A stretch of DNA of 64,000 nt from Chrysophaeum taylorii (lineage: Eukaryota > Sar > Pelagophyceae > Pelagomonadales > Pelagomonadaceae), in contig JAQMWT010000237.1 of the NCBI GenBank assembly GCA_029834535.1, forward strand, positions 36,724 through 100,723, in the 5' to 3' direction. A model generated the notes under the pieces. It saw only the letters and a program-made list of their open reading frames with translations. It was not told the origin of the DNA and did not search any database. Numbering within the stretch: the stretch's first letter is position 1; each line of letters opens with the position of its first letter. This document shows positions 1-64,000 of the stretch, piece by piece. Made by a program: the position numbers and the translations under genes.

Positions 1-67
1 CAATGGTCACTTCAGAACGCCGATAAATAGCTCGCTCTGTCGCATAATCCAAAATCGGACCCAAGAG

Positions 68-2980
68 TCATAATTCTCGTGCTCCTAATCGTAATTGCCC
101 ATTCGTTTGACCAACGAAGAACATGAGCAGCATGGATGTCGTTGGCACCAAGGAGATCCGGAGAATGACCCATTCTCGAATAGCAGCTCCCGAACCTCCT
201 GACCCATTTATAGTACGAATCGTAGGGAGTAGCTGACGATAGATGATTTTGCCGTCACGATCAAGTTTGGGATACAAGCGGTGATCGATGTAGGGGGAAT
301 CAGCCATGCCATCCAAACCGGCAGCGATGATGGAATATTTCGAACCATCTAACGAAGAGACAGCCACAGGCACATACGTCAAAGAGGCGGATCTCGTGCC
401 ATCGTACCTCACGGCTTTATTTTCACGATGGTCGGTATCCTGAGTGGTATTCAACGCAGTCTGAGGGCAGAAACTCTCGAAATCCGGAGAGATGGAAGGG
501 TGAGCGGCATAACGCTCGGCGCAGTCGTCCCTCGGTGGCACTATATCCATAGCGATCAAGGTATCTTGTCCCACACGAACAATCGTATACCCCAATTCGT
601 CACGATTATCTTCGTCTTCCGAGGGACCTCTAGATGCAACTCCAGTCACTTCGGTACTTTGCTCCTGCTCCTCCACCCATGCATCTTCAGTGATGACCAA
701 AAAGGAAGGAGGTTCCATGGAGTCTCCAGGGGAATAGCCTTCTGCTGAGAAGCCATCATCATCGCCCCCAACATCGTCGTCGTCATACACGTTGCCCTCT
801 ATGAGCTCAGAATACTGCACAGTGCAGTAGTCCGCTCGCTTCGTGTCATCCTGATCTTCGCCGAGCACTTCAAGCCACTGAGCGGCGACACCATCATTGC
901 GCTGGCTAGGGTTCGCTCTCTGAGACTGTTGCCCTCTACCCGGTGGAGCCGTCTGCTGTGCCTGACGAATCAAGTTCATCGTGTTGAGAGCCGTAGTCAG
1001 ATCCTCCAGGCGCACCGAGGTCTGAGCGGTCCGCTGCACTGCGGGCTGCCTTCGGACCACCTGTTATTGAGAGCCTGCAACCAAACGCTGTTGAGTGCCT
1101 GCAGCCAGCTGCTGTTGACCTGCACCTGGCACCTGTGCTGCTGTGTAGACCACCTGCGGCTGTTGCACAACGCGCGGCGCTAGCTGAGTCACTGAAGCCT
1201 GTCCTGCTGCAGCTAAAAGCGTCCGTCGGTATTGCTCCTGTCCCTCTGGCGTTGCTGGAAAACCCGCATTCGTCAACGTCTGAGCAGCACGCCTCTTCCT
1301 CAAGGGATTGTCCGGCACAGGACACACACCGTTGTCGTGGTTAAAACTACCATGCCGGCCGCAACTGAGGCACGTCGTAATTGCTTGACGCGTATGGTTA
1401 TCTATCCCCTGTGGTAGCCAGGTTCCAACTCCCGAGTCAGTAACATAACCAACCCGTTGGACTGGCTGCAACTGCTGCCTCTGCTGCTGCTGCTCTCTCC
1501 TCATCCGTGGTGCGCGCTCCTTTCCCTTCTCCTTCTTAATCGCCTCTTCGATGTTGGCAGTAGGGTTGGCTTCCAGAATATTGGAAATCTGGATGGTCAA
1601 TTGAATGACATCGCTGAGGGTGAGAGTAGATGCTTTCATATGCGGTGATGCCTGAGCAAGTTCGACGCTCGTCCGCAAGCGCTCAGAATTGAGCCCAGCA
1701 ATGAAGTGCGAACGGATCGCAGTAGGATCAGTATCACGACCTGACATTGCTCGCCACTGGCCGAATTTCTGCACCCATCACGCAATATACTTATTCAATG
1801 ACAAATTCCCCTGCCGTAAATTGAACCAATCACGTTCAAGCTCCTCAACCGTAGCCCGAGGTGGACAAGGAAGCTTCGTCGCTTCTTGCATAGCATCCAG
1901 ACAGTCCTCATCATGCTGGCGCAACTCTTTCAGTGTGATGGTCCCATCCTTGTATTGTTTCCTCATCTGCGGCCGTTCAGCTTCCCATTTGCGATAAGCT
2001 TCCATAGGGGCGAGTTGATACTCGCCTCCAATCACATTCATCGCTATTGAGGGTTTATCAATCTTGCCTTCCATCATACGCCGCAATTGCATCCACCATG
2101 CGTCCACCTCATCACGGTCCTTAGTAATTTGCCCAGTGAGATTCGAAAACGTGATACGTGTCATACCAGCAGCTCCCTTCTTGACATGAAGTATCTCTTC
2201 TTCGTCACGAGGACGCGCCGAACCGGGGTCAGTATGATGGTGCGGGGTAGGCTCCGGTCGACTTCGCGGTGGTTGATCGTCGGTCAATGCCGATACAGCG
2301 TCATCTTCTTCGGGCGTAACACGAGTAGCATCCGGAGAGGTTGGCCGTGCCTCTCGAGCATGCGCCCGCATGGATTCCTCCACCATTCGTCGAAGTCGAT
2401 CGTTGTCGATCCGCTGCCGCTCCGCTTCTGAGCGTTGTTGTTGTGTGTCGCGGCGGGTGCTCTCAAGTTCACGTATGACTTGCTCGATCTGCGACTGGTA
2501 CATCTCGAGTCGTTCGGCGATGGTCTGCACAACCTCGGGGTCGACACCCACGCGAAAATCTGTCGCTCTCGTATTCGCGGATGGTGGCCTAGGAGGTGCA
2601 CTCTCCTCTGGTCCACGCATCGCCGTAAACGGTTCGGGTTCCGCTCGAGATGACCCCGTAGTATTCATCGCACGTTCGTAGGGTCGTGCGTACGGGAACG
2701 TCGGCTCACCCGGTCTTGAAGTTGCGTCTGGCGCAACCGTAGCTCCCCCTTCACCGGCGCGTGGATCCGGAAGGATGACCACGCTTGGGGGACTGTCGAG
2801 GCTATCAGATGATCTTGCCTCTCTTCCGATGCCGCTTTCCTCGGCTTCCGGCCGTTGAAGGGGCGTGCTGAACGGTGTTCTTCCAATAGACGCAAATGGA
2901 CTCCCTGCACTGAATCGTTGCAGACGCTCCTGTGCGCCCCGAAACCACTGCGGTCGTTCTGTCATTGGCCTTTCTGCCAT
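68..2980 (-). pseudogene. gag: gypsy G1b gag-protease polyprotein, three in-frame stops
   Basis: The frame opens at an ATG (2980, MAERPMTERP) and runs about 970 codons without a frameshift. A Retrotrans_gag-like region (around KYIA..WVQKFGQWRAMSG) is followed by a CCHC-like knuckle (CLSCGRHGSF..HDNGVCP), a Gln-rich stretch, an acidic stretch and an aspartic-protease-like domain (GLDGMADSPYID, then GQLRLGAREL). Three stops interrupt it, at 1775-1777, 1061-1063 and 65-67. In G1 these codons are CGA, CAA and CGA, so each stop is one C-to-T change on the coding strand. Gag would form the particle and the protease would process the polyprotein. Here gag and protease share one frame, which indicates that the ancestral element had a single gag-pol ORF. 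Confidence 0.85.
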
Positions 2981-3450
2981 GACCGCGCTTTGCCCGGATA
3001 ATAGGATTAATCCGAACGCTCACAACTCGCTTGTTGTACTCTTTTTCGTCAGACGACAATTGCCGGCAGCCGTCTGACTGCGCGCTGTACCGGTGCGCTG
3101 GACTTACGGAAGTTTTTGCCTTGCGCGTGAAGGCTATGGACGGCCTTCCCGGTGCTGTCGCTCGCCGTCAGGGAGGTGGTCTGCCTCGCGCGAGCTAGAT
3201 TAGGGCTTACTTGTTTTTTGCCTAGGTAGGTCTTACAATGCTTTGCCTGGTGGAGTCGTAGTGGCTCCGCTCCCCGTTCGATCCGAATCACGTAAAATGA
3301 ACCCCGCGGCGGTACCCGTGATCCCCTGGATCTTCACCCACAAATGCGTCGGCTTCGCACTCACTCGACCGTTACGAACCGACTCGCCGCCGAAAAACAG
3401 GAGGCCGATAGTCCGGGAGTTGGACTATCGATTCCCGTTTCTGAGACCAC

Positions 3451-3652
3451 TGTAGTGGTAGAGATAGAAAATCCCATTTAGGGTTAGGACCCCCCCCCCT
3501 TAGTCTCACACTCACACCTAAACACCCAAAATCGCTGTGTCGAACACCGTCCTGCTATTTGTGTCGTTAGAGGACAGGACGAAAGGCAGCACTACCACTG
3601 CCTCCATTCTCTACCAGAGGCACAGTGACTTTTACTGTTCTCTAGGTTTGGA
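3451..3652 (-). repeat. LTR-like segment of G1b, also present at 52948-53139
   Basis: On the minus strand this sequence lies directly upstream of the G1b primer-binding site and ends CTCTACCACTACA, so it is most simply the 3' part of the G1b 5' LTR. About 190 bp, including a homopolymer C/G tract and CCCTAAATGGGATTTT, recurs on the plus strand at 52948-53139. The 330-bp LTR of G1 has a different body and shares only the terminal CCACTACA. The upstream end of the LTR, somewhere before 3769, is not resolved. Confidence 0.55.
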
Positions 3653-3769
3653 CCCAGTCCGGTACTGGTAGAGAAACGTCCACCGAAAGACATCGATCTC
3701 GATCGACGTCTCGGACAAAGACTCAGGATTTCCAGGCAAGAGCAATCTCCTGAAGTTCCTGCAAGTTTT

Positions 3770-4177
3770 TGGAGAGATTTGACCCTCTCCGGGTACATGG
3801 TAGAGACTGCGTGCAGTCTTAGGCGTGTACAGACCATTCCGCTTGCCACATGCTACTACACAAGGTAGGGATTTGGGCCCTAACTCCTTAGGGACATTAG
3901 GTCCCATAGAAGCTTTACACTGACAACGAGGAACGAAGCTTCTGCTAATTAAGCAGAAAACCCCGTACCTGACGGTACGTACCTGACGGTACGCACCTGG
4001 AGGCCTACTCCATGTTGGAAAAGAGCTTCAGACTGGGTTCTTCATAGTCATAAAAATATAATTGCGGAAGGGTAAGGAAGGAAGGAGGGAAAGCCGTATT
4101 ACGGAGAGAAAACCCTCTTGTAGAGATAGGTGTGAAATGTTCCAGTGTCGCAAACAATAATAGTGTAGCTCTCTGGA
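3770..4177 (-). repeat. copia A 3' LTR
   Basis: About 408 bp, repeated at 23776-24169 and 53256-53661 with few differences. On the plus strand it begins TGGAGAGATTTGACC and ends near TAGCTCTCTGGA. Two short CCTGACGGTACG-type repeats lie near 3965-3995. The inner limit is uncertain by a few bases, because copies A and B share the adjoining internal sequence. Confidence 0.75.
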
Positions 4178-4294
4178 CCCCCTCAACGTGTGAAAATGGT
4201 TTGTGCATTTCAGACGTTCTTGAAGCGGAACTTGTGCAATATACATGAGAACAGTGAACAATGGAACAAACAACAACAGAACAGGACAAATTAA

Positions 4295-6305
4295 TTATGA
4301 CGTCGAGCGTGTTGTGATGTTACGCAAAGAAGCAGTATCGGTATCCACATCATCAGATGTGTGGTCCAATTCATCCTCGCTATTATCGTCCAGTTCCTTT
4401 AACTCTGGAGAAGACGAATTATGATCATCGGAGGATAGGTCGTAAGCAGTGTTGGTATTGTGCGTAGTCATTGCATCACTCAAGGTGACCAAGGGTGATA
4501 TGACAGACGAAAGGAAAGACATAGCAGCGTCTGGTGTAAGAGCGTGTAGATCCAATGCAGGAATAACACGATCATGTGCATCAGACATAGCTGTGTGGAG
4601 GTGATGAGCTGCTGCATCGATTTGAACTCGCTGTGCCTCATTATACGTATCTGGAGGGAGCTGTCCAATAGACGAGATAAGCGACCGAGAGATGATATGG
4701 TTTGTATACAGCAGAGGTCGGTATTATAGTGTTCTGATGCATCTGAAGACTTAACAAAATGTTATCTAGTAACGAAGCATGTTTAATGTTCTCGGTCACT
4801 TGAGTATTAAGGGCTTCGTTGTTTTCTTGCAACTGTGTGAGAGACGTTAGAGCAAGCGATAGTTGATGTTCTCGTGCCATCAATTGCTGTTCGGTGTTAG
4901 TGAGACGTAGGGATAAGGACTGAATCTCTTCTTTTAATTGGTGTAAGGATGCAGCCATATTGTCGTTAGCTCTATCTGGCGTGGGCTCAGCGGGTGGATT
5001 ATCGATCGGCGCTGGTGACACATCTTCAGAAGCGGTATTATTAGAGAAAGTGTCAATGATATGGGATGGGTAGCCAACCTGGATTAATACGTTTTTAAAT
5101 GCTAGTTGTTGATAAGGTGGAAGTTGGTGAAAGTAGTGAAGCATTGGCGGTACCGTCTCGGAAGAAGTTGCGTCAAGTTGATGAGACACATCGTTAACAA
5201 AGCGTTCGATGAGCACGTTAAGTAACTCCCCAGGATTGGTAACCACGCAGGTTTTATCTTCCACCGATTGTAACAAAGACCAAGCTGCCACAAGAATCTC
5301 AAGATTTACACTCGAAATGAAGGGCAGCTGCAATAAGAGCATGGTGTTAGCGTCAGGATTGACAAGAATTTTATAAGCATCAACGTTATGGGATGTTGCA
5401 GTCTGCATGATTGCCTCTTTGAGCAGCTTGTTAATAGCAATGGACTTTCCAAGGCGTAGGATTATAGCGCGTATGTGGGCAGCTGGATCATTATAACACG
5501 AGAGCTGGAAGGGCCGCTGATTGTTGCAAATTAACGCTATCCCATGATTCGACAAGTTACACATCACACAAATCCACAAAAAGAAAGGGCGCGGTACATC
5601 GAAGCAGTGCGATGCATGTTGCTCAGACGCGAGATGATCCTCAATAATTTGGCGAATCCTGTCAGTTTTAAGCTCATCTTCAGTACAGATGATGAGCACG
5701 AAGGGTGTGCCTGGCACATCAGTTTTGTTGTAGCACTTTGTACACGTCACATGCACTTTGACAACTCCTTTAATGGGTGGAAAGCGGTGAAAGCGAATGC
5801 CTTCATTAGGAGATATAGCGGGGGCGTTCCGAATGCGCTTTGCTTTGACGCACAGCAGTGAACTAAGATATTGGATATCGTCCACAAAGTCTGTCTGTTG
5901 TGCTTCGGTAAGCAGCTGCTGCACAGACTTAAGCCAACACTGAGGATTATTATGTTGGGGGATGAGGAAATTCGGTGGGGATGCACCCAGGGCGGATATA
6001 TTCCCTGACATCATCGCAAGTGCGTCAAATCTGCAATGTTTAAGCAGGGAGTACTCAGACTTTGATGGTTGCGATTTATACGGTTGTTGGACATTTGTCT
6101 TGGGTGCCTTAGGCGTAACGGGCGTAGATTGATGTCCTTGAGCCACCGACAAATAGGTTTGATGCTCCCGATTAGGGGAACTAGTCGGTGCGACGCTTTG
6201 AGTTAGAGCATTAAAAGGTGGGGATAGTGACAGTGCACCACCACGACCACGGTTCAGGGTAGAGTGGCGTCGGCTCGCAGCATCTTTGTTTTTAGTGGGA
6301 TTCAT
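4295..6305 (-). pseudogene. copia A extra ORF downstream of RNase H (zinc-like and coiled-coil protein)
   Basis: Not a standard Ty1/copia gene and not recognised. The frame starts at ATG 6305 (MNPTKNKDAAS) and runs about 560 codons to a frameshift near 4700. It resumes in another frame to a stop at 4295, giving about 670 codons in all. The N-terminus is Ser/Thr/Pro/Gln-rich. The middle has paired cysteines (CTKC about 5735, then HASHC and CVMC at 5565-5610) that could bind zinc. A heptad-rich region (LHQLKEEIQSLSLRLTNTEQ) predicts a coiled coil. The C-terminus is acidic and Ser-rich. Copia B carries the same ORF at 53778-55785 with its own, different frameshift, so both descend from an intact gene. 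Its place after RNase H is where env or other accessory genes sit in some LTR elements. I see no signal peptide or membrane helix. Confidence 0.7.
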
Positions 6306-6421
6306 CATGAGAGGGATCTCCACATCACATCTGTTATTGCATTTCACATTTTAGCGAGCCAGTATTCCTTTACATAGCAGGGTTAGTTTAAGGTCATTTC
6401 GGACATAATGAAGGGTAATGA

Positions 6422-7875
6422 TTAACCATCTTGTTGAGCTATGGGTTGTTGTAAGCCGAGTAACGTGCGAAATCTGCTGAAGAGCGGAGCTCCAAAGGGT
6501 TTAGTAAATCCATCGGCGATATTTTGGGTACCGGAAACATGATGTAGACGTATACGACTGTACGTAGTCACGAATACGGAACCAGCGTGTGCTGATGGCT
6601 TTGGCCTTAGTCGCACTGTCGGAATTGTTGGAAAGATGAAAAGCAGGGGCAGAATCTCCCAGTATAGGACTGTTACGTATGAACGACATGTCCGATGGGA
6701 GGGGATTGTCGTGAGCATCATAGTCTAGTAGCAAGTCTTTCCCTGAAGATTAGCGGAGATAGAAGTGAGGATTTATAGCGAATGCCATTTCTGTTAACAA
6801 TTTGCGTAACCAGACCACATCATCGGCACACATATTAAGGGCGATAAGCTCACTCTCATGCGTAGGAGTAGCTGTAATAGGCTGCAACTTAGACTTCCAA
6901 GTAATGAGAGAACCAAACAAAAAGATAGCGTAGCCGGTTGTAGATTTGCGGTCTTGTTCATAAGAGGGTGCATTATCGGCATCTACGAACGCGACCAGCG
7001 GATCAAAATTACCTGAATTAACTTGTTCTTTAGTGTAATCCAGCATGGTGGCCATGTCAGTACGATTACCGATAAGAAGTCGAAGATGGTCCATTAGAGC
7101 GGAAGAACCAGAGTAGTACCAGAGGCGAAGATTATGCTTTTCGGGCTTGCGCAAGTAGCGGAGCGTCCCTGTTAGTACTTGAACATGTAGAAATGCTGGA
7201 TTATGCATTCCTCGAGAGCAACGACTAAGACTTTGTGATAGATCGGGGCGACAGGCCAATTGGACAAACGCGAGCTTGCCGAGTAGAGTAGAAAAGGTAT
7301 GAAGGATGAACTTGTCCATATCAGAAGATGGCTCTCCAGTTTTATACGTGGCTGATGGTGACATCGGTGTGGAAGTGGGACGTGGCTGCATTAAAATGGG
7401 GTACTCTTCGAACAATGCATCAAGTTTAGCCTGACAGTCCAGTGATATAGAGCCATCAGTTGTACGCGTTATGCGCATGCCTAGGAGAGTATGGACTTCA
7501 TCGAAGGTGTCGACTGAGTATTCCTTTTTCAGGGCTTGCTGGAACTCACGACGTAGAGTTTCCGAAGTGCAAGTAATGACGACGTCGTCTACTGAGAGCG
7601 TGCAAATTAGAAATGTAGCGTCAGCTTGGACTTTAGCGTAAATGCATGTGTCTGTTAGAATCGTGTATAGCCTAATGAATCAAAGAAGCCGTATATGGTT
7701 TGATTCCAAAGGGCAGGGCTCTGACGTAATCCATAGAGAGATTTAAGTGGCTTTGGGAGACGACGGCCTTGGTATTAGTATCTTCGGGATCGAGAAGGTA
7801 AATGCCTTGTGGCAGTTTGACATGGACATGAGAGTCGATGGGAGCTTGAACTAAAGCGTAAGGTACGTCGACATG
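6422..7875 (-). pseudogene. pol: copia A reverse transcriptase C-terminal half and RNase H
   Basis: From 7875 leftwards, frames broken near 7480-7680 and near 6730 encode the copia RT palm (LSVDDVVIT, the catalytic Asp pair, near 7580) and connection (LLGMRITRTTDGSISLDCQ). RNase H follows (AFVDADNAPSYEQDRKSTTGY, then THESELIALNMCADDVVWLRKLL). The end of the domain is NIADGFTKPFGAP, equivalent to the usual copia ADxFTKxL motif. The function is cDNA synthesis and removal of template RNA. Copia B has the same region at 55902-57287. Frameshifts make this copy inactive. Confidence 0.85.
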
Positions 7876-9833
7876 CTAGACGGGAAGTCGCAGATGAGCT
7901 GCTAGCGCCAGAACACAACGGATGCCAGTAAGCTGTGCCATAGGGCTGAATGTGTTGAACAAATCGGTGCCCAAGGAGGCTAAGAAGCCTCGTAGGACCA
8001 GGCGTGCTTTATGCTTAATGTACTGACCAGCAGCGTTGGTTTTTATACGTAGGACGAGGCGGGTGTCAATGGGCTTTGAGTTGACCATTGGCAGTGCTAG
8101 TTTAAAGCAGCCGAACTTAACAATATCAAAAATCTCTTTGGAGATGGCGGCGACATAAGCTTTGCGATCAGCGTCTGAGAGACCTTTGAGGCAGTTCATC
8201 TCGTATTCATCAATTTTGATATCGTTGGCTTGAATCTTGTATTCGTCCGAACCAACAGTGCTGGGGTCATGAGTCGTCGTCAGATGAGTAATTGCGTAAG
8301 AAGCGACATTATCGTGAGGATGAGCGTGATCGGGATCTTCGACGAGTTGAACAACTAGTAGAGGAGCATCACCAAGGTGAGTCTCAATGTAATGCGATTG
8401 CACGGTGATATAGTCTTCGATGGCGGAGAGGTGAGGCTCGGAGGCACCGTAAGAAGCGTCATTATGATCCAAAATGGAGTGGGGCGTGAACAAAGCATAA
8501 ACATATTGAGCGGGAGGAACTTGAAAGGCGTGAGCATGTTCAGAAATTAAATGAACGAGAGCTTGAGGAAGGTGAAAGTCTGCAAGGTTGACGTCGTCGC
8601 AGAAGTGAACGTGAGGAGCATCAGGCGATGGGTGGCTATGGCTCCTATGACACATAACTGAAGAGGACTGTGAAAGCGCTTGGTGCACACGGTGATGAAG
8701 GGATGATGTAAATTCCCCCTCTGGAGGTATAGCCGTCCAGTGGATGCCATGAGCAAGATGAAGGGAGTGGAGGGCGGGGTCGCAGAAAGTGATGTACTGC
8801 TTGGAGAGGTCATACTCGAAGTCGGCAAGCGTACCACCGGCTTGTTTGTAAGCGGCAACAGTAGGCGAGGCAATACGAGTAAGAACATCCTTGAGATTGG
8901 TTTTGCGACGAGGTTGAGGGTGATGAGGACCACGGGTGAGACGTAGGACATCCTGGGAATAGAGAGACCGACAAGATGGTAAAAGTGGCAAAGTGTTGGA
9001 GGACACTTCAGATGTAGGTGTGGTGGCGGAAGTAGCGGGTGCAGAAGCAGCTGGAGCACATGCGGGAACGGGAGAGGGAGCATGGAGATGAGAAGAAGGA
9101 GCCCCCCTCTCGTGATCAGTGTCGGTAGGCATAGCATTCCCCCTCTGCGTCGCATCATTGAGGGTGCTGTGAACAGAGAAGGGAATGTCGGGTGAAGGTG
9201 CTGGAGGTGGATGCTGTTCATAATCAGGAGGAGATTTAGACATAAGATGAGGAAAAGTCAGTTTAGAGGAAACACGGACTTGGCCATTTTCAGGATTAAG
9301 GACAACATCGGCTAAATGATTAACATGGGGTGTTATTAAAGGGTTTATAACATTAGCACCACATAAGTAGATGTAAGGACGACATCGAGGCTCATGTTTA
9401 TGAAATTCGTTAGGTTCCAAATGCAGATAACAAACAGAACCAAAAGGTTTGAGGTAGTCCTGTTGGGGAACATTACATTGGTCTAACAAAACTTGTTGGG
9501 GGCTTAGGACTTTATTATAAATACGTTCGAAGGGAACGTTAGGGAGGAGATTATACGATTGGATGGCATGTATAACAGCCCACGGGTAGTGTGGTGCCGG
9601 ATCTGTTAGGGGGTGACCTTTATAGGATACATTAAGCATATGCCGGAGTCGTGTAGACGCGGCAGTGGCTATGTGACCAACAGCGGCTTCTACTTCATGA
9701 TTAAAGACATGTAAGTAAGGGGGGAACGCGGACATATTAATACCATGTTCCACACGAAAGGGAGTTGTAACATGCTGAGATAAATAGGGTTTAAAGGAAT
9801 CACAATAAATTTGTTTTAGTTGTACATGAACAT
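7876..9833 (-). pseudogene. pol: copia A integrase core, long linker and RT N-terminus
   Basis: A 625-codon open stretch begins inside the integrase catalytic core (EHGINMSAFPPYLHVFNHEVEAAVG, which includes the catalytic Glu region). It continues through the integrase C-terminal segment (YLCGANVINPLITPHV, DVVLNPENGQVRVSSKLTF) and a Pro/Ser/His-rich linker of about 350 residues. It ends in the RT fingers (RLVLRIKTNAAGQYIKHKARLVLRGF, TFSPMAQLTGIRCVLALAA). Insertion of a short element at 9847 cuts the integrase upstream. The linker is unusually long, and diverged copia D (50319-51211) also has it. Confidence 0.85.
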
Positions 9834-9846
9834 AAGTAGAACAAAA

Positions 9847-10217
9847 CTAACTAACTAACTAACTTCAGACCTCTCCCGAGCATGGGAGCCAGGCCGGACC
9901 GACAGGAGCCAGTCCGGAATCACGGGCCTGTAGACGAGGAGCGCCGAAAGGTGGGTCGGCGGAGAGTGATCATCAAGCTTGTCGCCATGCGACGAGGAGA
10001 CCGCGATGTGACTGACAACCAACTCGTCGATAACCTTCCGTCTGCGCCCCCCGGCCATACCCCGTCCCACTGCGAACGTTCCGGCTGCCAACCGGCCCGC
10101 CCGAGAGGCGAATAGGTGCCAACCCACGCCGGGAGGGCGGATGCCCTCGCAAGGCTCAGGATTCATGAGGCACCGTCCTCCATCGCAACCATGCGGTCGG
10201 CGATCAGGGTAAGGGGA
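9847..10217 (-). mobile_element. short non-LTR retroelement inserted in copia A integrase
   Basis: 371 bp flanked by the 13-bp direct repeat AAGTAGAACAAAA (9834-9846 and 10218-10230). The empty site is visible in copia B near 59310-59330. Read on the minus strand it ends in a (GTTA)n tail. Its last 60 or so bases (CCTGGCTCCCATGCTCGGGAGAGGT) match the 3' end of the LINE at 46051-46975, so LINE machinery probably mobilised it. A GC-rich frame of about 128 codons runs through it, but nothing shows that it is translated. I see no convincing RNA polymerase III B box, so it may be a truncated LINE rather than a SINE. Confidence 0.85.
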
Positions 10218-11993
10218 AAGTAGAACAAAAATTACGGACAAACTCAGGGGCGTTACAAAATTCGCTGGAGTTAGTGCTACGACAAAAGTACACTAACAAA
10301 AATTTATAAATGGGACACTTAATAACAATGATATGTCGAAAGGATCCCCATTCTGAGAGAACGGGTACGTAACCACCGTCACATGCCGAGGCTTCACCAG
10401 GTTGAAAAATTTTTTCGAATGATGGTTGCTTGGTAAGGTGATGTGGATGCGGAAAGTGTTTTTTATGAATCGTACAATCCACACCGAACTTACGGTAGGG
10501 TACGTCAGATGGGTGGTGTCCAGGACTGGCAATAACCTGAACAGCTTTTATAGCTTGAGAATCACTAGAATGGTGGATGTTGTGAAAATTGGTAGCTCGT
10601 TGTTGCGCATCTCGAATGCGAGGGTGCCCTGCATGCTTTCTTATCGAAGGGCGCATGCTTCTCATGGAGCTGTCTTGGCGTTATAAGAGGGAATTTGTTT
10701 TTCTTTAGTAGGAGATGTATATCTGCGGATGAGTGTGTTAGAGAGGAAGAGATGAGCTACCGAATCGAGATGAAAGAGGGAAGGAAGTTCGTGGTTAGAA
10801 GCAAGATTATCACAACATGAGAGAGTTTTTATTGGAGATGTAGAACATTGTAATGGAACTCTGGTGTAATATTAAGGATGTATCTGTTGGGAATATATTT
10901 GTGAAGAAAGTCGACCTATAGTTTTTGGTTAGAGAGGCGTGATCAGGGTCAAACGATGGTGATAGCGTTAATTTACGCAAGTCATAGAACAAGCTGACAC
11001 AAATGTTTATAAATAGTATGATATGTTCCAGCCGGAATAGCATTAGCGATGTATGTCACAGCATAGGTCCGGGACAAAGACAAAGGAAATTGATTTGAGT
11101 TTGGTACGCTGTGAAGTTATTGGCGCGTGCCAATTCGCGAGTTGAGTAGTGTCGAATGCGATCGAGTTGTGGATCGTACACGAGCATATTAGCAAATCCA
11201 CGAATGTTAGGAGTAGGAGTGTATATAGAATGAACTTTGGCACCCATCTTCCTATCGCTTGATGTAACAAAGCCCAGGTATCTGCTTTGGGACAGATGCA
11301 TGTCACTTAAAGCAAACATTTTATCGATAAATTCGAGACGATTTTCCTGAGGGTAGAAGACAAAAGAATCGTGAAATACAGGAGAAGTATAGGGGGCCAG
11401 TGCTTGTACTAGACGACGCGTGTCTTGATTTTCATTATTATTATGGTATGCTTGGCAAAGCCAAAGAAAGCCAGTAACAGGTTCGAGAGAAGCAGTCTTA
11501 TCGATTCCGGCATCATGTGTTAGGAAGGTATAGGTTTCGCCAAAAGCATTTATATGTGCCTGGTATTTAGAAGAGCTTGCGAGGGCATCCGCCCTCCCGG
11601 CGTAGGTTGGCACCTATTCGCCTCCCGGGTGGGCCGGTTGGCAGCCGGAACGTTCGCAGTGGGACGGGGTATGGCCGGGGGGCGAAGACGGAAGGTTATC
11701 GACGAGTTGGTTGTCAGTCACATCGCGGTCTCCTCGTCGCATGGCGACAAGCTTGATGGTCACTCTCCGCCGACCGACCTTTCGGCACTCCTCGTCTACA
11801 GGCCCGTGATTCCGGACTGGCTCCTGTCGGTCCGGCCTGGCTCCCATGCTCGGGAGAGGTCTGAAGTTAGTTAGTTAGTTAGTTATTTAGAAGAGGAGTT
11901 AGAAGCTGTTATGTCTCCGCCTGTATGTCTTCTACCGGTGATGTACATGATGGAGGAAGTAGAGGATTTATTTAAGAATAACCTGTGAGATGG
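10218..11993 (-). pseudogene. pol: copia A post-MTase region and integrase zinc-binding domain
   Basis: Continuation of the MTase frame, closed by a TAA at 11994-11996 where copia B has CAA. It is cut again by the short element at 11576-11883 and several frameshifts. The conserved post-MTase segment (YQAHINAFGETYTFL, SRYLGFVTSSDRKMGAKVHSIY, ANNFTAYQ) has no domain I recognise. It is followed by an HHCC-like integrase zinc finger (FHNIHHSSDS, then VDCTIHKK) and the first catalytic Asp of the integrase core (ACDGGYVPV). In copia B the region is one continuous frame joined to the MTase C-terminus (59384-61033), and copia D also has it (48200-49500). Confidence 0.75.
11576..11883 (+). mobile_element. 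short non-LTR retroelement, second copy
   Basis: 308 bp flanked by the 12-bp direct repeat TATTTAGAAGAG (11564-11575 and 11884-11895). Copia B shows the uninterrupted site near 60646. It ends in GTTAGTTAGTTAGTTAG and is about 95% identical to the 3' part of the copy at 9847-10217, in the opposite orientation. It starts further 3', consistent with 5' truncation during target-primed reverse transcription. Confidence 0.85.
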
Positions 11994-13055
11994 TTAGTTA
12001 GATTCGATCGTTGTAATACGAAAGGACACAGGTAATGTGATAGATTTAGGGAATAAACGTCCCATAATATTATAGAGGAGCACAAAAGCCTTTAGTTCAA
12101 TAGGAGATCTTATGCAAGCAAGTGGTTTTCTTGAATTAGTCAAGAATCCCAGGCGAAAGTTAGAAATGCCCTCCATTTCATCTTGACTGGGATGTTCGAC
12201 TGTTTTGTTAGAGTGCAGACGAAGGAACAGCATAGTTAAGGTTTCAAGCTCAGTCACAGTTAAGCGCACGGATCCTGTACGACGAAAGATGTTGTAGGTT
12301 TTAGGTGTGGACACGAATGGTATGTTGGGAAAGACCTGCGTCCAAGGTTCGTCGACTATTAACTTGCGACTGATGGAATTAGCGTGGTCTGCAATGTCCA
12401 GAAAGGAAGTGACTCGTTTGTTAGGCCAGGAAAGCAGATCAAGACGGCCGGTGTTATATTTGCGTGCAACGAGGATCCATCTTTCTCTGGCTTGATAATC
12501 TCCACACAGATAGCATGGAAATCGGTCACATATATCCACCGTATAGTGCATCGTTGAGAAGATGAGATTAGCAACTCGTATATGATCTTCATACGATGCG
12601 GAGTGTGGTGGTGTCATTTCCATGAAAAGAACAAGCGGCTTTAAAAGCTCAAGTACACTTAGAGCACTTGGAAACAAGGAATCATCCATATCACGCTCGA
12701 AGGTGGAAATGGATCTCCCATTGATTATGTTGCGATTTGTGCATGGTGATGTCAATTCCACTATATCAGTGTAATATCGTGCACGTTCAGCGTCCGATGC
12801 TCGATGGAGATATGTCAGAAACTTGGGTAGGGATGGGAAAACTTCGATGGAACTACAGAAACGTCTTCGTAGCATGTGCGTGAGATTGTCGTCGCTCTCA
12901 ACAAGAACTTTAACGTTGATGTTGATTTGCAAGTCATTAGAAGCGCAAGCCAAGAATGCAGGAGTGGACATCCCAGAGCAAAGTAGAGTTACAGTAGGTG
13001 TTCGTGAGCTAGGAGACGTAGTTACTGTGTGAAGCAAACGTGTGGTAACCTTGCG
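11994..13055 (-). CDS. C5-cytosine DNA methyltransferase domain of copia A
   Basis: This domain would transfer a methyl group from S-adenosylmethionine to cytosine C5. C5-MTase motifs occur in family order: motif I VTLLCSGMSTPAF (about 12990), motif II Glu/Asp (VLVESDD), motif IV VELTSPC with the catalytic Cys at 12741-12743, motif VI LVLFMEMTP with the Glu at 12618-12620, and motif VIII GDYQARERW at 12480-12503. A short target-recognition stretch is followed by motif IX (SVRLTVTE) and a weak motif X (IMGRLFP). All catalytic residues are present. The frame is continuous with the protease ORF across one UGA (13056-13058), and the first in-frame ATG lies inside motif I, so readthrough is the likeliest route of expression. 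A TAA at 11994 (CAA in copia B) ends the frame. Nothing in the sequence says whether the enzyme targets element or host DNA. Confidence 0.85.
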   Translation of the reverse strand, partial: RKVTTRLLHTVTTSPSSRTPTVTLLCSGMSTPAFLACASNDLQININVKVLVESDDNLTHMLRRRFCSSIEVFPSLPKFLTYLHRASDAERARYYTDIVELTSPCTNRNIINGRSISTFERDMDDSLFPSALSVLELLKPLVLFMEMTPPHSASYEDHIRVANLIFSTMHYTVDICDRFPCYLCGDYQARERWILVARKYNTGRLDLLSWPNKRVTSFLDIADHANSISRKLIVDEPWTQVFPNIPFVSTPKTYNIFRRTGSVRLTVTELETLTMLFLRLHSNKTVEHPSQDEMEGISNFRLGFLTNSRKPLACIRSPIELKAFVLLYNIMGRLFPKSITLPVSFRITTIESN

Positions 13056-14927
13056 TCATACGGGAGGTGGGAAATGCTTGCGTATGTAAGGCAGCTGCGA
13101 ATGCATTGACTCCAAGATGGTTTTAAGCCATGGGACGTAAATTACGCGTTCCATGAGGGTGGAATATAGTTTAAGCATTTCGCGTTGTTCATTAAAAGCA
13201 CATAGTCTGAACTGTAGTGAGCGAAGTTCCATTTTACGCGCTTTTGCTTGTTGTAGCGAATAAATTGGTAGAGTAGGCAACAGGTTATTAAGTCTAAACA
13301 AAGTAATCTTGACATTATCATCAATTTTACTCTGGATAGATGATTGTCCTTTAAATTCAACTCCATAAAGATGTATACCAAGTTTATCTTCTCCCCATTG
13401 AGTCATGCTGATGATGTGCAGATCGGGATCGTTATGGTCGTTTTGCTTGGGTAGGAAAAGCGCAACGTCTAGCTTTACATATCCCACATTTGGATGCTTT
13501 GGGAGAGCGGGAATGACAGTCCTTATAATCATAGCATGTGTGATACTCTGCGTATCCGTAGCAGTCTGGATAGCAGGTGATAAGGACTCGGGTAGCTTTA
13601 CGATGTGGATAGGATCAGCATAACGTTTAAAGTTAATTACATGTTGAGAAGCACATGTGTCAGCATATCCTGGCGTAGTCATTAGCGGCAAATTGTACTC
13701 GTTGTACAGTTTAAGCATTGTTGCATAACAGGCATGTGTTGAGCTTTGACCAAACACGTACTGTGTCATGAAACTTTGCGTTTGTTCGGAAGGCACAACG
13801 ACGAGTGTAAAACCAGTGTTTAATTTTGGTAGCAACACAGGGGGATCTGTACCATCTTCATTATCTTCATTGGTTAAATTACTGGGGAGCTCAGAGTGCG
13901 AGGAAGTTTCCCGAGCTTGACGACGAACGATAGCATTCTGAGCTTCAGCATTTACGTGCTGCAATAGCGGCTGAGGGATGTTATCGATTTCATCATCTTT
14001 AATGGACAGAAAAGTGTGGAACATTTTCTCTGTATCAGCAGTCCCCCTCTGCTCCGCATCACTGGGGGACGCTTCAGGAGCAGATGTTTCAGCTTGATAC
14101 TTTTCTTCTGAAACATGAGATTCCTTATCGGCTTCTAAGAGGCTCATTATGGTATTGGACATAGTATCAACTCGAGATAAGTAGAGATGAACTTGGGTGG
14201 CTTCGTCAGGATCTAAGGACTGTGTCGAAGCTTGAGAAGCGGTTGTCCAGAGGGTGCTCAGTAAGCTTTTCATTTCCTCCTGTACCATTTTAGAGTCGGT
14301 AGAGGGGTTGGGATTCGCTTCCTGTAGTTTACCAAACAGATGGCGAAGACGATCAACTTGATAAGTAGCCCGGTCCATAAGAGACATATTAGAGCGTGCA
14401 TTGCGGTTAGAGGAGGGTGAGTAGACAGGACGATCGAAGCTGGTACCTTTGACGTTATAATTTGAAGGTGGACGATAGTACGACGTGTCACGAGGTAAAA
14501 TTGTCGATGCTTTATCTTTTGCATTACGAAGCTTACGAGCGTTGAAGCCAGACTGCCCAGCTACAGTAGCTAACAACGAGTAAGCATTGGTTAGAGAGTC
14601 GTGGGATTGATGAATAGTATCCATCAATAATACCTTAGGTGGCTTGGTCGCGGTAGTACCAGGGATGTAAGGGATCCAGGAAGCGGGTTTATCCAAGCGT
14701 CGGTTAGAGGAAAACTTTGTTTCATTATATATCTTTAACAAGAACTCCAATAACGGACGATCGTCGTTAGGATCAACTAGCTTTAACAATTCAGGATCGT
14801 GAATCGAGTTGTTCCCAGAGCGTGTCTCGTAGAGTTTACACCATTCCAATAAAGATTGAGAATAGCGCTCGTGATCCGAGGGATTAGCATATGGACGGTA
14901 GATCTCCTCGTGAGCTTTGAGAGTCAC
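13056..14927 (-). CDS. copia A ORF2: Gag C-terminal-like region and aspartic protease
   Basis: 623 codons, open and conserved in copia B (61489-63346). The first 380 residues are hydrophilic and Ser/Asn-rich with predicted helices and match no domain I recognise. The C-terminal part is protease-like: GYADTCASQHVINF at about residue 421 (catalytic Asp423, 13659-13661) aligns with the copia DSGASxH motif but has Cys for Gly. The frame overlaps the end of gag by 4 bases in the -1 frame and opens without a nearby ATG, so it probably depends on frameshifting or reinitiation. It ends in UGA followed by C, a context known to be leaky, with the methyltransferase frame directly beyond. Confidence 0.75.
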   Translation of the reverse strand: MTLKAHEEIYRPYANPSDHERYSQSLLEWCKLYETRSGNNSIHDPELLKLVDPNDDRPLLEFLLKIYNETKFSSNRRLDKPASWIPYIPGTTATKPPKVLLMDTIHQSHDSLTNAYSLLATVAGQSGFNARKLRNAKDKASTILPRDTSYYRPPSNYNVKGTSFDRPVYSPSSNRNARSNMSLMDRATYQVDRLRHLFGKLQEANPNPSTDSKMVQEEMKSLLSTLWTTASQASTQSLDPDEATQVHLYLSRVDTMSNTIMSLLEADKESHVSEEKYQAETSAPEASPSDAEQRGTADTEKMFHTFLSIKDDEIDNIPQPLLQHVNAEAQNAIVRRQARETSSHSELPSNLTNEDNEDGTDPPVLLPKLNTGFTLVVVPSEQTQSFMTQYVFGQSSTHACYATMLKLYNEYNLPLMTTPGYADTCASQHVINFKRYADPIHIVKLPESLSPAIQTATDTQSITHAMIIRTVIPALPKHPNVGYVKLDVALFLPKQNDHNDPDLHIISMTQWGEDKLGIHLYGVEFKGQSSIQSKIDDNVKITLFRLNNLLPTLPIYSLQQAKARKMELRSLQFRLCAFNEQREMLKLYSTLMERVIYVPWLKTILESMHSQLPYIRKHFPPPV

Positions 14928-15802
14928 TCGATTATGGAATCATTAAATTGGATTGATGCTTCATCATTATTTAATTGCTTTGCCTGAGATTGGAAAGCAA
15001 GGAGTTGTTCGACAAATACATGGGCATACCAATTAACATTTAAAGACATTCGATTAAACTGAGATTTGAGCTCAGTGACATCTGTACAAGACACTGTCTC
15101 ATAGTAATGGTGAGCTAAAAGCATTACTACACGTAGTTTATTAGGATGTGCAGTAAGTGCATATATCTTCTTTAATTGAGGCCACATAGCGAGTGCGGGT
15201 TTGTCCTGTGATTCCAGATTTAAAAATGTGTACAAGAAACCAGCATAAGTTTCGCAGTGTTTGATCCAGTCGGTATTAGAGAGACCTTTAAAGGATATGT
15301 TAGTTAGAGATGAATCATACACAATTGATTTAGGGAATCGGGTATCTAATAAAGCGAGGACACGTTTAACATCCTCATTTAATTCGGGACGAACGAGATT
15401 GTATGACTCTTGGTAGTAAAGTCGTTCGAGATTATTACGGACATCAACTGATAGTTGATGTGATGAGTTGACGTGCCAAGTTTTAAGATGATCAGGCAGG
15501 GCATCTTCATCAGGTAAGTTTAAATCGTTTACTTGTTCAGCTTTCCATTGAGCGAAGATGATATCAACTTCTTGTTCTAGAAGTTGGTTATACTCCGGAG
15601 CATTCCGGGTGTAAGCTTCATATGAATCGAAGCAGAATAACGCGTCCACGTATGGCCTTGTCATATGCCTGCGAAGCACCTCAATTTGTAAGCTCACCTT
15701 GGTTGAGTTGTCTTGGAAACGCAATCCTGCGTTAATTTTATCAACGAGGATTTGTTCTTGTTTGTAGATATCCGTAGTGGATATTGGTTTTTCTTTTGAC
15801 AT
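14924..15802 (-). CDS. gag: copia A gag (ORF1)
   Basis: 292 codons from ATG 15802 (MSKEKPISTTD). The protein is helical and charged and is the first ORF after the leader, the position of copia Gag. Support comes from copia B (63348-63985) and the diverged copia C fragment (24170-24544), which share TRKVSLQI/STKVSLQI followed by FDSYEAYTR. I see no CCHC zinc knuckle, which is usual in copia Gag. It ends SIIE with TGA, and ORF2 begins in the -1 frame within 4 bases. Confidence 0.75.
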   Translation of the reverse strand: MSKEKPISTTDIYKQEQILVDKINAGLRFQDNSTKVSLQIEVLRRHMTRPYVDALFCFDSYEAYTRNAPEYNQLLEQEVDIIFAQWKAEQVNDLNLPDEDALPDHLKTWHVNSSHQLSVDVRNNLERLYYQESYNLVRPELNEDVKRVLALLDTRFPKSIVYDSSLTNISFKGLSNTDWIKHCETYAGFLYTFLNLESQDKPALAMWPQLKKIYALTAHPNKLRVVMLLAHHYYETVSCTDVTELKSQFNRMSLNVNWYAHVFVEQLLAFQSQAKQLNNDEASIQFNDSIIE

Positions 15803-16233
15803 GGTTGTGACCTATTAAAGAATAGGTTATAGGATTGATAGACATATTCGACACATAAGAATGAAGGGTTTCTCGAGTGCGGGTTATATGTACAGTACGC
15901 TATTTTAAGCGCGGGCTTATTTACAAGACCAAACAAATCAACATGTTATTTAAAAACAAGATGACTTGAGACTGAAGAATGGATTAATTCTCGAGCAGAC
16001 AGTCTTTTGTTGGGGAATAGGAGGAAAAACCCGTACAAGTTTCCGCGGCTTGTGTAGGAAAAAATTTTAATTTTATTGGTTATGCGAGTGCATATGACCA
16101 GTGACGGACCCAACTCGGCCACAACCCAAATTAACTGGTGGGCGCATACCGTCACACAGCAAATATGTACAGTAGACCACCGCCAAACACATTGTCGCAT
16201 TGTACTCGTGATCAGGCGTAAATTGATCACTCC
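15803..16233 (-). other. copia A 5' leader, interrupted by G2
   Basis: Non-coding leader between gag and the point where G2 inserted. The leader resumes at 23721 and reaches the primer-binding site at 23756-23775. The base composition is A/T-rich. I see no other gene in it. Confidence 0.6.
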
Positions 16234-16564
16234 TGTGGCGGCAACTCCTGACCGCTAAGGCTTACCCCCCCCTCTCTCGAGGCTCGATACCCGTTCAACG
16301 GGGCACCTTTCCCGATCTTTTTAGTGACATCATACCTCTCTTTTGTGAGAAGCATTCTTGCTGTATTCTTGTAGTTTCCTTGCTATCATATACCATCTCT
16401 CCATATTGTTGAGAGGCTTGGTGAGCGTGAGCAAGGTGTGTGTGGCGAGCTTATCCGACCCCGCGTTCGTGTTTTCCTCGTTCGGTGAGGTCTAGGACGA
16501 GTCGGTGAGTACCCCCTTTGTCACCCGGGGGTCGGGAAGGTTTTTTTTTTTCTGTGCCGCCATA
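16234..16564 (+). repeat. G2 5' LTR
   Basis: 331 bp, matching 23388-23715. The ends are TGTGG and CCATA rather than the usual TG/CA, and are fixed by the perfect 5-bp target duplication outside them. A run of T (16541-16551) precedes the 3' end. Confidence 0.9.
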
Positions 16565-16994
16565 CGTGGTGGAGTACACGAGATCGTGCGACTACATCGG
16601 TCGCCGACGAGCGAGTGCTGCCGTACGTGTTGTATTACGTGGTCCGGATTTGTACGTGAGCCCTGATCAAGCACACGGAGTTCCATTGGACCGGTTTGCG
16701 TTGAGAATATACGCGAACGTTGTTTGTGTTCGTACGATCCGAGTGACGACGAACACGCGTGCGAGTTGGAAATCGCAGCGCATTCTCCCGGGAATTGATT
16801 TTGGTATAGCTGAACGGTGGAAGCTGTTTACCGAGTGGGATCGCTACCCACGGGCATTTTTGAATTGCCAGCGGATTGGACTTCCGCGAGTGCTGTTTTT
16901 ACAGCGACAGATAGCGTTGTTGGAATCAACGTGAATTACTTCGAGTGATCGGATCCGGACGTGTTTCGAATTCTTGATCGATATTTGATACAGT

Positions 16995-18725
16995 ATGGAG
17001 ATAAACGCAGACGTGCGCGAGGAAGAATCTCCTCCAGTTCTTCCCGCCGCCCCTGCGATAGGCCGCGCGGAAGGTGAATTAAGAGAGGCCGAGGCAGTCG
17101 ACGTTGCTGACGTGCCCCCTGATGTGCCTCCGGATACTGCCATTTTTTCGCCGTTGAGTCCAACGACTCCGGATCGTGGCGAGCGTGTTACTATTGAGCG
17201 CGGATCTGCAGCCCGAAGTCGACTTCGTGAAGACCTCGAGCGGAGACGTCGCGAAAATGAACGATTAGCTGAGCTTTTTGCTCGTGAAAGGGCTGAAGCG
17301 AAAGAGGAAGCGGCTCGACGAGAAGTTGATATGCTCAATGATGCATTACAGCAAGAGATTAAGACCTCGAAGACCCTACGCGAAGAGGCTGAACGATTTC
17401 GTCGTGAACGAGATGAATTGTTAGCCGAACGTGCGCGTCGGGAGAGTAGCCGCGAACGACCCGTGAGTCGACCCGAACCGGAATCGCCCGTGAGGCCGCC
17501 TGAACCGGAAAGGAACACTGAAACGGGGAATGAACCTCCGCCCCGAGTCGATACGGAGAATGAGGGTAGGGCGGACGTTGAGAATGAATGTACGAAAATT
17601 TTATGGGAATCATCGCGGGGAATATCGCAGACGGTTGCCAACGCCTTCGAAAAGGGCAACTTGAGCCGATCCCATCGACCCACTTCCAGTTTGAAGCCTG
17701 ATAACTTCAAACTCGTCATCGACGGCCGAGACCAACGGCAATTTAATTTGGATTCGGCGGCGATGATGCATACTTTAGCAGATGACCATTACTCGGTCGA
17801 GAAATTACGTTACTTACTACCTGTGCATCTACGGGACACCGTTGCACCAATTTTTGAGGAACACTTGCAGAAATACGAGGAGCTCTGCGATGAGCTACCA
17901 CACGGTCCGTCGTTTTACTTGAAATCAGATACTGACGATGAAGAGCATGGAGTCTCGGTTCGTCGTATCCGTCGTCTTAACAAGACGTATTGCGACAAGA
18001 TTTTGGATTATTTTAGATCGACTTGCCGACCTCCGCGCACGCAGCAGGAGCTGCTTGACAAGCTGCGGAAGGTCACCCAGGCTTCAGTTCCGAAGAAGTC
18101 TGGGGAGCGGCACGTTCAAACGTATTGTACCAGATTCCAATCTGAAGCCTTGGAGTTTTGTTCCGTGTCCAGCCGCACGATGGATGATGTCGATATCCTT
18201 GACCAGCTTATCAGTGGATTGACGTCCAAGGAGTTGAGGACCCGTGTGCGGACTATGAGGAGCGGACATCCTGATAGTTACGTGACTTTTAAGTCGATGG
18301 TAGCGCTTATTACGCGGCTCGAGAACGACTTGCGAAAGTTGATGGAGGAGGAGAAGGACCAAGGCCCACCTAATCCGAAATCGAATAAACCGCCGCGAGG
18401 GCGGGGAGGTCGAGCTATGGCCTCCGATCAACAAGCCAAGCAAGATGCGGATAAACCGTTTGGGAATACGGATCCGCTGATTTTACGAGATCCTTTTTTG
18501 TGGGGCAAGAGAACGTGCCCGCACTGTGGGTTCTTCTGGACCACCCATGATGAAGATGAACACGGAAGTCGCGTAGTTTGCAACCGCGATCCGGATCGTT
18601 ACTACTGTGCGATGTGGAAGCGAATTCGTAAGCAGAAGAAGCAGCCCATATCGCGGTCCGATTGGGCAAAGCGTCACGATGCATCTCATGCGAACGCCAC
18701 GCACGGATCGGACGGAGCCTTCTAA
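16995..18725 (+). CDS. gag: G2 gag
   Basis: 576 codons from ATG (MEINADVREEES). The acidic, Pro-rich N-terminus is followed by a strong Arg/Glu-rich coiled coil (about residues 75-155, ERRRRENERLAELFARERAE), a second acidic Pro-rich linker and a Retrotrans_gag-like helical region (about residues 235-430). A Cys/His cluster near the C-terminus (CPHCGFFWTTHDEDEH, then C and C) could be a zinc knuckle. It ends in TAA at 18723, and pol lies in the +1 frame. The long N-terminal coiled coil is unusual for gypsy Gag. Confidence 0.85.
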   Translation: MEINADVREEESPPVLPAAPAIGRAEGELREAEAVDVADVPPDVPPDTAIFSPLSPTTPDRGERVTIERGSAARSRLREDLERRRRENERLAELFARERAEAKEEAARREVDMLNDALQQEIKTSKTLREEAERFRRERDELLAERARRESSRERPVSRPEPESPVRPPEPERNTETGNEPPPRVDTENEGRADVENECTKILWESSRGISQTVANAFEKGNLSRSHRPTSSLKPDNFKLVIDGRDQRQFNLDSAAMMHTLADDHYSVEKLRYLLPVHLRDTVAPIFEEHLQKYEELCDELPHGPSFYLKSDTDDEEHGVSVRRIRRLNKTYCDKILDYFRSTCRPPRTQQELLDKLRKVTQASVPKKSGERHVQTYCTRFQSEALEFCSVSSRTMDDVDILDQLISGLTSKELRTRVRTMRSGHPDSYVTFKSMVALITRLENDLRKLMEEEKDQGPPNPKSNKPPRGRGGRAMASDQQAKQDADKPFGNTDPLILRDPFLWGKRTCPHCGFFWTTHDEDEHGSRVVCNRDPDRYYCAMWKRIRKQKKQPISRSDWAKRHDASHANATHGSDGAF

Positions 18726-20568
18726 TGAAATTCAAACGGCCCTCACCGATCTTGGAACCACAATGGCGACCATGGTGAGCGAGGTCAGAAGCATCAAGGA
18801 TACAACGTCGTTTTTTACACGACAGCGAGACGGACGATCACCTTCTAGACGATCGTCACGCCGACATCGAAGCCAGAGCCCTAATCGAAAAGCCCATACT
18901 GCTCAAGACAGCCCGAGTCCTTGCCGTCACCGGAGCTCAAGTCGCAATTCGCGCCGGCGCCGACGTCATCGACATTACGATGACGAGTACGACGACGGCA
19001 GATATCAGGATAGTTCGGGACATTCAAGCGCATCTTTCGCGTTCCAATCTTTATGCGACGCGCCGCCAATGTCGGGGGTTGTCTTTTACCCGACGGCGCG
19101 CCCTGCCCGAGTCTCCGATGATGTTGCCGATGTCGCTGTGACGAGCAGCCATCGTTTGCAACAGGAGCAACATACCACCAACGCTCGGATCGTTCGGTGG
19201 CCTTCTACATCGTATGTGGAAGCAATGTCAGATGCTACTTGGGATTCTCCGCACTACTGGGAAGACTCAGATTCGGAGACTGACGAACCCATGCCGCAGG
19301 TTCCAGTGTTCCCCCATTCGTCAATGTGCATGTCTTGCAGGGCAGTTCACGATGATGACGTTAGACCTTTCGAGTTGACGTCGGGGACGACGTCTTCTTT
19401 TCCTACGGGGCCCCCCGAGACCGTTTTAGCCGTTTTAGCCGATGTTCTAGCCGATACCGCTTTAGTCGCAGCAGAGCAGACCACAGCGGCGCCGATGGAG
19501 GAGAAGTTGACGGGAATGTCCGATTTGATGGACGAGAAACGACGATTACCAGAAGTTCCTATGCTTCCGCTTCCAACTGATGCGCCGGGGACGGCTCATG
19601 TTTTTTCTGCTGCCCCCCCCCGACAATCAAAAGTGGACGTTCCGCCGGATCCTGAACCTGAACAGGAGCCGAAAGTAAGGAGCGAGCCGAATGTGCGCGT
19701 CGAAGGTGAAAAGATCAATAAGAGCCACCCTGAGGTGAGGTTCAAATACGAAGAAAAGTTCGATGTGCCATGGAAGGATGCACCGCGCGATGCGGACGGT
19801 GTATCGTTACCGCAGATTCCCGAGCACGTCAAGGACAATGATGCGATGAAAGTCGTAATTCCGACGAAGGAAGAAGTTGAGAAGGTTGTTCGAGATCTAG
19901 GAATTCCCGACAACCCGCATCTGGATGATGATGCGAAGATGATGTTGAGCCATTGCGTGCAATACGCGTGGGCTTTCTTTGATCCGATTATGAGACCCGT
20001 GGACTCGCCACCGGTTTCTCTACGCTTTAAAGACGCAGACCCACGACCGATCAAGATGACGCCTTATAGGTTGACGCCAGCAAAGCTCGAGTGTCTCAGA
20101 AAGCAGATCACTGAGTGGTGTCGCGATGGAGTCATCCGACCGGCGAACTCTCCGTGGGGATTTCCTGTACTGATGCTGCCTAAGAAGGGAGCCGAGGCCG
20201 GGACGTCGAATGCTTTTCGTGCTGCCGTTGACTTGCGTCAGCTCAATGATCAGCTGGTCAATGACAGTTGGCCGAATATTCGGCAAGATGATGCTTTGGC
20301 TTTTCTTGCCATGCGCCGTTGGCGGACGTGCATTGATATTCGATGGGGTTATCATAACTTACGTTTGGACGCCGCTGCTCAGGACGCTGTTACGATGGTT
20401 AGTCCACTTGGAGCCCATAGTTTCTTGCGCTTGCCTCTAGGAGTAAAAACAGCAGGAGCTCTCTTTTGTAAGCAGATGGCTAGCGATTTGTCCACATGGA
20501 TGTATAAGGACTTGGTCGCGTTTGTCGACGATATTATGATGGGATCGGATGAATGCTGTGCCATTTAG
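18607..20568 (+). pseudogene. pol: G2 pol, N-terminal part through RT palm
   Basis: Frame +1 to gag. Homology to pol begins after the gag stop. An Arg/Ser-rich stretch (RRSSRRHRSQSPNRK) and an acidic linker precede the RT: MRPVDSPPVSLRFKD, DGVIRPANSPWGFPVLMLPKKG, AAVDLRQLN, and the catalytic FVDD at 20521-20532. No DSG/DTG-type protease motif is visible between gag and RT, and no methyltransferase. After DDIMMG the frame is lost at a short deletion relative to G1 and closes at 20568. Confidence 0.85.
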
Positions 20569-21488
20569 CGCAGCGAGGATATAGTGGACGAACTTCCAAG
20601 TTCCACCTCCTCAAAGATGAAATCGAGTTTTTGGGACATATTTCGACTCCGGAAGGCTTGAAGCCGAATCCCAAGACGTTAGAAGCGTTGCAGCAGATGC
20701 CGATTCCCGGTACGTTGCCCAATACGTCCCCGAAGATCCAGATTCGATCTTTCATTGGTATGAGCAACTATTGCCGCCGATATGTGGAGAATTATTCGAA
20801 GATTGTGGAGCCGCTTCGGCGATTGTGTCTTGAAGGCGTTAAGTTTGAGTGGACGCCTGAGTGCCAAAAGGCATGGGACACGATCATCGAAGCTTTGGTG
20901 GATTCTCGTGGAGTTTATCATCCTGACTACGATCTTCCTTTTCAGATCCGCTCGGATGCTTCCAAGGATGGTCTGGGTGCGTATCTTTTTCAGCTCGTGG
21001 AAATCAAGGACGAAACCGGCAAGGTGACACGAGAGGAACGAGTAATTGAGTATTGGAGCCGAGCTGTGCCGAAAGAGATGCGGAACTATGAGCCTCGCCG
21101 GCTAGAGCTCCTGGCAGTTATTCTTTCTGTTGAGCATTTCCGCTCTTATATTGAAGGTCACAAGACGATCCTTGAAACAGATCATCGCAACTTGACGTTC
21201 TTACGAAAGGCGATGCACTCGTCTGGGCAGTTGGCTCGATGGGCGATGCGGCTCGCCAATTTTGATCCTGGATTGGGTTACAAGCCAGGGAAGTCGCCGG
21301 GAATGAGCATCCCTGACTGTCTCTCTCGCAATCCTATAGATCATGTCATCGAGACGGACGAGTTTGGTGAACCCTTGAACCACGCGTATCTACTGTGCCA
21401 AGAACTTCCTCGTTCTGTTGATGAAGGAGTACCTTTACATGGGTGCCATGTCATTCTGTCGTTTGTTACGACTGAGTTACCTGTGTAG
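20553..21488 (+). pseudogene. pol: G2 RT thumb/connection and RNase H
   Basis: Begins QRGYSGRTSKFHLLKDEIEF (RT thumb), then the connection (RSFIGMSNYCRRYVENYSK) and RNase H (IRSDASKDGLGAYLFQ, EYWSRAVPKEMRNYEPRRLELLA, ETDHRNLTFLRK). This RNase H has the D-E-D residues of gypsy elements. A TAG at 21486-21488 (GAG at the matching place in G2') separates it from integrase in the same frame. Confidence 0.88.
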
Positions 21489-21515
21489 GAAGAAGAAGAG
21501 GATCTCGATGATCCG

Positions 21516-23357
21516 GTGCATTTGGTCACGTCTCATGCTACGAGACAACGTCAGAAGCAACGTCTGCAGACCCAACATAGTATTTTCCGTGATGCCGATG
21601 ATTACCAAGAGTACATCGACAAGATCCCGGATAATTTAACTTTGGAAGAGATAGCCAAAGAGCAGATCACTGATGCTACTTGCGAGGACATTCGTTATCG
21701 CATGGCTCTGGGCCATTCTCCTCGTCGGTACGGGGCCAATTATCGCTATCAAGTGGTGAAAGGAGTTCTCTACCGTGCCGCACCCGACTTGCACCCGATG
21801 ATAGTCGCACCCCGAACTTTACGGACGCGCATCATCCGATTGTACCATGACACACCTCTCAATGGTGGTCATATGGGTCGTCAAAGTACAGTGCAGTCGA
21901 TACTTGAACGTTTTTGGTGGCCCCGTATGTCTAATGAGGTGGGTGCTTACATTGCTGGTTGCATAGTGTGCAAGAAAGCTCGTACGCCTGAACCAAAGAG
22001 AGCAGGTCTGCTTCAGCAACCGGTGTATGATGGTGATTGTGTCGTCCTTTGTATGGATTTGTTTGGACCTTTGCCCAGTGCTGGTCCCGAGACATATCTC
22101 ATCGTTTTTTTTTATCCATTTTCTCATTTCTTGATTCTCGACGTACTACACCATAAGACTGCTGAGTCAATCCTCGAGTCTTTTGTCGCGAATATATTAC
22201 TCAAAGGTTATCTACCTCAGAGGATTCGTACCGACAATGGGAAAGAGTTCGTCAACAAGTTGATGGAAGAGTTTTGTCATCTTTTCAATGTTCGGTATAG
22301 TACCACGATTCCGTATCATGCTCAGGCTAATCCTGCGGAAAGGGTCAACCGCTTTATCAAGGCTTTCCTCCGTGCGTGCCTTCAAAACCGCAAGATCACG
22401 GAATGGCCCGAATTCGCGGAGTACATTGCTTTCTGTTATAATCGTAAATTTATTCCGGGGACTCAGATCTCACCTTTCATGCTTCGTCTTAACCGGCAGC
22501 CTTTATTGCCAACCGATTACACGATCATGGATCTTGATGTCCGCCGCCTGCCGAAAACTCGCTCCGATGTTGTGGCAGAGACTCGCGAGAGGCTGAAGTT
22601 CTATACCGCTACGGTGAACGAAGCTCGTGAGAAGGCTCTTCGTAAACAACGTCTCGCCTATAATGCGGACCATGTTGATGTGGAGTATGAAGAAGGTTCA
22701 CATGTTCTGCTCTACATCCCTTTTCTTCAGAACAAGCTTCGACCGGAATGGCGCGGTCCATTCGTTATTTTGGAACGCTTGTCCCCGGTCACTTACAGGA
22801 GTGAGTCTCTTGATTATCCCCCCGAACGCCGCTGTGTTCATGTTAGTCAGATTACCCCTGTGATGGTTTCTCCAGTGGTCGATCGAGCTGTGCCCAAGCC
22901 CAAGGAGACCTTTCGGGATGATTACAAGCATGGTATGTTCGTTATCTTTCGGATTCCGGATAATAAACGGTCCGATTGGCGAAAGAAGATTTATGTCGCT
23001 GAAGTTTATGAACCCTATGATTTTGTGAATGATCGAGTCGCTCTGCATTTCTATGCTGATCTCGGTCCCCATGACAAGGTTTCTTATTACAAGCCTACTT
23101 CACATCTCTCTACTCGCAAGCTTAAGCCGGAATACAAGGACGTGGACGGTCGCAGTTTCACCGACAAGACCAAGGTCAACAACAGTACCACTCCTTGTGT
23201 CACCGACTTCGCCCCGCATGAGATCGATGTGTTGATTCCTAAGTTCACTTTGCGTGGTGGACGCGTTCCTGAACCTGTCGTTGAACGTGCCTACAAGAAG
23301 ATTCGTTCTCGAGATGCTCATTCAGCCAAGGCTCGTGCTTCTCGCCGGACTCGCTGA
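21516..23357 (+). CDS. int: G2 integrase with extended C-terminal region
   Basis: 613 codons, open to a natural TGA. The HHCC zinc domain (LYHDTPLNGGHMGRQST, then CIVCKKA) is followed by the DDE core (CMDLFGPLP, IRTDNGKEF, NPAERVNRFIKAF) and an SH3-like GPY-type segment (LRPEWRGPFVILE). About 200 further residues, basic at the end (KKIRSRDAHSAKARASRR), have no clear chromodomain. It would insert cDNA into the genome. It is the best-preserved pol segment of G2, and G2' carries the same region at 44255-46050. Confidence 0.88.
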   Translation: MHLVTSHATRQRQKQRLQTQHSIFRDADDYQEYIDKIPDNLTLEEIAKEQITDATCEDIRYRMALGHSPRRYGANYRYQVVKGVLYRAAPDLHPMIVAPRTLRTRIIRLYHDTPLNGGHMGRQSTVQSILERFWWPRMSNEVGAYIAGCIVCKKARTPEPKRAGLLQQPVYDGDCVVLCMDLFGPLPSAGPETYLIVFFYPFSHFLILDVLHHKTAESILESFVANILLKGYLPQRIRTDNGKEFVNKLMEEFCHLFNVRYSTTIPYHAQANPAERVNRFIKAFLRACLQNRKITEWPEFAEYIAFCYNRKFIPGTQISPFMLRLNRQPLLPTDYTIMDLDVRRLPKTRSDVVAETRERLKFYTATVNEAREKALRKQRLAYNADHVDVEYEEGSHVLLYIPFLQNKLRPEWRGPFVILERLSPVTYRSESLDYPPERRCVHVSQITPVMVSPVVDRAVPKPKETFRDDYKHGMFVIFRIPDNKRSDWRKKIYVAEVYEPYDFVNDRVALHFYADLGPHDKVSYYKPTSHLSTRKLKPEYKDVDGRSFTDKTKVNNSTTPCVTDFAPHEIDVLIPKFTLRGGRVPEPVVERAYKKIRSRDAHSAKARASRRTR

Positions 23358-23387
23358 GGGCAGCTCGTGTTCTCACCAGGGGAGTCC

Positions 23388-23715
23388 TGTGGCGGCAACT
23401 CCTGACCGCTAAGGCTTACCCCCCCTCTCTCGAGGCTTGATACCCGTTCAACGGGACACCTTTCCCGATCTTTTTAGTGACATCATACCTCTCTTTTGTG
23501 AGAAGCATTCTTGCTGTATTCTTGTAGTTTCCTTGCTATCATATACCATCTCTCCATCTTGTTGAGAGGCTTGGTGAGCGTGAGCAAGGTGTGTGGCGAG
23601 CATACCCGACCCCGAGTCCGTGTTTTCCTCGTTCAGTGAGGTCTAGGACGAGTCGGTGAGTACCCCCTTTGTCACCCGGGGGTCGGGAAGGTTTTTTTTT
23701 TTCTGTGCCGCCATA
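23388..23715 (+). repeat. G2 3' LTR
   Basis: 328 bp, a near copy of 16234-16564. It is preceded by a short purine-rich AGGGGAGTCC stretch that could serve as the polypurine tract and followed by the target duplication ACTCC. Confidence 0.9.
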
Positions 23716-23755
23716 ACTCCATTTATACGTACAACACAGTTGGGCTGACACACCT

Positions 23756-23775
23756 GCGCATCTGGGCCCATAACC
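23756..23775 (-). other. copia A primer-binding site for an initiator tRNA-Met half molecule
   Basis: Directly next to the LTR end at 23776, the plus strand reads CTGGGCCCATAACC. This is the anticodon-arm sequence of eukaryotic initiator tRNA-Met, so the minus-strand RNA would pair with the 3' end of a 5' half-tRNA. Drosophila copia and yeast Ty5 are known to prime in this way. The same 14 bases occur at 24965-24978 beside the copia C LTR. Confidence 0.8.
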
Positions 23776-24169
23776 TGGAGAGATTTGACCCTCTCCGGGT
23801 ACATGGTAGAGACTGCGTGCAGTCTTAGGCGTGTACAGACCATTCCGCTTGTCACATGCTACTACACAACGTAGGGATTTAAGCCCTAACTCCTTAAGGA
23901 CATTAGGTCCCATATAAGCGTTTACACTGACAACGAGGAACGAAGCCTCTGTTAATTAAACAGAAAACCCCGTACCTGACGGTACGCACCTGGAGGCCTA
24001 CTCCATGTTGGAAAAGAGCTTCAGACTGGGTTCTTCATAGTCATGAATAAGTAATTGCGGAAGGGTAAGGAAGGAAGGAGGGAAAGCCGTATTACGGAGA
24101 GAAAACCCTCTTGTAGAGATAGGTGTGAAATGTTCCAGTGTCGCACACATAATAGTGTAGCTCTCTGGA
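23776..24169 (-). repeat. copia A 5' LTR
   Basis: About 394 bp, matching 3770-4177 and 53256-53661. It adjoins the primer-binding site on its low side. On its high side it abuts copia C gag at 24170 with no visible target duplication. Confidence 0.75.
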
Positions 24170-24544
24170 ATCGGTCTTCCATTCCAGGAAAGCGCGATCG
24201 AGAATTTGATTCCGGAGGATCTCGTAGTCCTTGCATGACCGAGTGTATGCTTCGTACGAGTCGTACTCGAGGAAGGCATCGGCATGACTGGACCGTAATA
24301 ATTGTTGAATATACTTAATTTGCAAGGATACCTTGCGAGTTTGAAGCTGAAATCGATTTCCTTCGTTGAGAAACTCAACTACAGGAGCTTCGAGCTTCAG
24401 TATGTCCGCACCTGTGATCGCCTTGGGTGCGGCTCGTGCTGCGTGTTCTGCCATAGCAGTTGACGGGGAACCTGTGGGTTCAGTCACGCAGTTGCCACTG
24501 TCTAGACATTCTAAGGGGGTCTGTCTATCGGTGTCTATGTACAC
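24170..24544 (-). pseudogene. gag: copia C gag N-terminal fragment
   Basis: About 125 codons with TRKVSLQIKYIQQLLRSSHA, FLEYDSYEAYTR and LEWKTD, matching copia A Gag (STKVSLQIEVLRRHMT, FDSYEAYTR, QWKAE). It is cut at 24170 by the copia A LTR. Confidence 0.75.
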
Positions 24545-25200
24545 TCATGCGTTATCGATGGAAAAAAAAGTCTATTTGACAACTGTGCAAGCTGTGAGTC
24601 CAGAATAGTGCCGCTAAGCGTACTCACTCATGGCAGCTGGTTATTTTGGTGCTCTCAAGGAGCTTGGTAAGTGCATTGTCATGGAATGTACGAGTGGACG
24701 TACCCAAAATATTCCATAACATGTGAGCAAGAGTACAGGTTAGCCAACTTACACACACATCAACATTAACATGACAACACGATACTATGAACAGGTGCAC
24801 ACAAGGTTACACGATCACGTGTGCAAAATATGCTATATACAGCCCGATGGTAATGGCGCTGTATAAACAAGCGTGTTTGCGTGGCGAGGCTGGACTGGTG
24901 CGGTAACAGTCCAAAACCCTTAGGTTACGTGCACGCTTTAACACATGGCTTCTGAGGGACTCGCCTGGGCCCATAACCTGCAGAGCATTTAGCATGCAGT
25001 GGTAAGTCACCTGGGAAACCATCCCGTCTCATCATGAACGTCTGGAGGGTTAATTCGAGGGATGAAAGGTATGTTCCCTATATCTTCAGAACACGACAGG
25101 CGGCATCTAGAACTACACGAGGAAGGTGAAGTGTATAGTGCTACATACCTCGGGACGCGCTAGACCATGATGATGAGCTTGAGCACAAATCAGAGGACTA
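24170..25200 (-). mobile_element. copia C fragment: LTR, primer-binding site, leader, start of gag
   Basis: A diverged relative of copia A on the same strand. From high to low coordinates it has an LTR-like stretch ending CTCTGCA at 24979, the tRNA-Met-half primer site (24965-24978), about 420 bp of leader with no gene, and the first 125 or so codons of gag. Everything after gag is missing, replaced by the copia A LTR. The outer end of the LTR is not defined; 25200 is approximate. Confidence 0.65.
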
Positions 25201-25289
25201 ATTGACTGTGTAGAAAGGAAGAAGAAGGGTAAGGAAGAGATCACGTTCTCGACGGACGGATAAGGGTAAGAGGCAGCAGATTTCTCTGC

Positions 25290-25635
25290 AGTCGTTTACC
25301 TTCGTCTGGGCACGCGACTTCTTGTTTTCTTTCTCGGCGTCGTGGTCAACCGACGTCGGCGTGTTGCCACCACGCTCCCGCTCGACCTGAGCGAAGCCCG
25401 CATCGATACCGTGTTCGTTTCGAAGTCGAAGGACGCTCCGGAGTCTCAGTGCGACATGCAGAACCGCTGAAAGCTTGATCACGGCGGCCCTTGTTTTGTC
25501 AGTGAACACTTATGTTTGCTCTCTAACAGTACAAGCTTAGTCAACCAAGATGCGGATTGACCAAACTTTAAGTGACCAAACTTGTTGAGGGTTTACGGTG
25601 ACCAAACATATATGGTGGTTGGAAACTTGACTTTC
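25290..25635 (+). repeat. 346-bp direct repeat, copy 1
   Basis: About 93-95% identical to 28884-29229 in the same orientation. It starts GTCGTTTACCTTCG and contains CTCGACCTGAGCGAAGCCCG and three TGACCAAAC motifs near its end. Its right limit coincides with the terminal repeat of the hAT-like remnant at 25636. Neither copy resembles a known gene. Confidence 0.8.
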
Positions 25636-26689
25636 CCCTTTACTAAATCAGTTTAGTAATGTAACGAGCATTACTTACCACATTTTGAATAAAGTAATTC
25701 GCAAAGTAAAAGTCGAGCATTACAGCGGGTCCCGCGTAAAGTAAAGGTAAAGGCTGCTCGGGCTGAAAATTTAAGTTTGCCGTATTTCTATTCAGGCCCC
25801 AGCCTCGTGCAGGGACGGAGCACTACGCAACGATGTGATGAGAGGACTCGCATGCTTTTAAGGGTTGATCGTCTCGTCGCCTTTGTATGGGTATGATCTC
25901 GGACTTTAACTCGAACTTCTTGAGGATGTGGCCGTACTTGTCTCGGGCCTACTTAATCAACTCCTTGTTCATGCGCAGGGTCACGACGTTGCCCTCAGTC
26001 ATGACGATTTTGGCAGCTGAGATGATGCGCTCGCAGAAGCTCTCAGCAGGCAGCGCGCCGATTTTGCACTTCGAGACTCGTGCAACGTCTCGAAGGTAGC
26101 CGCACTCCTGGTTGCCTTCTATTCGCGTGTAGAGCTTGCCGACGTTGAGCAACATCATGTCCAAGAGCTTGGCATCCTGGAGGTGTCGGAGGAATTCGAG
26201 AGGTCGTCAGGAAATTCCTTGAGCCACTCGATGTTCGAGCGTACTGGACCCACTTCGTGAAGACGCGTTCGAACTCCACCTTGAAGTCCGGCATCGCCTC
26301 CTCCGATTTATCAGGTTGCTGCTGCTCTTCGGGCTGAGGAATGGCTTCGGCCCAACAGTCGGGCTCGATGTCGCCATCGTCATCTGAGTCGGACGCAGGC
26401 GCAGTCGCATGAAGGAGTTGCCGTCCTCCTCCTCACCGTCGCCATTAGTACCACCCTCGATCTCATCCTCCACGTTGTGGCATGCCATCGGAGGCGACTG
26501 CTCCGCTTCGGCCGGCCTGGCCGTCGCATGCGGGGTCCGTAACGCAGACATCGTCTACAGACCCCGCCACGTCGCTCAAAACGACTCGTCGACATGGGTG
26601 ACGTACGGATGTAAAAAAAATACTTTACCATCATTTTGAAACGACTGTAAAGTAATGGTAAAGTAAAGTAAAATAGGTAAAGTAAAGGG
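25636..26689 (-). mobile_element. hAT-like DNA transposon remnant
   Basis: A 9-bp inverted repeat CCCTTTACT / AGTAAAGGG bounds the segment. GTAAAGTAAAGGTAAAG-type repeats lie just inside both ends. The interior carries a decayed transposase C-terminus on the minus strand. No 8-bp target duplication is visible (TGACTTTC and ATTTCGTA), so the boundaries are tentative. Confidence 0.55.
25860..26551 (-). pseudogene. hAT transposase C-terminal remnant
   Basis: The three minus-strand frames together read DFKVEFERVFTKWVQYA, then GYLRDVARVSKCKIGALPAE followed by SFCERIISAAKIVMTEGN and VTLRMNKEL, and then RDKYGHILKKFE. The segment with SxCERxxSAAxxVM, followed by RMN, resembles the hAT dimerisation domain (family pattern SxxSERxFSxAG, then R). 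Several frameshifts separate the pieces, and an acidic N-terminal part (EEDGNSF) has no assignment. Family-level call only. Confidence 0.5.
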
Positions 26690-26714
26690 ATTTCGTAATA
26701 TTTATTAGGGATCC

Positions 26715-26960
26715 GTCAAGTTTGGTCAAAAAGTTTGGTGAATTTCTTTCATGTTTGCTCGATTTTGATGTATGATTAAGGAAAAACTCACATGTGTGGT
26801 CACTTTCCAGAGAAGTTAGGTCAGTTAAGTTTGGTCACTCCGAAGTTGCATTAAGTTTGATCAATCAACCCTTCAAGTTTGATTAATTTCCTCGTAAGTT
26901 TGGTCAACAAGTTTGATCACTACTCCTCAAACTTCCACAGTATTGACCAAACTTCGGCTT
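26715..26960. repeat. cluster of AAGTTTGGTCA-type motifs
   Basis: At least seven near-copies of AAGTTTGGTCA or AAGTTTGATCA lie within 250 bp, mostly in one orientation. The opposite orientation (TGACCAAACTT) occurs three times at 25555-25610, three times at 29150-29205, and once here at about 26941. Looser copies are at 27880-27935. Clustered, oppositely oriented motifs around a transposase remnant resemble subterminal transposase-binding repeats. Confidence 0.5.
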
Positions 26961-28181
26961 TTAAAATCAAACTTAAGGAGGCTTTTTAAGGGGGCGCGTG
27001 CGCGCTTTTGGTGCGAAAATTCTTTAAAATGGTGCGAAAATGCTTTAAAAACGAGAGCTAGGTGCTGCAGCTACACAGAATCTACCGTGGCGTTACACGC
27101 GCGGCATGGACACCCCCCCATGGCCGCCTTAGAAGGAGGTCCGTCCTAACACAGCACGGCGATGCGCATGGAGAGCGGGCAGCGACACGCGGCCCCGAGA
27201 GCAGATTCCCACGGCTTGGCGTACTTAAGCTGGGCCCATTCTCGTACCTTCCATCGTTCGTAGAAGCCACCCAAACCGCGACTCACCACGGTGGTGTTGC
27301 CGTGGTCGTGCGTCATTCTTCAACAACAAGCGGACATAGGACACCAGAATTACACGGTCTGCGAGAGACGGATCACCCCATTCTGCATTCCAAAACTCGA
27401 GAGGGAGCCTGTCTTTGATAATCGACTCGGGGTTGAGAACGCGAAACTCGACGACCTCGAGAAACTGCGCGAGCAACGCCCCTCGAGCACCCAAAGATTG
27501 TAGTCCCACACTTGTGCGGGACCGTACAGGACCACGTTCAGGAGTTCCTCACCGTCGCGTACCCGATCCGGAGTTAGCTGTCCAGCTTGATCATGGGACG
27601 GCAACGCGAGCACGTGCCGTTACGCCAGCATAAACAACTCGCACGACCGTAAGAGAACACCTCCTTATCCTCCTCCTCCTCGCGCATCTCGACAACCCCG
27701 CCCTGCCGCAAGATCTCCCCGGGAGCTGCTGCTGCACCGTCGAGCACTGTACGAGAAAGTCGGCAAATACAAGCTGCGGCGCGAAGGGATGTCAAGACGT
27801 CGACAGCCTCGTTCCGGAAGATCGCCGACACCACCCCTGTAATTCTAACCCAGTCATCAGTACGAGTCTAAAGTATGACAAGTTTGATGTGATTGTTCGA
27901 AATTTGATCACACCAAATTGAATGCCTCCAAGTTTGACCATACACACGCATCAACATGCGAACACTCGCAGAACAACATATACAAACAAGGCCTGCGCAA
28001 GACAACGCTGATACCACGCTGTTTCGTCGCCCAAGATTATTCGGATGCGCCTTATTAGTTCGATGTTTATGACAGACTACAGCGAACGATCCCGGTTCGT
28101 CATCTCGTGCCTTTAGCGGATGACACTGTTGCAGATGTCTATCAAACGCATATGCCGAGAAGAGCCGCCTGACAGACTGAA
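26961..28181. other. unassigned decayed DNA
   Basis: No gene is supported. Minus-strand fragments near 27240-27610 (VRDGEELLNVVLYGPAQVWD and FLEVVEFRVLNPESIIKDRL, in adjacent frames) look protein-like and could be one broken coding region. I do not recognise a family. Confidence 0.4.
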
Positions 28182-28500
28182 TAACTAACTAACTAACTTC
28201 AGACCTCTCCCGAGCATGGGAGCCAGGCCGGACCGGCAGGAGCCGGTGCGGAATCACAGAGGCAAATCACGCAGTGGTGGGGCAGAGGCGAGGGACGAGG
28301 ACGGACTCGTTGATGGTGGACCGCCACTGCGCGGTCTTGTGCGAGGTCGTGCAAAAGCGTTGCAGGCCGCGGACGTGTTGGTCCACGAACAATCGACCTG
28401 TCCGTCGCGCTCTGCCCAACCGAGCGAACCCCATCCCAACACGGACTTTCCGGGTGCTAACCGGCCAGCGAGCCGCCTGACTTGCCCTCCATAAAGCCCT
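28182..28500 (-). mobile_element. LINE 3'-end fragment
   Basis: On the minus strand it ends with the GGGAGAGGTCTGAAG sequence and (GTTA)n tail found at 46930-46970. Upstream is the end of the LINE ORF (LQRFCTTSHKTAQWRSTIN, compare HDLAQDRAKWRSAIN in the 46 kb copy). It is 5' truncated, and its left limit is approximate. Confidence 0.7.
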
Positions 28501-28883
28501 TGATGAGAACCGACACGGTCTCGCAGAAGTGCTTCGCGCGATAGCTGGATCTTTGTCGGCAAGAAGGTTCGGAGCAGGTGTGCCTTTTAGCACACGTGAC
28601 GGTATTTTCTACTTGCACATCACAACGAGCAGCACGCACATAAACGCTGCATCTTGCATATAGCACTTGAACGACAGCGCTGTCGCGCTGTAGACCATGT
28701 TGTACACGCCGTCAACTTGCCGCCCGTGTCGAACATCATCTGCTGCAAGTCGGCCTCGAGAACACACCTGCTGAACTTGGCATCTTGGTCAGATCAGTAC
28801 TTGGCATCTTGGTCAGATCGAGTAAAGTGGAGCCTCGTATTTGCGCGCTCTGAGCTGCGACAGCGTACTCGGCGATCTCTCAT

Positions 28884-29229
28884 AGTCGTTTACCTTCGCC
28901 TGGGCACGCGACTTCTTGTTTTCTTTCTCGGCGTCGTGGTCAACCGACGTCGGCGTGTTACCACCACGCTCCCGCTCGACCTGAGCGAAGCCCGCATCGA
29001 TACCGTGTTCGTTTCGAAGTCGAAGGACGATCCGGAGTCACAGCGCGACGTGCAGAACCGCTGAAAGCTTGATCACGGCGGGCCTTGTTTTGTCATCGAA
29101 CCGTATGTTTGCTCTCTAAGAGTACAAGTTTAGTCAACCAAGAGACGGATTGACCAAACTTAAGTGACCAAACTTGTTGAAGGTTTACGGTGACCAAACT
29201 TATATGGTGGTTGGAAACATGACTTTTCC
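28884..29229 (+). repeat. 346-bp direct repeat, copy 2
   Basis: Second copy of 25290-25635, 3.6 kb away. The homology stops at GACTTTTCC, the point where copy 1 meets the hAT-like terminal repeat. A 23-bp tandem duplication (CTTGGCATCTTGGTCAGAT) lies just upstream at 28778-28822. Confidence 0.8.
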
Positions 29230-30112
29230 CTATTTTTTACTAACGTCTGAGTAAGTGCACAACGCTGCGGATATGGGGTAACGAGTTAGCAGATTTCTCT
29301 GCACCCGTTCTGCCGCGTAGACCCAAAAGCCAGTACCCTGAGGGATACCCAAGGTGGGCGATCAGCCGCCTTGGTACAAAGGCAGGGTATATTAGTGCGC
29401 AAGCGTTGTCGACGCCGTCAGCACTCTGGCCGAGCCGATGGCGAGGCACCGGGAGGCATAACAGGACACGAAGCTCTCCTTCTTGTCCCCACTTCCTAAT
29501 AAATTTTCTAGAAGTCGTGCCACAAAATCAGGGCCTGGATCGAAAGGGGCTGGATCAAAGACAGCGGGTCGTTGAATCCTTTAGGGGACTGTATACTCTT
29601 TGATTCTAACGTGGAGTGTAACAAAAGTCTTTGATGGACTACATCAAAGTATGCGCTTTCACTTTGACTGAAGCGAAGCGCCAGTCATGCAAGAGAGACT
29701 CGCTTGTGTTATAGCATTGACTGCATACTCATGGGTTGGAGCGAGTAAAGCTTGAGTGTCCGGCAGCTTACCCCTCGAACAATTGCCCTCGAATCTTATA
29801 TTTAATCTCTTATTCTAATCGCCGTATGCTGCTCGTGTCGGGCTGCTTCCGCATAAGTTGAAGCTTTTTCGGGCAATTAACGCAAACAACCGCTCAGAAG
29901 TCCAGATATACTTTTGAGATAAGAGAATACAATCGTGAACGCTCGTTGGGCTCTTTGATCGTTTTGAGCAAGCCAAAACAAGCATGAGGCACTAAGTCAC
30001 AATATGGCAGCGACAGTTTACGAGCCGAGAACACCGAAATACGAGATCGTGCGATTTGCAACATGTTGCTGAGTGTGGTCTTCGACATTAGTTACTTTGC
30101 AAGGAAGTGAAG
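29230..30112. other. intergenic, 3' of gamma-COP
   Basis: About 880 bp with no ORF I can support, no tRNA-like structure and no element ends that I recognise. It includes the 3' untranslated region of the gamma-COP gene, which ends at 30113 on the minus strand. Confidence 0.4.
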
Positions 30113-33100
30113 TCACTTAATGCACTCCATAACCATCTGCGAGACCTCGCGAGACACCGACCGCACGGCAATCTTTAGAATGCAGCTCCTTCCATCATCG
30201 AAATGAATTTGTGCGCGCGCGAGAACCCTGATGTCGCCAACAAACAAGCCCGATAAGTGAAGCAAGTGTGGTCCAACAGGCTTGCTGTTATCGACCTCCT
30301 CTGTACCATCTTCTGGCCTGAAGACACAACTAATCACAGGAAGCATACACTTACTTCATGGGAATGTCACGACAGCATGAGCCACGGCTCAGTTCTTTCC
30401 ACAAGACACTCGTAAGTGCACATAAGACTTGACAAGATGCACAAACGCCAATGACTCCAGTTCGGACTGCATGCCGAGGCAAGTGGTCACCGCCAAAACG
30501 GCTGAGTTTACATCTTTGAATTGCAGAGCAAATTTTCCAAGCACTTCGCCAAGTTTTTCGCTATCCCATGCACGTTTGAAGTCACCAGCACTGGCCTGTA
30601 AGGATCACAATGGCACTAATACGCAAGCAACACGCAAATCGCCCAAACCTTAGCCATGAAATCAGCTGTCATCAATTCAACATCCTCGAGGGGATATTCT
30701 TCGGGAAAACCGCCTTCATCGCCTTCTACTTCACCAGATGTAGGATCAATGTCAACAACGCGGAATTTTAACTCTGCGGCGAATTGTGCAGATGCTCCAA
30801 GCGGAGCCTCATCTCTGCGCTGCAAAGCCACCCATGCCCTCGCCTCAACACCTGCTTAACTGTTCCCATCTGCATAACGATGTGCATACCGCATTGGATT
30901 CTTGGAGCGTGGATCTCTGTAAAGAGTTCATATGACTCATCGTCATCAGTACTCTCCAGACCGACATCTGCAGGTCGACATGACAAACAAAACATTCCAT
31001 TGATGCACACTGGCTAGCACGAACATCAACCAGCAGCTGATCAGAAATGGTGTTTATGATGACGAATTCTAAAACAACATGGTCCTTCAATATGTGCTTA
31101 ACACACGTGACAACATATTCTGTTTCTGATTCAGTCAGCTCTGTTGGTGCAGTGGAACGGAACACGCGCCCAAGACTTGAAAGCTCTGGGATCCTGTAAA
31201 CTTGTGTTGCTGCATCATCATGTGATGTTGGGCTAACAGATTTGCCGGTCACCTGTTTCAGCTCATGATATCAATGATGTCACTGCATCTTGAAATGCGC
31301 ACCAGGGGAGCTTGACTCGGATTCACGACAGGCACAGCCTCGACGACTGGAAGAGTGGTGTAGGATAAGATAGTATCGTCATTTTCGATTCCTCCCATTT
31401 TTTCAAATTTGTGCAGTGAAAGCACCAAGCTGCTGAAAGACAAAGGAAGCGGTTTGAGCATAAGATCAGCTTCCGCAACACCCAACTGCGAGCTTGCAGC
31501 ATCTGTCTCAAAGCTACGTGTGGTATCATCTTGTGACTTCGTCTCAGCGCAATCCTTGTCGACCCGCGTGGCCCAGTTATCCCCTAACAGACGCAGTGCA
31601 ACAGTGGCACGATCACGCACCTCGTCGTCGTCGTCACGCAGCGATCTACGGAGAAGGACCGAAACTGACACGCGTAGGGATGAGATTTGCGCTGCGAACT
31701 TCGAAAGCGCAGTAATAGCGGCGGCGCGTACTACTGCGTTTTCGAGAATGACTCGGTTGTACACGAATCTGATATAACGCGCAGGAGCAGTAGTTGTAGG
31801 TCCCAAGGCCCCAACCAGGTGTAAGATTTGTGTCGACAGAGCAGTAAATTCACAGTCCTCGATGAACTCACATAGATGAAACAAGGAGGATTCCTTGGTT
31901 TCAGGAATGGCACACATCAGCGCCACAACTGCATCAACAATGGCTTTCTTAAAATCAAATCCACCCTCTTCGCGCAGGAAATTTGCGAGGAAGCCGACGA
32001 GCACGCGATGCTTGAGTGGGTACTTGAGACACAACTCACGAATCGCGTTTACTACAACGATTTTGAATTCATCCGCAATTTCATTCATAAATGACGATAT
32101 TTGTTTCATCAGTCGATCAACGGATGCTTCGGAACCAGTTTTTAACAAAGTTGTAATTGCAAACGTAGCTATGGAGCGGTTGCCATCTGAAATGAGAGAC
32201 TCCATATCGTCGTTGCATTTGATGACCGCACTAGGCTTCGCGATAGCTACTTTTGATAGCGCCCGCATAGCAGCCAGTCGCAAGGTTGGTTTGGGTGACG
32301 ACAAAAAAAGCTGCAACACAGCAACCGCCGGACCCACATCACGATCCTCAACTCCAGGCAACGAACACAGCGCTTTGGCTGCTTCATAAATGACGGCCTC
32401 TGAACGATGGCGTAGCGATAATTCAAGGAATTGATAGACGTTGCGTCCAGTCGAACCTGCAAATGCATCTGACCCTCCAGCACCTAAAATCGAGCCGATG
32501 TAACGAATCAGGAGACATGATGCAAGCGGGCTTGACATTGGAGAGCGTGCTAACTGTGCTACCAACTTCGAGATTGCAAGGCGATCGTGCTGTTTAATGC
32601 TGTACAAAAGTGATAGTGCATGGAATTGGACCATCTCAGCAGGGGAATGGACAGCTTCTTGGACTTCATTAACCCAGCGACGAACAACATCGGATGAGCT
32701 TTTAATGAGATGTGCACCTGCACCAGCGTTCTTATCGCGCACAGCTACAGCACTTGGTGCAATGACACACCTGCTACGAGTGCCGATGACGATACCATCG
32801 CGTTTTTATCAACGATAGCCTGCTTCACATAGCGCTCTATTGCCCCCAGCATCGTGCTGTCAATCCTGTGAAGAAACATCGGCACCAAGGTCGGCACGTT
32901 TACATGTGCGTGCATGCGTCGCGCTGGTAATTACATCTTTGCAAGCACTCGAATAGAATTCGCCCGGAACAGATCTTCATTTGAATTCATGTCTTTAGTA
33001 AGTGATGACGTAACAATGATGATATCATCCGGGTTACAGGTTTCAGCTACCTAAATTTTGGCAGCCACAATGTGATGGGCAAGGATAATGCTTGATACCA

Positions 33101-33501
33101 ATACCTCTTTGATAAAAAAGTACACCATCCTGCGTAACGACGCGTCGTGTGACTGGAAGAGCTTCGTTACTCCAAAGAAAACGTCCGTGACTTCAGATGA
33201 TGACATCGTATCTCCTTGTGTCACGATGTGAAGCAGCTTTGTGATCAGTTGAGAACATTTGCGGGGGGATTCGGTAACAACCTTAGAATCCGAAAACACG
33301 CGACACTCTTGTAGAACTGTTGCCTTCTCCAAGTCCGCGAAAGGCGAAGCTGTGATACAGTCACGAGTTGCTAAGTAGTTTTACCGCACGTGAATCAACA
33401 TCTTCGCGTTTAAATTTATCTTTGAGGCCTTGAATCTCTTTCACCATAGAAGAGATTGTAAGGCTTGCATTCCCGTCTTCTACACCGTTCTCCACCGACA
33501 T
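30113..33501 (-). CDS. COPG: coatomer subunit gamma (gamma-COP), at least nine exons
   Basis: Large-subunit component of the COPI vesicle coat (Golgi-to-ER and intra-Golgi transport). Exons with consistent phase: 33501-33390, 33349-33105, 33050-32935, 32865-32771, 32717-31303, 31252-31021, 30967-30890, 30851-30649, 30595-about 30470, and a last exon 30317-30113. Introns 1-8 are 40, 54, 69, 53, 50, 53, 38 and 53 bp, all GT-AG. Exons 1-5 encode the HEAT-like trunk (LEKATVLQECRVF, TKLFQSHDASLRRM, IIIVTSSLTKDM, DSTMLGAIERYVKQAIVDK, DVVRRWVNEVQEA, SPKPTLRLAAMRALSKVA, NRSIATFAITTLLKTGSEAS, FIEDCEFTALSTQILHLVG). Exons 6-10 encode the appendage (LTESETEYVV, KFRVVDIDPTSGE, HLLHLSGLFVGDIRVLARA). About 940 residues are expected, against about 870 in animals. 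The splice between LGMQSELE and PEDGTEEVD (30317-30470) is uncertain; a strong GTAAGTG donor lies near 30354. Confidence 0.93.
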
Positions 33502-33742
33502 TTCGTTCGTTCCAAGTGTTGTCGGCTGCGTGCGGAGAGCGGGGCAAAAGTTAATGACCTTTACCTATAATATTATATACCACCGAAGAATTGCGGTTTG
33601 AGTTTTGAGGCCCCAACGTAACACGAAACGGTCGTTAACGGCCACTCAAACCACATCTCTCTGTCTCTCCTACGTGCGGGCGTTTTTTTGGAAAACGCCT
33701 AGAGACTAAACCCGCCGTCCGATGTTGTTAACGTCTGGGCTT
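33502..33742 (-). promoter_or_regulatory. gamma-COP upstream region with TATA-like element
   Basis: 241 bp between the gamma-COP start codon and the G1 LTR. An A/T block TATAATATTATATA (33566-33579) lies about 65 bp upstream of the ATG, and a GGCGTTTTTTTGGAAAACGCC-type hairpin lies near 33688-33709. G1 insertion separates this segment from its former upstream sequence, which resumes at 43171. The promoter assignment is inference. Confidence 0.35.
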
Positions 33743-34072
33743 TGTGGTAGTAACGCCCATTTCCCCCACTTGCCTGCCTGCCACCTGACTTACCCTGATT
33801 GTTGCCCTGGTATTGACCTTGCATTTATGGGGGGGGTGTCATCTCGACACCTTCACCTGCGCTTCCACTGGACCCAATGCACCGGGCATTTGTGTTGCTT
33901 TCTTGATGTCTTCTTGGTATTACCCTCATTTGATTGTCCGATTTCGTGATGGCGTGAGGTATTGCACTGAGATCGGGCGTGTGGTGGTTTCACCCGCGGT
34001 TCGGGTTGGGAGGAAGGGTTGTTGAGGCCCCCGGTCCGGCCAGGAGGGGCGGGTATCTGAGAAAACCACTAC
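33743..34072 (+). repeat. G1 5' LTR
   Basis: 330 bp with TG...CA ends, closely matching 42840-43170. Differences between the two LTRs are mostly transitions (for example GCACC against GTACC, and TCTTC against CCTCT). Its start lies 242 bp from the gamma-COP ATG. Confidence 0.9.
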
Positions 34073-34547
34073 AGTGGTCTCAGAAACGGGAATCGATAGT
34101 CCAACTCCCGGACTATCGATCTCCTGCTTTTCGGCGGCGAGTCGGTTCGTAACGGTCGAGTGAGTGCGAAGCCGACGCATTTGTGGGTGAAGATCCAGAG
34201 GATCACGGGTACCGCCGCGGGGTTCATTTTACGTGATTCGGATCGAACGGGGAGCGGAGTCACTACGACTCATTGGGGCAAACATCGTAAGACCTTTTTG
34301 CGAGGCAAAGACAGAGTAAGGCCTAACTTAGCTCGCGCGAGGCAGACCACCTCCCGGACGGCGAGCGACTACACCGGGAAGCCCGTCCATAGTCTTCACG
34401 CGCAAGGCAAGTGCTTCCGTAAGACCAGCGCACCGGTACAGCGCGCAGTAGTCAGACGGCTGCCGGAAATTGTCGTCTGACGAAAAGAATACAACAAGTG
34501 AGTTGTGAACGTCCGGAACAAACCTATTATCCGGGCAAATCGCGATC

Positions 34548-37184
34548 ATGGCAGAGAGGCCAATGACAGAACGATCGCAGTGGTTTCGGGACGCACAGGA
34601 GCGTCTGCAACGATTCAGTGCAGGGACTCCATTTGCGTCTATTGGAAGAACACCGTTCAGTACGCCCTTTCAACGGCCGGAAGCCGAGGAAAGTGGCATA
34701 GGAAGAGAGGCAAGATCATCTGATAGCCTCGACAGCCCCCCAAGCGTGGTCATTCTTCCGGATCCACGCGGCGGCGAAGGGGGAGCTACGGTTGCGCCAG
34801 ACGCAATTTCAAGACAAGGTAAGCCGACGTTCCCGTACGCACGACCCTACGAACGTGCGATGAATACTACGGAGTCATCTCGAGCGGAACCCGGACCGTT
34901 TACGGCGATGCGTGGACCAGAGGAGAGTGCACCTCCTAGGCCACCATTTGCGAATACGAGAGCGACAGATTTTCGCGAGGATGTCGACCCTGAGGTTCTG
35001 CAAACCATCAACGAACGATTCGAGATGTACCAGTCGCAGATGGAGCAAGTCATACGTGAACTTGAGAACACCCGCCGCGACGCTCAACAACAACGCTCAG
35101 AAGTGGAGCGGCAGCGGATCGACAACGATCGACTTCGGCGAATGATGGAGGAATCCATGCGGGCGCATGCTCGAGAGGCACGGCCAACCTCTCCGAATGC
35201 TACGCGTGTTACGCCCGACGACGATGATTACGCTGTATCGGCATTGACCGACGATCAGCCACCGCGAAGTCGACCGGAGCCTACCCCGCACCATCATACT
35301 GACCCCGGTTCGGCGCGTCCTCGTGACGAATACGAGATAGTTCGTGTCAAGAAGGGAGCTGCTGGTATGACACGTATCACATTTTCGAATCTCACGGGGC
35401 AAATTACCAAGGACCGTGATGAGGTGGACGCGTGGTGGATGCAATTGCGGCGTATGATGGAAGGCAAGATTGATAAACCCTCAATGGCGATGAATGTGAT
35501 TGGAGGCGAGTATCAACTCGCCCCTATGGAAGCTTATCGCAAGTGGGAAGTTGAACGGCCGCAGATGTGGAAACAATACAAGGATGGGACCATCACAATG
35601 AAAGAGTTGCGCCAGCATGATGAGGACTGTCTGGATGCTATGCAGAAGGCGACGAAGCTTCCTTGTCCACCTCGGGCTACGGTTGAGGAGCTTGAACGTG
35701 AATGGTTCAATTTACGGCAAGGGAATTTGTCATTGAATAAGTATATCGCGCGATGGGTGCAGAAATTCGGCCAGTGGAGAGCAATGTCAGGTCGCGATAC
35801 TGATCCGGCTGCGTTCCGTTCGCACTTTATTGCTGGTCTCAATTCTGAGCGCTTGCGGACGAGCGTCGAACTTGCTCAGGCCTCACCGCATATGAAAGCA
35901 TCTACTCTCACCCTCAACGATGTTATTCAATTGACCATCCAGATTTCCAAGATGCTGGAAGCCAACCCTACTGCCAACATCGAAGAGGCGATTAAAAAGG
36001 AGAAAGGACAGGAGCACGCACCACGGATGAGGAGAGAGCAGCAGCAGCAGAGGCCGCAGCTGCAGCCAGTCCAACGGGTTGGTTATGTTACTGACTCGGG
36101 AGTTGGAACCTGGCTACCACAGGGGATAGACAACCATACGTGTCAAGTAATTACGACGTGCCTCGGTTGCGGCCGGCATGGTAGTTTTCACCACGACAAC
36201 GGTGTGTGTCCTGTGCCGGACAATCCCTCGAGGAAGAGGCGTGCTGCTCAGACGTTGACGGCTGCGGGTTTTCCAGCAACGCTAGAGGGACAGGAGCAAT
36301 ACCGACGGACGCTTTTAGCCGCAGCAGGACAGGCTTCAATGACTCAGCTGACGCCGCGCGTTGTGCAACAGCCGCAGGTGGTCTACACAGCAGCACAGGT
36401 GCCAGGTGCAGGTCAACAGCAACTGGTTGCAGGCACTCAACAGCGTTTGGTTGCAGGCTCTCAACAACAGGTGGTCCGAAGGCAGCCCGCAGTGCAGCGG
36501 ACCGCTCAGACCTCGGTGCGCCTGGAGGATCTGACTACGGCTCTCAACACGATGAACTTGATTCGTCAGGCACAGCAGACGGCTCCGCCGAGTAGAGGGC
36601 GACAGTCTCGGAGAGCGAACCCTAGCCAGCACAATGATGGTGTCGCCGCTCAGTGGCTTGAAGTGCTTGGCGAAGATCAGGATGACACTGAGCGAGCGGA
36701 CTACTGCACTGTGCAGAATTCTGAGCTCATGGAGGGCAACGTGTATGACGATGACGAGGCTGGGGGCGATGATGATAGCTTCTCTGCAGAAGGCTATTCC
36801 CCTGGTGACCCCATGGAACCTCCTTCCTTTTTGGTCATCACTGAAGATGCATGGGTGGAGGAGCAGGAGCAAAGTACCGAAGTCACTGGAGTTGCATCTA
36901 GAGTTCTCTCGGAAGACGAAGATAATCGTGACGAACTGGGATATACGATTGTTCGTGCGGGACAAGATACCTTGGTTGCCATGGATATAGTGCCACCGAG
37001 GGACGACTGTGCCGAGCGTTATGTTGCTCACCCTTCCATCTCTTCGGATTTCGAGAATTTCTGCCCTCAGACTGCGTTGAATATCACTCAGGATCCCTAC
37101 CATCGTGAAAATAAAGCCGTAAGGTACGATGGCACGAGATCCGCCGCTTTGACGTATGTGCCTGTGGCTGTCTCTTCGTTATAA
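34548..37184 (+). CDS. gag: G1 gag
   Basis: 878 codons from ATG (MAERPMTERSQWF). The disordered Pro/Arg-rich N-terminus is followed by a coiled coil (about residues 150-205, RELENTRRDAQQQRSEVERQ), a Retrotrans_gag-like domain (about 270-470, including REWFNLRQGNLSLNKYIARW), a zinc-knuckle-like CLGCGRHGSFHHDNGVC (about 537-553), a Gln-rich tract and an acidic region. It stops at TAA 37182-37184, where G1b reads GAT and continues into protease. The stop is therefore a lesion of this copy and not a natural gag end. Confidence 0.88.
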   Translation: MAERPMTERSQWFRDAQERLQRFSAGTPFASIGRTPFSTPFQRPEAEESGIGREARSSDSLDSPPSVVILPDPRGGEGGATVAPDAISRQGKPTFPYARPYERAMNTTESSRAEPGPFTAMRGPEESAPPRPPFANTRATDFREDVDPEVLQTINERFEMYQSQMEQVIRELENTRRDAQQQRSEVERQRIDNDRLRRMMEESMRAHAREARPTSPNATRVTPDDDDYAVSALTDDQPPRSRPEPTPHHHTDPGSARPRDEYEIVRVKKGAAGMTRITFSNLTGQITKDRDEVDAWWMQLRRMMEGKIDKPSMAMNVIGGEYQLAPMEAYRKWEVERPQMWKQYKDGTITMKELRQHDEDCLDAMQKATKLPCPPRATVEELEREWFNLRQGNLSLNKYIARWVQKFGQWRAMSGRDTDPAAFRSHFIAGLNSERLRTSVELAQASPHMKASTLTLNDVIQLTIQISKMLEANPTANIEEAIKKEKGQEHAPRMRREQQQQRPQLQPVQRVGYVTDSGVGTWLPQGIDNHTCQVITTCLGCGRHGSFHHDNGVCPVPDNPSRKRRAAQTLTAAGFPATLEGQEQYRRTLLAAAGQASMTQLTPRVVQQPQVVYTAAQVPGAGQQQLVAGTQQRLVAGSQQQVVRRQPAVQRTAQTSVRLEDLTTALNTMNLIRQAQQTAPPSRGRQSRRANPSQHNDGVAAQWLEVLGEDQDDTERADYCTVQNSELMEGNVYDDDEAGGDDDSFSAEGYSPGDPMEPPSFLVITEDAWVEEQEQSTEVTGVASRVLSEDEDNRDELGYTIVRAGQDTLVAMDIVPPRDDCAERYVAHPSISSDFENFCPQTALNITQDPYHRENKAVRYDGTRSAALTYVPVAVSSL

Positions 37185-40100
37185 GGTTCGAAATATTCCA
37201 TCATCGCTGCCGGTTTGGATGGCATGGCTGATTCCCTCTACATCGATCACCGCTTGTATCGCTGATCGTGACGGCAAAATCATCTATCGTCAGCCACTCC
37301 CTACGATTCGTACTCTAAATGGGTCAGGAGGTTCGGGAGCTGCTCTTCGAGAATGGGTCATCCTCCGGATCTCCTTGGTGCCGACGACATCCATGCTGCT
37401 CATGTTCTTCGTTGGTCAAACGAATGGGCAGTTACTATTAGGAGCACGAGAATTACGACTCTTTGGTGCGATTTTTGATTATGCGACAGAGAGGGCTATT
37501 TTTCGGCGTTCTGAAGTGACCATTGGAGTTCTCGAGAATCGGACTTCCGCCTCGCTACAAGACCAGCATGGAATTGTCCTTTACAATGATGCATTCGATG
37601 CGACTCCGCAGGTAGTGCAGATGTTCCCGACAGCAAAGCTTGCTGTGCAATACGGAAATATCCAAACTTGGACGCCAGTTGGTAAACCGTGGAGTTATGA
37701 CAGTCTATTGCGTTCTATTCGTATCAGAGCGAATCACCATCACATTCCTCTCGGTGATCAGACTGCTGAAAAAGCTGAAGACCAACTTGAATGCCCTGCA
37801 GACGAGGAAGATATCATCCCTCATTTCGCGTATGTGACGAGTACTCGATTCCTTCTTCCAAGCCCACCGTACTTCTTGGAGATGGAATGCGATGTGCCGC
37901 TGGAGAAGAGTCACGTATTCCGACCTTATCGGTCACTCCTCCAAGATCTCCGCCTTGTACCTGGTTCCTATTCATCGTATTGTGCTGATGAGCCCAACGA
38001 AGTTCATGTGGCTGTGGAGCACATTGGTGACGAACCCATTGGTATCGACCCCGAAGTCCCGGTGGTCGAAGGCGAGGTCATGCCGCATGAAGGATGTGTC
38101 AACATGCATCTAGAAGCCACTGATGACGTGTGTCATGCCACTCTTACGGCTGCTGTTGACGACGATGAAGTCGAGGAGGATGTCTTGAGTGACATACCTC
38201 CTCCTCAGCCACCTCCAGATGAAGAAGTGAAAAAAACACCAGAGATGGAGATGGAGGCGACTGCTAAGGAGCTGCTATCTAAGCACGCCTCCTTGGTTTG
38301 GATACCCATCACCTACACCTTTGTCGTCGTCTACTTTGCTGGCGCTGGAGGACCAACGTTGGTTATCCGGCGATGCAATGAGCTATATGGCAGTTCATTT
38401 CGCATTGTCCTGGCTTTGGATGCTTGTCCTCAAGCCCGAGCCACCTTTGAACTCAATTTTCCGAAGATTCCCTATGTTTTGCATGAGTTGGGGGAATCTC
38501 CTCGTCGTACATACGATTTGGTGTTGTCGTATTTACACTCAGATTTTTGGAAGCACTCTTATCTTCAGGCCAGTCCGCCGTGTATCTATGGATCGACTGC
38601 CAATTTGCACTACAGGGACGCACGCAAGGGCGCTACTATTACTTCTTGGGTCCTGCGTCACTTCCGCAACGCACCTTATGTGATTGGACGATGGACGCTC
38701 GAGCAGGAACCATCAGTGATCCCTTTTGTGCATCACCAATTTTATGTGCCGCGTATTGTTGATTTCTATAGTATCACGCCAGAGCTGCTGTGCTCGCGCA
38801 CGCGCCTATTTGCCTGCAATGTTCGCTTGGAACTGCCGTTATTATCGCGTGTACCATCAAATTTAAGGGACCGTTTTGGGCCAGCGTTGGGATTTACAGG
38901 TGGTCACCCGCTCATTATAGTGAACAGTTTCTCCTCTACGCGCCCGGCTATCGGCCCTGCCTTCACGGTGACGCGCCATAAGCTCCACTTAGGACCTCAT
39001 TTTTCGAACACCCGTCCACTCACGTTGCAGATGCACCAAGAAATTATGACCGTTCCTGCTACGTGGCAATGGGGTGCGACAGTTTCCGAGACAGCAGCTA
39101 TGAAGATGCTTGGCAGTATGGTGCCACCCGCGACTATGACGCGGATTGCGCTAGCAGTGCACAATTCGTTTGACCCTTCACTTCGAAATTTGGGTAAGTT
39201 GCGGAATATTGCGACGACTACGCTAGCCCAACCTGATCACCATATTCTACGGTTTTCACCTTTTGCTGTAGAGTCGCGCATTCCAACGCTCGACCCTGCC
39301 ACTCGAAGTGTATCATGGATTGCGCCCGATGAACTCTATTATCCTGCGAGTCCTGCACCAACAGCTGTTGCCACCACCACCCCGCCACCACCTTCCGTTA
39401 CATCGCCTGGGACGGCTTCATCTTTTTCAGGGGGCACCGTCGCCACTGCTGTTATGCAGAGCAACCAAGTTGATAACCAGCCCTCCGCAACTGCTGAAGA
39501 AGAAGGCACCGCGAACGAGCGACCAGCGTATTTTAACACGTACGACGCTCCGTGGGCGGACGCGCCTCACGACGAACATGGTCAACCTTCACCGGTGATG
39601 CCTCCTCATTTAGCGGATCAGGAGAGCATGCAGGTCACCCCTCCGACCGTCGCGCAGGTGGAAGAGGTGATGACTGAATTGGGTATTAAAGAGCATCCTG
39701 CTTTAGATGACGACGAGAAGCTGATGATGAAGCATTTAATCTCGTACTCGTGGGCATTTTTCGATGATGTGATGAGACCTGTTGATTCACCTGAAGTGAC
39801 GCTCCGGTTCAAAGAAGAGAACCCGACTCCCGTCAAACTCTCGCCATATCGGTTGTCGAAAGAAAAGATTGAATGTTTGCGGATGCAGATTGAAGCATGG
39901 ACCCGAGACGGAGTTATTCGTCCTGCGAATTCTCCATGGGGTTTCCCTATTTTGATGTTGCCTAAGAAAGGTGCTGAGCCTGGCACTTCCAATGCTTACA
40001 GAGCAGCTGTCGACCTACGGCGCCTCATTGCATTGCTCAAGGATGATAGCTGGCCGAGTGTGAGCATGGCTGACGCGTTGATGTTTCTCATTGACAAGTT

Positions 40101-40386
40101 TTGTCGTTCCAGTTTGGATATTCGTTGGGGCTATCACAATTTACGATTGTCGCTAGATGCACAAGATGTGGTCACCTTCACTAGTCCTCTGGGAGCGTAC
40201 AGCTACATGCGTCTACCTTTGGGAGTCAAACCAGCCGGAAGTTTGTTTTGCAAGCAGTTGAACACTGACTTGTCGCAATGGTTATATCGTGATCTCGTGG
40301 CATATATCGACGATATTCTCGCCGGTCACGCAGATACAAAGAGTCACCTGCAGTGCCTTGTGCAAGTTATTCCCCATCTCGCCTAG
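37156..40386 (+). CDS. pol: G1 pol: protease remnant, C5-MTase, reverse transcriptase
   Basis: A 1076-codon open stretch. Real homology begins at DRDGKIIYRQ (about 37264), after a 5-base deletion relative to G1b shifts the frame. Order: the end of an aspartic-protease-like domain (GQLLLGARELRLFGAIFDYATERAIF), an acidic linker, the C5 methyltransferase (38281-39260), a Pro/Thr-rich linker, then RT (MRPVDSPEVTLRFKEE, DGVIRPANSPWGFPILMLPKKG, IRWGYHNLRL, catalytic YIDD at 40303-40314). It ends at TAG 40384-40386, where the relative G2 has CAG, again one C-to-T step. An MTase between protease and RT is not part of standard Ty3/gypsy pol. Confidence 0.88.
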   Translation: MCLWLSLRYKVRNIPSSLPVWMAWLIPSTSITACIADRDGKIIYRQPLPTIRTLNGSGGSGAALREWVILRISLVPTTSMLLMFFVGQTNGQLLLGARELRLFGAIFDYATERAIFRRSEVTIGVLENRTSASLQDQHGIVLYNDAFDATPQVVQMFPTAKLAVQYGNIQTWTPVGKPWSYDSLLRSIRIRANHHHIPLGDQTAEKAEDQLECPADEEDIIPHFAYVTSTRFLLPSPPYFLEMECDVPLEKSHVFRPYRSLLQDLRLVPGSYSSYCADEPNEVHVAVEHIGDEPIGIDPEVPVVEGEVMPHEGCVNMHLEATDDVCHATLTAAVDDDEVEEDVLSDIPPPQPPPDEEVKKTPEMEMEATAKELLSKHASLVWIPITYTFVVVYFAGAGGPTLVIRRCNELYGSSFRIVLALDACPQARATFELNFPKIPYVLHELGESPRRTYDLVLSYLHSDFWKHSYLQASPPCIYGSTANLHYRDARKGATITSWVLRHFRNAPYVIGRWTLEQEPSVIPFVHHQFYVPRIVDFYSITPELLCSRTRLFACNVRLELPLLSRVPSNLRDRFGPALGFTGGHPLIIVNSFSSTRPAIGPAFTVTRHKLHLGPHFSNTRPLTLQMHQEIMTVPATWQWGATVSETAAMKMLGSMVPPATMTRIALAVHNSFDPSLRNLGKLRNIATTTLAQPDHHILRFSPFAVESRIPTLDPATRSVSWIAPDELYYPASPAPTAVATTTPPPPSVTSPGTASSFSGGTVATAVMQSNQVDNQPSATAEEEGTANERPAYFNTYDAPWADAPHDEHGQPSPVMPPHLADQESMQVTPPTVAQVEEVMTELGIKEHPALDDDEKLMMKHLISYSWAFFDDVMRPVDSPEVTLRFKEENPTPVKLSPYRLSKEKIECLRMQIEAWTRDGVIRPANSPWGFPILMLPKKGAEPGTSNAYRAAVDLRRLIALLKDDSWPSVSMADALMFLIDKFCRSSLDIRWGYHNLRLSLDAQDVVTFTSPLGAYSYMRLPLGVKPAGSLFCKQLNTDLSQWLYRDLVAYIDDILAGHADTKSHLQCLVQVIPHLA
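38281..39260 (+). other. C5-cytosine DNA methyltransferase domain within G1 Pol
   Basis: Motifs in C5-MTase order: motif I YFAGAGG (38332-38352), motif II acidic residue in VLALDACPQARATFELNFP (about 38409), motif IV ASPPC with the catalytic Cys at 38581-38583, motif VI Glu in WTLEQEP (38701-38703), motif VIII CSRTRLF (SRTR at 38794-38805), a target-recognition stretch of about 100 residues, and motif X GSMVPPATMTRIA (39112-39150). The usual PCQ is PCI, ENV is LEQ and QxRxR is CSRTR, so some residues have drifted although the catalytic Cys, the Glu and the Arg pair remain. The domain is uninterrupted and in frame with RT. Activity cannot be judged from sequence. Confidence 0.88.
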
Positions 40387-41220
40387 AAGGGGTACAGCGC
40401 CAAGATCAAGAAGATTCATTTTATGCAAGAAGTCATTGAGTTTTTGGGTCATTTATCTACCCCGAACGGACTTCTTCCATCACCAAGGTCTTTAGAAGCC
40501 ATCAGACACATGCCAATTCCTGGCACTTTGTCGGATGCTGACCCTAAGAAGCAAGTGCGATCTTTCCTTGGAATGGGGAGTTTTTGCCGGCGTTATGTAA
40601 GGAATTTTGCGAAAGTTGCAGAGCCATTAAGACAACTGACGTTGCCGGACGTGAAATTCAAGTGGACGAAAGAATGTCAGGAAGCTTGGGATGCCATCAT
40701 CGAGGCTATTGTCACGTCGAAGGGCGTCTACCACCCTGATTACTCGTTGCCTTTTTACATTCGAACTGATGCTTCCGCGCATGTTGGGTTGGGTGCTTAC
40801 CTATTTCAAAAAGTACCAGTCGTCGACGACGATGGAAGAGAAAGAATCGAAGAGAGAGTTATCGAGTACTGGAGTCGAACCGTGCCTAAGTCGATGAGGA
40901 AGTACGATCCTCGGCGCTTGGAACTCCTCGCTGTGCTCTCTGCTCTCGAAAATTTCCGATTTTATATCGAAGGTCATCAGACGAAGTTAGAGACGGATCA
41001 TCGTAATTTAACGTTTCTACGGGATTCGAATCTTACGTCTGGACAGTTAGCACGATGGGCTATGCGGCTTGCTGCGTTCGACCGGGAGCTCGGATACAAA
41101 CCTGGAAGCTCCCCTGGCATGCGTATTCCGGATTGTCGGTCGCGCAACCCTATCGACAAATTGATCGAGAAAGATGAAGACGGGGAACCGATCAATGAAG
41201 CTCTTTTGATTTTCCAATAA
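40387..41220 (+). pseudogene. pol: G1 RT thumb/connection and RNase H
   Basis: Same frame as the upstream pol after the TAG. It contains KGYSAKIKKIHFMQEVIEFL, the connection (RSFLGMGSFCRRYVRNFAK) and RNase H (IRTDASAHVGLGAYLFQ, EYWSRTVPKSMRKYDPRRLELLA, ETDHRNLTFLRD). It ends at TAA 41218-41220, still in the pol frame, before integrase. Confidence 0.87.
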
Positions 41221-41265
41221 ATCCCCACCGATGTCCCTGGCACCGCTTGCTTCACCTTCTCTTCG

Positions 41266-42804
41266 GTGACGATGCCTATGCTGACGGACAGCGGACCCAC
41301 CGCAGCTATGGTAGCAGTTAGTACGCAACGGAACGTACAACCGCCTCAATTCTCGTACGAGTCTGAGCCAGTTGACTCCGTCGAACGTCTCCCTTTTGCG
41401 GATCAAGCGGAGGATGAGGTCACTCTCGATGAGATAGCGAAAGAACAAGCTGAGGATGAAACATGCAAGCGCATCAGACGAAAGCTCGACTCTGAACAGG
41501 AAGATCAAGACGAGCAGTCATCCGTACCATATGAGATTGATGACAACGCGTTGTATGAAGTCGATGATTCAGCTTCTCAACGTCTTATTGTGGTCCCTCG
41601 GTCTATGCAGAAGCGTGTGATCGCCATGCATCACCGAGGCTTGTTCGGAGGCCATGTAGGACGAGATTCCACAGCGAATCAAATCTTAGAACGGTATTGG
41701 TGGCCAAACGTCTCATCATCCGTTAATGAGGTCGCCAATGCCTGCATTATTTGCCAGAAGATTCGATCCACCATGCCTAGGCGCCATGGCTTGCTCTGTC
41801 GACCGAATAGCGTCGGAGACTGCTATGTCCTAGGTATGGATTTGATTTGACCTCTGCGAGGCGCTGACCTGTACACGTACATACTCGCAATGTACGATGC
41901 AGCATCGCATTTTTTGAAATTAGCTCTGATCTACACGAAGCACGATTATTCGATCTTGAACGCGTTTGTGGAGAAGATTTTACTTGAGGGATGTCTCCCA
42001 CGGTGCATAGTCACGGATAATGGAAGTGAGTTCGCGAACAGGTTATTTCGCACGTTTGTTCGTCAATTCAACGTGCGTTATCGTACTACCCTTCCGTATC
42101 ACCCTCAGAGTAATCATACTGAGCAAGTCAATCGATTCATCAAAGCCTTCTTGCGAGCTGCAATCGATGAACAGCGTCAGCCAGACTGGTCAGCCAGACT
42201 GGTCGAATTTCCTCCCATATGTGTCATTCATGTACAATAGGATGTACATTCCGGGAACGAAGATTTCACCTTTCATGATGCGTACTGGCAAGCAACCCCT
42301 GTTACCACCTGAATACAATCTTTAGAGTGAACAGCGTGATCTACCGCAATCACTCATCAGATTTTGGTGGATCTTAAGAACAAGTTTGAATTTTATAGTC
42401 GACTCGTTACACGAGCTCACCAGAAAGCACAGGAGAGTCAAAAACTCAACTATGATGCCCACCAAATTGACATCCAGTTTCCCCCAGGTGATTATGTTCT
42501 GCGTTTCGTGCCTAAGACACGCCACAAGCTACGGCCCATTTGGCGCGGACCTTACATGGTTACTATAAAGATCTCTCCCGTCGTTAATGAAATTCAAGAC
42601 GTCAACGACGATGATGCTGAATCGGTTGTAGTATCTGTACGACAGATTGTGCCATTGAAAGTGCCAACCATCGACACTTCTTCAGCCCCTCTGCATTTAC
42701 CCTCGGACCGCGACCGGTTCAAACATGGTAAGTATTTTCAGGGTGAAAGGACGATCCAACGCGCTTATCGTACCATTCGTGAGCGTGACCTTCGTCACCC
42801 TTGA
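41266..42804 (+). pseudogene. int: G1 integrase
   Basis: HHCC zinc domain (MHHRGLFGGHVGRDST, then ACIICQK) and DDE core (MDLI about 41837, VTDNGSEF about 42010, NHTEQVNRFIKAF about 42115). The C-terminal GPY-type segment is KLRPIWRGPYMV. A TGA at 41848-41850 replaces the conserved Gly. A 13-bp tandem duplication (CAGCCAGACTGGT, about 42178-42203) shifts the frame, which returns to the pol frame by 42364. It ends at TGA 42804. It is shorter at the C-terminus than the G2 integrase. Confidence 0.87.
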
Positions 42805-42839
42805 AGTCGAGGACGACTTCATCTCGAGTAGGGGGCTCC

Positions 42840-43170
42840 TGTGGCAGTAACGCCCATTTCCCCCACTTGCCTGCCTGCCACCTGACTTACCCTGATTGTT
42901 GCCCTGGTATTGACCTTGCATTTATGGGGGGGGTGTCATCTCGACACCTTCACCCCCGCTTCCACTGGACCCAATGTACCGGGCATTTGTGTTGCTTTCT
43001 TGATGTCCTCTTGGTATTACCCTCATTTGATTGTCCGATTTCGTGATGGCGTGAGGTATTACGCTGAGATCGGGCGTGTGGTGGTTTCACCCGCGGTTCG
43101 GGTTGGGAGGAAGGGTTGTTGAGGCCCCCGGTCCGGCCAGGAGGGGCGGGTATCTGAGAAAACCACTACA
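42840..43170 (+). repeat. G1 3' LTR
   Basis: 331 bp matching 33743-34072. It is preceded by AGTAGGGGGCTCC, a possible polypurine tract, and followed by GCTT, which repeats the 4 bases before the 5' LTR. Confidence 0.9.
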
Positions 43171-43340
43171 GCTTCTGGCGCCTCGCGGCGGCTTGCTGGG
43201 CGTCGGACGGTCGCCAAATTCCGCGGATATCCATCGAAAGCTGCTTGGCTCGCGTGTGAGGTTTTTCGACGGGCCCTGGCGACGTTTGTTCGACTCTGCC
43301 TGGCGGTCAGGACGAGGACGAGGGCGCTCGTCGCGTAGTC

Positions 43341-43720
43341 GCAGCCTTAGCGATGTTCATCTTTGGCAATCCCGAACGGCAAGGTTATCGGAGCTCCGGC
43401 CATTCGACCAGCTTGCGGCCACGCTCGACGAACGTAAGTTCGTGCGGCGGTTCCGCTTGAATAGGCAGTTGAGGACGAGGCCGCAGCCTTCGCGATGTTC
43501 ATCTTTGGCAATCCCGAACGGCAAAGTAGCCGGTGCGCCGGCCATTCGATCAGTTCGTGGCCATGCTCGACGATCGTGAGATCGGGCGGCGGTTCCGCTT
43601 GAATAGGCAGTTGTTCGGCCATGTTCTCTCCCGCGTAAAAGCGAACTCCGCAAGAACGAGAGTGCAGCCATTCGATCCAGTGGCAATCCGCAGATTCCAC
43701 ATTCTAACGAAGACCTGATG
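43341..43720 (+). repeat. 152-bp tandem repeat with a possible Harbinger-type transposase fragment
   Basis: Unit 1 (43341-43492) and a partial unit 2 (43493 to about 43614) share GCAGCCTT, TTCATCTTTGGCAATCCCGA and TTCCGCTTGAATAGGCAGTTG. Both units encode a related plus-strand peptide, RPFDQ, then LD(E/D)R, then RRFRLNRQL, in different frames. RRFRLNRQLFGHVLSRV resembles the FRM-S-LF start of plant-type Harbinger transposases, a weak match. The flank 43171-43976 otherwise holds no gene that I can support. It has a (GTTC)n microsatellite at about 43899-43925. Confidence 0.4.
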
Positions 43721-43976
43721 CTCCCTCGCTCAATACCGTGACAAATGTCGACAGTTCGAAACAGACCATTGACTCGCCCTAAATTCCCCTTTTTACACCC
43801 TACGTCGGAGTGCCCTGCGCTGCTGATACCGCACGCCACGGCGCTGGGACAAGCCTACGCCCATGAATTGGGCTGGCCTCTGATTAAGTAGTTAGTATGT
43901 TCGTTCGTTCGTTTGTTCGTTTTCTCCTTCTCTCGTTCGTTCTCTCCCGCGTAAGCGAACTCCGCACGATAGAGAG

Positions 43977-44278
43977 TATGGCGGCACATAAAAACACTCC
44001 CGACCCTAGGGTGACAAAGGGGGTACTCGCCGACTCGCCCTAGACCTCACTGAACGAGGCCAACACGGACTCGGGATCGGTTATGCTCGCCACACCACTT
44101 GCTCACGCTCAGCAAGCCTCTCAACTTGAGGATGGAGAGTCGATTTATGATAGCAAGGTACGCCTCTCTCGAGGGAGAGGTATGACACCACTAGGAAAGT
44201 AAGGAAAGGCGTTCCGTTTAACGGGTATCAAGCCTCGAGAAAGGGGGGTAAGCCTTAGCGGCCAGGAGTAGCCGCCCA
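43977..44278 (-). repeat. G2' 3' LTR
   Basis: 302 bp. The plus strand begins TATGGCGGCACA and ends GCCGCCCA, matching the ends of the G2 LTR. It is shorter because of internal deletions, and the T-run next to the 3' end is lost. Confidence 0.82.
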
Positions 44279-46050
44279 GGACTCCCCTGGTGAGACTACG
44301 AGCTGCCCTCCGCGAGCTCGACGAGAATCACGAGCCTTGGCTGAATGAGCATCTCGGGGACGAATCTTCTTGTAGACGCGTTCGACGACAGGTTCGGGGA
44401 CGCGTCCACTACGCAAAGTGAACTTAGGGATCAACACATCGATCTCATGCGGGGCGAAGTCGGTGACACAAGGAGTGGTACTGTTGTCGACCTTGGACTT
44501 GTCGGTGAAACTGCGACCGTCCACGTCCTTATATTCCGGCTTAAGCTTGCGAGTAGAGAGATGTGAGGTAGGCTTGTAATAAGAAACCTTGTCATGGGGA
44601 ACAAGATCAGCATAAAAATGCAGAGCGACTCGATCATTCATTAAATCTTAGGGCTCATAAACTTCAGCTACGTAAATCTCCTTTCGTCAATCGGACCGTT
44701 TGTTATATGGAATCCGAAAGACAACGAACTTACCGTGCTTGTAATCATCCCGGAAGGTATCCTTGGGTTTGGGCACAGCTCGATCGACCACTGGAGAAAC
44801 CATCACAGGGGTGATCTGGCTGACATGAACACAACGGCGTTCAGGAGGAGAATCAAGAGACTCGATCCTGTAAGTGACCGGAGACCAGCGTTCCAAAATA
44901 ACGAATGGACCGCGCCATTCCGGTCGAAGCTTGTTCTGAAGAAAAGGGATGTAGAGCAGAACATGTGAACCTTCTTCATACTCCACATCGACATGGTCCG
45001 CATTGTAAGCGAGACGTTGTTTACGAAGAGCCTTCTCGCGAGCTTCGTTCACCGTAGCGGTATTGAATTTCAACCTCTCGCGAGTCTCTGCCACAACATC
45101 GGATCGAGTTTTCGGCAGGCGGCGGACATCAAGATCCATGATCGTATAATCTGTTGGCAATAGAGGCTGCCGGTTGAGACGAAGCATGAAAGGTAAGATC
45201 TGAGTCCCCGGAATGAACTTGCGATTGTAGCAAAAAGCAATGTACTCCGCGAACTCGGGCCAGTCCGTGATCTTGCGGTCTTGTTGGCATGCACGGAGGA
45301 AAGCCTTGATAAAGCGGCTGACCCTTTCCGCAGGAATAGACTGAGCATGATACGGAACCGTGGTACTATACCGAACATTGAAGAGATGACGAAACTCTTC
45401 CATCAATTTGTTGACGAACTCTTTCCCGTTGTCGGTACGAATCCTCTAAGGTAGATAACCTTTGAGTAATACATTCGCGACAAAAGACTCGAGGATCGAC
45501 TCAGCAGTCTTATGGCGCAGTACGTCAAGAATCAGAAAATGAGAAAATGGATCAAAAAATATGATCAGATGCGTCTCGGGACCGGCACTAGGCAACGGTC
45601 CGAACAAATCCATACAAATAACGACGCAATCACCATCATACATAGTTGCTGAAGAAGACCTGCTCTCTTTGGTTCAGGCGTGCGAGCTTTCTTGCACACT
45701 ATACAACCAGCAATATAGGCACCCACCTCATTGGCCATGTGGGGCCACCAAAAACGTTCAAGTATCGACTGCACTGTACTTTGACGACCCATGTGACCAC
45801 CATTGAAAGGTGTGTCATGGTACAATCGGATGATGCGCGTCCGTAAAGTCCGGGGTGCGACTATCATCGGGTGCAAGTCGGGTGCGGCACGGTAGAGGAC
45901 TCCTTTCACCACTTGATAGCGATAGTTGGCTCCGTACCGACGAAGAGAATGGCCTTGAGCCATGCGATAACGAATGTCCTCGCAAGTAGCATCAGTGATC
46001 TGCTCTTTGGCTATCTCTTCCAAAGTCGAATTATCCGGAGTCTCGTCGAT
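44255..46050 (-). pseudogene. int: G2' integrase
   Basis: Broken frames together encode the zinc domain (HDTPFNGGHMGRQST, CIVCKKA), the DDE core region and the C-terminal extension (HVSQITPVMVSPVVDRAVPK, VNDRVALHFYAD region). The frame is lost near 45440-45645 and near 44650-44690. The LINE at 46051 separates it from RNase H. Confidence 0.82.
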
Positions 46051-46975
46051 TTGACCGCCACATCGCCGCCAGCGAGACACCGCGCTTCATCGAACACTGC
46101 GACGCCTGGGGCATTCAGGTGCATTGCGGCAACCGACAAACGAAGGCGGCGTCCAAAACGGAGATGCCGTTCGTCGCTCGCCCGGCACACCTGTGCGGCG
46201 ACCCAAAGTCGTTCGACGACACGGACGTCTCGGACATCGAGCTCGGGCGCGGCCGCTTCATACCGGTCGTCGAACAGTTTAAGTACCTCGGCTTGGTCCT
46301 CTCGCGCGACTGCCGCGCCGACTCAGACGTCGACGTGCGGATCAAGAAGGCGCCTCAGGCCTTCGGTGCCTTGCGGGACTGCATCTTCGCCTCGAAGTCC
46401 GTCTCTGCTCGCGCCAATCGCCTCGTCTACGTCTCGTCCTGGCCATCCTCCTTCGCGGTGCGGAATCGTGGTGCCTCGCCGAGATCCTGTTCCGCCGGCT
46501 GCGGTGCTTCCACGCGCAGTGCGCGTGCGTCATGTGTCGTGTGACCCGGAATCACACCTGGCTCCACCACATCTCAACGGAGATCCTGCTGCGGCGCCTC
46601 GGCCTCGAGTCCATCGACGTCTACGTCACGCGCCGCCAGCTCCGCTGGGCCGGTCACGTCGCCCGCATGCCCTTCTCCCGACTCCCTCGCAAGATGCTCT
46701 CGTCTTGGGTCCGCTCCAAGCGCCCACCGGGGGCTCCGCAGATGACGTACGGGAGGACGCTCGCCAAGGCACTCCGGGAAATGCGACATCCCCTTCAACT
46801 CGTGGCACGACCTCGCACAAGACCGCGCGAAGTGGCGGTCCGCCATCAACGCCTTTTCATCCCTCGCCTCTACCCCAACTGTGTGATTTTGCTCTGTGAT
46901 CCTGGACCGGCTCCTGCCGGCCCAGCCTGGCTCCCATGCCCGGGAGAGGTCCGAAGTTAGCTAGTTTGTTTGTTT
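46051..46975 (+). mobile_element. 5'-truncated LINE inserted in G2'
   Basis: Flanked by GTCGAT (46045-46050 and 46976-46981). G2 at 21605-21640 shows the uninterrupted sequence. The 3' end carries a (GTTT)n tail. The last 60 bases match the short elements at 9847, 11576 and 28182. The encoded RT C-terminal region identifies it as a non-LTR retrotransposon. Confidence 0.85.
46119..46880 (+). pseudogene. LINE reverse transcriptase C-terminal region
   Basis: Two or more frames give FIPVVEQFKYLGLVLSRDCR (the FxYLG motif after the LINE RT palm), then LRGAESW and RRQLRWAGHVARMPFSRLPR, which are typical of LINE ORF2 C-termini. The catalytic FADD region is absent because of 5' truncation, and a frameshift lies near 46440-46530. 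Confidence 0.78.
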
Positions 46976-46981
46976 GTCGAT

Positions 46982-47990
46982 GTATTCTTGGTAATCATCG
47001 GCATCACGGAAAATACTAGGCTGGGTCTGCAGACGTTTCTTCTGACGTTGCCTCGTAGCGTGAGACGCGGCCAGTTGCATCGGATCGTCGCGACCATCTT
47101 CTTCTTCCTCCGCAGGCAACTCAGTCGTAACAAACGACAGAATGACATGGCACCCAGGTAAAGGTACTCCTTTATCATCAACAGGCCGAGGAAGTTCTTG
47201 GCACACTAAGTACGCGTGGTTCAAGGGCTCACCAAACTCATCCGTCTCGATGACATGATCGATAGGATTGCGAGAGAGACAGTCAGGGATACTCATTCCC
47301 GGCGACTTCCCTGGTTTGTAACCCAATTCAGGATCAAAATTGGCGAGCCGCATCGCCCACCGAGCCAACTGCCCAGACGAGTGCTTCGCCTTTCGTAAAA
47401 ACGTCAAATTGCGATGATCCGTCTCAAGGATCGTCTTGTGACCTTCGATATAAGAGCGAAAATGCTCAAGAGAAAGAATAACTGCCAGTAGCTCTAGCCG
47501 GCGGGGCTCATAGTTCCGCATCTCTTTCGGCACAGCTCGGCTCCAATACTCAACCACTCGTTCCTCTCGTGTCACCTTGCCGGTGTCGTCCTTGACTTCC
47601 ACCAGCTGAAAAAGATACGCGCCCAGACCATCCTTGGAAGCATCCGAGCGGATCTGAAGAAGAAGACCGTAATCAGGATGATAAACTCCGCGAGAGTCCA
47701 CCAAAGCTTCGATGATCGTGTCCCATGCCTCTTGGCACTCAGGCGTCCACTCAAACTTAACACCTTCAAGACACAATCGCCTCAGCGGCTCCACAACCTT
47801 CGAACAATTCTTCACATATCGGCGGCAGTAGTTGCTCATGCCGATGAAGGATCGAATCTGGGTCTTCGGGGACGTGTTCGGCAGCGTACCGGGAATCGGC
47901 ATCTGTTGCAACGCTTCTATCGTCTTGGGATTCGGCTTCAAGCCTTCCGGAGTCGAAATGTGTCCCAGAAACTCGATTTCATATTTGGGC
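46982..47990 (-). pseudogene. pol: G2' RT thumb and RNase H
   Basis: A single open frame of about 335 codons: EIEFLGHISTPEG, RSFIGMSNYCRRYVKNC, IRSDASKDGLGAYLFQ, ETDHRNLTFLRK, then ELPAEEEED leading to the integrase N-terminus (QPSIFRDADDYQEYIDK). It reads straight through the RNase H/integrase joint that is a TAG in G2, which shows that the G2 stop is secondary. Confidence 0.88.
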
Positions 47991-47997
47991 TTCATTC

Positions 47998-48430
47998 ACA
48001 GCAAGCCCTTGAACAAAATACCCACAAATCGCACTCTGAATGCACGTATCACCACCTAGGTTTTAGAAGACCCTCTAACCAACCACGACCTGGATCATCA
48101 AATCCCATCCGCCTCAGGGCATTCGTCACTCTATACAATTTGTTCGCTATAATCTAGCCGAACAACCCTACACCTGTGTCCTACTAAGTTACGATTTTCG
48201 AAACTAACCAACCCACACCTAGGTTATTCCTTACAACTTATTCATATACCTTCAACATCCTCATCCTTGCGGGTGGACACCACTATGAGGGCAACCTACT
48301 CGTTGAAAACAAGACTAGCTAGTACCACGCCTCCATTGACGCATTTGGATCTACCTACACCCTAACTGCCAGCGACAATCCCGCTGATAAGACGCTTCAC
48401 CTCGATTCGTTTCAAGGCTATCTGTGGCTC
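47998..48430 (+). pseudogene. copia D MTase C-terminus and post-MTase segment
   Basis: Translating from 47998, with three stops, gives GFRRPSNQPRPGSSNPIRLR, then AFVTLYNLFA, then FETNQPTPRLFLTTYS and YHASIDAFGSTYTL. These align with copia A GFLTNSRKPL, IELKAFVLLYNIMG, ESNQPSHRLFLNKSS (copia B reading) and YQAHINAFGETYTF. The catalytic half of the MTase lies beyond the truncation. Confidence 0.65.
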
Positions 48431-50290
48431 GTGCAAGCCTATCCACCTGCCAACACAGCCCACGGTGCGCTTCCTGCCATCCGCAATCTGCTCCATCAGT
48501 GCGCCCTTATGATGCCCAACTGTGCTGTTTATAACCAACCCTCCGATCGACTCTATTACCAAGGCGGATGCTTCGCCTTTGACGATCACCATCTCTCTCA
48601 TGCCAGATATATTGGCTACTTACGCGGCAGCGACCGCAAGCTCGGATCCAAAATCCATTCCATGCTAGCTCCACTGCCCACCATACGGGGATATGCAAAT
48701 ATGATCCTACTGGACCCTCGCAATAACAAACTCCGTTACCCTACTCGCTCTGAGCTTATCAGAGCCGACAATCATACTCGTTCCCAGGCTACCTTCTTAC
48801 TTTCACTGAACAAAGATTTATGCTGCGACCTTCTCAGCAATGCCTTGCCTGCGGGCACTTACCATACTCTTTATATGCACATCTGCCGTATAGTCGTCGA
48901 TATGAAGTCCCTTATGTTGGACCCTTCCTTTCAACACGACATTGCCACTTTGAAGAAGACCTACGAGTCTACCTTCCTAACTCGTGAACTATCTCTTTCC
49001 AGTCACAGTTCAGACACTATCTCTCATGCATATGCATTCATGACTTGCATCTCCAACTGCAGCTGGACCGAAAAAGTCTTTAAAGCTCCTCGGGAACAAT
49101 ACATGAAGAAGCACTCTCTACAACCACAACTGCGGATGACGGCCACCCCGAAGAATGACCCTGACGCTCCCTCACTAGATGCGTCTACAGAACTCAAATT
49201 CAATGTCCGTAGGAAGCGACATATCCCTGTCAAGGCAATTCCCCGCAAAACACTCGCCCATGGCACTGTTGGATACCTAAATGCCAAACAAAGAGCCAAT
49301 CGCTTCCACAATGTGCACCATTGCCCTGGTAACGTTGCCGCCAAAGCCCCTGACGTCACTGCTCGTCCTGGCTTTTCAGCATCTGATATTCCCTACAGGG
49401 ATACGTGTATAGACTGCATTTGCCACAACAAACGCCACGGTCACGACCAAGAGAACGAGACCAAGCCCAATTTTGAACAGACCCACCTGCCAGGTGAAGT
49501 CTGGGCTTGCGATGGTGGCTACGTCACCGTACCTTCTGGATGGGGCGGCTTCACCCACATTATTGTCTTCAAAGAACTGCTATCAAAGTTCCTACCAGCC
49601 GATTTTACACGCACTACCAACGCGACCGAATTTGCGCAGGCACTCGATTACTTACATGCCTTTTGCAAGACCCAACTCAATGTGCATCTACGCACAGTAT
49701 ACTCCGACGCGTTCCGGCCGTACTTCAGCCAACACATCACCACTCCTTATAGGGTCGAGCACGGCATCAACCTTGTCGCTTTCCCGCCTTACCTTCACCA
49801 TTTTAACCAGGAAGTCGAACAGAGTATAGGCTTCATTGCTTCTGCCTCCTCAACTCGCCTCCGTAACCTCCTCAATGCTCATTATCGTGGTGCCAAGATC
49901 GTGGAACCTGCAATCCACTTCCCGTGGGCTGTGATCCACACCATTCAATCATACAACATTCTCCCAAATGCCTCGCTCGAACGCATTCACCATGCCATCA
50001 TCAGTCCGCAGCAATTTCTATATAATCAGCTAACAACACCTCAACATGATCTGCTCAAAATCTTTGGCAGTGAGTGCTTCCTCATACTTGAGCCTCACGA
50101 GCACCACAAATATGAACCGTATCGACGACGATATCTCTACCTGTGCTGCGCTAACTTCCAAAACCCGCTTGTCTCGCCCCATGTTGACCATCGGGCTGAT
50201 GTTGTCCTTAATCCCGAAAATGGCCAGCTCCGTATTTACTCCAAGCTGACCTTCACCTATATGATCCAACGCTCCACCCTGGATCCCTGA
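48431..50290 (+). pseudogene. int: copia D post-MTase region and integrase
   Basis: 619 open codons, the cleanest copia integrase in the window. The conserved post-MTase segment (ARYIGYLRGSDRKLGSKIHS) is followed by the HHCC zinc finger (FHNVHHCPGN, then CIDCICHNKRHGH) and the catalytic core (WACDGGYVTV, TVYSDAFRPY, FNQEVEQSIG). The C-terminal segment is YLYLCCANFQNPLVSPHVDH, DVVLNPENGQLRIYS. Frames continue beyond 50290 with a shift. Confidence 0.83.
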
Positions 50291-50318
50291 ACATGCTCCT
50301 CCACCTGATGCCACACCT

Positions 50319-51211
50319 GTGTCCTTCGACATTAGCCCTCATCGAGATGAAGACCCTGATGAGTTGCAGAGGGGGATTCATACTCAGAGGGGGCACCCAC
50401 CTGCCCCTGCTCCGTCTGCTTTTCCCGCTCCGCATCCACTCTCTACTTCTCCCACAGCAGCTTCACCTCCTGCTGACGACAATACTCCTGCTGACGCTCC
50501 TACTATTACGCCACCGCCAATCCTTCCTTCTTACAAAGATTTGTTTTCTCAAGACAACCTTCACCTTGTCCCAGGTCCTAAGCGCCCCAACCAACGCAAA
50601 GCCTCCTCCATGGCATCTGTCCTGCTCGGCTCCAAGCTTCCACTGTTGGTGCCTACAAAGCCGCTGGTGGCAAGCTCGTTGACTTCCGCTGGGACCTTCA
50701 ACATCGCTTTCTCGATTTCAAATCACCCACCCTCCCCGCCCTCCACACCTCTGGTGGCATTCACCGGACGGTTCTCTGCCCAGAGGGGGAGCAGGCCATG
50801 CTGGTTCAACACATCCTTCCGTTGCGTACCGATCTTCTATCTCGATACCCTCTACTGGATGGTGTTTTCTCGCAAACCAAATGCGCATCCAGCATTCCAG
50901 TGGCTACACACCTCACCACTGATGACACTCCACGTCGCCACCTTCCGCATCCACTTATTGCCATGTTCATGGAACACGCTTCGGCCTTCCGTGTTTCTCC
51001 ACTGCAATACGCTTACAGCTACCTGGCACCTACCAGCTTTATTGACCACTCCTCATCTGAGTTTGGCGCTACATCCGCTGAACTATCTGACCTGGAGGAA
51101 TATCTCCTCTGCTCTACCGAGTACATTACCCAGGTACTTCATGAGGAACCTCTCCTGGTGGTGGAGTTGGAACCTGACACCTCCACTCCATCCATGGCAA
51201 TTTTTCAGTAG
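50319..51211 (+). pseudogene. copia D integrase-RT linker
   Basis: Pro/Ser-rich linker in two overlapping frames: ILPSYKDLFSQDNLHLVPGP matches copia A LLPSCRSLYSQDVLRLTRGP, and EHASAFRVSPLQYAYSYLAP matches EHAHAFQVPPAQYVYALFTP. Conservation between diverged elements argues that the linker is a real protein region. No RT follows. Confidence 0.7.
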
Positions 51212-51671
51212 TTCGTGGTACAACTGATTCTGTGGCCATATCGCATACATTTACAGGTTTTGAGTCAGTGGCTTCGTTGGTTTTGTTTTTTTGTTTTGTT
51301 TATTTTTTTTGGCTCAACCAATTCATTTGACTTTGTGTTGCCGTGTGTTTCATTTGGCTCATTGACACTTTTCGCGGATTAAATTCTTGCAATAAGATTC
51401 TTTTGACTTTGCTGCGTGTTTCACAAGAATTGTCTGGTTTCATCACTCGCTGCATATATGAGGCGACGGGCCTCGACGTGGAGGGGATCAACAAAGGAAT
51501 GCGCTACACAACGGGGAAGGAACACATAATGGACTAACAAACGAAAGCTAGCATAATTGACATACAGGGAATGACAAGATGACACAGAATCGACAGTGGA
51601 TTGACGCATAGACCGTGCGTGTAGTGCCGCGTTGCGTTGTGGCAAAACGCTAGGATTCTTGATGTTTTCCT

Positions 51672-51830
51672 CGACTTGGCGATCGACTTGGTTTTGTCGG
51701 CTCTGGTTTGCTCGACTTTGTTTTGCACTTTTCTCACAGGAATTTGCACTTTCGTCGACTTGGCGATCGACTTTGCGTTGTCGGCTCTGTTTTGCTCGAC
51801 TTTGTGTTGCACTTTTCTCTGGGGGTCGTG
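51672..51830. repeat. 84-bp tandem repeat, about 1.9 copies
   Basis: CGACTTGGCGATCGACTT recurs at 51672 and 51756, with TCGGCTCTG, TTTGCTCGACTTTG and TTGCACTTTTCTC at matching places. The unit is a multiple of 3, which keeps the minus-strand frame open. Confidence 0.75.
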
Positions 51831-52947
51831 GGTTCTTCTGATTTGAGCTCGTAAAATGGCTCGGCTCACGTGATGGGGTGATCAGTCCCGGTGAAGCCGG
51901 CGCATTCTCATCAAACACAGGGGACAAGGGGCCAACAGCGAAAGAACAGGTGACAATCGGGCAACAGCAGGAACAGGTGACAATGGGGCAACAGTAGAAG
52001 ACATGGAAGACAAACTGGGGGTGGCAATAAAACAGGCCAGGAAAACGACGGTCCACAAGGGGAGCAGGGAGGGGTTGAGATTTGACACGATAGCTTTGAA
52101 GCGTGATTCGAGAAAGTCGGAACAACGTAAAAGTTCCTTCCGTGGTTGACATTGCAGGAAATCTTACAAGCGCAACTCTCATCAAAAGTGACGTCAATCG
52201 AGGTCTGAAGAACAGGGCCCTTGGGCGCTGTATCATTAGTCGTGCTGTAACCAGGGCGATCCAATGAATAGCGACAAAGGTGCCTGATAAGACTTGCGTT
52301 GGGCGGTTGTTGCCACGGAGAATCGCAGCGGGGCAAACATAGCGGGAACACAGGCTGGTGTATATCTGACGGCGGTGTACCAGACGTCTGATGAGAGTGC
52401 TGCCTTTGGGCAGATATGTTGCATGGTGACCAGGGCTATGACGATGGTCGCATTCGACAGAATCAAAAATAGGCGTAAAGAGGTTTGATGCGGACATTTG
52501 TGGTTGGTCGTTGTGGTCGTTGTGGCGCGAGCAAGTTCCCATGTTCACGACCGCGTCCTTTACGCGAAGATGGGAGACTTCGGACGAGCCAGCGTTGTAA
52601 GGAACGAACACGCGTAGACCAGGCTGCTGTATGCCAGCCTGCTGTGGCAGATAAGAAAGTGGCCCTTTCTCGCATTCTCAAGAACGAAGTTTCCATATGG
52701 GCCAGCTCTTGAGGAGCAAGCGGCGATCTTTGCTCGACATACTCGAGTACACTTCAGTAGAAGTTGGCGATTGTGTCGAAACAGCGGTGATTACGTGTAA
52801 GAACGCTGCAGATAGCGTCGCGGGTGCTGAGCACGGAATTCACTTCGATAGCAAAACCGAATTTTAAAGGTCTGAAAAGCGGCGAAATGCTGATAGTGCG
52901 CGAAGGATAACCACAACATTGTGTTGATACCGTATATGAAGAAGCCG

Positions 52948-53139
52948 AATCTAGAGAACAGTAAAAATCACTGTGCCTCTGGTAGAGAATGGTGGCAGTG
53001 GTAGTGCTGCCTTTCGTCCTGTCCTCTAACGACACAAAGAGCAGCACGGTGTGTGACACAGCGATTTAGTGGTTGTATGTGTGAATGTGAGGTTAAGGGG
53101 GGGGGGGTCCTAACCCTAAATGGGATTTTGTATCTCTAG
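52948..53139 (+). repeat. relic of the G1b-type LTR
   Basis: About 190 bp resembling 3451-3652 in inverted orientation (GTAAAAATCACTGTGCCTCT, the long G tract, CCTAACCCTAAATGGGATTTT). It lacks the terminal CCACTACA and has no adjoining element, so it is a partial or solo LTR. Confidence 0.6.
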
Positions 53140-53255
53140 AATCACACAGCAAGAAGCGTCGGTCCAGGATCCCGATGACGAGCGATCCAACCACAGAGGA
53201 ATCACGAAAGTTGCGCACGCGAAAAGGGACGGGCACAGCTCAGTTGTGTCGGGTG

Positions 53256-53661
53256 TGGAGAGATTTGACCCTCTCCAGGTACATGGTAGAGACTGCGTGC
53301 AGTCTTAGGCGTGTACAGACCATTCCGCTTGCCACATGCTACTACACAAGGTAGGGATTTAAGCCCTAACTCATTAAGGACATTAGGTCCCATAAAAGCG
53401 TTTACACTGACAACGAGGAACGAAGCCTCTGTTAATTAAACAGAAAACCCCGTACCTGACGGTACGCACCTGGAGGCCTACTCCATGTTGGAAAAGAGCT
53501 TCAGACTGGGTTCTTCATAGTCATGAAAATATAATTGCGGAAGGGTAAGGAAGGAAGGAAAGGAGGAACGAGGGAAAGCCGTATTACGGAGAGAAAACCC
53601 TCGTGTAGAGATAGGTGTGAAATGTTCCAGTGTCGCACACATAATAGTGTAGCTCTCTGGA
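53256..53661 (-). repeat. copia B 3' LTR
   Basis: About 406 bp matching 3770-4177 and 23776-24169. It has one 10-bp length variant in the AGGAAGGAAAGGAGG stretch near 53550-53570. Confidence 0.78.
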
Positions 53662-53777
53662 CCCCTCAACGTGTGAAAATGGTTTATGCATTTCAGACGT
53701 TCTCGAAGCGGAACTTGTGCAATATACATGAGAACAGTGAACAGTGGAACAAACAACAACAGAACAGGACAAATTAA

Positions 53778-55785
53778 TTATGATGTCGAGCGTGTTGTGA
53801 TGTTGCGCAAAGAAGCTGTATCGGTATCCACAACATCAGATGTGTGGTCCAATTCATCCTCGCTATGATCGTCCAGTTCCTTTAACTCTGGAGAAGACGA
53901 ATTATGATCATCGGAGGATAGGTCGTTAGCAGTGTTGGTATTGTGCGTAGTCATTGCATCACTCAAGGTGACCAAGGGTGACATGACAGACGAAAGGAAA
54001 GACATAGCAGCATCTGGTGTAAGAGCGTGTATATCCAATGCAGGAATAACACGATCATGTGCATCAGACATAGCTGTGTGGAGGTGATGAGCTGCTGCGT
54101 CGATTTGAACTCGCTGTGCCTCATTATACGTATCTGGAGGGAGCTGTCCAATAGACGAGATAAGCGACCGAGAAATGATATGGACAAATACAGCAGAGGT
54201 CGGTATTATGGTGTTCTGATGCATTTGAAGACTTGACAAAATGCAATCTAGTAAAGAGACATGTTTAATGTTCTCGGTCACTTGAGTATTAAGGGCTTCG
54301 TTGTTTTCTTGCAACTGTGTGAGAGACGTTAGAGCAAGCGATAGTTGATGTTCTCGTGCCATCAATTGCTGTTCGGTGTTAGTGAGACGTAGGGATAAGG
54401 GCCGAATCTCTTCTTTTAATTGGTGTAAGGATGCAGCCATATGGTCGATAGCTTTATCTGGCGTGGGCTCAGCGGGTGGATTATCGATCGGCGCTGGTGA
54501 CACATCTTCAGAAGGGGTATTATTAGAGAAAGTGTCAATGATATGGGATGGGTAGCCAACCTGGATTAACACGTTTTTAAATGCTAGTTGTTGATTAGGT
54601 GGAAGTTGGTGAAAGTAGTGTAGCATTGGCGGTACCGTCTCGGAAGAAGTTGCGTCAAGTTGATGAGACACATCGTTAACAAAGCGTTCGATGAGCACGT
54701 TAAGTAACTCCTCAGGATTGGTAACTACGCAGGTTTTATCTTCCACAGATTGCAACAAAGACCAAGCTGCCACAAGAATCTCAATATTTACACTCGAAAT
54801 GAAGGGCAGCTGCAGTAAGAGCATGGTGTTAGCGTCAGGATTGACGAGAATTTTAGAAGCATCAACGTTATGGGATGTTGCAGTCTGCATGATTGCCTCT
54901 TTGAGCAGCTTGTTAATAGCAATGGACTTTCCAAGGCGTAGGATTATAGCGCGTATGTGGGCAGCTGGATCATTATAACACGAGAGCTGGAAGGGCTGCT
55001 GATTGTTGCGAATTAACGCTATCCCATGATTCGACAAGTTACACATCACACAAATCAACAAAAAGAAAGGGCGCGGTACATCGAAGCAGTGCGATGCATG
55101 TTGCTCAGACGCGAGATGATCCTCAATAATTTGGCGAATCCTGTCAGTTTTAAGCTCATCTTCAGTACAGATGATGAGCACGAAGGGTGTGCCTGGCATA
55201 TCAGTTTTGTTGTAGCACTTTGTACATGCCACATGCACTTTGACAACCCCTTTAATGGGTGGAAAGCGGTGAAAGCGAATGCCTTCATTAGGAGATATAG
55301 CGGGGGCGTTCCGAATGCGCTTTGCTTTGACGCACAGCAGTGAACTAAGATATTGGATATCGTCCAAAGTCTGTCTGTTGTGCTTCGGCAAGCAGCTGCC
55401 GCACAGACTTAAGCCAACATTGAGGATCTTTATGTTGAGGGATGAGGAAGTTTGGCGGGGATGCACCAAGGGCAGATGTATTCCCTGACATCATCGCAAG
55501 TGCGTCAAATTTGCAATGTTTAAACAGGAAATACTCAGACTTTGATGGTTGCGATTTAGACGGTTGTTGGACAGTTGCCTTGGGTGCCTTAGGCGTAACG
55601 GGCGTAGATTGATGTCCTTGAGCCACCGACAAATAGGTTTGATGCTTCCGATTAGGGGAACTAGTCGGTGCAGCGCTTGGAGTTAGAGCATTAAAAGGTG
55701 GGGATAGTGACAGTGCACCACCACGACCACGGTTCAGGGTAGAATGGCGCCGGCTCGCAGCATCTTTGTTTTTAGTGGGATTCAT
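53778..55785 (-). pseudogene. copia B extra ORF downstream of RNase H
   Basis: Homologue of 4295-6305. It starts at ATG 55785 (MNPTKNKDAAS), has a frameshift near 55360, and then runs open to the stop at 53778 through the CTKC/HASHC region, the coiled coil (LHQLKEEIRPLSLRLTNTEQ) and the acidic tail. In A the corresponding tail is broken near 4700 and the N-terminal half is intact, the reverse of B. Function unknown. Confidence 0.72.
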
Positions 55786-55901
55786 CGTGAAAAGAATATC
55801 CGCATCACATCTTCCATTGCATTTCACATTTTAGCGAGCCAGTATTCCTTTGCATAGCAGGGTTAGTTTAAAGTCATTTTGGACATAATGAAGGGTAAGG
55901 A

Positions 55902-57287
55902 TTATCCATCTTGTTGAGCTATGGGTTGTTGTAAGCCGAGTAACGTGCGAAATCTGATGAAGAGCGGAGCTCCAAAGGGTTTAGTAAATCCATCGGCGAT
56001 ATTTTGGGTACCGGAAGCATGATGTAGACGTATACGACTGTACGTAGTCACGAACACGGAACCAGCGTGTGCTGATAGCTTTGGCCTTAGTCGCACTGTC
56101 GGGGTTGTTGGAAGATGAATAGCAGAGGCAGAATCTCCCAGTATAGGGCTGTTACGTATGAACGACATGTCCGATGGGAGGGGATTTTCGTGAGCATCAT
56201 AGTCTAGTAGCAAGTCTTTCCCTGAAGATTAGCGGAGATAGAAGTGAGGATTTATAGCGAATGCCATTTCTGTTAACAATTTGCGTAACCAGACCACATC
56301 ATCGGCACACATATTAAGGGCGATAAGCTCACTCTCATGCGTAGGAGTAGCTGTAATAGGCTGCAACTTAGACTTCCAAGTAATGAGAGAACCAAACAAA
56401 AAGATAGCGTAACCGGTTGTAGATTTGCGGTCTTGTTCATAAGAGGGTGCATTATCGGCATCTACGAACGCGACCAGTGGATCAAAATTACCGGAATTAA
56501 CTTGTTCTTTAGTGTAATCCAACATGGTGGCCATGTCAGTACGATTACCGATAAGAAGTCGAAGATGGTCCATTAGAGCGGAAGAACCAGAGTAGTACCA
56601 GAGGCGAAGATTACGATTTTCGGGCTTGCGAAAGTAGCGGAGCGTCCCTGTTAGTACTTGAACATGTAGAAATGCTGGATTATGCATTCCTCGAGAACAA
56701 CGAGTAAGACTTTGTGATAAATCGGGGCGACAGGCCAATTGGACAAACGTGAGCTTGCCGAGTAGAGTAGAGAAGGTATGAAGGATGAACTTGTCCATAT
56801 CAGAAGATGGCTCTCCAGTTTTATACGTGGCTGATGGTGACATCGGTGTGGAAGTGGGACGTAACTGCATTAAAATGGGGTACTCTTCGAACAATGCATC
56901 AAGTTTAGCCTGACAGTCCAGTGATATAGAACCATCAGTTGTACGCGTTATGCGCATGCCTAGGAGAGTATGGACTTCCTCGAAGGTGTCGACTGAGTAC
57001 TCCTTTTTCAGGGCTTGCTGGAACTCACGACGTAGAGTTTCCGAAGTGCAAGTAATGACGACGTCGTCTACTGAGAGTGTGCAAATTAGAAATGTAGCGT
57101 CAGCTTGGACTTTAGCGTAAATGCATGTGTCTGTTCGAAATCGTGTATAGCCTAATGAATCAAAGAAGCCGTTTATGGTTTGATTCCAAAGGGCAGGGCT
57201 CTGACGCAATCCATAGAGAGATTTAAGTAGCTTTGGGAGACGACGGCCTTGGTATTTAGTATCTTCGGGATCGAGAACGTAAATGCC
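55902..57287 (-). pseudogene. pol: copia B RT C-terminal half and RNase H
   Basis: 326 open codons (57209-56229) with LSVDDVVIT, LLGMRITRTTDG, AFVDADNAPSYEQDRKSTTG and HESELIALNMCADDVVWL. A stop-separated RNase H end follows (GTQNIADGFTKPFGAP). It is cleaner than the A copy. Confidence 0.87.
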
Positions 57288-59453
57288 TTATGGCAGTTTG
57301 ACATAGACATGAGAATCGATGGGAGCTTGAACAAAAGCGTTAGGGACGTCGACATGGTAGACTGGAAGTCGCAGATGAGCTGCTAGCGCCAGAACACAAC
57401 GGATGCCAGTAAGCTGTGCCATAGGGCTGAATGTGTTGAAAAAATCGGTGCCCTGAGAGGCTAAGAATCCTCGTAGGACCAGGCGCGTTTTATGTTTAAT
57501 GTACGGACCAGCAGCGTTGGTTTTTATACGTAGGACGAGGCGGGTGTCAGTAGGCTTCGAGTTGACCATTGGCAGCGCTAGTTTAAAGCAACCAAACTTA
57601 ACAATATCAAAAATCTCCTTGGAGATGGCAGCGACATAAGCTTTGCGATCAGCGTCGGAGAGACCTTTGAGGCAGTTCAACTTATATTCATCAATTTTGA
57701 TATCTTTGGCTTGAATCTTGTATTCGTCCGAACCAACCGTGCTAGGGTCATGAGTCGTCGTCAGATGAGTGATTACGTAAGAAGCGACATTATCGCGCAG
57801 ATGAGCGTGATCGGGATCTTCGATGAGTCGAACAACTAGTGGAGGAGCATCACGAAGGTGGGCCTCAATGTAATGTGATTGCACGGTGATATAGTCTTCG
57901 ATGGCGGAGAGATGAGGCTCGGAGGCACCATAAGAAGCATCATTATGATCCAAAATGGAATGGGGCGTGAACAAAGCATAAACATATTGAGCGGGAGGAA
58001 CTTGAAAGGCGCGAGCATGTTCAGAAATTAAATGAACGAGAGCTTGAGGGAGGTGAAAGTCTGTAAGGTTGATGTCGTCGCCGAAGTGAGCATGAGGATC
58101 AGGCGATGGGTGGCTATGGCTCCTATGACACATAACTGAAGAGGACTGTGAGATCGCTTGGTGCACATGGTGATGAAGGGATGGTGTGAATTTCCCCTCT
58201 GGAGGTATGGCCGTCCAGTGGATGCCATGAGCAAGATGAAGGGAGTGGCGGGTGGGGTCGCAGAAGGTTATTTACTGCTTGGAGAGGTCATGCTTGAAGT
58301 CGGCAAGCGCACCACCGGCGTGTTTATAAGCGGCAACAGTAGGCGAGGCAAAACGAGTAAGAACATCCTTGAGATTGTTTTTGCGACGAGGCCGAGGGTG
58401 ATGAGGACCACGGGTGAGACGTAGGACATCCTGGGAATAGAGAGACCGATAAGATGGCAAAAATGGCAACGAATTGGAAGACACGTCAGATGTAGGTGTG
58501 GCGGAAGCGGCGGGTGCAGAAGCAGCTGAAGCACATGCGGGAGCGGGAGAGGGTGCATTGAAATGAGAAGAAGAAGTCCCCGTCTCATGGTCAGTGTCGG
58601 TAGGCATAGCATTCCCCATCTGCGCCGCATCATTGGGGGTGCTGTAAACAGAGAAGGGAATGTCGGGTGAAGGTGCGGGAGGTGGATGCTGTTCATAATC
58701 AGGAGGGGATTTCGAAATAAGATGAGGAAAAGTCAGTTTAGAAGAAACACGGACTTGCCCGTTTTCAGGATTAAGGACAACATCGGCTAAATGATTAACA
58801 TGAGGTGTTATTAAAGGGTTTATAACGTTAGCACCACATAAGTAGATGTAGGGACGACATCGGGGTTCATATTTATGAAATTCGTTAGGTTCCAAATGCA
58901 GATAACAAACAGAACCAAAAGGTTCGAGGTAGTCCTGTTGGGGAACATTACATTGGTCTAACAAAACTTGTTGGGGGCTTAGGACTTTATTGTAAATACG
59001 TTCGAGGGAGACGTTAGGGAGGAGATTATACGATTGGATAGCACGTATAACAGCCCACGGGTAGTGTGGTGCCGGATCTGTTAGGGGGTGACCTTTATAG
59101 GATACATTAAGCATATGCCGGAGTCGTGTAGACGCGGCAGTGGCTATGTGACCAACAGCGGCTTCTACTTCATGATTAAAGACATGCAAGTAAGGGGGGA
59201 ACGCGGACATGTTAATACCATGTTCCACACGAAAGGGGGTTGTAACATGCTGAGATAAATAGGGTTTAAAGGAATCACAATAGATTTGTTTGAGTTGTAC
59301 ATGAACATAAGTAGAGCAAAAATTGCGGACAAACTCAAGGGCGTTACAAAATTCGCTGGAGTTAGTGCTACGACAAAAGTACACTAACAGAAATTTAGAA
59401 ATGAGACACTTGAAAACAATGATATGTCGAAAGGATCCCCATTCCGAGAGCAC
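57288..59453 (-). pseudogene. pol: copia B integrase core, linker and RT N-terminus
   Basis: Open frame 59453-58272 holds the integrase core and C-terminus (IYCDSFKPYLSQHV, NHEVEAAVGHIA, YLCGANVINPL) and part of the linker. Frame 58166-57288 holds the rest of the linker and the RT fingers (RLVLRIKTNAAGPYIKH, DVPNAFVQAPIDSHVYVKLP). A stop separates the two near 58270. The intact site near 59310-59330 corresponds to the insertion point of the short element in copia A. Confidence 0.86.
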
Positions 59454-61033
59454 AGATACGTAACCACCGTCACATGCCCAGGCTTCACCAGGTTGAAAAA
59501 TTTTTCGAATGATGGTTGCTTGGTAAGGTGATGTGGATGAGGAAAGCGTTTTTTATGAATCGTACAATCCACACAGAACTTACGGTAGGGTACGTCAGAT
59601 GGGTGGTGTCCAGGACTGGCAATAACCTGAACAGCTTTTATAGCTTGAGAATCACTAGAATGGTGGATGTTGTGAAAATTGGTGGCTCGTTGTTGCGCAT
59701 CTCGAAATGCAAGGGTGCCTCTGGCATAGACTTTCTTATCGAAGGGTGCATGCTTTTCATGGAGCTGTCTTGGCGTTATAAGAGGAATGTGTTTTTCTTT
59801 AGTAGGAGATGATGTATCTGCGGATGAGGTGTTAGAGAGGAAGACATGAGCTACTGAATCGAGATGAAAAGATGGAAGTTCGTGGTTAGAGGCAGGATTA
59901 TCACAACATGAAAGTTTTTTATTGGAGATGTAGAACATTGTAATGGAACTCTGGTGTAATAATAAGGATGTATCTGTTGGGAATATATTTGTGAAGAAAG
60001 TTGACCTATAGTTTTTGGTTAGAGAGGCATGATCAGGGTCAAACGATGGTGATAGCGTTAATTTACGCAAGTCATAGACAAGCTGACACAAATGTTTATA
60101 AATTATATGATATGTTCCAGCTGGAATAGCATTCGCGATTATATCACAACATAGGTCCGGGGACAAAGACAGAAGAAAATTGATTTGGTACGCTGTGAAG
60201 TTATTGGCGCGTGCCAATTCGCGAGTTGAGTAGTGTCGGATGCGATCGAGTCGTGGATCGTACACGAGCATATTAGCAAATCCACGAATGGTAGGAGTAG
60301 GAGTGTATATAGAATGAACTTTGGCACCCATCTTCCTATCGCTTGATGTAATAAAGCCCAGATATCTGCTTTGGGACAGATGCATGTCACTTAAAGCAAA
60401 CATTTTATCGATAAATTCGAGACGATTTTCCTGAGGGTAGAAGACAAAAGAATCGTGAAATACAGGAGAAGTATAGGTGACCAGTGCTTGTACTAAACGA
60501 CGCGTGTCTTGATTTTCATTATTATTATGGTATGCTTGGCAAAGCCAAAGAAAACCAGTAACAGGTTCGAGAGAAGCAGTCTTATCGATTCCGGCATCAT
60601 GCGCTAGGAAGGTATAGGTTTCACCAAAAGCATTTATATGTGCCTGGTATTTAGAAGAGGAGTTAGAAGCTGTTATGTCTCCGCCTGTATGTCTTCCACC
60701 GGTGATGTAAATGATGGAGGAAGTAGAGGATTTATTTAAGAATAACCTGTGAGATGGTTGGTTAGATTCGATAGTTGTAATACGAAAGGACACAGGTAAT
60801 GTGATAGATTTAGGGAATAAACGTCCCATAATATTACAGAGGAGCACAAAAGCTTTGAGTTCAATAGGAGATCTCATGCAAGCAAGTGGCTTTCTTGAAT
60901 TAGTCAAGAATCCCAGGCGAAAGTTAGAAGTGCCCTCCATTTCATCTTGACTGGGATGTTCGACTGTTTTGTTAGAGTGCAGACGAAGGAACAGCATAGA
61001 TAAGGTTTCAAGCTCAGTCACAGTTAAGCGCAC
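59454..61033 (-). pseudogene. pol: copia B MTase motif IX/X region fused to post-MTase and integrase zinc domain
   Basis: One continuous frame (61033-59384, 549 codons) starts at MTase motif IX (RLTVTELETL). It continues through AFVLLCNIMGRLFPKS, SRYLGFITSSDRKMGAKVHS and the integrase HHCC finger (FHNIHHSSDS, CVDCTIHKK). This shows that MTase and integrase share one polyprotein frame in the copia family. Confidence 0.8.
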
Positions 61034-61488
61034 GGATCCTGTGGTGTCATTTCCATGAAAAGAACGAGCGGCTTTAAGAGCTCAAGTACACTTATAGCAC
61101 TTGGAAACAAGGAATCATCCATATCACGCTCGAAGGTGGAAATGGATCTCCCATTGATTATGTTGCGATTTGTGCATGGTGATGTCAATTCCACGATATC
61201 GGTGTAATATCGAGCACGTTCAACGTCCGATGCTCGATGGAAATATGTCAGAAACTTAGGTAGGGATGGAAAAACTTCGATGGAATTACCAAAACGTCTT
61301 CGTAGCATGTGCGTGATATTGTCATCGCTCTCAACAAGAACTTTAACGTTGATGTTGATTTGCAAGTCATTAGAAGCGCAAGCCAAGAATACAGGAGTGG
61401 ACATCCCAGAGCAAAGGTGAGTTACAGTAGGTGTTCGTGAGCTAGGAGACGAAGTTACTGTGTGAAGCAATCGTGTGGTAACCTTGCG
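61024..61488 (-). pseudogene. copia B C5-MTase N-terminal half, internally deleted
   Basis: Carries motif I (LCSGMSTPVF), motif II, motif IV (VELTSPC) and motif VI (LFMEMTP), then breaks. About 330 bp equivalent to copia A 12277-12607, encoding motif VIII QARER and the target-recognition stretch, is missing. The join puts the remainder out of frame. It is separated from ORF2 by the same UGA as in copia A (61489-61491). Confidence 0.85.
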
Positions 61489-63346
61489 TCATACGGGAGG
61501 TGAGAAATGCTTGCGTATGTAAGGCAGCTGCGAATGCATTGACTCCAGGATGGTTTTAAGCCATGGGACGTAAATTACGCGTTCCATGAGGGTGGAATAT
61601 AGTTTGAGCATTTCGCGTTGTTCATTAAAAGCACATAGTCTGAACTGTAGTGAGCGAAGTTCCATTTTACGCGCTTTTGCTTGTTGTAGCGAATAAATTG
61701 GTAGAGTTGGCAACAGGTTACTGAGTCTAAACAAAGTAATCTTGACATTATCATCAATTTTACTCTGGATAGATGATTGTCCTTTAAATTCAACTCCATA
61801 AAGATGTATACCAAGTTTATCTTCTCCCCATTGAGTCATACTGATGATGTGCAGATCGGGATCGTTATGGTCGTTTTGCTTGGGTAGAAAAAGCGCAACG
61901 TCTAGCTTTACATATCCCACATTTGGATGCTTTGGGAGAGCGGGAATGACGGTCCTTATAATCATAGCATGTGTGATTCTCTGCGTATCCGTAGCAGTCT
62001 GGATAGCAGGTGATAAGGACTCGGGTAGCTTTACGATGTGGATAGGATCAGCATAACGTTTAAAGTTAATTACATGTTGAGAAGCACATGTGTCAGCATA
62101 TCCTGGCGTAGTCATTAGCGGCAAATTGTACTCGTTGTACAGTTTAAGCATTGTTGCATAACAGGCATGTGTTGAGCTTTGACCAAACACGTACTGTGTC
62201 ATGAAACTTTGCGTTTGTTCGGAAGGCACAACGACGAGTGTAAAACCAGTGTTTAATTTTGGTAGCAACACAGGGGATCTGTACCATCTTCATTATCTTC
62301 GTTGGGTAGATTACTGGGGAGCTCAGAGTGCGAGGAAGTTTCCCGAGCTTGACGACGAACGATAGCATTCTGAGCTTTAGCATTTATGTGCTGCAATAGC
62401 GGCTGAGGGATGTTATCGATTTCATCATCTTTAATGGACAGAAAAGTGTGGAACATTTTCTCTGTATCAGCAGTCCCCTCTGCTCCGCATCACTGGGGGA
62501 CGCTTCAGGAGCAGATGTTTCAGTTTGATACTTTTCTTCTGAAACATGAGATTCCTTATCGGCTTCTAAGAGGTTCGATATGGTATTGGACATAGTATCA
62601 ACTCGAGATAAGTAGAGATGAACTTGGGTGGCTTCGTCAGGATCTAAGGACTGTGTCGAAGCTTGAGAAGCGGTTGTCCAGAGGGTACTCAGTAAGCTTT
62701 TCATTTCCTCCTGTACCATTTTAGAGTCGGTAGAGGGGTTGGGATTCGCTTCCTGTAATTTACCAAACAGGTGGCGAAGACGATCAACTTGATAAGTAGC
62801 CCGGTCCATAAGAGACATATTAGAGCGTGCATTACGGTTAGAGGAAGGTGAGTAGACAGGACGATCGAAGCTGGTACCTTTGACGTTATAATTTGAAGGT
62901 GGACGATAGTACGACGTGTCACGAGGTAAAATTGTCGATGCTTTATCTGTTGCATTACGAAGCTTACGAGCGTTGAAGCCAGACTGTCCAGCTACAGTAG
63001 CTAACAACGAGTAAGCGTTGTTTAGAGAGTCGTGGGATTGATGAATAGTATCCATCAATAATACCTTAGGTGGCTTGGTAGCGGTAGTACCAGGGATGTA
63101 AGGGATCCAGGAAGCGGGTTTATCCAAGCGTCGGTTAGAGGAAAACTTTGTTTCATTGTATATCTTTAACAAGAATTCCAATAACGGACGAACGTCGTTA
63201 GGATCAACTAGCTTTAACAATTCAGGATCGTGAGTCGAGTTGTTCCCAGAGCGTGTCTCGTAGAGTTTACACCATTCCAATAAAGATTGAGAATAGCGCT
63301 CGTGATCCGAGGGATTAGCATATAGACGGTAGATCTCCTCGTGAGC
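61489..63346 (-). pseudogene. copia B ORF2 with protease
   Basis: Homologue of 13056-14927 with a frameshift near 62270-62480. It retains the protease motif DTCASQHVINF, including the Cys in place of Gly, and ends at the same UGA. The frame joint to gag differs from copia A by a 7-base deletion. Confidence 0.78.
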
Positions 63347-63347
63347 T

Positions 63348-63985
63348 TTAAGTGATTATGGAGTTATTAAATTGGATTGATGCTTCATCATTATTTAATT
63401 GCTTTGCCTGAGATTGGAAAGCAAGGAGTTGTTCGACAAATACATGGGCATACCAATTAACATTTAAAGACATTCGATTAAACTGAGATTTAAGCTCAGT
63501 AACATCTGTACAAGACACTGTCTCATAGTAATGGTAAGCTAAAAGCATTACTGCACGTAGTTTATTGGGATGTGCAGTAGTGCATAATCTTCTTTAATTG
63601 AGGCCACATAGCGAGTGCTGGTTTGTCTTGTGATTCCAAGTTAAAAAATGTGTACAAGAAACCAGCATAAGTTTCGCAGTGTTTGATCCAGTCGGTATTA
63701 GAGACCTGTAAAGGACATGTTAGTTAGAGAAGAATCATACACAATTGATTTAGGGAATCGGGTATCTAATAAAGTGAGGACACGTTTAACATCCTCATTT
63801 AATTCGGGACTAACGAGATTATAGGACTCTTGGTAATAAAGTCGTTCGAGATTTTTACGGACATCGACTGATAGTTGATGGGAAGAGTTGACGTGCCAAG
63901 TCTTCAAATGTTCGGGTAGGGCATCTTCATTAACGCAGATGTAATTCGTTAATTTTCTCGGATATCCATCTTGAAAAGAAGGCAT
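63348..63985 (-). pseudogene. gag: copia B gag, C-terminal part, mosaic
   Basis: Residues corresponding to copia A Gag from EDALPEHLKTWHVNSSHQLS onward are nearly identical but carry frameshifts near 63550-63720. Upstream of about 63935 the sequence changes to a diverged version (DNEVDAFFSRWISEKINEL against EVDIIFAQWKAEQVNDL in A). This suggests recombination with another subfamily. The start is off the window. Confidence 0.7.
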
Positions 63986-64000
63986 CTACTTCGTTATCAA

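Follow-up and report, generated by a model that had tools for sequence, protein, structure and literature searches.

The closest described systems are retrotransposons that carry their own DNA methyltransferases (DNMTs); de Mendoza et al. (2018; PMC5890265) published such enzymes from LINE, DIRS and Gypsy elements. In that paper, CG methylation in yeast was obtained with two SymbioDIRS DNMTs, and the Copia elements of Symbiodinium are without any DNMT domain. An earlier note on this DNA had named precedents in dinoflagellates and a charophyte. A later paper, in the part available, places DNMT3 in “LTR Copia and DIRS” and cites de Mendoza et al., who describe Gypsy (Sarre et al., 2025; PMC12344493). 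The accessible text of three further papers (PMC9998398, PMC12477816, PMC3145265) places no C5-cytosine methyltransferase (C5-MTase) in a copia polyprotein, and we recognized no other such report among the papers listed in searches of the open-access journal literature, which is weak evidence of absence. Apart from the one sentence in PMC12344493, copia appears to be a new carrier of retroelement C5-MTases. As hosts silence retrotransposons by cytosine methylation, an LTR element with a cytosine MTase of its own presents a paradox.

Within the window, by which we mean the whole analyzed stretch of 64,000 nucleotides, a Ty1/copia element (element A) carries in its polyprotein a domain that is almost certainly a divergent C5-MTase. 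Like KnitGypsy-Dnmt3 of Klebsormidium nitens, in the available description (PMC5890265), this domain is encoded as part of an LTR element’s Pol polyprotein, and the two are alike in purifying selection (Ka/Ks < 0.2 for KnitGypsy-Dnmt3, approximately 0.08 for the copia MTase). They differ in that KnitGypsy-Dnmt3 is a Dnmt3 in a Ty3/gypsy carrier, whereas here the carrier is Ty1/copia and the host resembles a fucoxanthin alga; the gypsy elements of this host genome are a closer architectural parallel to KnitGypsy-Dnmt3 than copia is. SymbioDIRS-Dnmt3 and SymbioLINE-Dnmt of dinoflagellates are likewise retroelement-borne C5-MTases of high copy number, but their carriers are DIRS and LINE elements (PMC5890265, available part). 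The Sola1 DNA transposon of the brown alga Ectocarpus, as the accessible text of PMC12477816 has it, is also a mobile element with its own predicted DNA MTase; it carries ParB, however, and its enzyme is predicted to be of the 4mC/6mA (N4-cytosine or N6-adenine) kind, not C5.

The host is photosynthetic, with 84 LHC matches in its genome, and one antenna protein best matches fucoxanthin-chlorophyll proteins (7vd6, E = 2.8e-76), another being less telling; a fucoxanthin alga is accordingly a likely host. The dinoflagellate spliced-leader pattern had no match in the genome assembly, which speaks against a dinoflagellate or perkinsid host unless such genes are missing from the assembly. DNMT2 (1g55, E = 3.9e-39) and DNMT5 (7r76, E = 3e-143) are both present in the host.

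Element A spans 3770 to 24169 on the minus strand and reads, in order, 5′ LTR, primer site, leader, gag/protease, TGA, MTase, integrase, RT, 3′ ORF and 3′ LTR (Table 1). The MTase had been claimed to lie between the protease and the integrase, and this placement holds, with ADTCAS, which we take to be the protease motif, on one side and integrase/RT on the other. The primer binding site resembles the half-tRNA-iMet primer site of copia elements. No target-site duplication was seen at element A by eye, and Rfam and tRNA scans of the window found nothing. Once the nested 7.5-kb gypsy element and two inserts of approximately 0.3 kb are removed, the element is approximately 12 kb long, the size claimed for it without insertions; in three other copies (L033, L034, L039), LTR, leader and gag are present without the gypsy insert. 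Copy A is decayed, with broken frames and a TAA right after the MTase; the MTase frame itself is intact. RT is of the copia type (RVT_2) in copy A and in open copies, scoring 111.8 bits in L029 and 146 bits in L039. L029 has an open frame of 1464 aa from the MTase to the start of RT, in the order MTase, rve (16.4 bits, cut-off 32.6), SH3 (22.7 bits, cut-off 27) and RVT_2, both integrase scores being below cut-off. A 3′ ORF of 541–582 aa follows the family-1 RT in the window, L029 (936–2558) and L038 (777–2522), with 64–80% identity; Pfam gave nothing above cut-off for those of the window and L029. A second element in the window, copia B, lacks MTase residues 150–259 and has thereby lost motif VIII.

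Table 1. Coordinates of features of copia element A and of further MTase-related features in the window
Feature	Position	Strand	Remark
5′ LTR of A	23776..24169	-	LTR pair comparison
Primer binding site GGTTATGGGCCCAG	23762..23775	-	Directly after 5′ LTR
Gypsy element nested in leader of A	16231..23715	+	Same family as L048, without MTase
gag ORF, 5′ part	14924..15811	-	Frame broken relative to next ORF in copy A
gag-protease ORF, 3′ part, 627 aa	13056..14939	-	ADTCAS at 13647–13664; no Pfam match
In-frame TGA, gag-protease/MTase-pol junction	13056..13058	-	TGA pattern in 50/59 copies
Predicted C5-cytosine MTase domain (P0001)	11994..13055	-	353 aa + TAA; opens pol frame; no Met ahead of codon 29
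Motif I region VTLLCSGMSTPAF, residues 22–34	12954..12992	-	Sequence, aligned domains
Motif IV TSPC, catalytic Cys105	12741..12752	-	Aligned to HhaI PC motif in mixed profile
Motif VI Glu146 (MEM)	12618..12620	-	Aligned to HhaI ENV
Motif VIII QARER, residues 188–192	12480..12494	-	Aligned domains
Motif IX RLTVTE, residues 264–269	12249..12266	-	Aligned domains
Insert of ~0.3 kb, copy 1	9845..10153	.	Absent from B
Insert of ~0.3 kb, copy 2, opposite orientation	11576..11884	.	Same sequence as copy 1
Integrase end (SH3_retrovirus) and RT start (RVT_2)	7876..9846	-	PF25597 24.2 bits (cut-off 27); PF07727 36.7 bits (cut-off 31.6)
Remaining RT (RVT_2), separate ORF	6750..7679	-	PF07727 28.9 bits (cut-off 31.6)
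3′ ORF, 569 aa	4641..6350	-	No Pfam family above cut-off
3′ LTR of A	3770..4177	-	92.7% to 23776–24169
C5-MTase of gypsy D	38320..39330	+	In pol ORF 37153–40386, between protease region and RT
MTase remnant of copia B	60761..61488	-	Residues 1–149 and 260–353 left, 150–259 deleted

The MTase frame named in the earlier note is real and its limits (11994–13055) were exact; its length is 353 aa, not the 347 given, and its minus strand had gone unstated. The plus strand of the same interval shows many stops. Motifs I, IV, VI, VIII and IX had been claimed in C5-MTase order, and they are found there as LLCSGMSTPAF, TSPC, MEM, QARER and RLTVTE, with the catalytic Cys (IV), Glu (VI) and Arg (VIII) in that order and, in a mixed profile, in register with HhaI. 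Motif I of C5-MTases is FxGxGG and motif X is GN. Motif I of P0001 is unusual, and hhalign puts it on the CSGxGG region of known enzymes; no clear GN is seen at motif X, and confidence is low for the C-terminal part (half) of the full-length model. The copia MTase is like M.HhaI, M.HaeIII, DNMT1, DNMT2 and DNMT5 in the order of Rossmann core (predicted here), Cys loop, Glu and QxRxR, and differs from bacterial and eukaryotic C5-MTases in its motif I and the MEM of motif VI, with 10–19% identity in the structure alignments listed.

The copia MTase is probably catalytically active. It is quite improbable that the domain serves a non-catalytic role, such as DNA or RNA binding in the particle or polyprotein spacing, with catalysis lost or unimportant. 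The unusual motifs I and VI, and the change of P104 or E146 in single domains (1 of 20 each, the remaining 19 keeping the residue), would fit such a role, but Cys105, Arg190 and Arg192 are kept in all 20 aligned domains, and P104, C105, E146 and R192 do not vary across a set of nine MTases whose most distant member is 15% identical to P0001.

The class assignment was approached through homologues. Among 5.8 billion sequences searched, P0001 matched the MMETSP protein P0002 (E = 1.3e-72) and the homologue P0003 (E = 9.5e-17), which score 20.2 and 41.8 bits, respectively, against PF00145 (cut-off 22). PF00145, proposed as a check, is reached only indirectly, through P0003; P0001 itself has no match. 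A mixed profile of nine MTases (A1), made of family 1 (that of element A), P0003 and a second copia family, in which six of the nine rows match PF00145 at E 0.1 or better, retrieved C5-MTases in all 42 of its PDB matches at E up to 1, and no other class. The family-1 profile compared with known C5-MTases by hhalign reached E = 9.8e-5, a value for a single comparison, with a probability of 58%, and PC, E and QxRER were in register; searched against PDB, the same profile had no MTase among its 11 matches. Further sequence relatives were not gained: A1 returned P0002 and P0003 again and nothing else, the long frame of L029 as query found none, and viral contigs gave no confirmed match with A1 or with the host DNMT2 as query.

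Predicted structures point to the same class. An AlphaFold model of the core (residues 16–215; pLDDT 66.9, pTM 0.64) has a SAM-type Rossmann fold, with motif IV after strand 4 and Glu146 in strand 5. By Foldseek, all 50 of the matches listed for this model were C5-MTases (best E = 1.3e-7), rank 1 being a C5-carboxymethyltransferase; VIA gave Z values to 13.0, with C5-MTases accounting for 46 of the 50 matches listed. The best structural rows were DNMT1, ZMET2 and HaeIII, and DNMT2 chains were also present; the highest DNMT chains were DNMT3 for the first, low-confidence model and DNMT1 for the second. The earlier note had named a fold lacking the SAM-binding core and Cys loop as evidence against its reading; both are predicted here, among top matches that are C5-MTases. 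It is hardly conceivable that the resemblance is due to chance and the domain is an unrelated Rossmann-like one. This would be in keeping with the single-sequence Pfam and PDB searches, which returned no MTase, and with the first, full-length model, a poor one (pLDDT 46.8) for which Foldseek gave nothing at E 0.001 and dehydrogenases were among the matches too; it is contradicted by the P0003 link and the PF00145 score of P0003, by the A1 and hhalign results, and by the core model’s matches. The original claim of a C5-MTase in a Ty1/copia polyprotein accordingly agrees with the predicted fold, the homologue P0003 and the RVT_2-type RT.

The domain is not confined to element A. P0001 has matches at no fewer than 115 places in the genome (70.8 Mb in 697 contigs), a lower bound given by the places scored among 1130 first-look candidates, in which contigs C25/C521 and C10/C297 look like near-duplicates; 81 of the 115 are without an in-frame stop. 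At least 10 of 59 MTase places are followed, 3.2–7.2 kb downstream and on the same strand, by RVT_2, again a lower bound, for which 33 of the best 150 RVT_2 places were used; a larger count, 19 of 73, is biased by 14 places that were added after the RT hits were known. The MTase is under strong selection and is constrained like the essential enzymes, integrase and RT. By the Nei–Gojobori method, the 91 pairs formed by the MTases of 14 close copies have a median dN/dS of 0.084; comparison with three older copies (42 pairs) gave 0.072, with L040 (18 pairs) 0.086 and with L042 (18 pairs) 0.089. A comparison by domain in up to 13 elements, with non-independent pairs and far pairs near saturation, gave 0.106 for near and 0.082 for far pairs in the MTase, 0.165 and 0.155 in the stretch after it, 0.107 and 0.057 in integrase, 0.158 and 0.061 in RT, and 0.373 and 0.087 in gag-protease.

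The gag-protease frame ends in a TGA, and the MTase-pol frame follows. In 19 of 20 distinct family-1 copies, the TGA is followed by C and the next frame continues directly and in the same frame, the exception (L043) being truncated there. On contigs up to C342, the start is complete in 59 copies, of which 50 carry the TGA pattern with no more than one mismatch; the other nine may have more. When two mismatches are allowed, the genome yields 383 matches to the pattern, compared with 81 for a reversed control. The first in-frame ATG in six copies is codon 29, within motif I (four copies), or codon 61 (two copies), so that an AUG start would cut into or cut off motif I. With a conserved TGA closing one frame and the MTase opening the next, readthrough is the likeliest route of expression, and we consider it likely that the MTase-pol frame is expressed in this way. 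Within the MTase, TGA stops occur in 15 of 115 places and TAA stops in 18; TGA being approximately as uncommon there as TAA, nothing points to it as a sense codon.

It is rather unlikely that the TGA is not read through and that MTase-pol is made from a spliced subgenomic RNA, by re-initiation or from a non-AUG start. The folds tried 75–190 nt downstream of the TGA were not unusually stable, and the L047 family is without such a stop, its gag and protease being in different, overlapping frames; both would suit such a route. The identical frame and stop in the 50 copies, and the resumption of coding right after the TGA with no AUG ahead of motif I, argue against it and for readthrough. Synonymous variation dips at MTase codons 41–60, where the two ten-codon bins have 0.12 and 0.26, compared with 0.26–0.62 in the other bins up to codon 350 (15 non-independent pairs). 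These codons correspond to approximately 12876–12935 (minus strand) in the window, downstream of the TGA; a small hairpin there is common to the copies, with ordinary folding energies (z −0.2 to −1.05), and the dip may reflect a conversion tract or an RNA signal that acts in cis. In one copy (L037:2079–3974, plus strand), a second MTase, 49% identical to P0001, is fused upstream of the gag-protease end, before the TGA. Two MTases per element as the norm was rejected: the upstream frames of element A in the window, L034, L039 and L046 encode protease and no MTase, and L037 is therefore taken as a chimeric family-1 copy.

We propose that a Ty1/copia LTR retrotransposon took up a C5-MTase domain and has retained it as the domain that comes first after the protease. 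Occasional TGA readthrough would extend a minority of Gag-protease chains into MTase-integrase-RT, and the protease would free the MTase within the virus-like particle. An MTase made within such a Gag-PR-MTase-IN-RT chain would enter the particle together with RT and come into contact with the cDNA, the cytosines of which it may methylate before integration, so that new copies would resemble host DNA or gain shielding from nucleases or deaminases. For this explanation as a whole, we put the probability at roughly 0.6; that DNA is the target of the enzyme is, taken by itself, somewhat favored.

The earlier note suggested that the element may methylate its own or host DNA to alter silencing; this is still a conjecture, and C/T differences among the copies are not clearly in excess at CpG. 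In eight copies, the values were 0.103 for CpG, 0.109 for CpT, 0.081 for CpC and 0.078 for CpA, and among 16 trinucleotide contexts CCT ranked first, CCG second, ACG third, GCG fifth and TCG 13th. Observed/expected CpG is 0.96 for copia A, 0.95 for copia B, 1.21 for the nested gypsy element and 1.04–1.05 for other window DNA; set against 1.26–1.46 at host-gene loci, the values of A and B indicate some depletion relative to genes. The unclear CpG decay would also fit a working C5-MTase that acts on RNA, either the genomic RNA or the tRNA primer, as DNMT2 acts on tRNA. The primer site is similar to the initiator tRNA anticodon arm, and DNMT2 chains are among the structural rows. In addition, de Mendoza et al. 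(2018; PMC5890265, available part) raise RNA methylation for the SymbioLINE DNMTs. Such an RNA target nevertheless appears unlikely: the best structural rows are DNA enzymes, although a fold does not reveal the substrate, and the role would have to be shared by gypsy elements, whose MTase is different. In a 70.8-Mb genome that contains hundreds of copies, some of which have long open frames, the choice between cDNA, host DNA and RNA as the target is testable.

C5-MTases also occur in other LTR families of this genome. Copia family 2 (L047) encodes protease, MTase, integrase and RT in one open frame of 1952 aa, in which PF00145 (32.1 bits) and RVT_2 (133.2 bits) exceed their cut-offs and rve (17.2 bits) falls below its own; 137 genome matches were obtained from 126 scored candidates. 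Gypsy element D (window 33743–43171, plus strand) has LTRs at 33743–34074 and 42840–43171 that are 97.9% alike. Its pol ORF scores 27.4 bits against PF00145 (cut-off 22; the stretch shown is profile 269–321), RVT_1 lies in the MTase ORF and RNase H in the next, and the MTase has the motif-like stretches FAGAGG, SPPC, SRTRL, RPLTLQ and LGSMVPP; 119 scored candidates gave 127 genome matches. A second MTase-bearing gypsy family, L048, scores 22.2 bits against PF00145, barely above the cut-off of 22, and its MTase is 39% identical to that of gypsy D.

In a tree of 17 rows, without a Dnmt3 row, the copia and MMETSP MTases fall on one side (98/98) and the gypsy MTases elsewhere, and a single origin of both is not rejected (p-AU = 0.39). 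The copia and gypsy profiles show no similarity to each other by hhalign (E = 0.42 and 0.7), and each recognizes known C5-MTases, the gypsy one over 78 columns only. We tentatively suggest, while rating it as doubtful, that Ty1/copia and Ty3/gypsy separately took up C5-MTases straight after the protease, each kind now at more than 100 places. If so, a particle-borne cytosine MTase would be a general advantage for the replication of LTR elements in this host, for example by labeling cDNA as self ahead of integration. The presence in one genome of two copia families with one MTase clade, together with unrelated-looking gypsy MTases, suggests repeated selection for the trait.

Other features of the window touch on these families. 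The nested gypsy element at 16231–23715 (plus strand) has its MTase deleted and is a natural MTase-free variant of the L048 family. Positions 1–3459 are part of another D-family gypsy element (94% to 34065–37525), beside which a gypsy MTase match lies just outside the window (contig C237:34919–35929). A remnant of a further copia family is found at 47978–48208 and 48323–50290 (plus strand); it begins with a C-terminal MTase piece (47978–48208) that is 53% identical to the upstream MTase of L037, and the frame that follows resembles the post-MTase/integrase part by eye, with no Pfam match. Between the elements, at 31261–32805 (minus strand), lies a piece of a host gene with an Adaptin N-terminal domain (PF01602, 286 bits).
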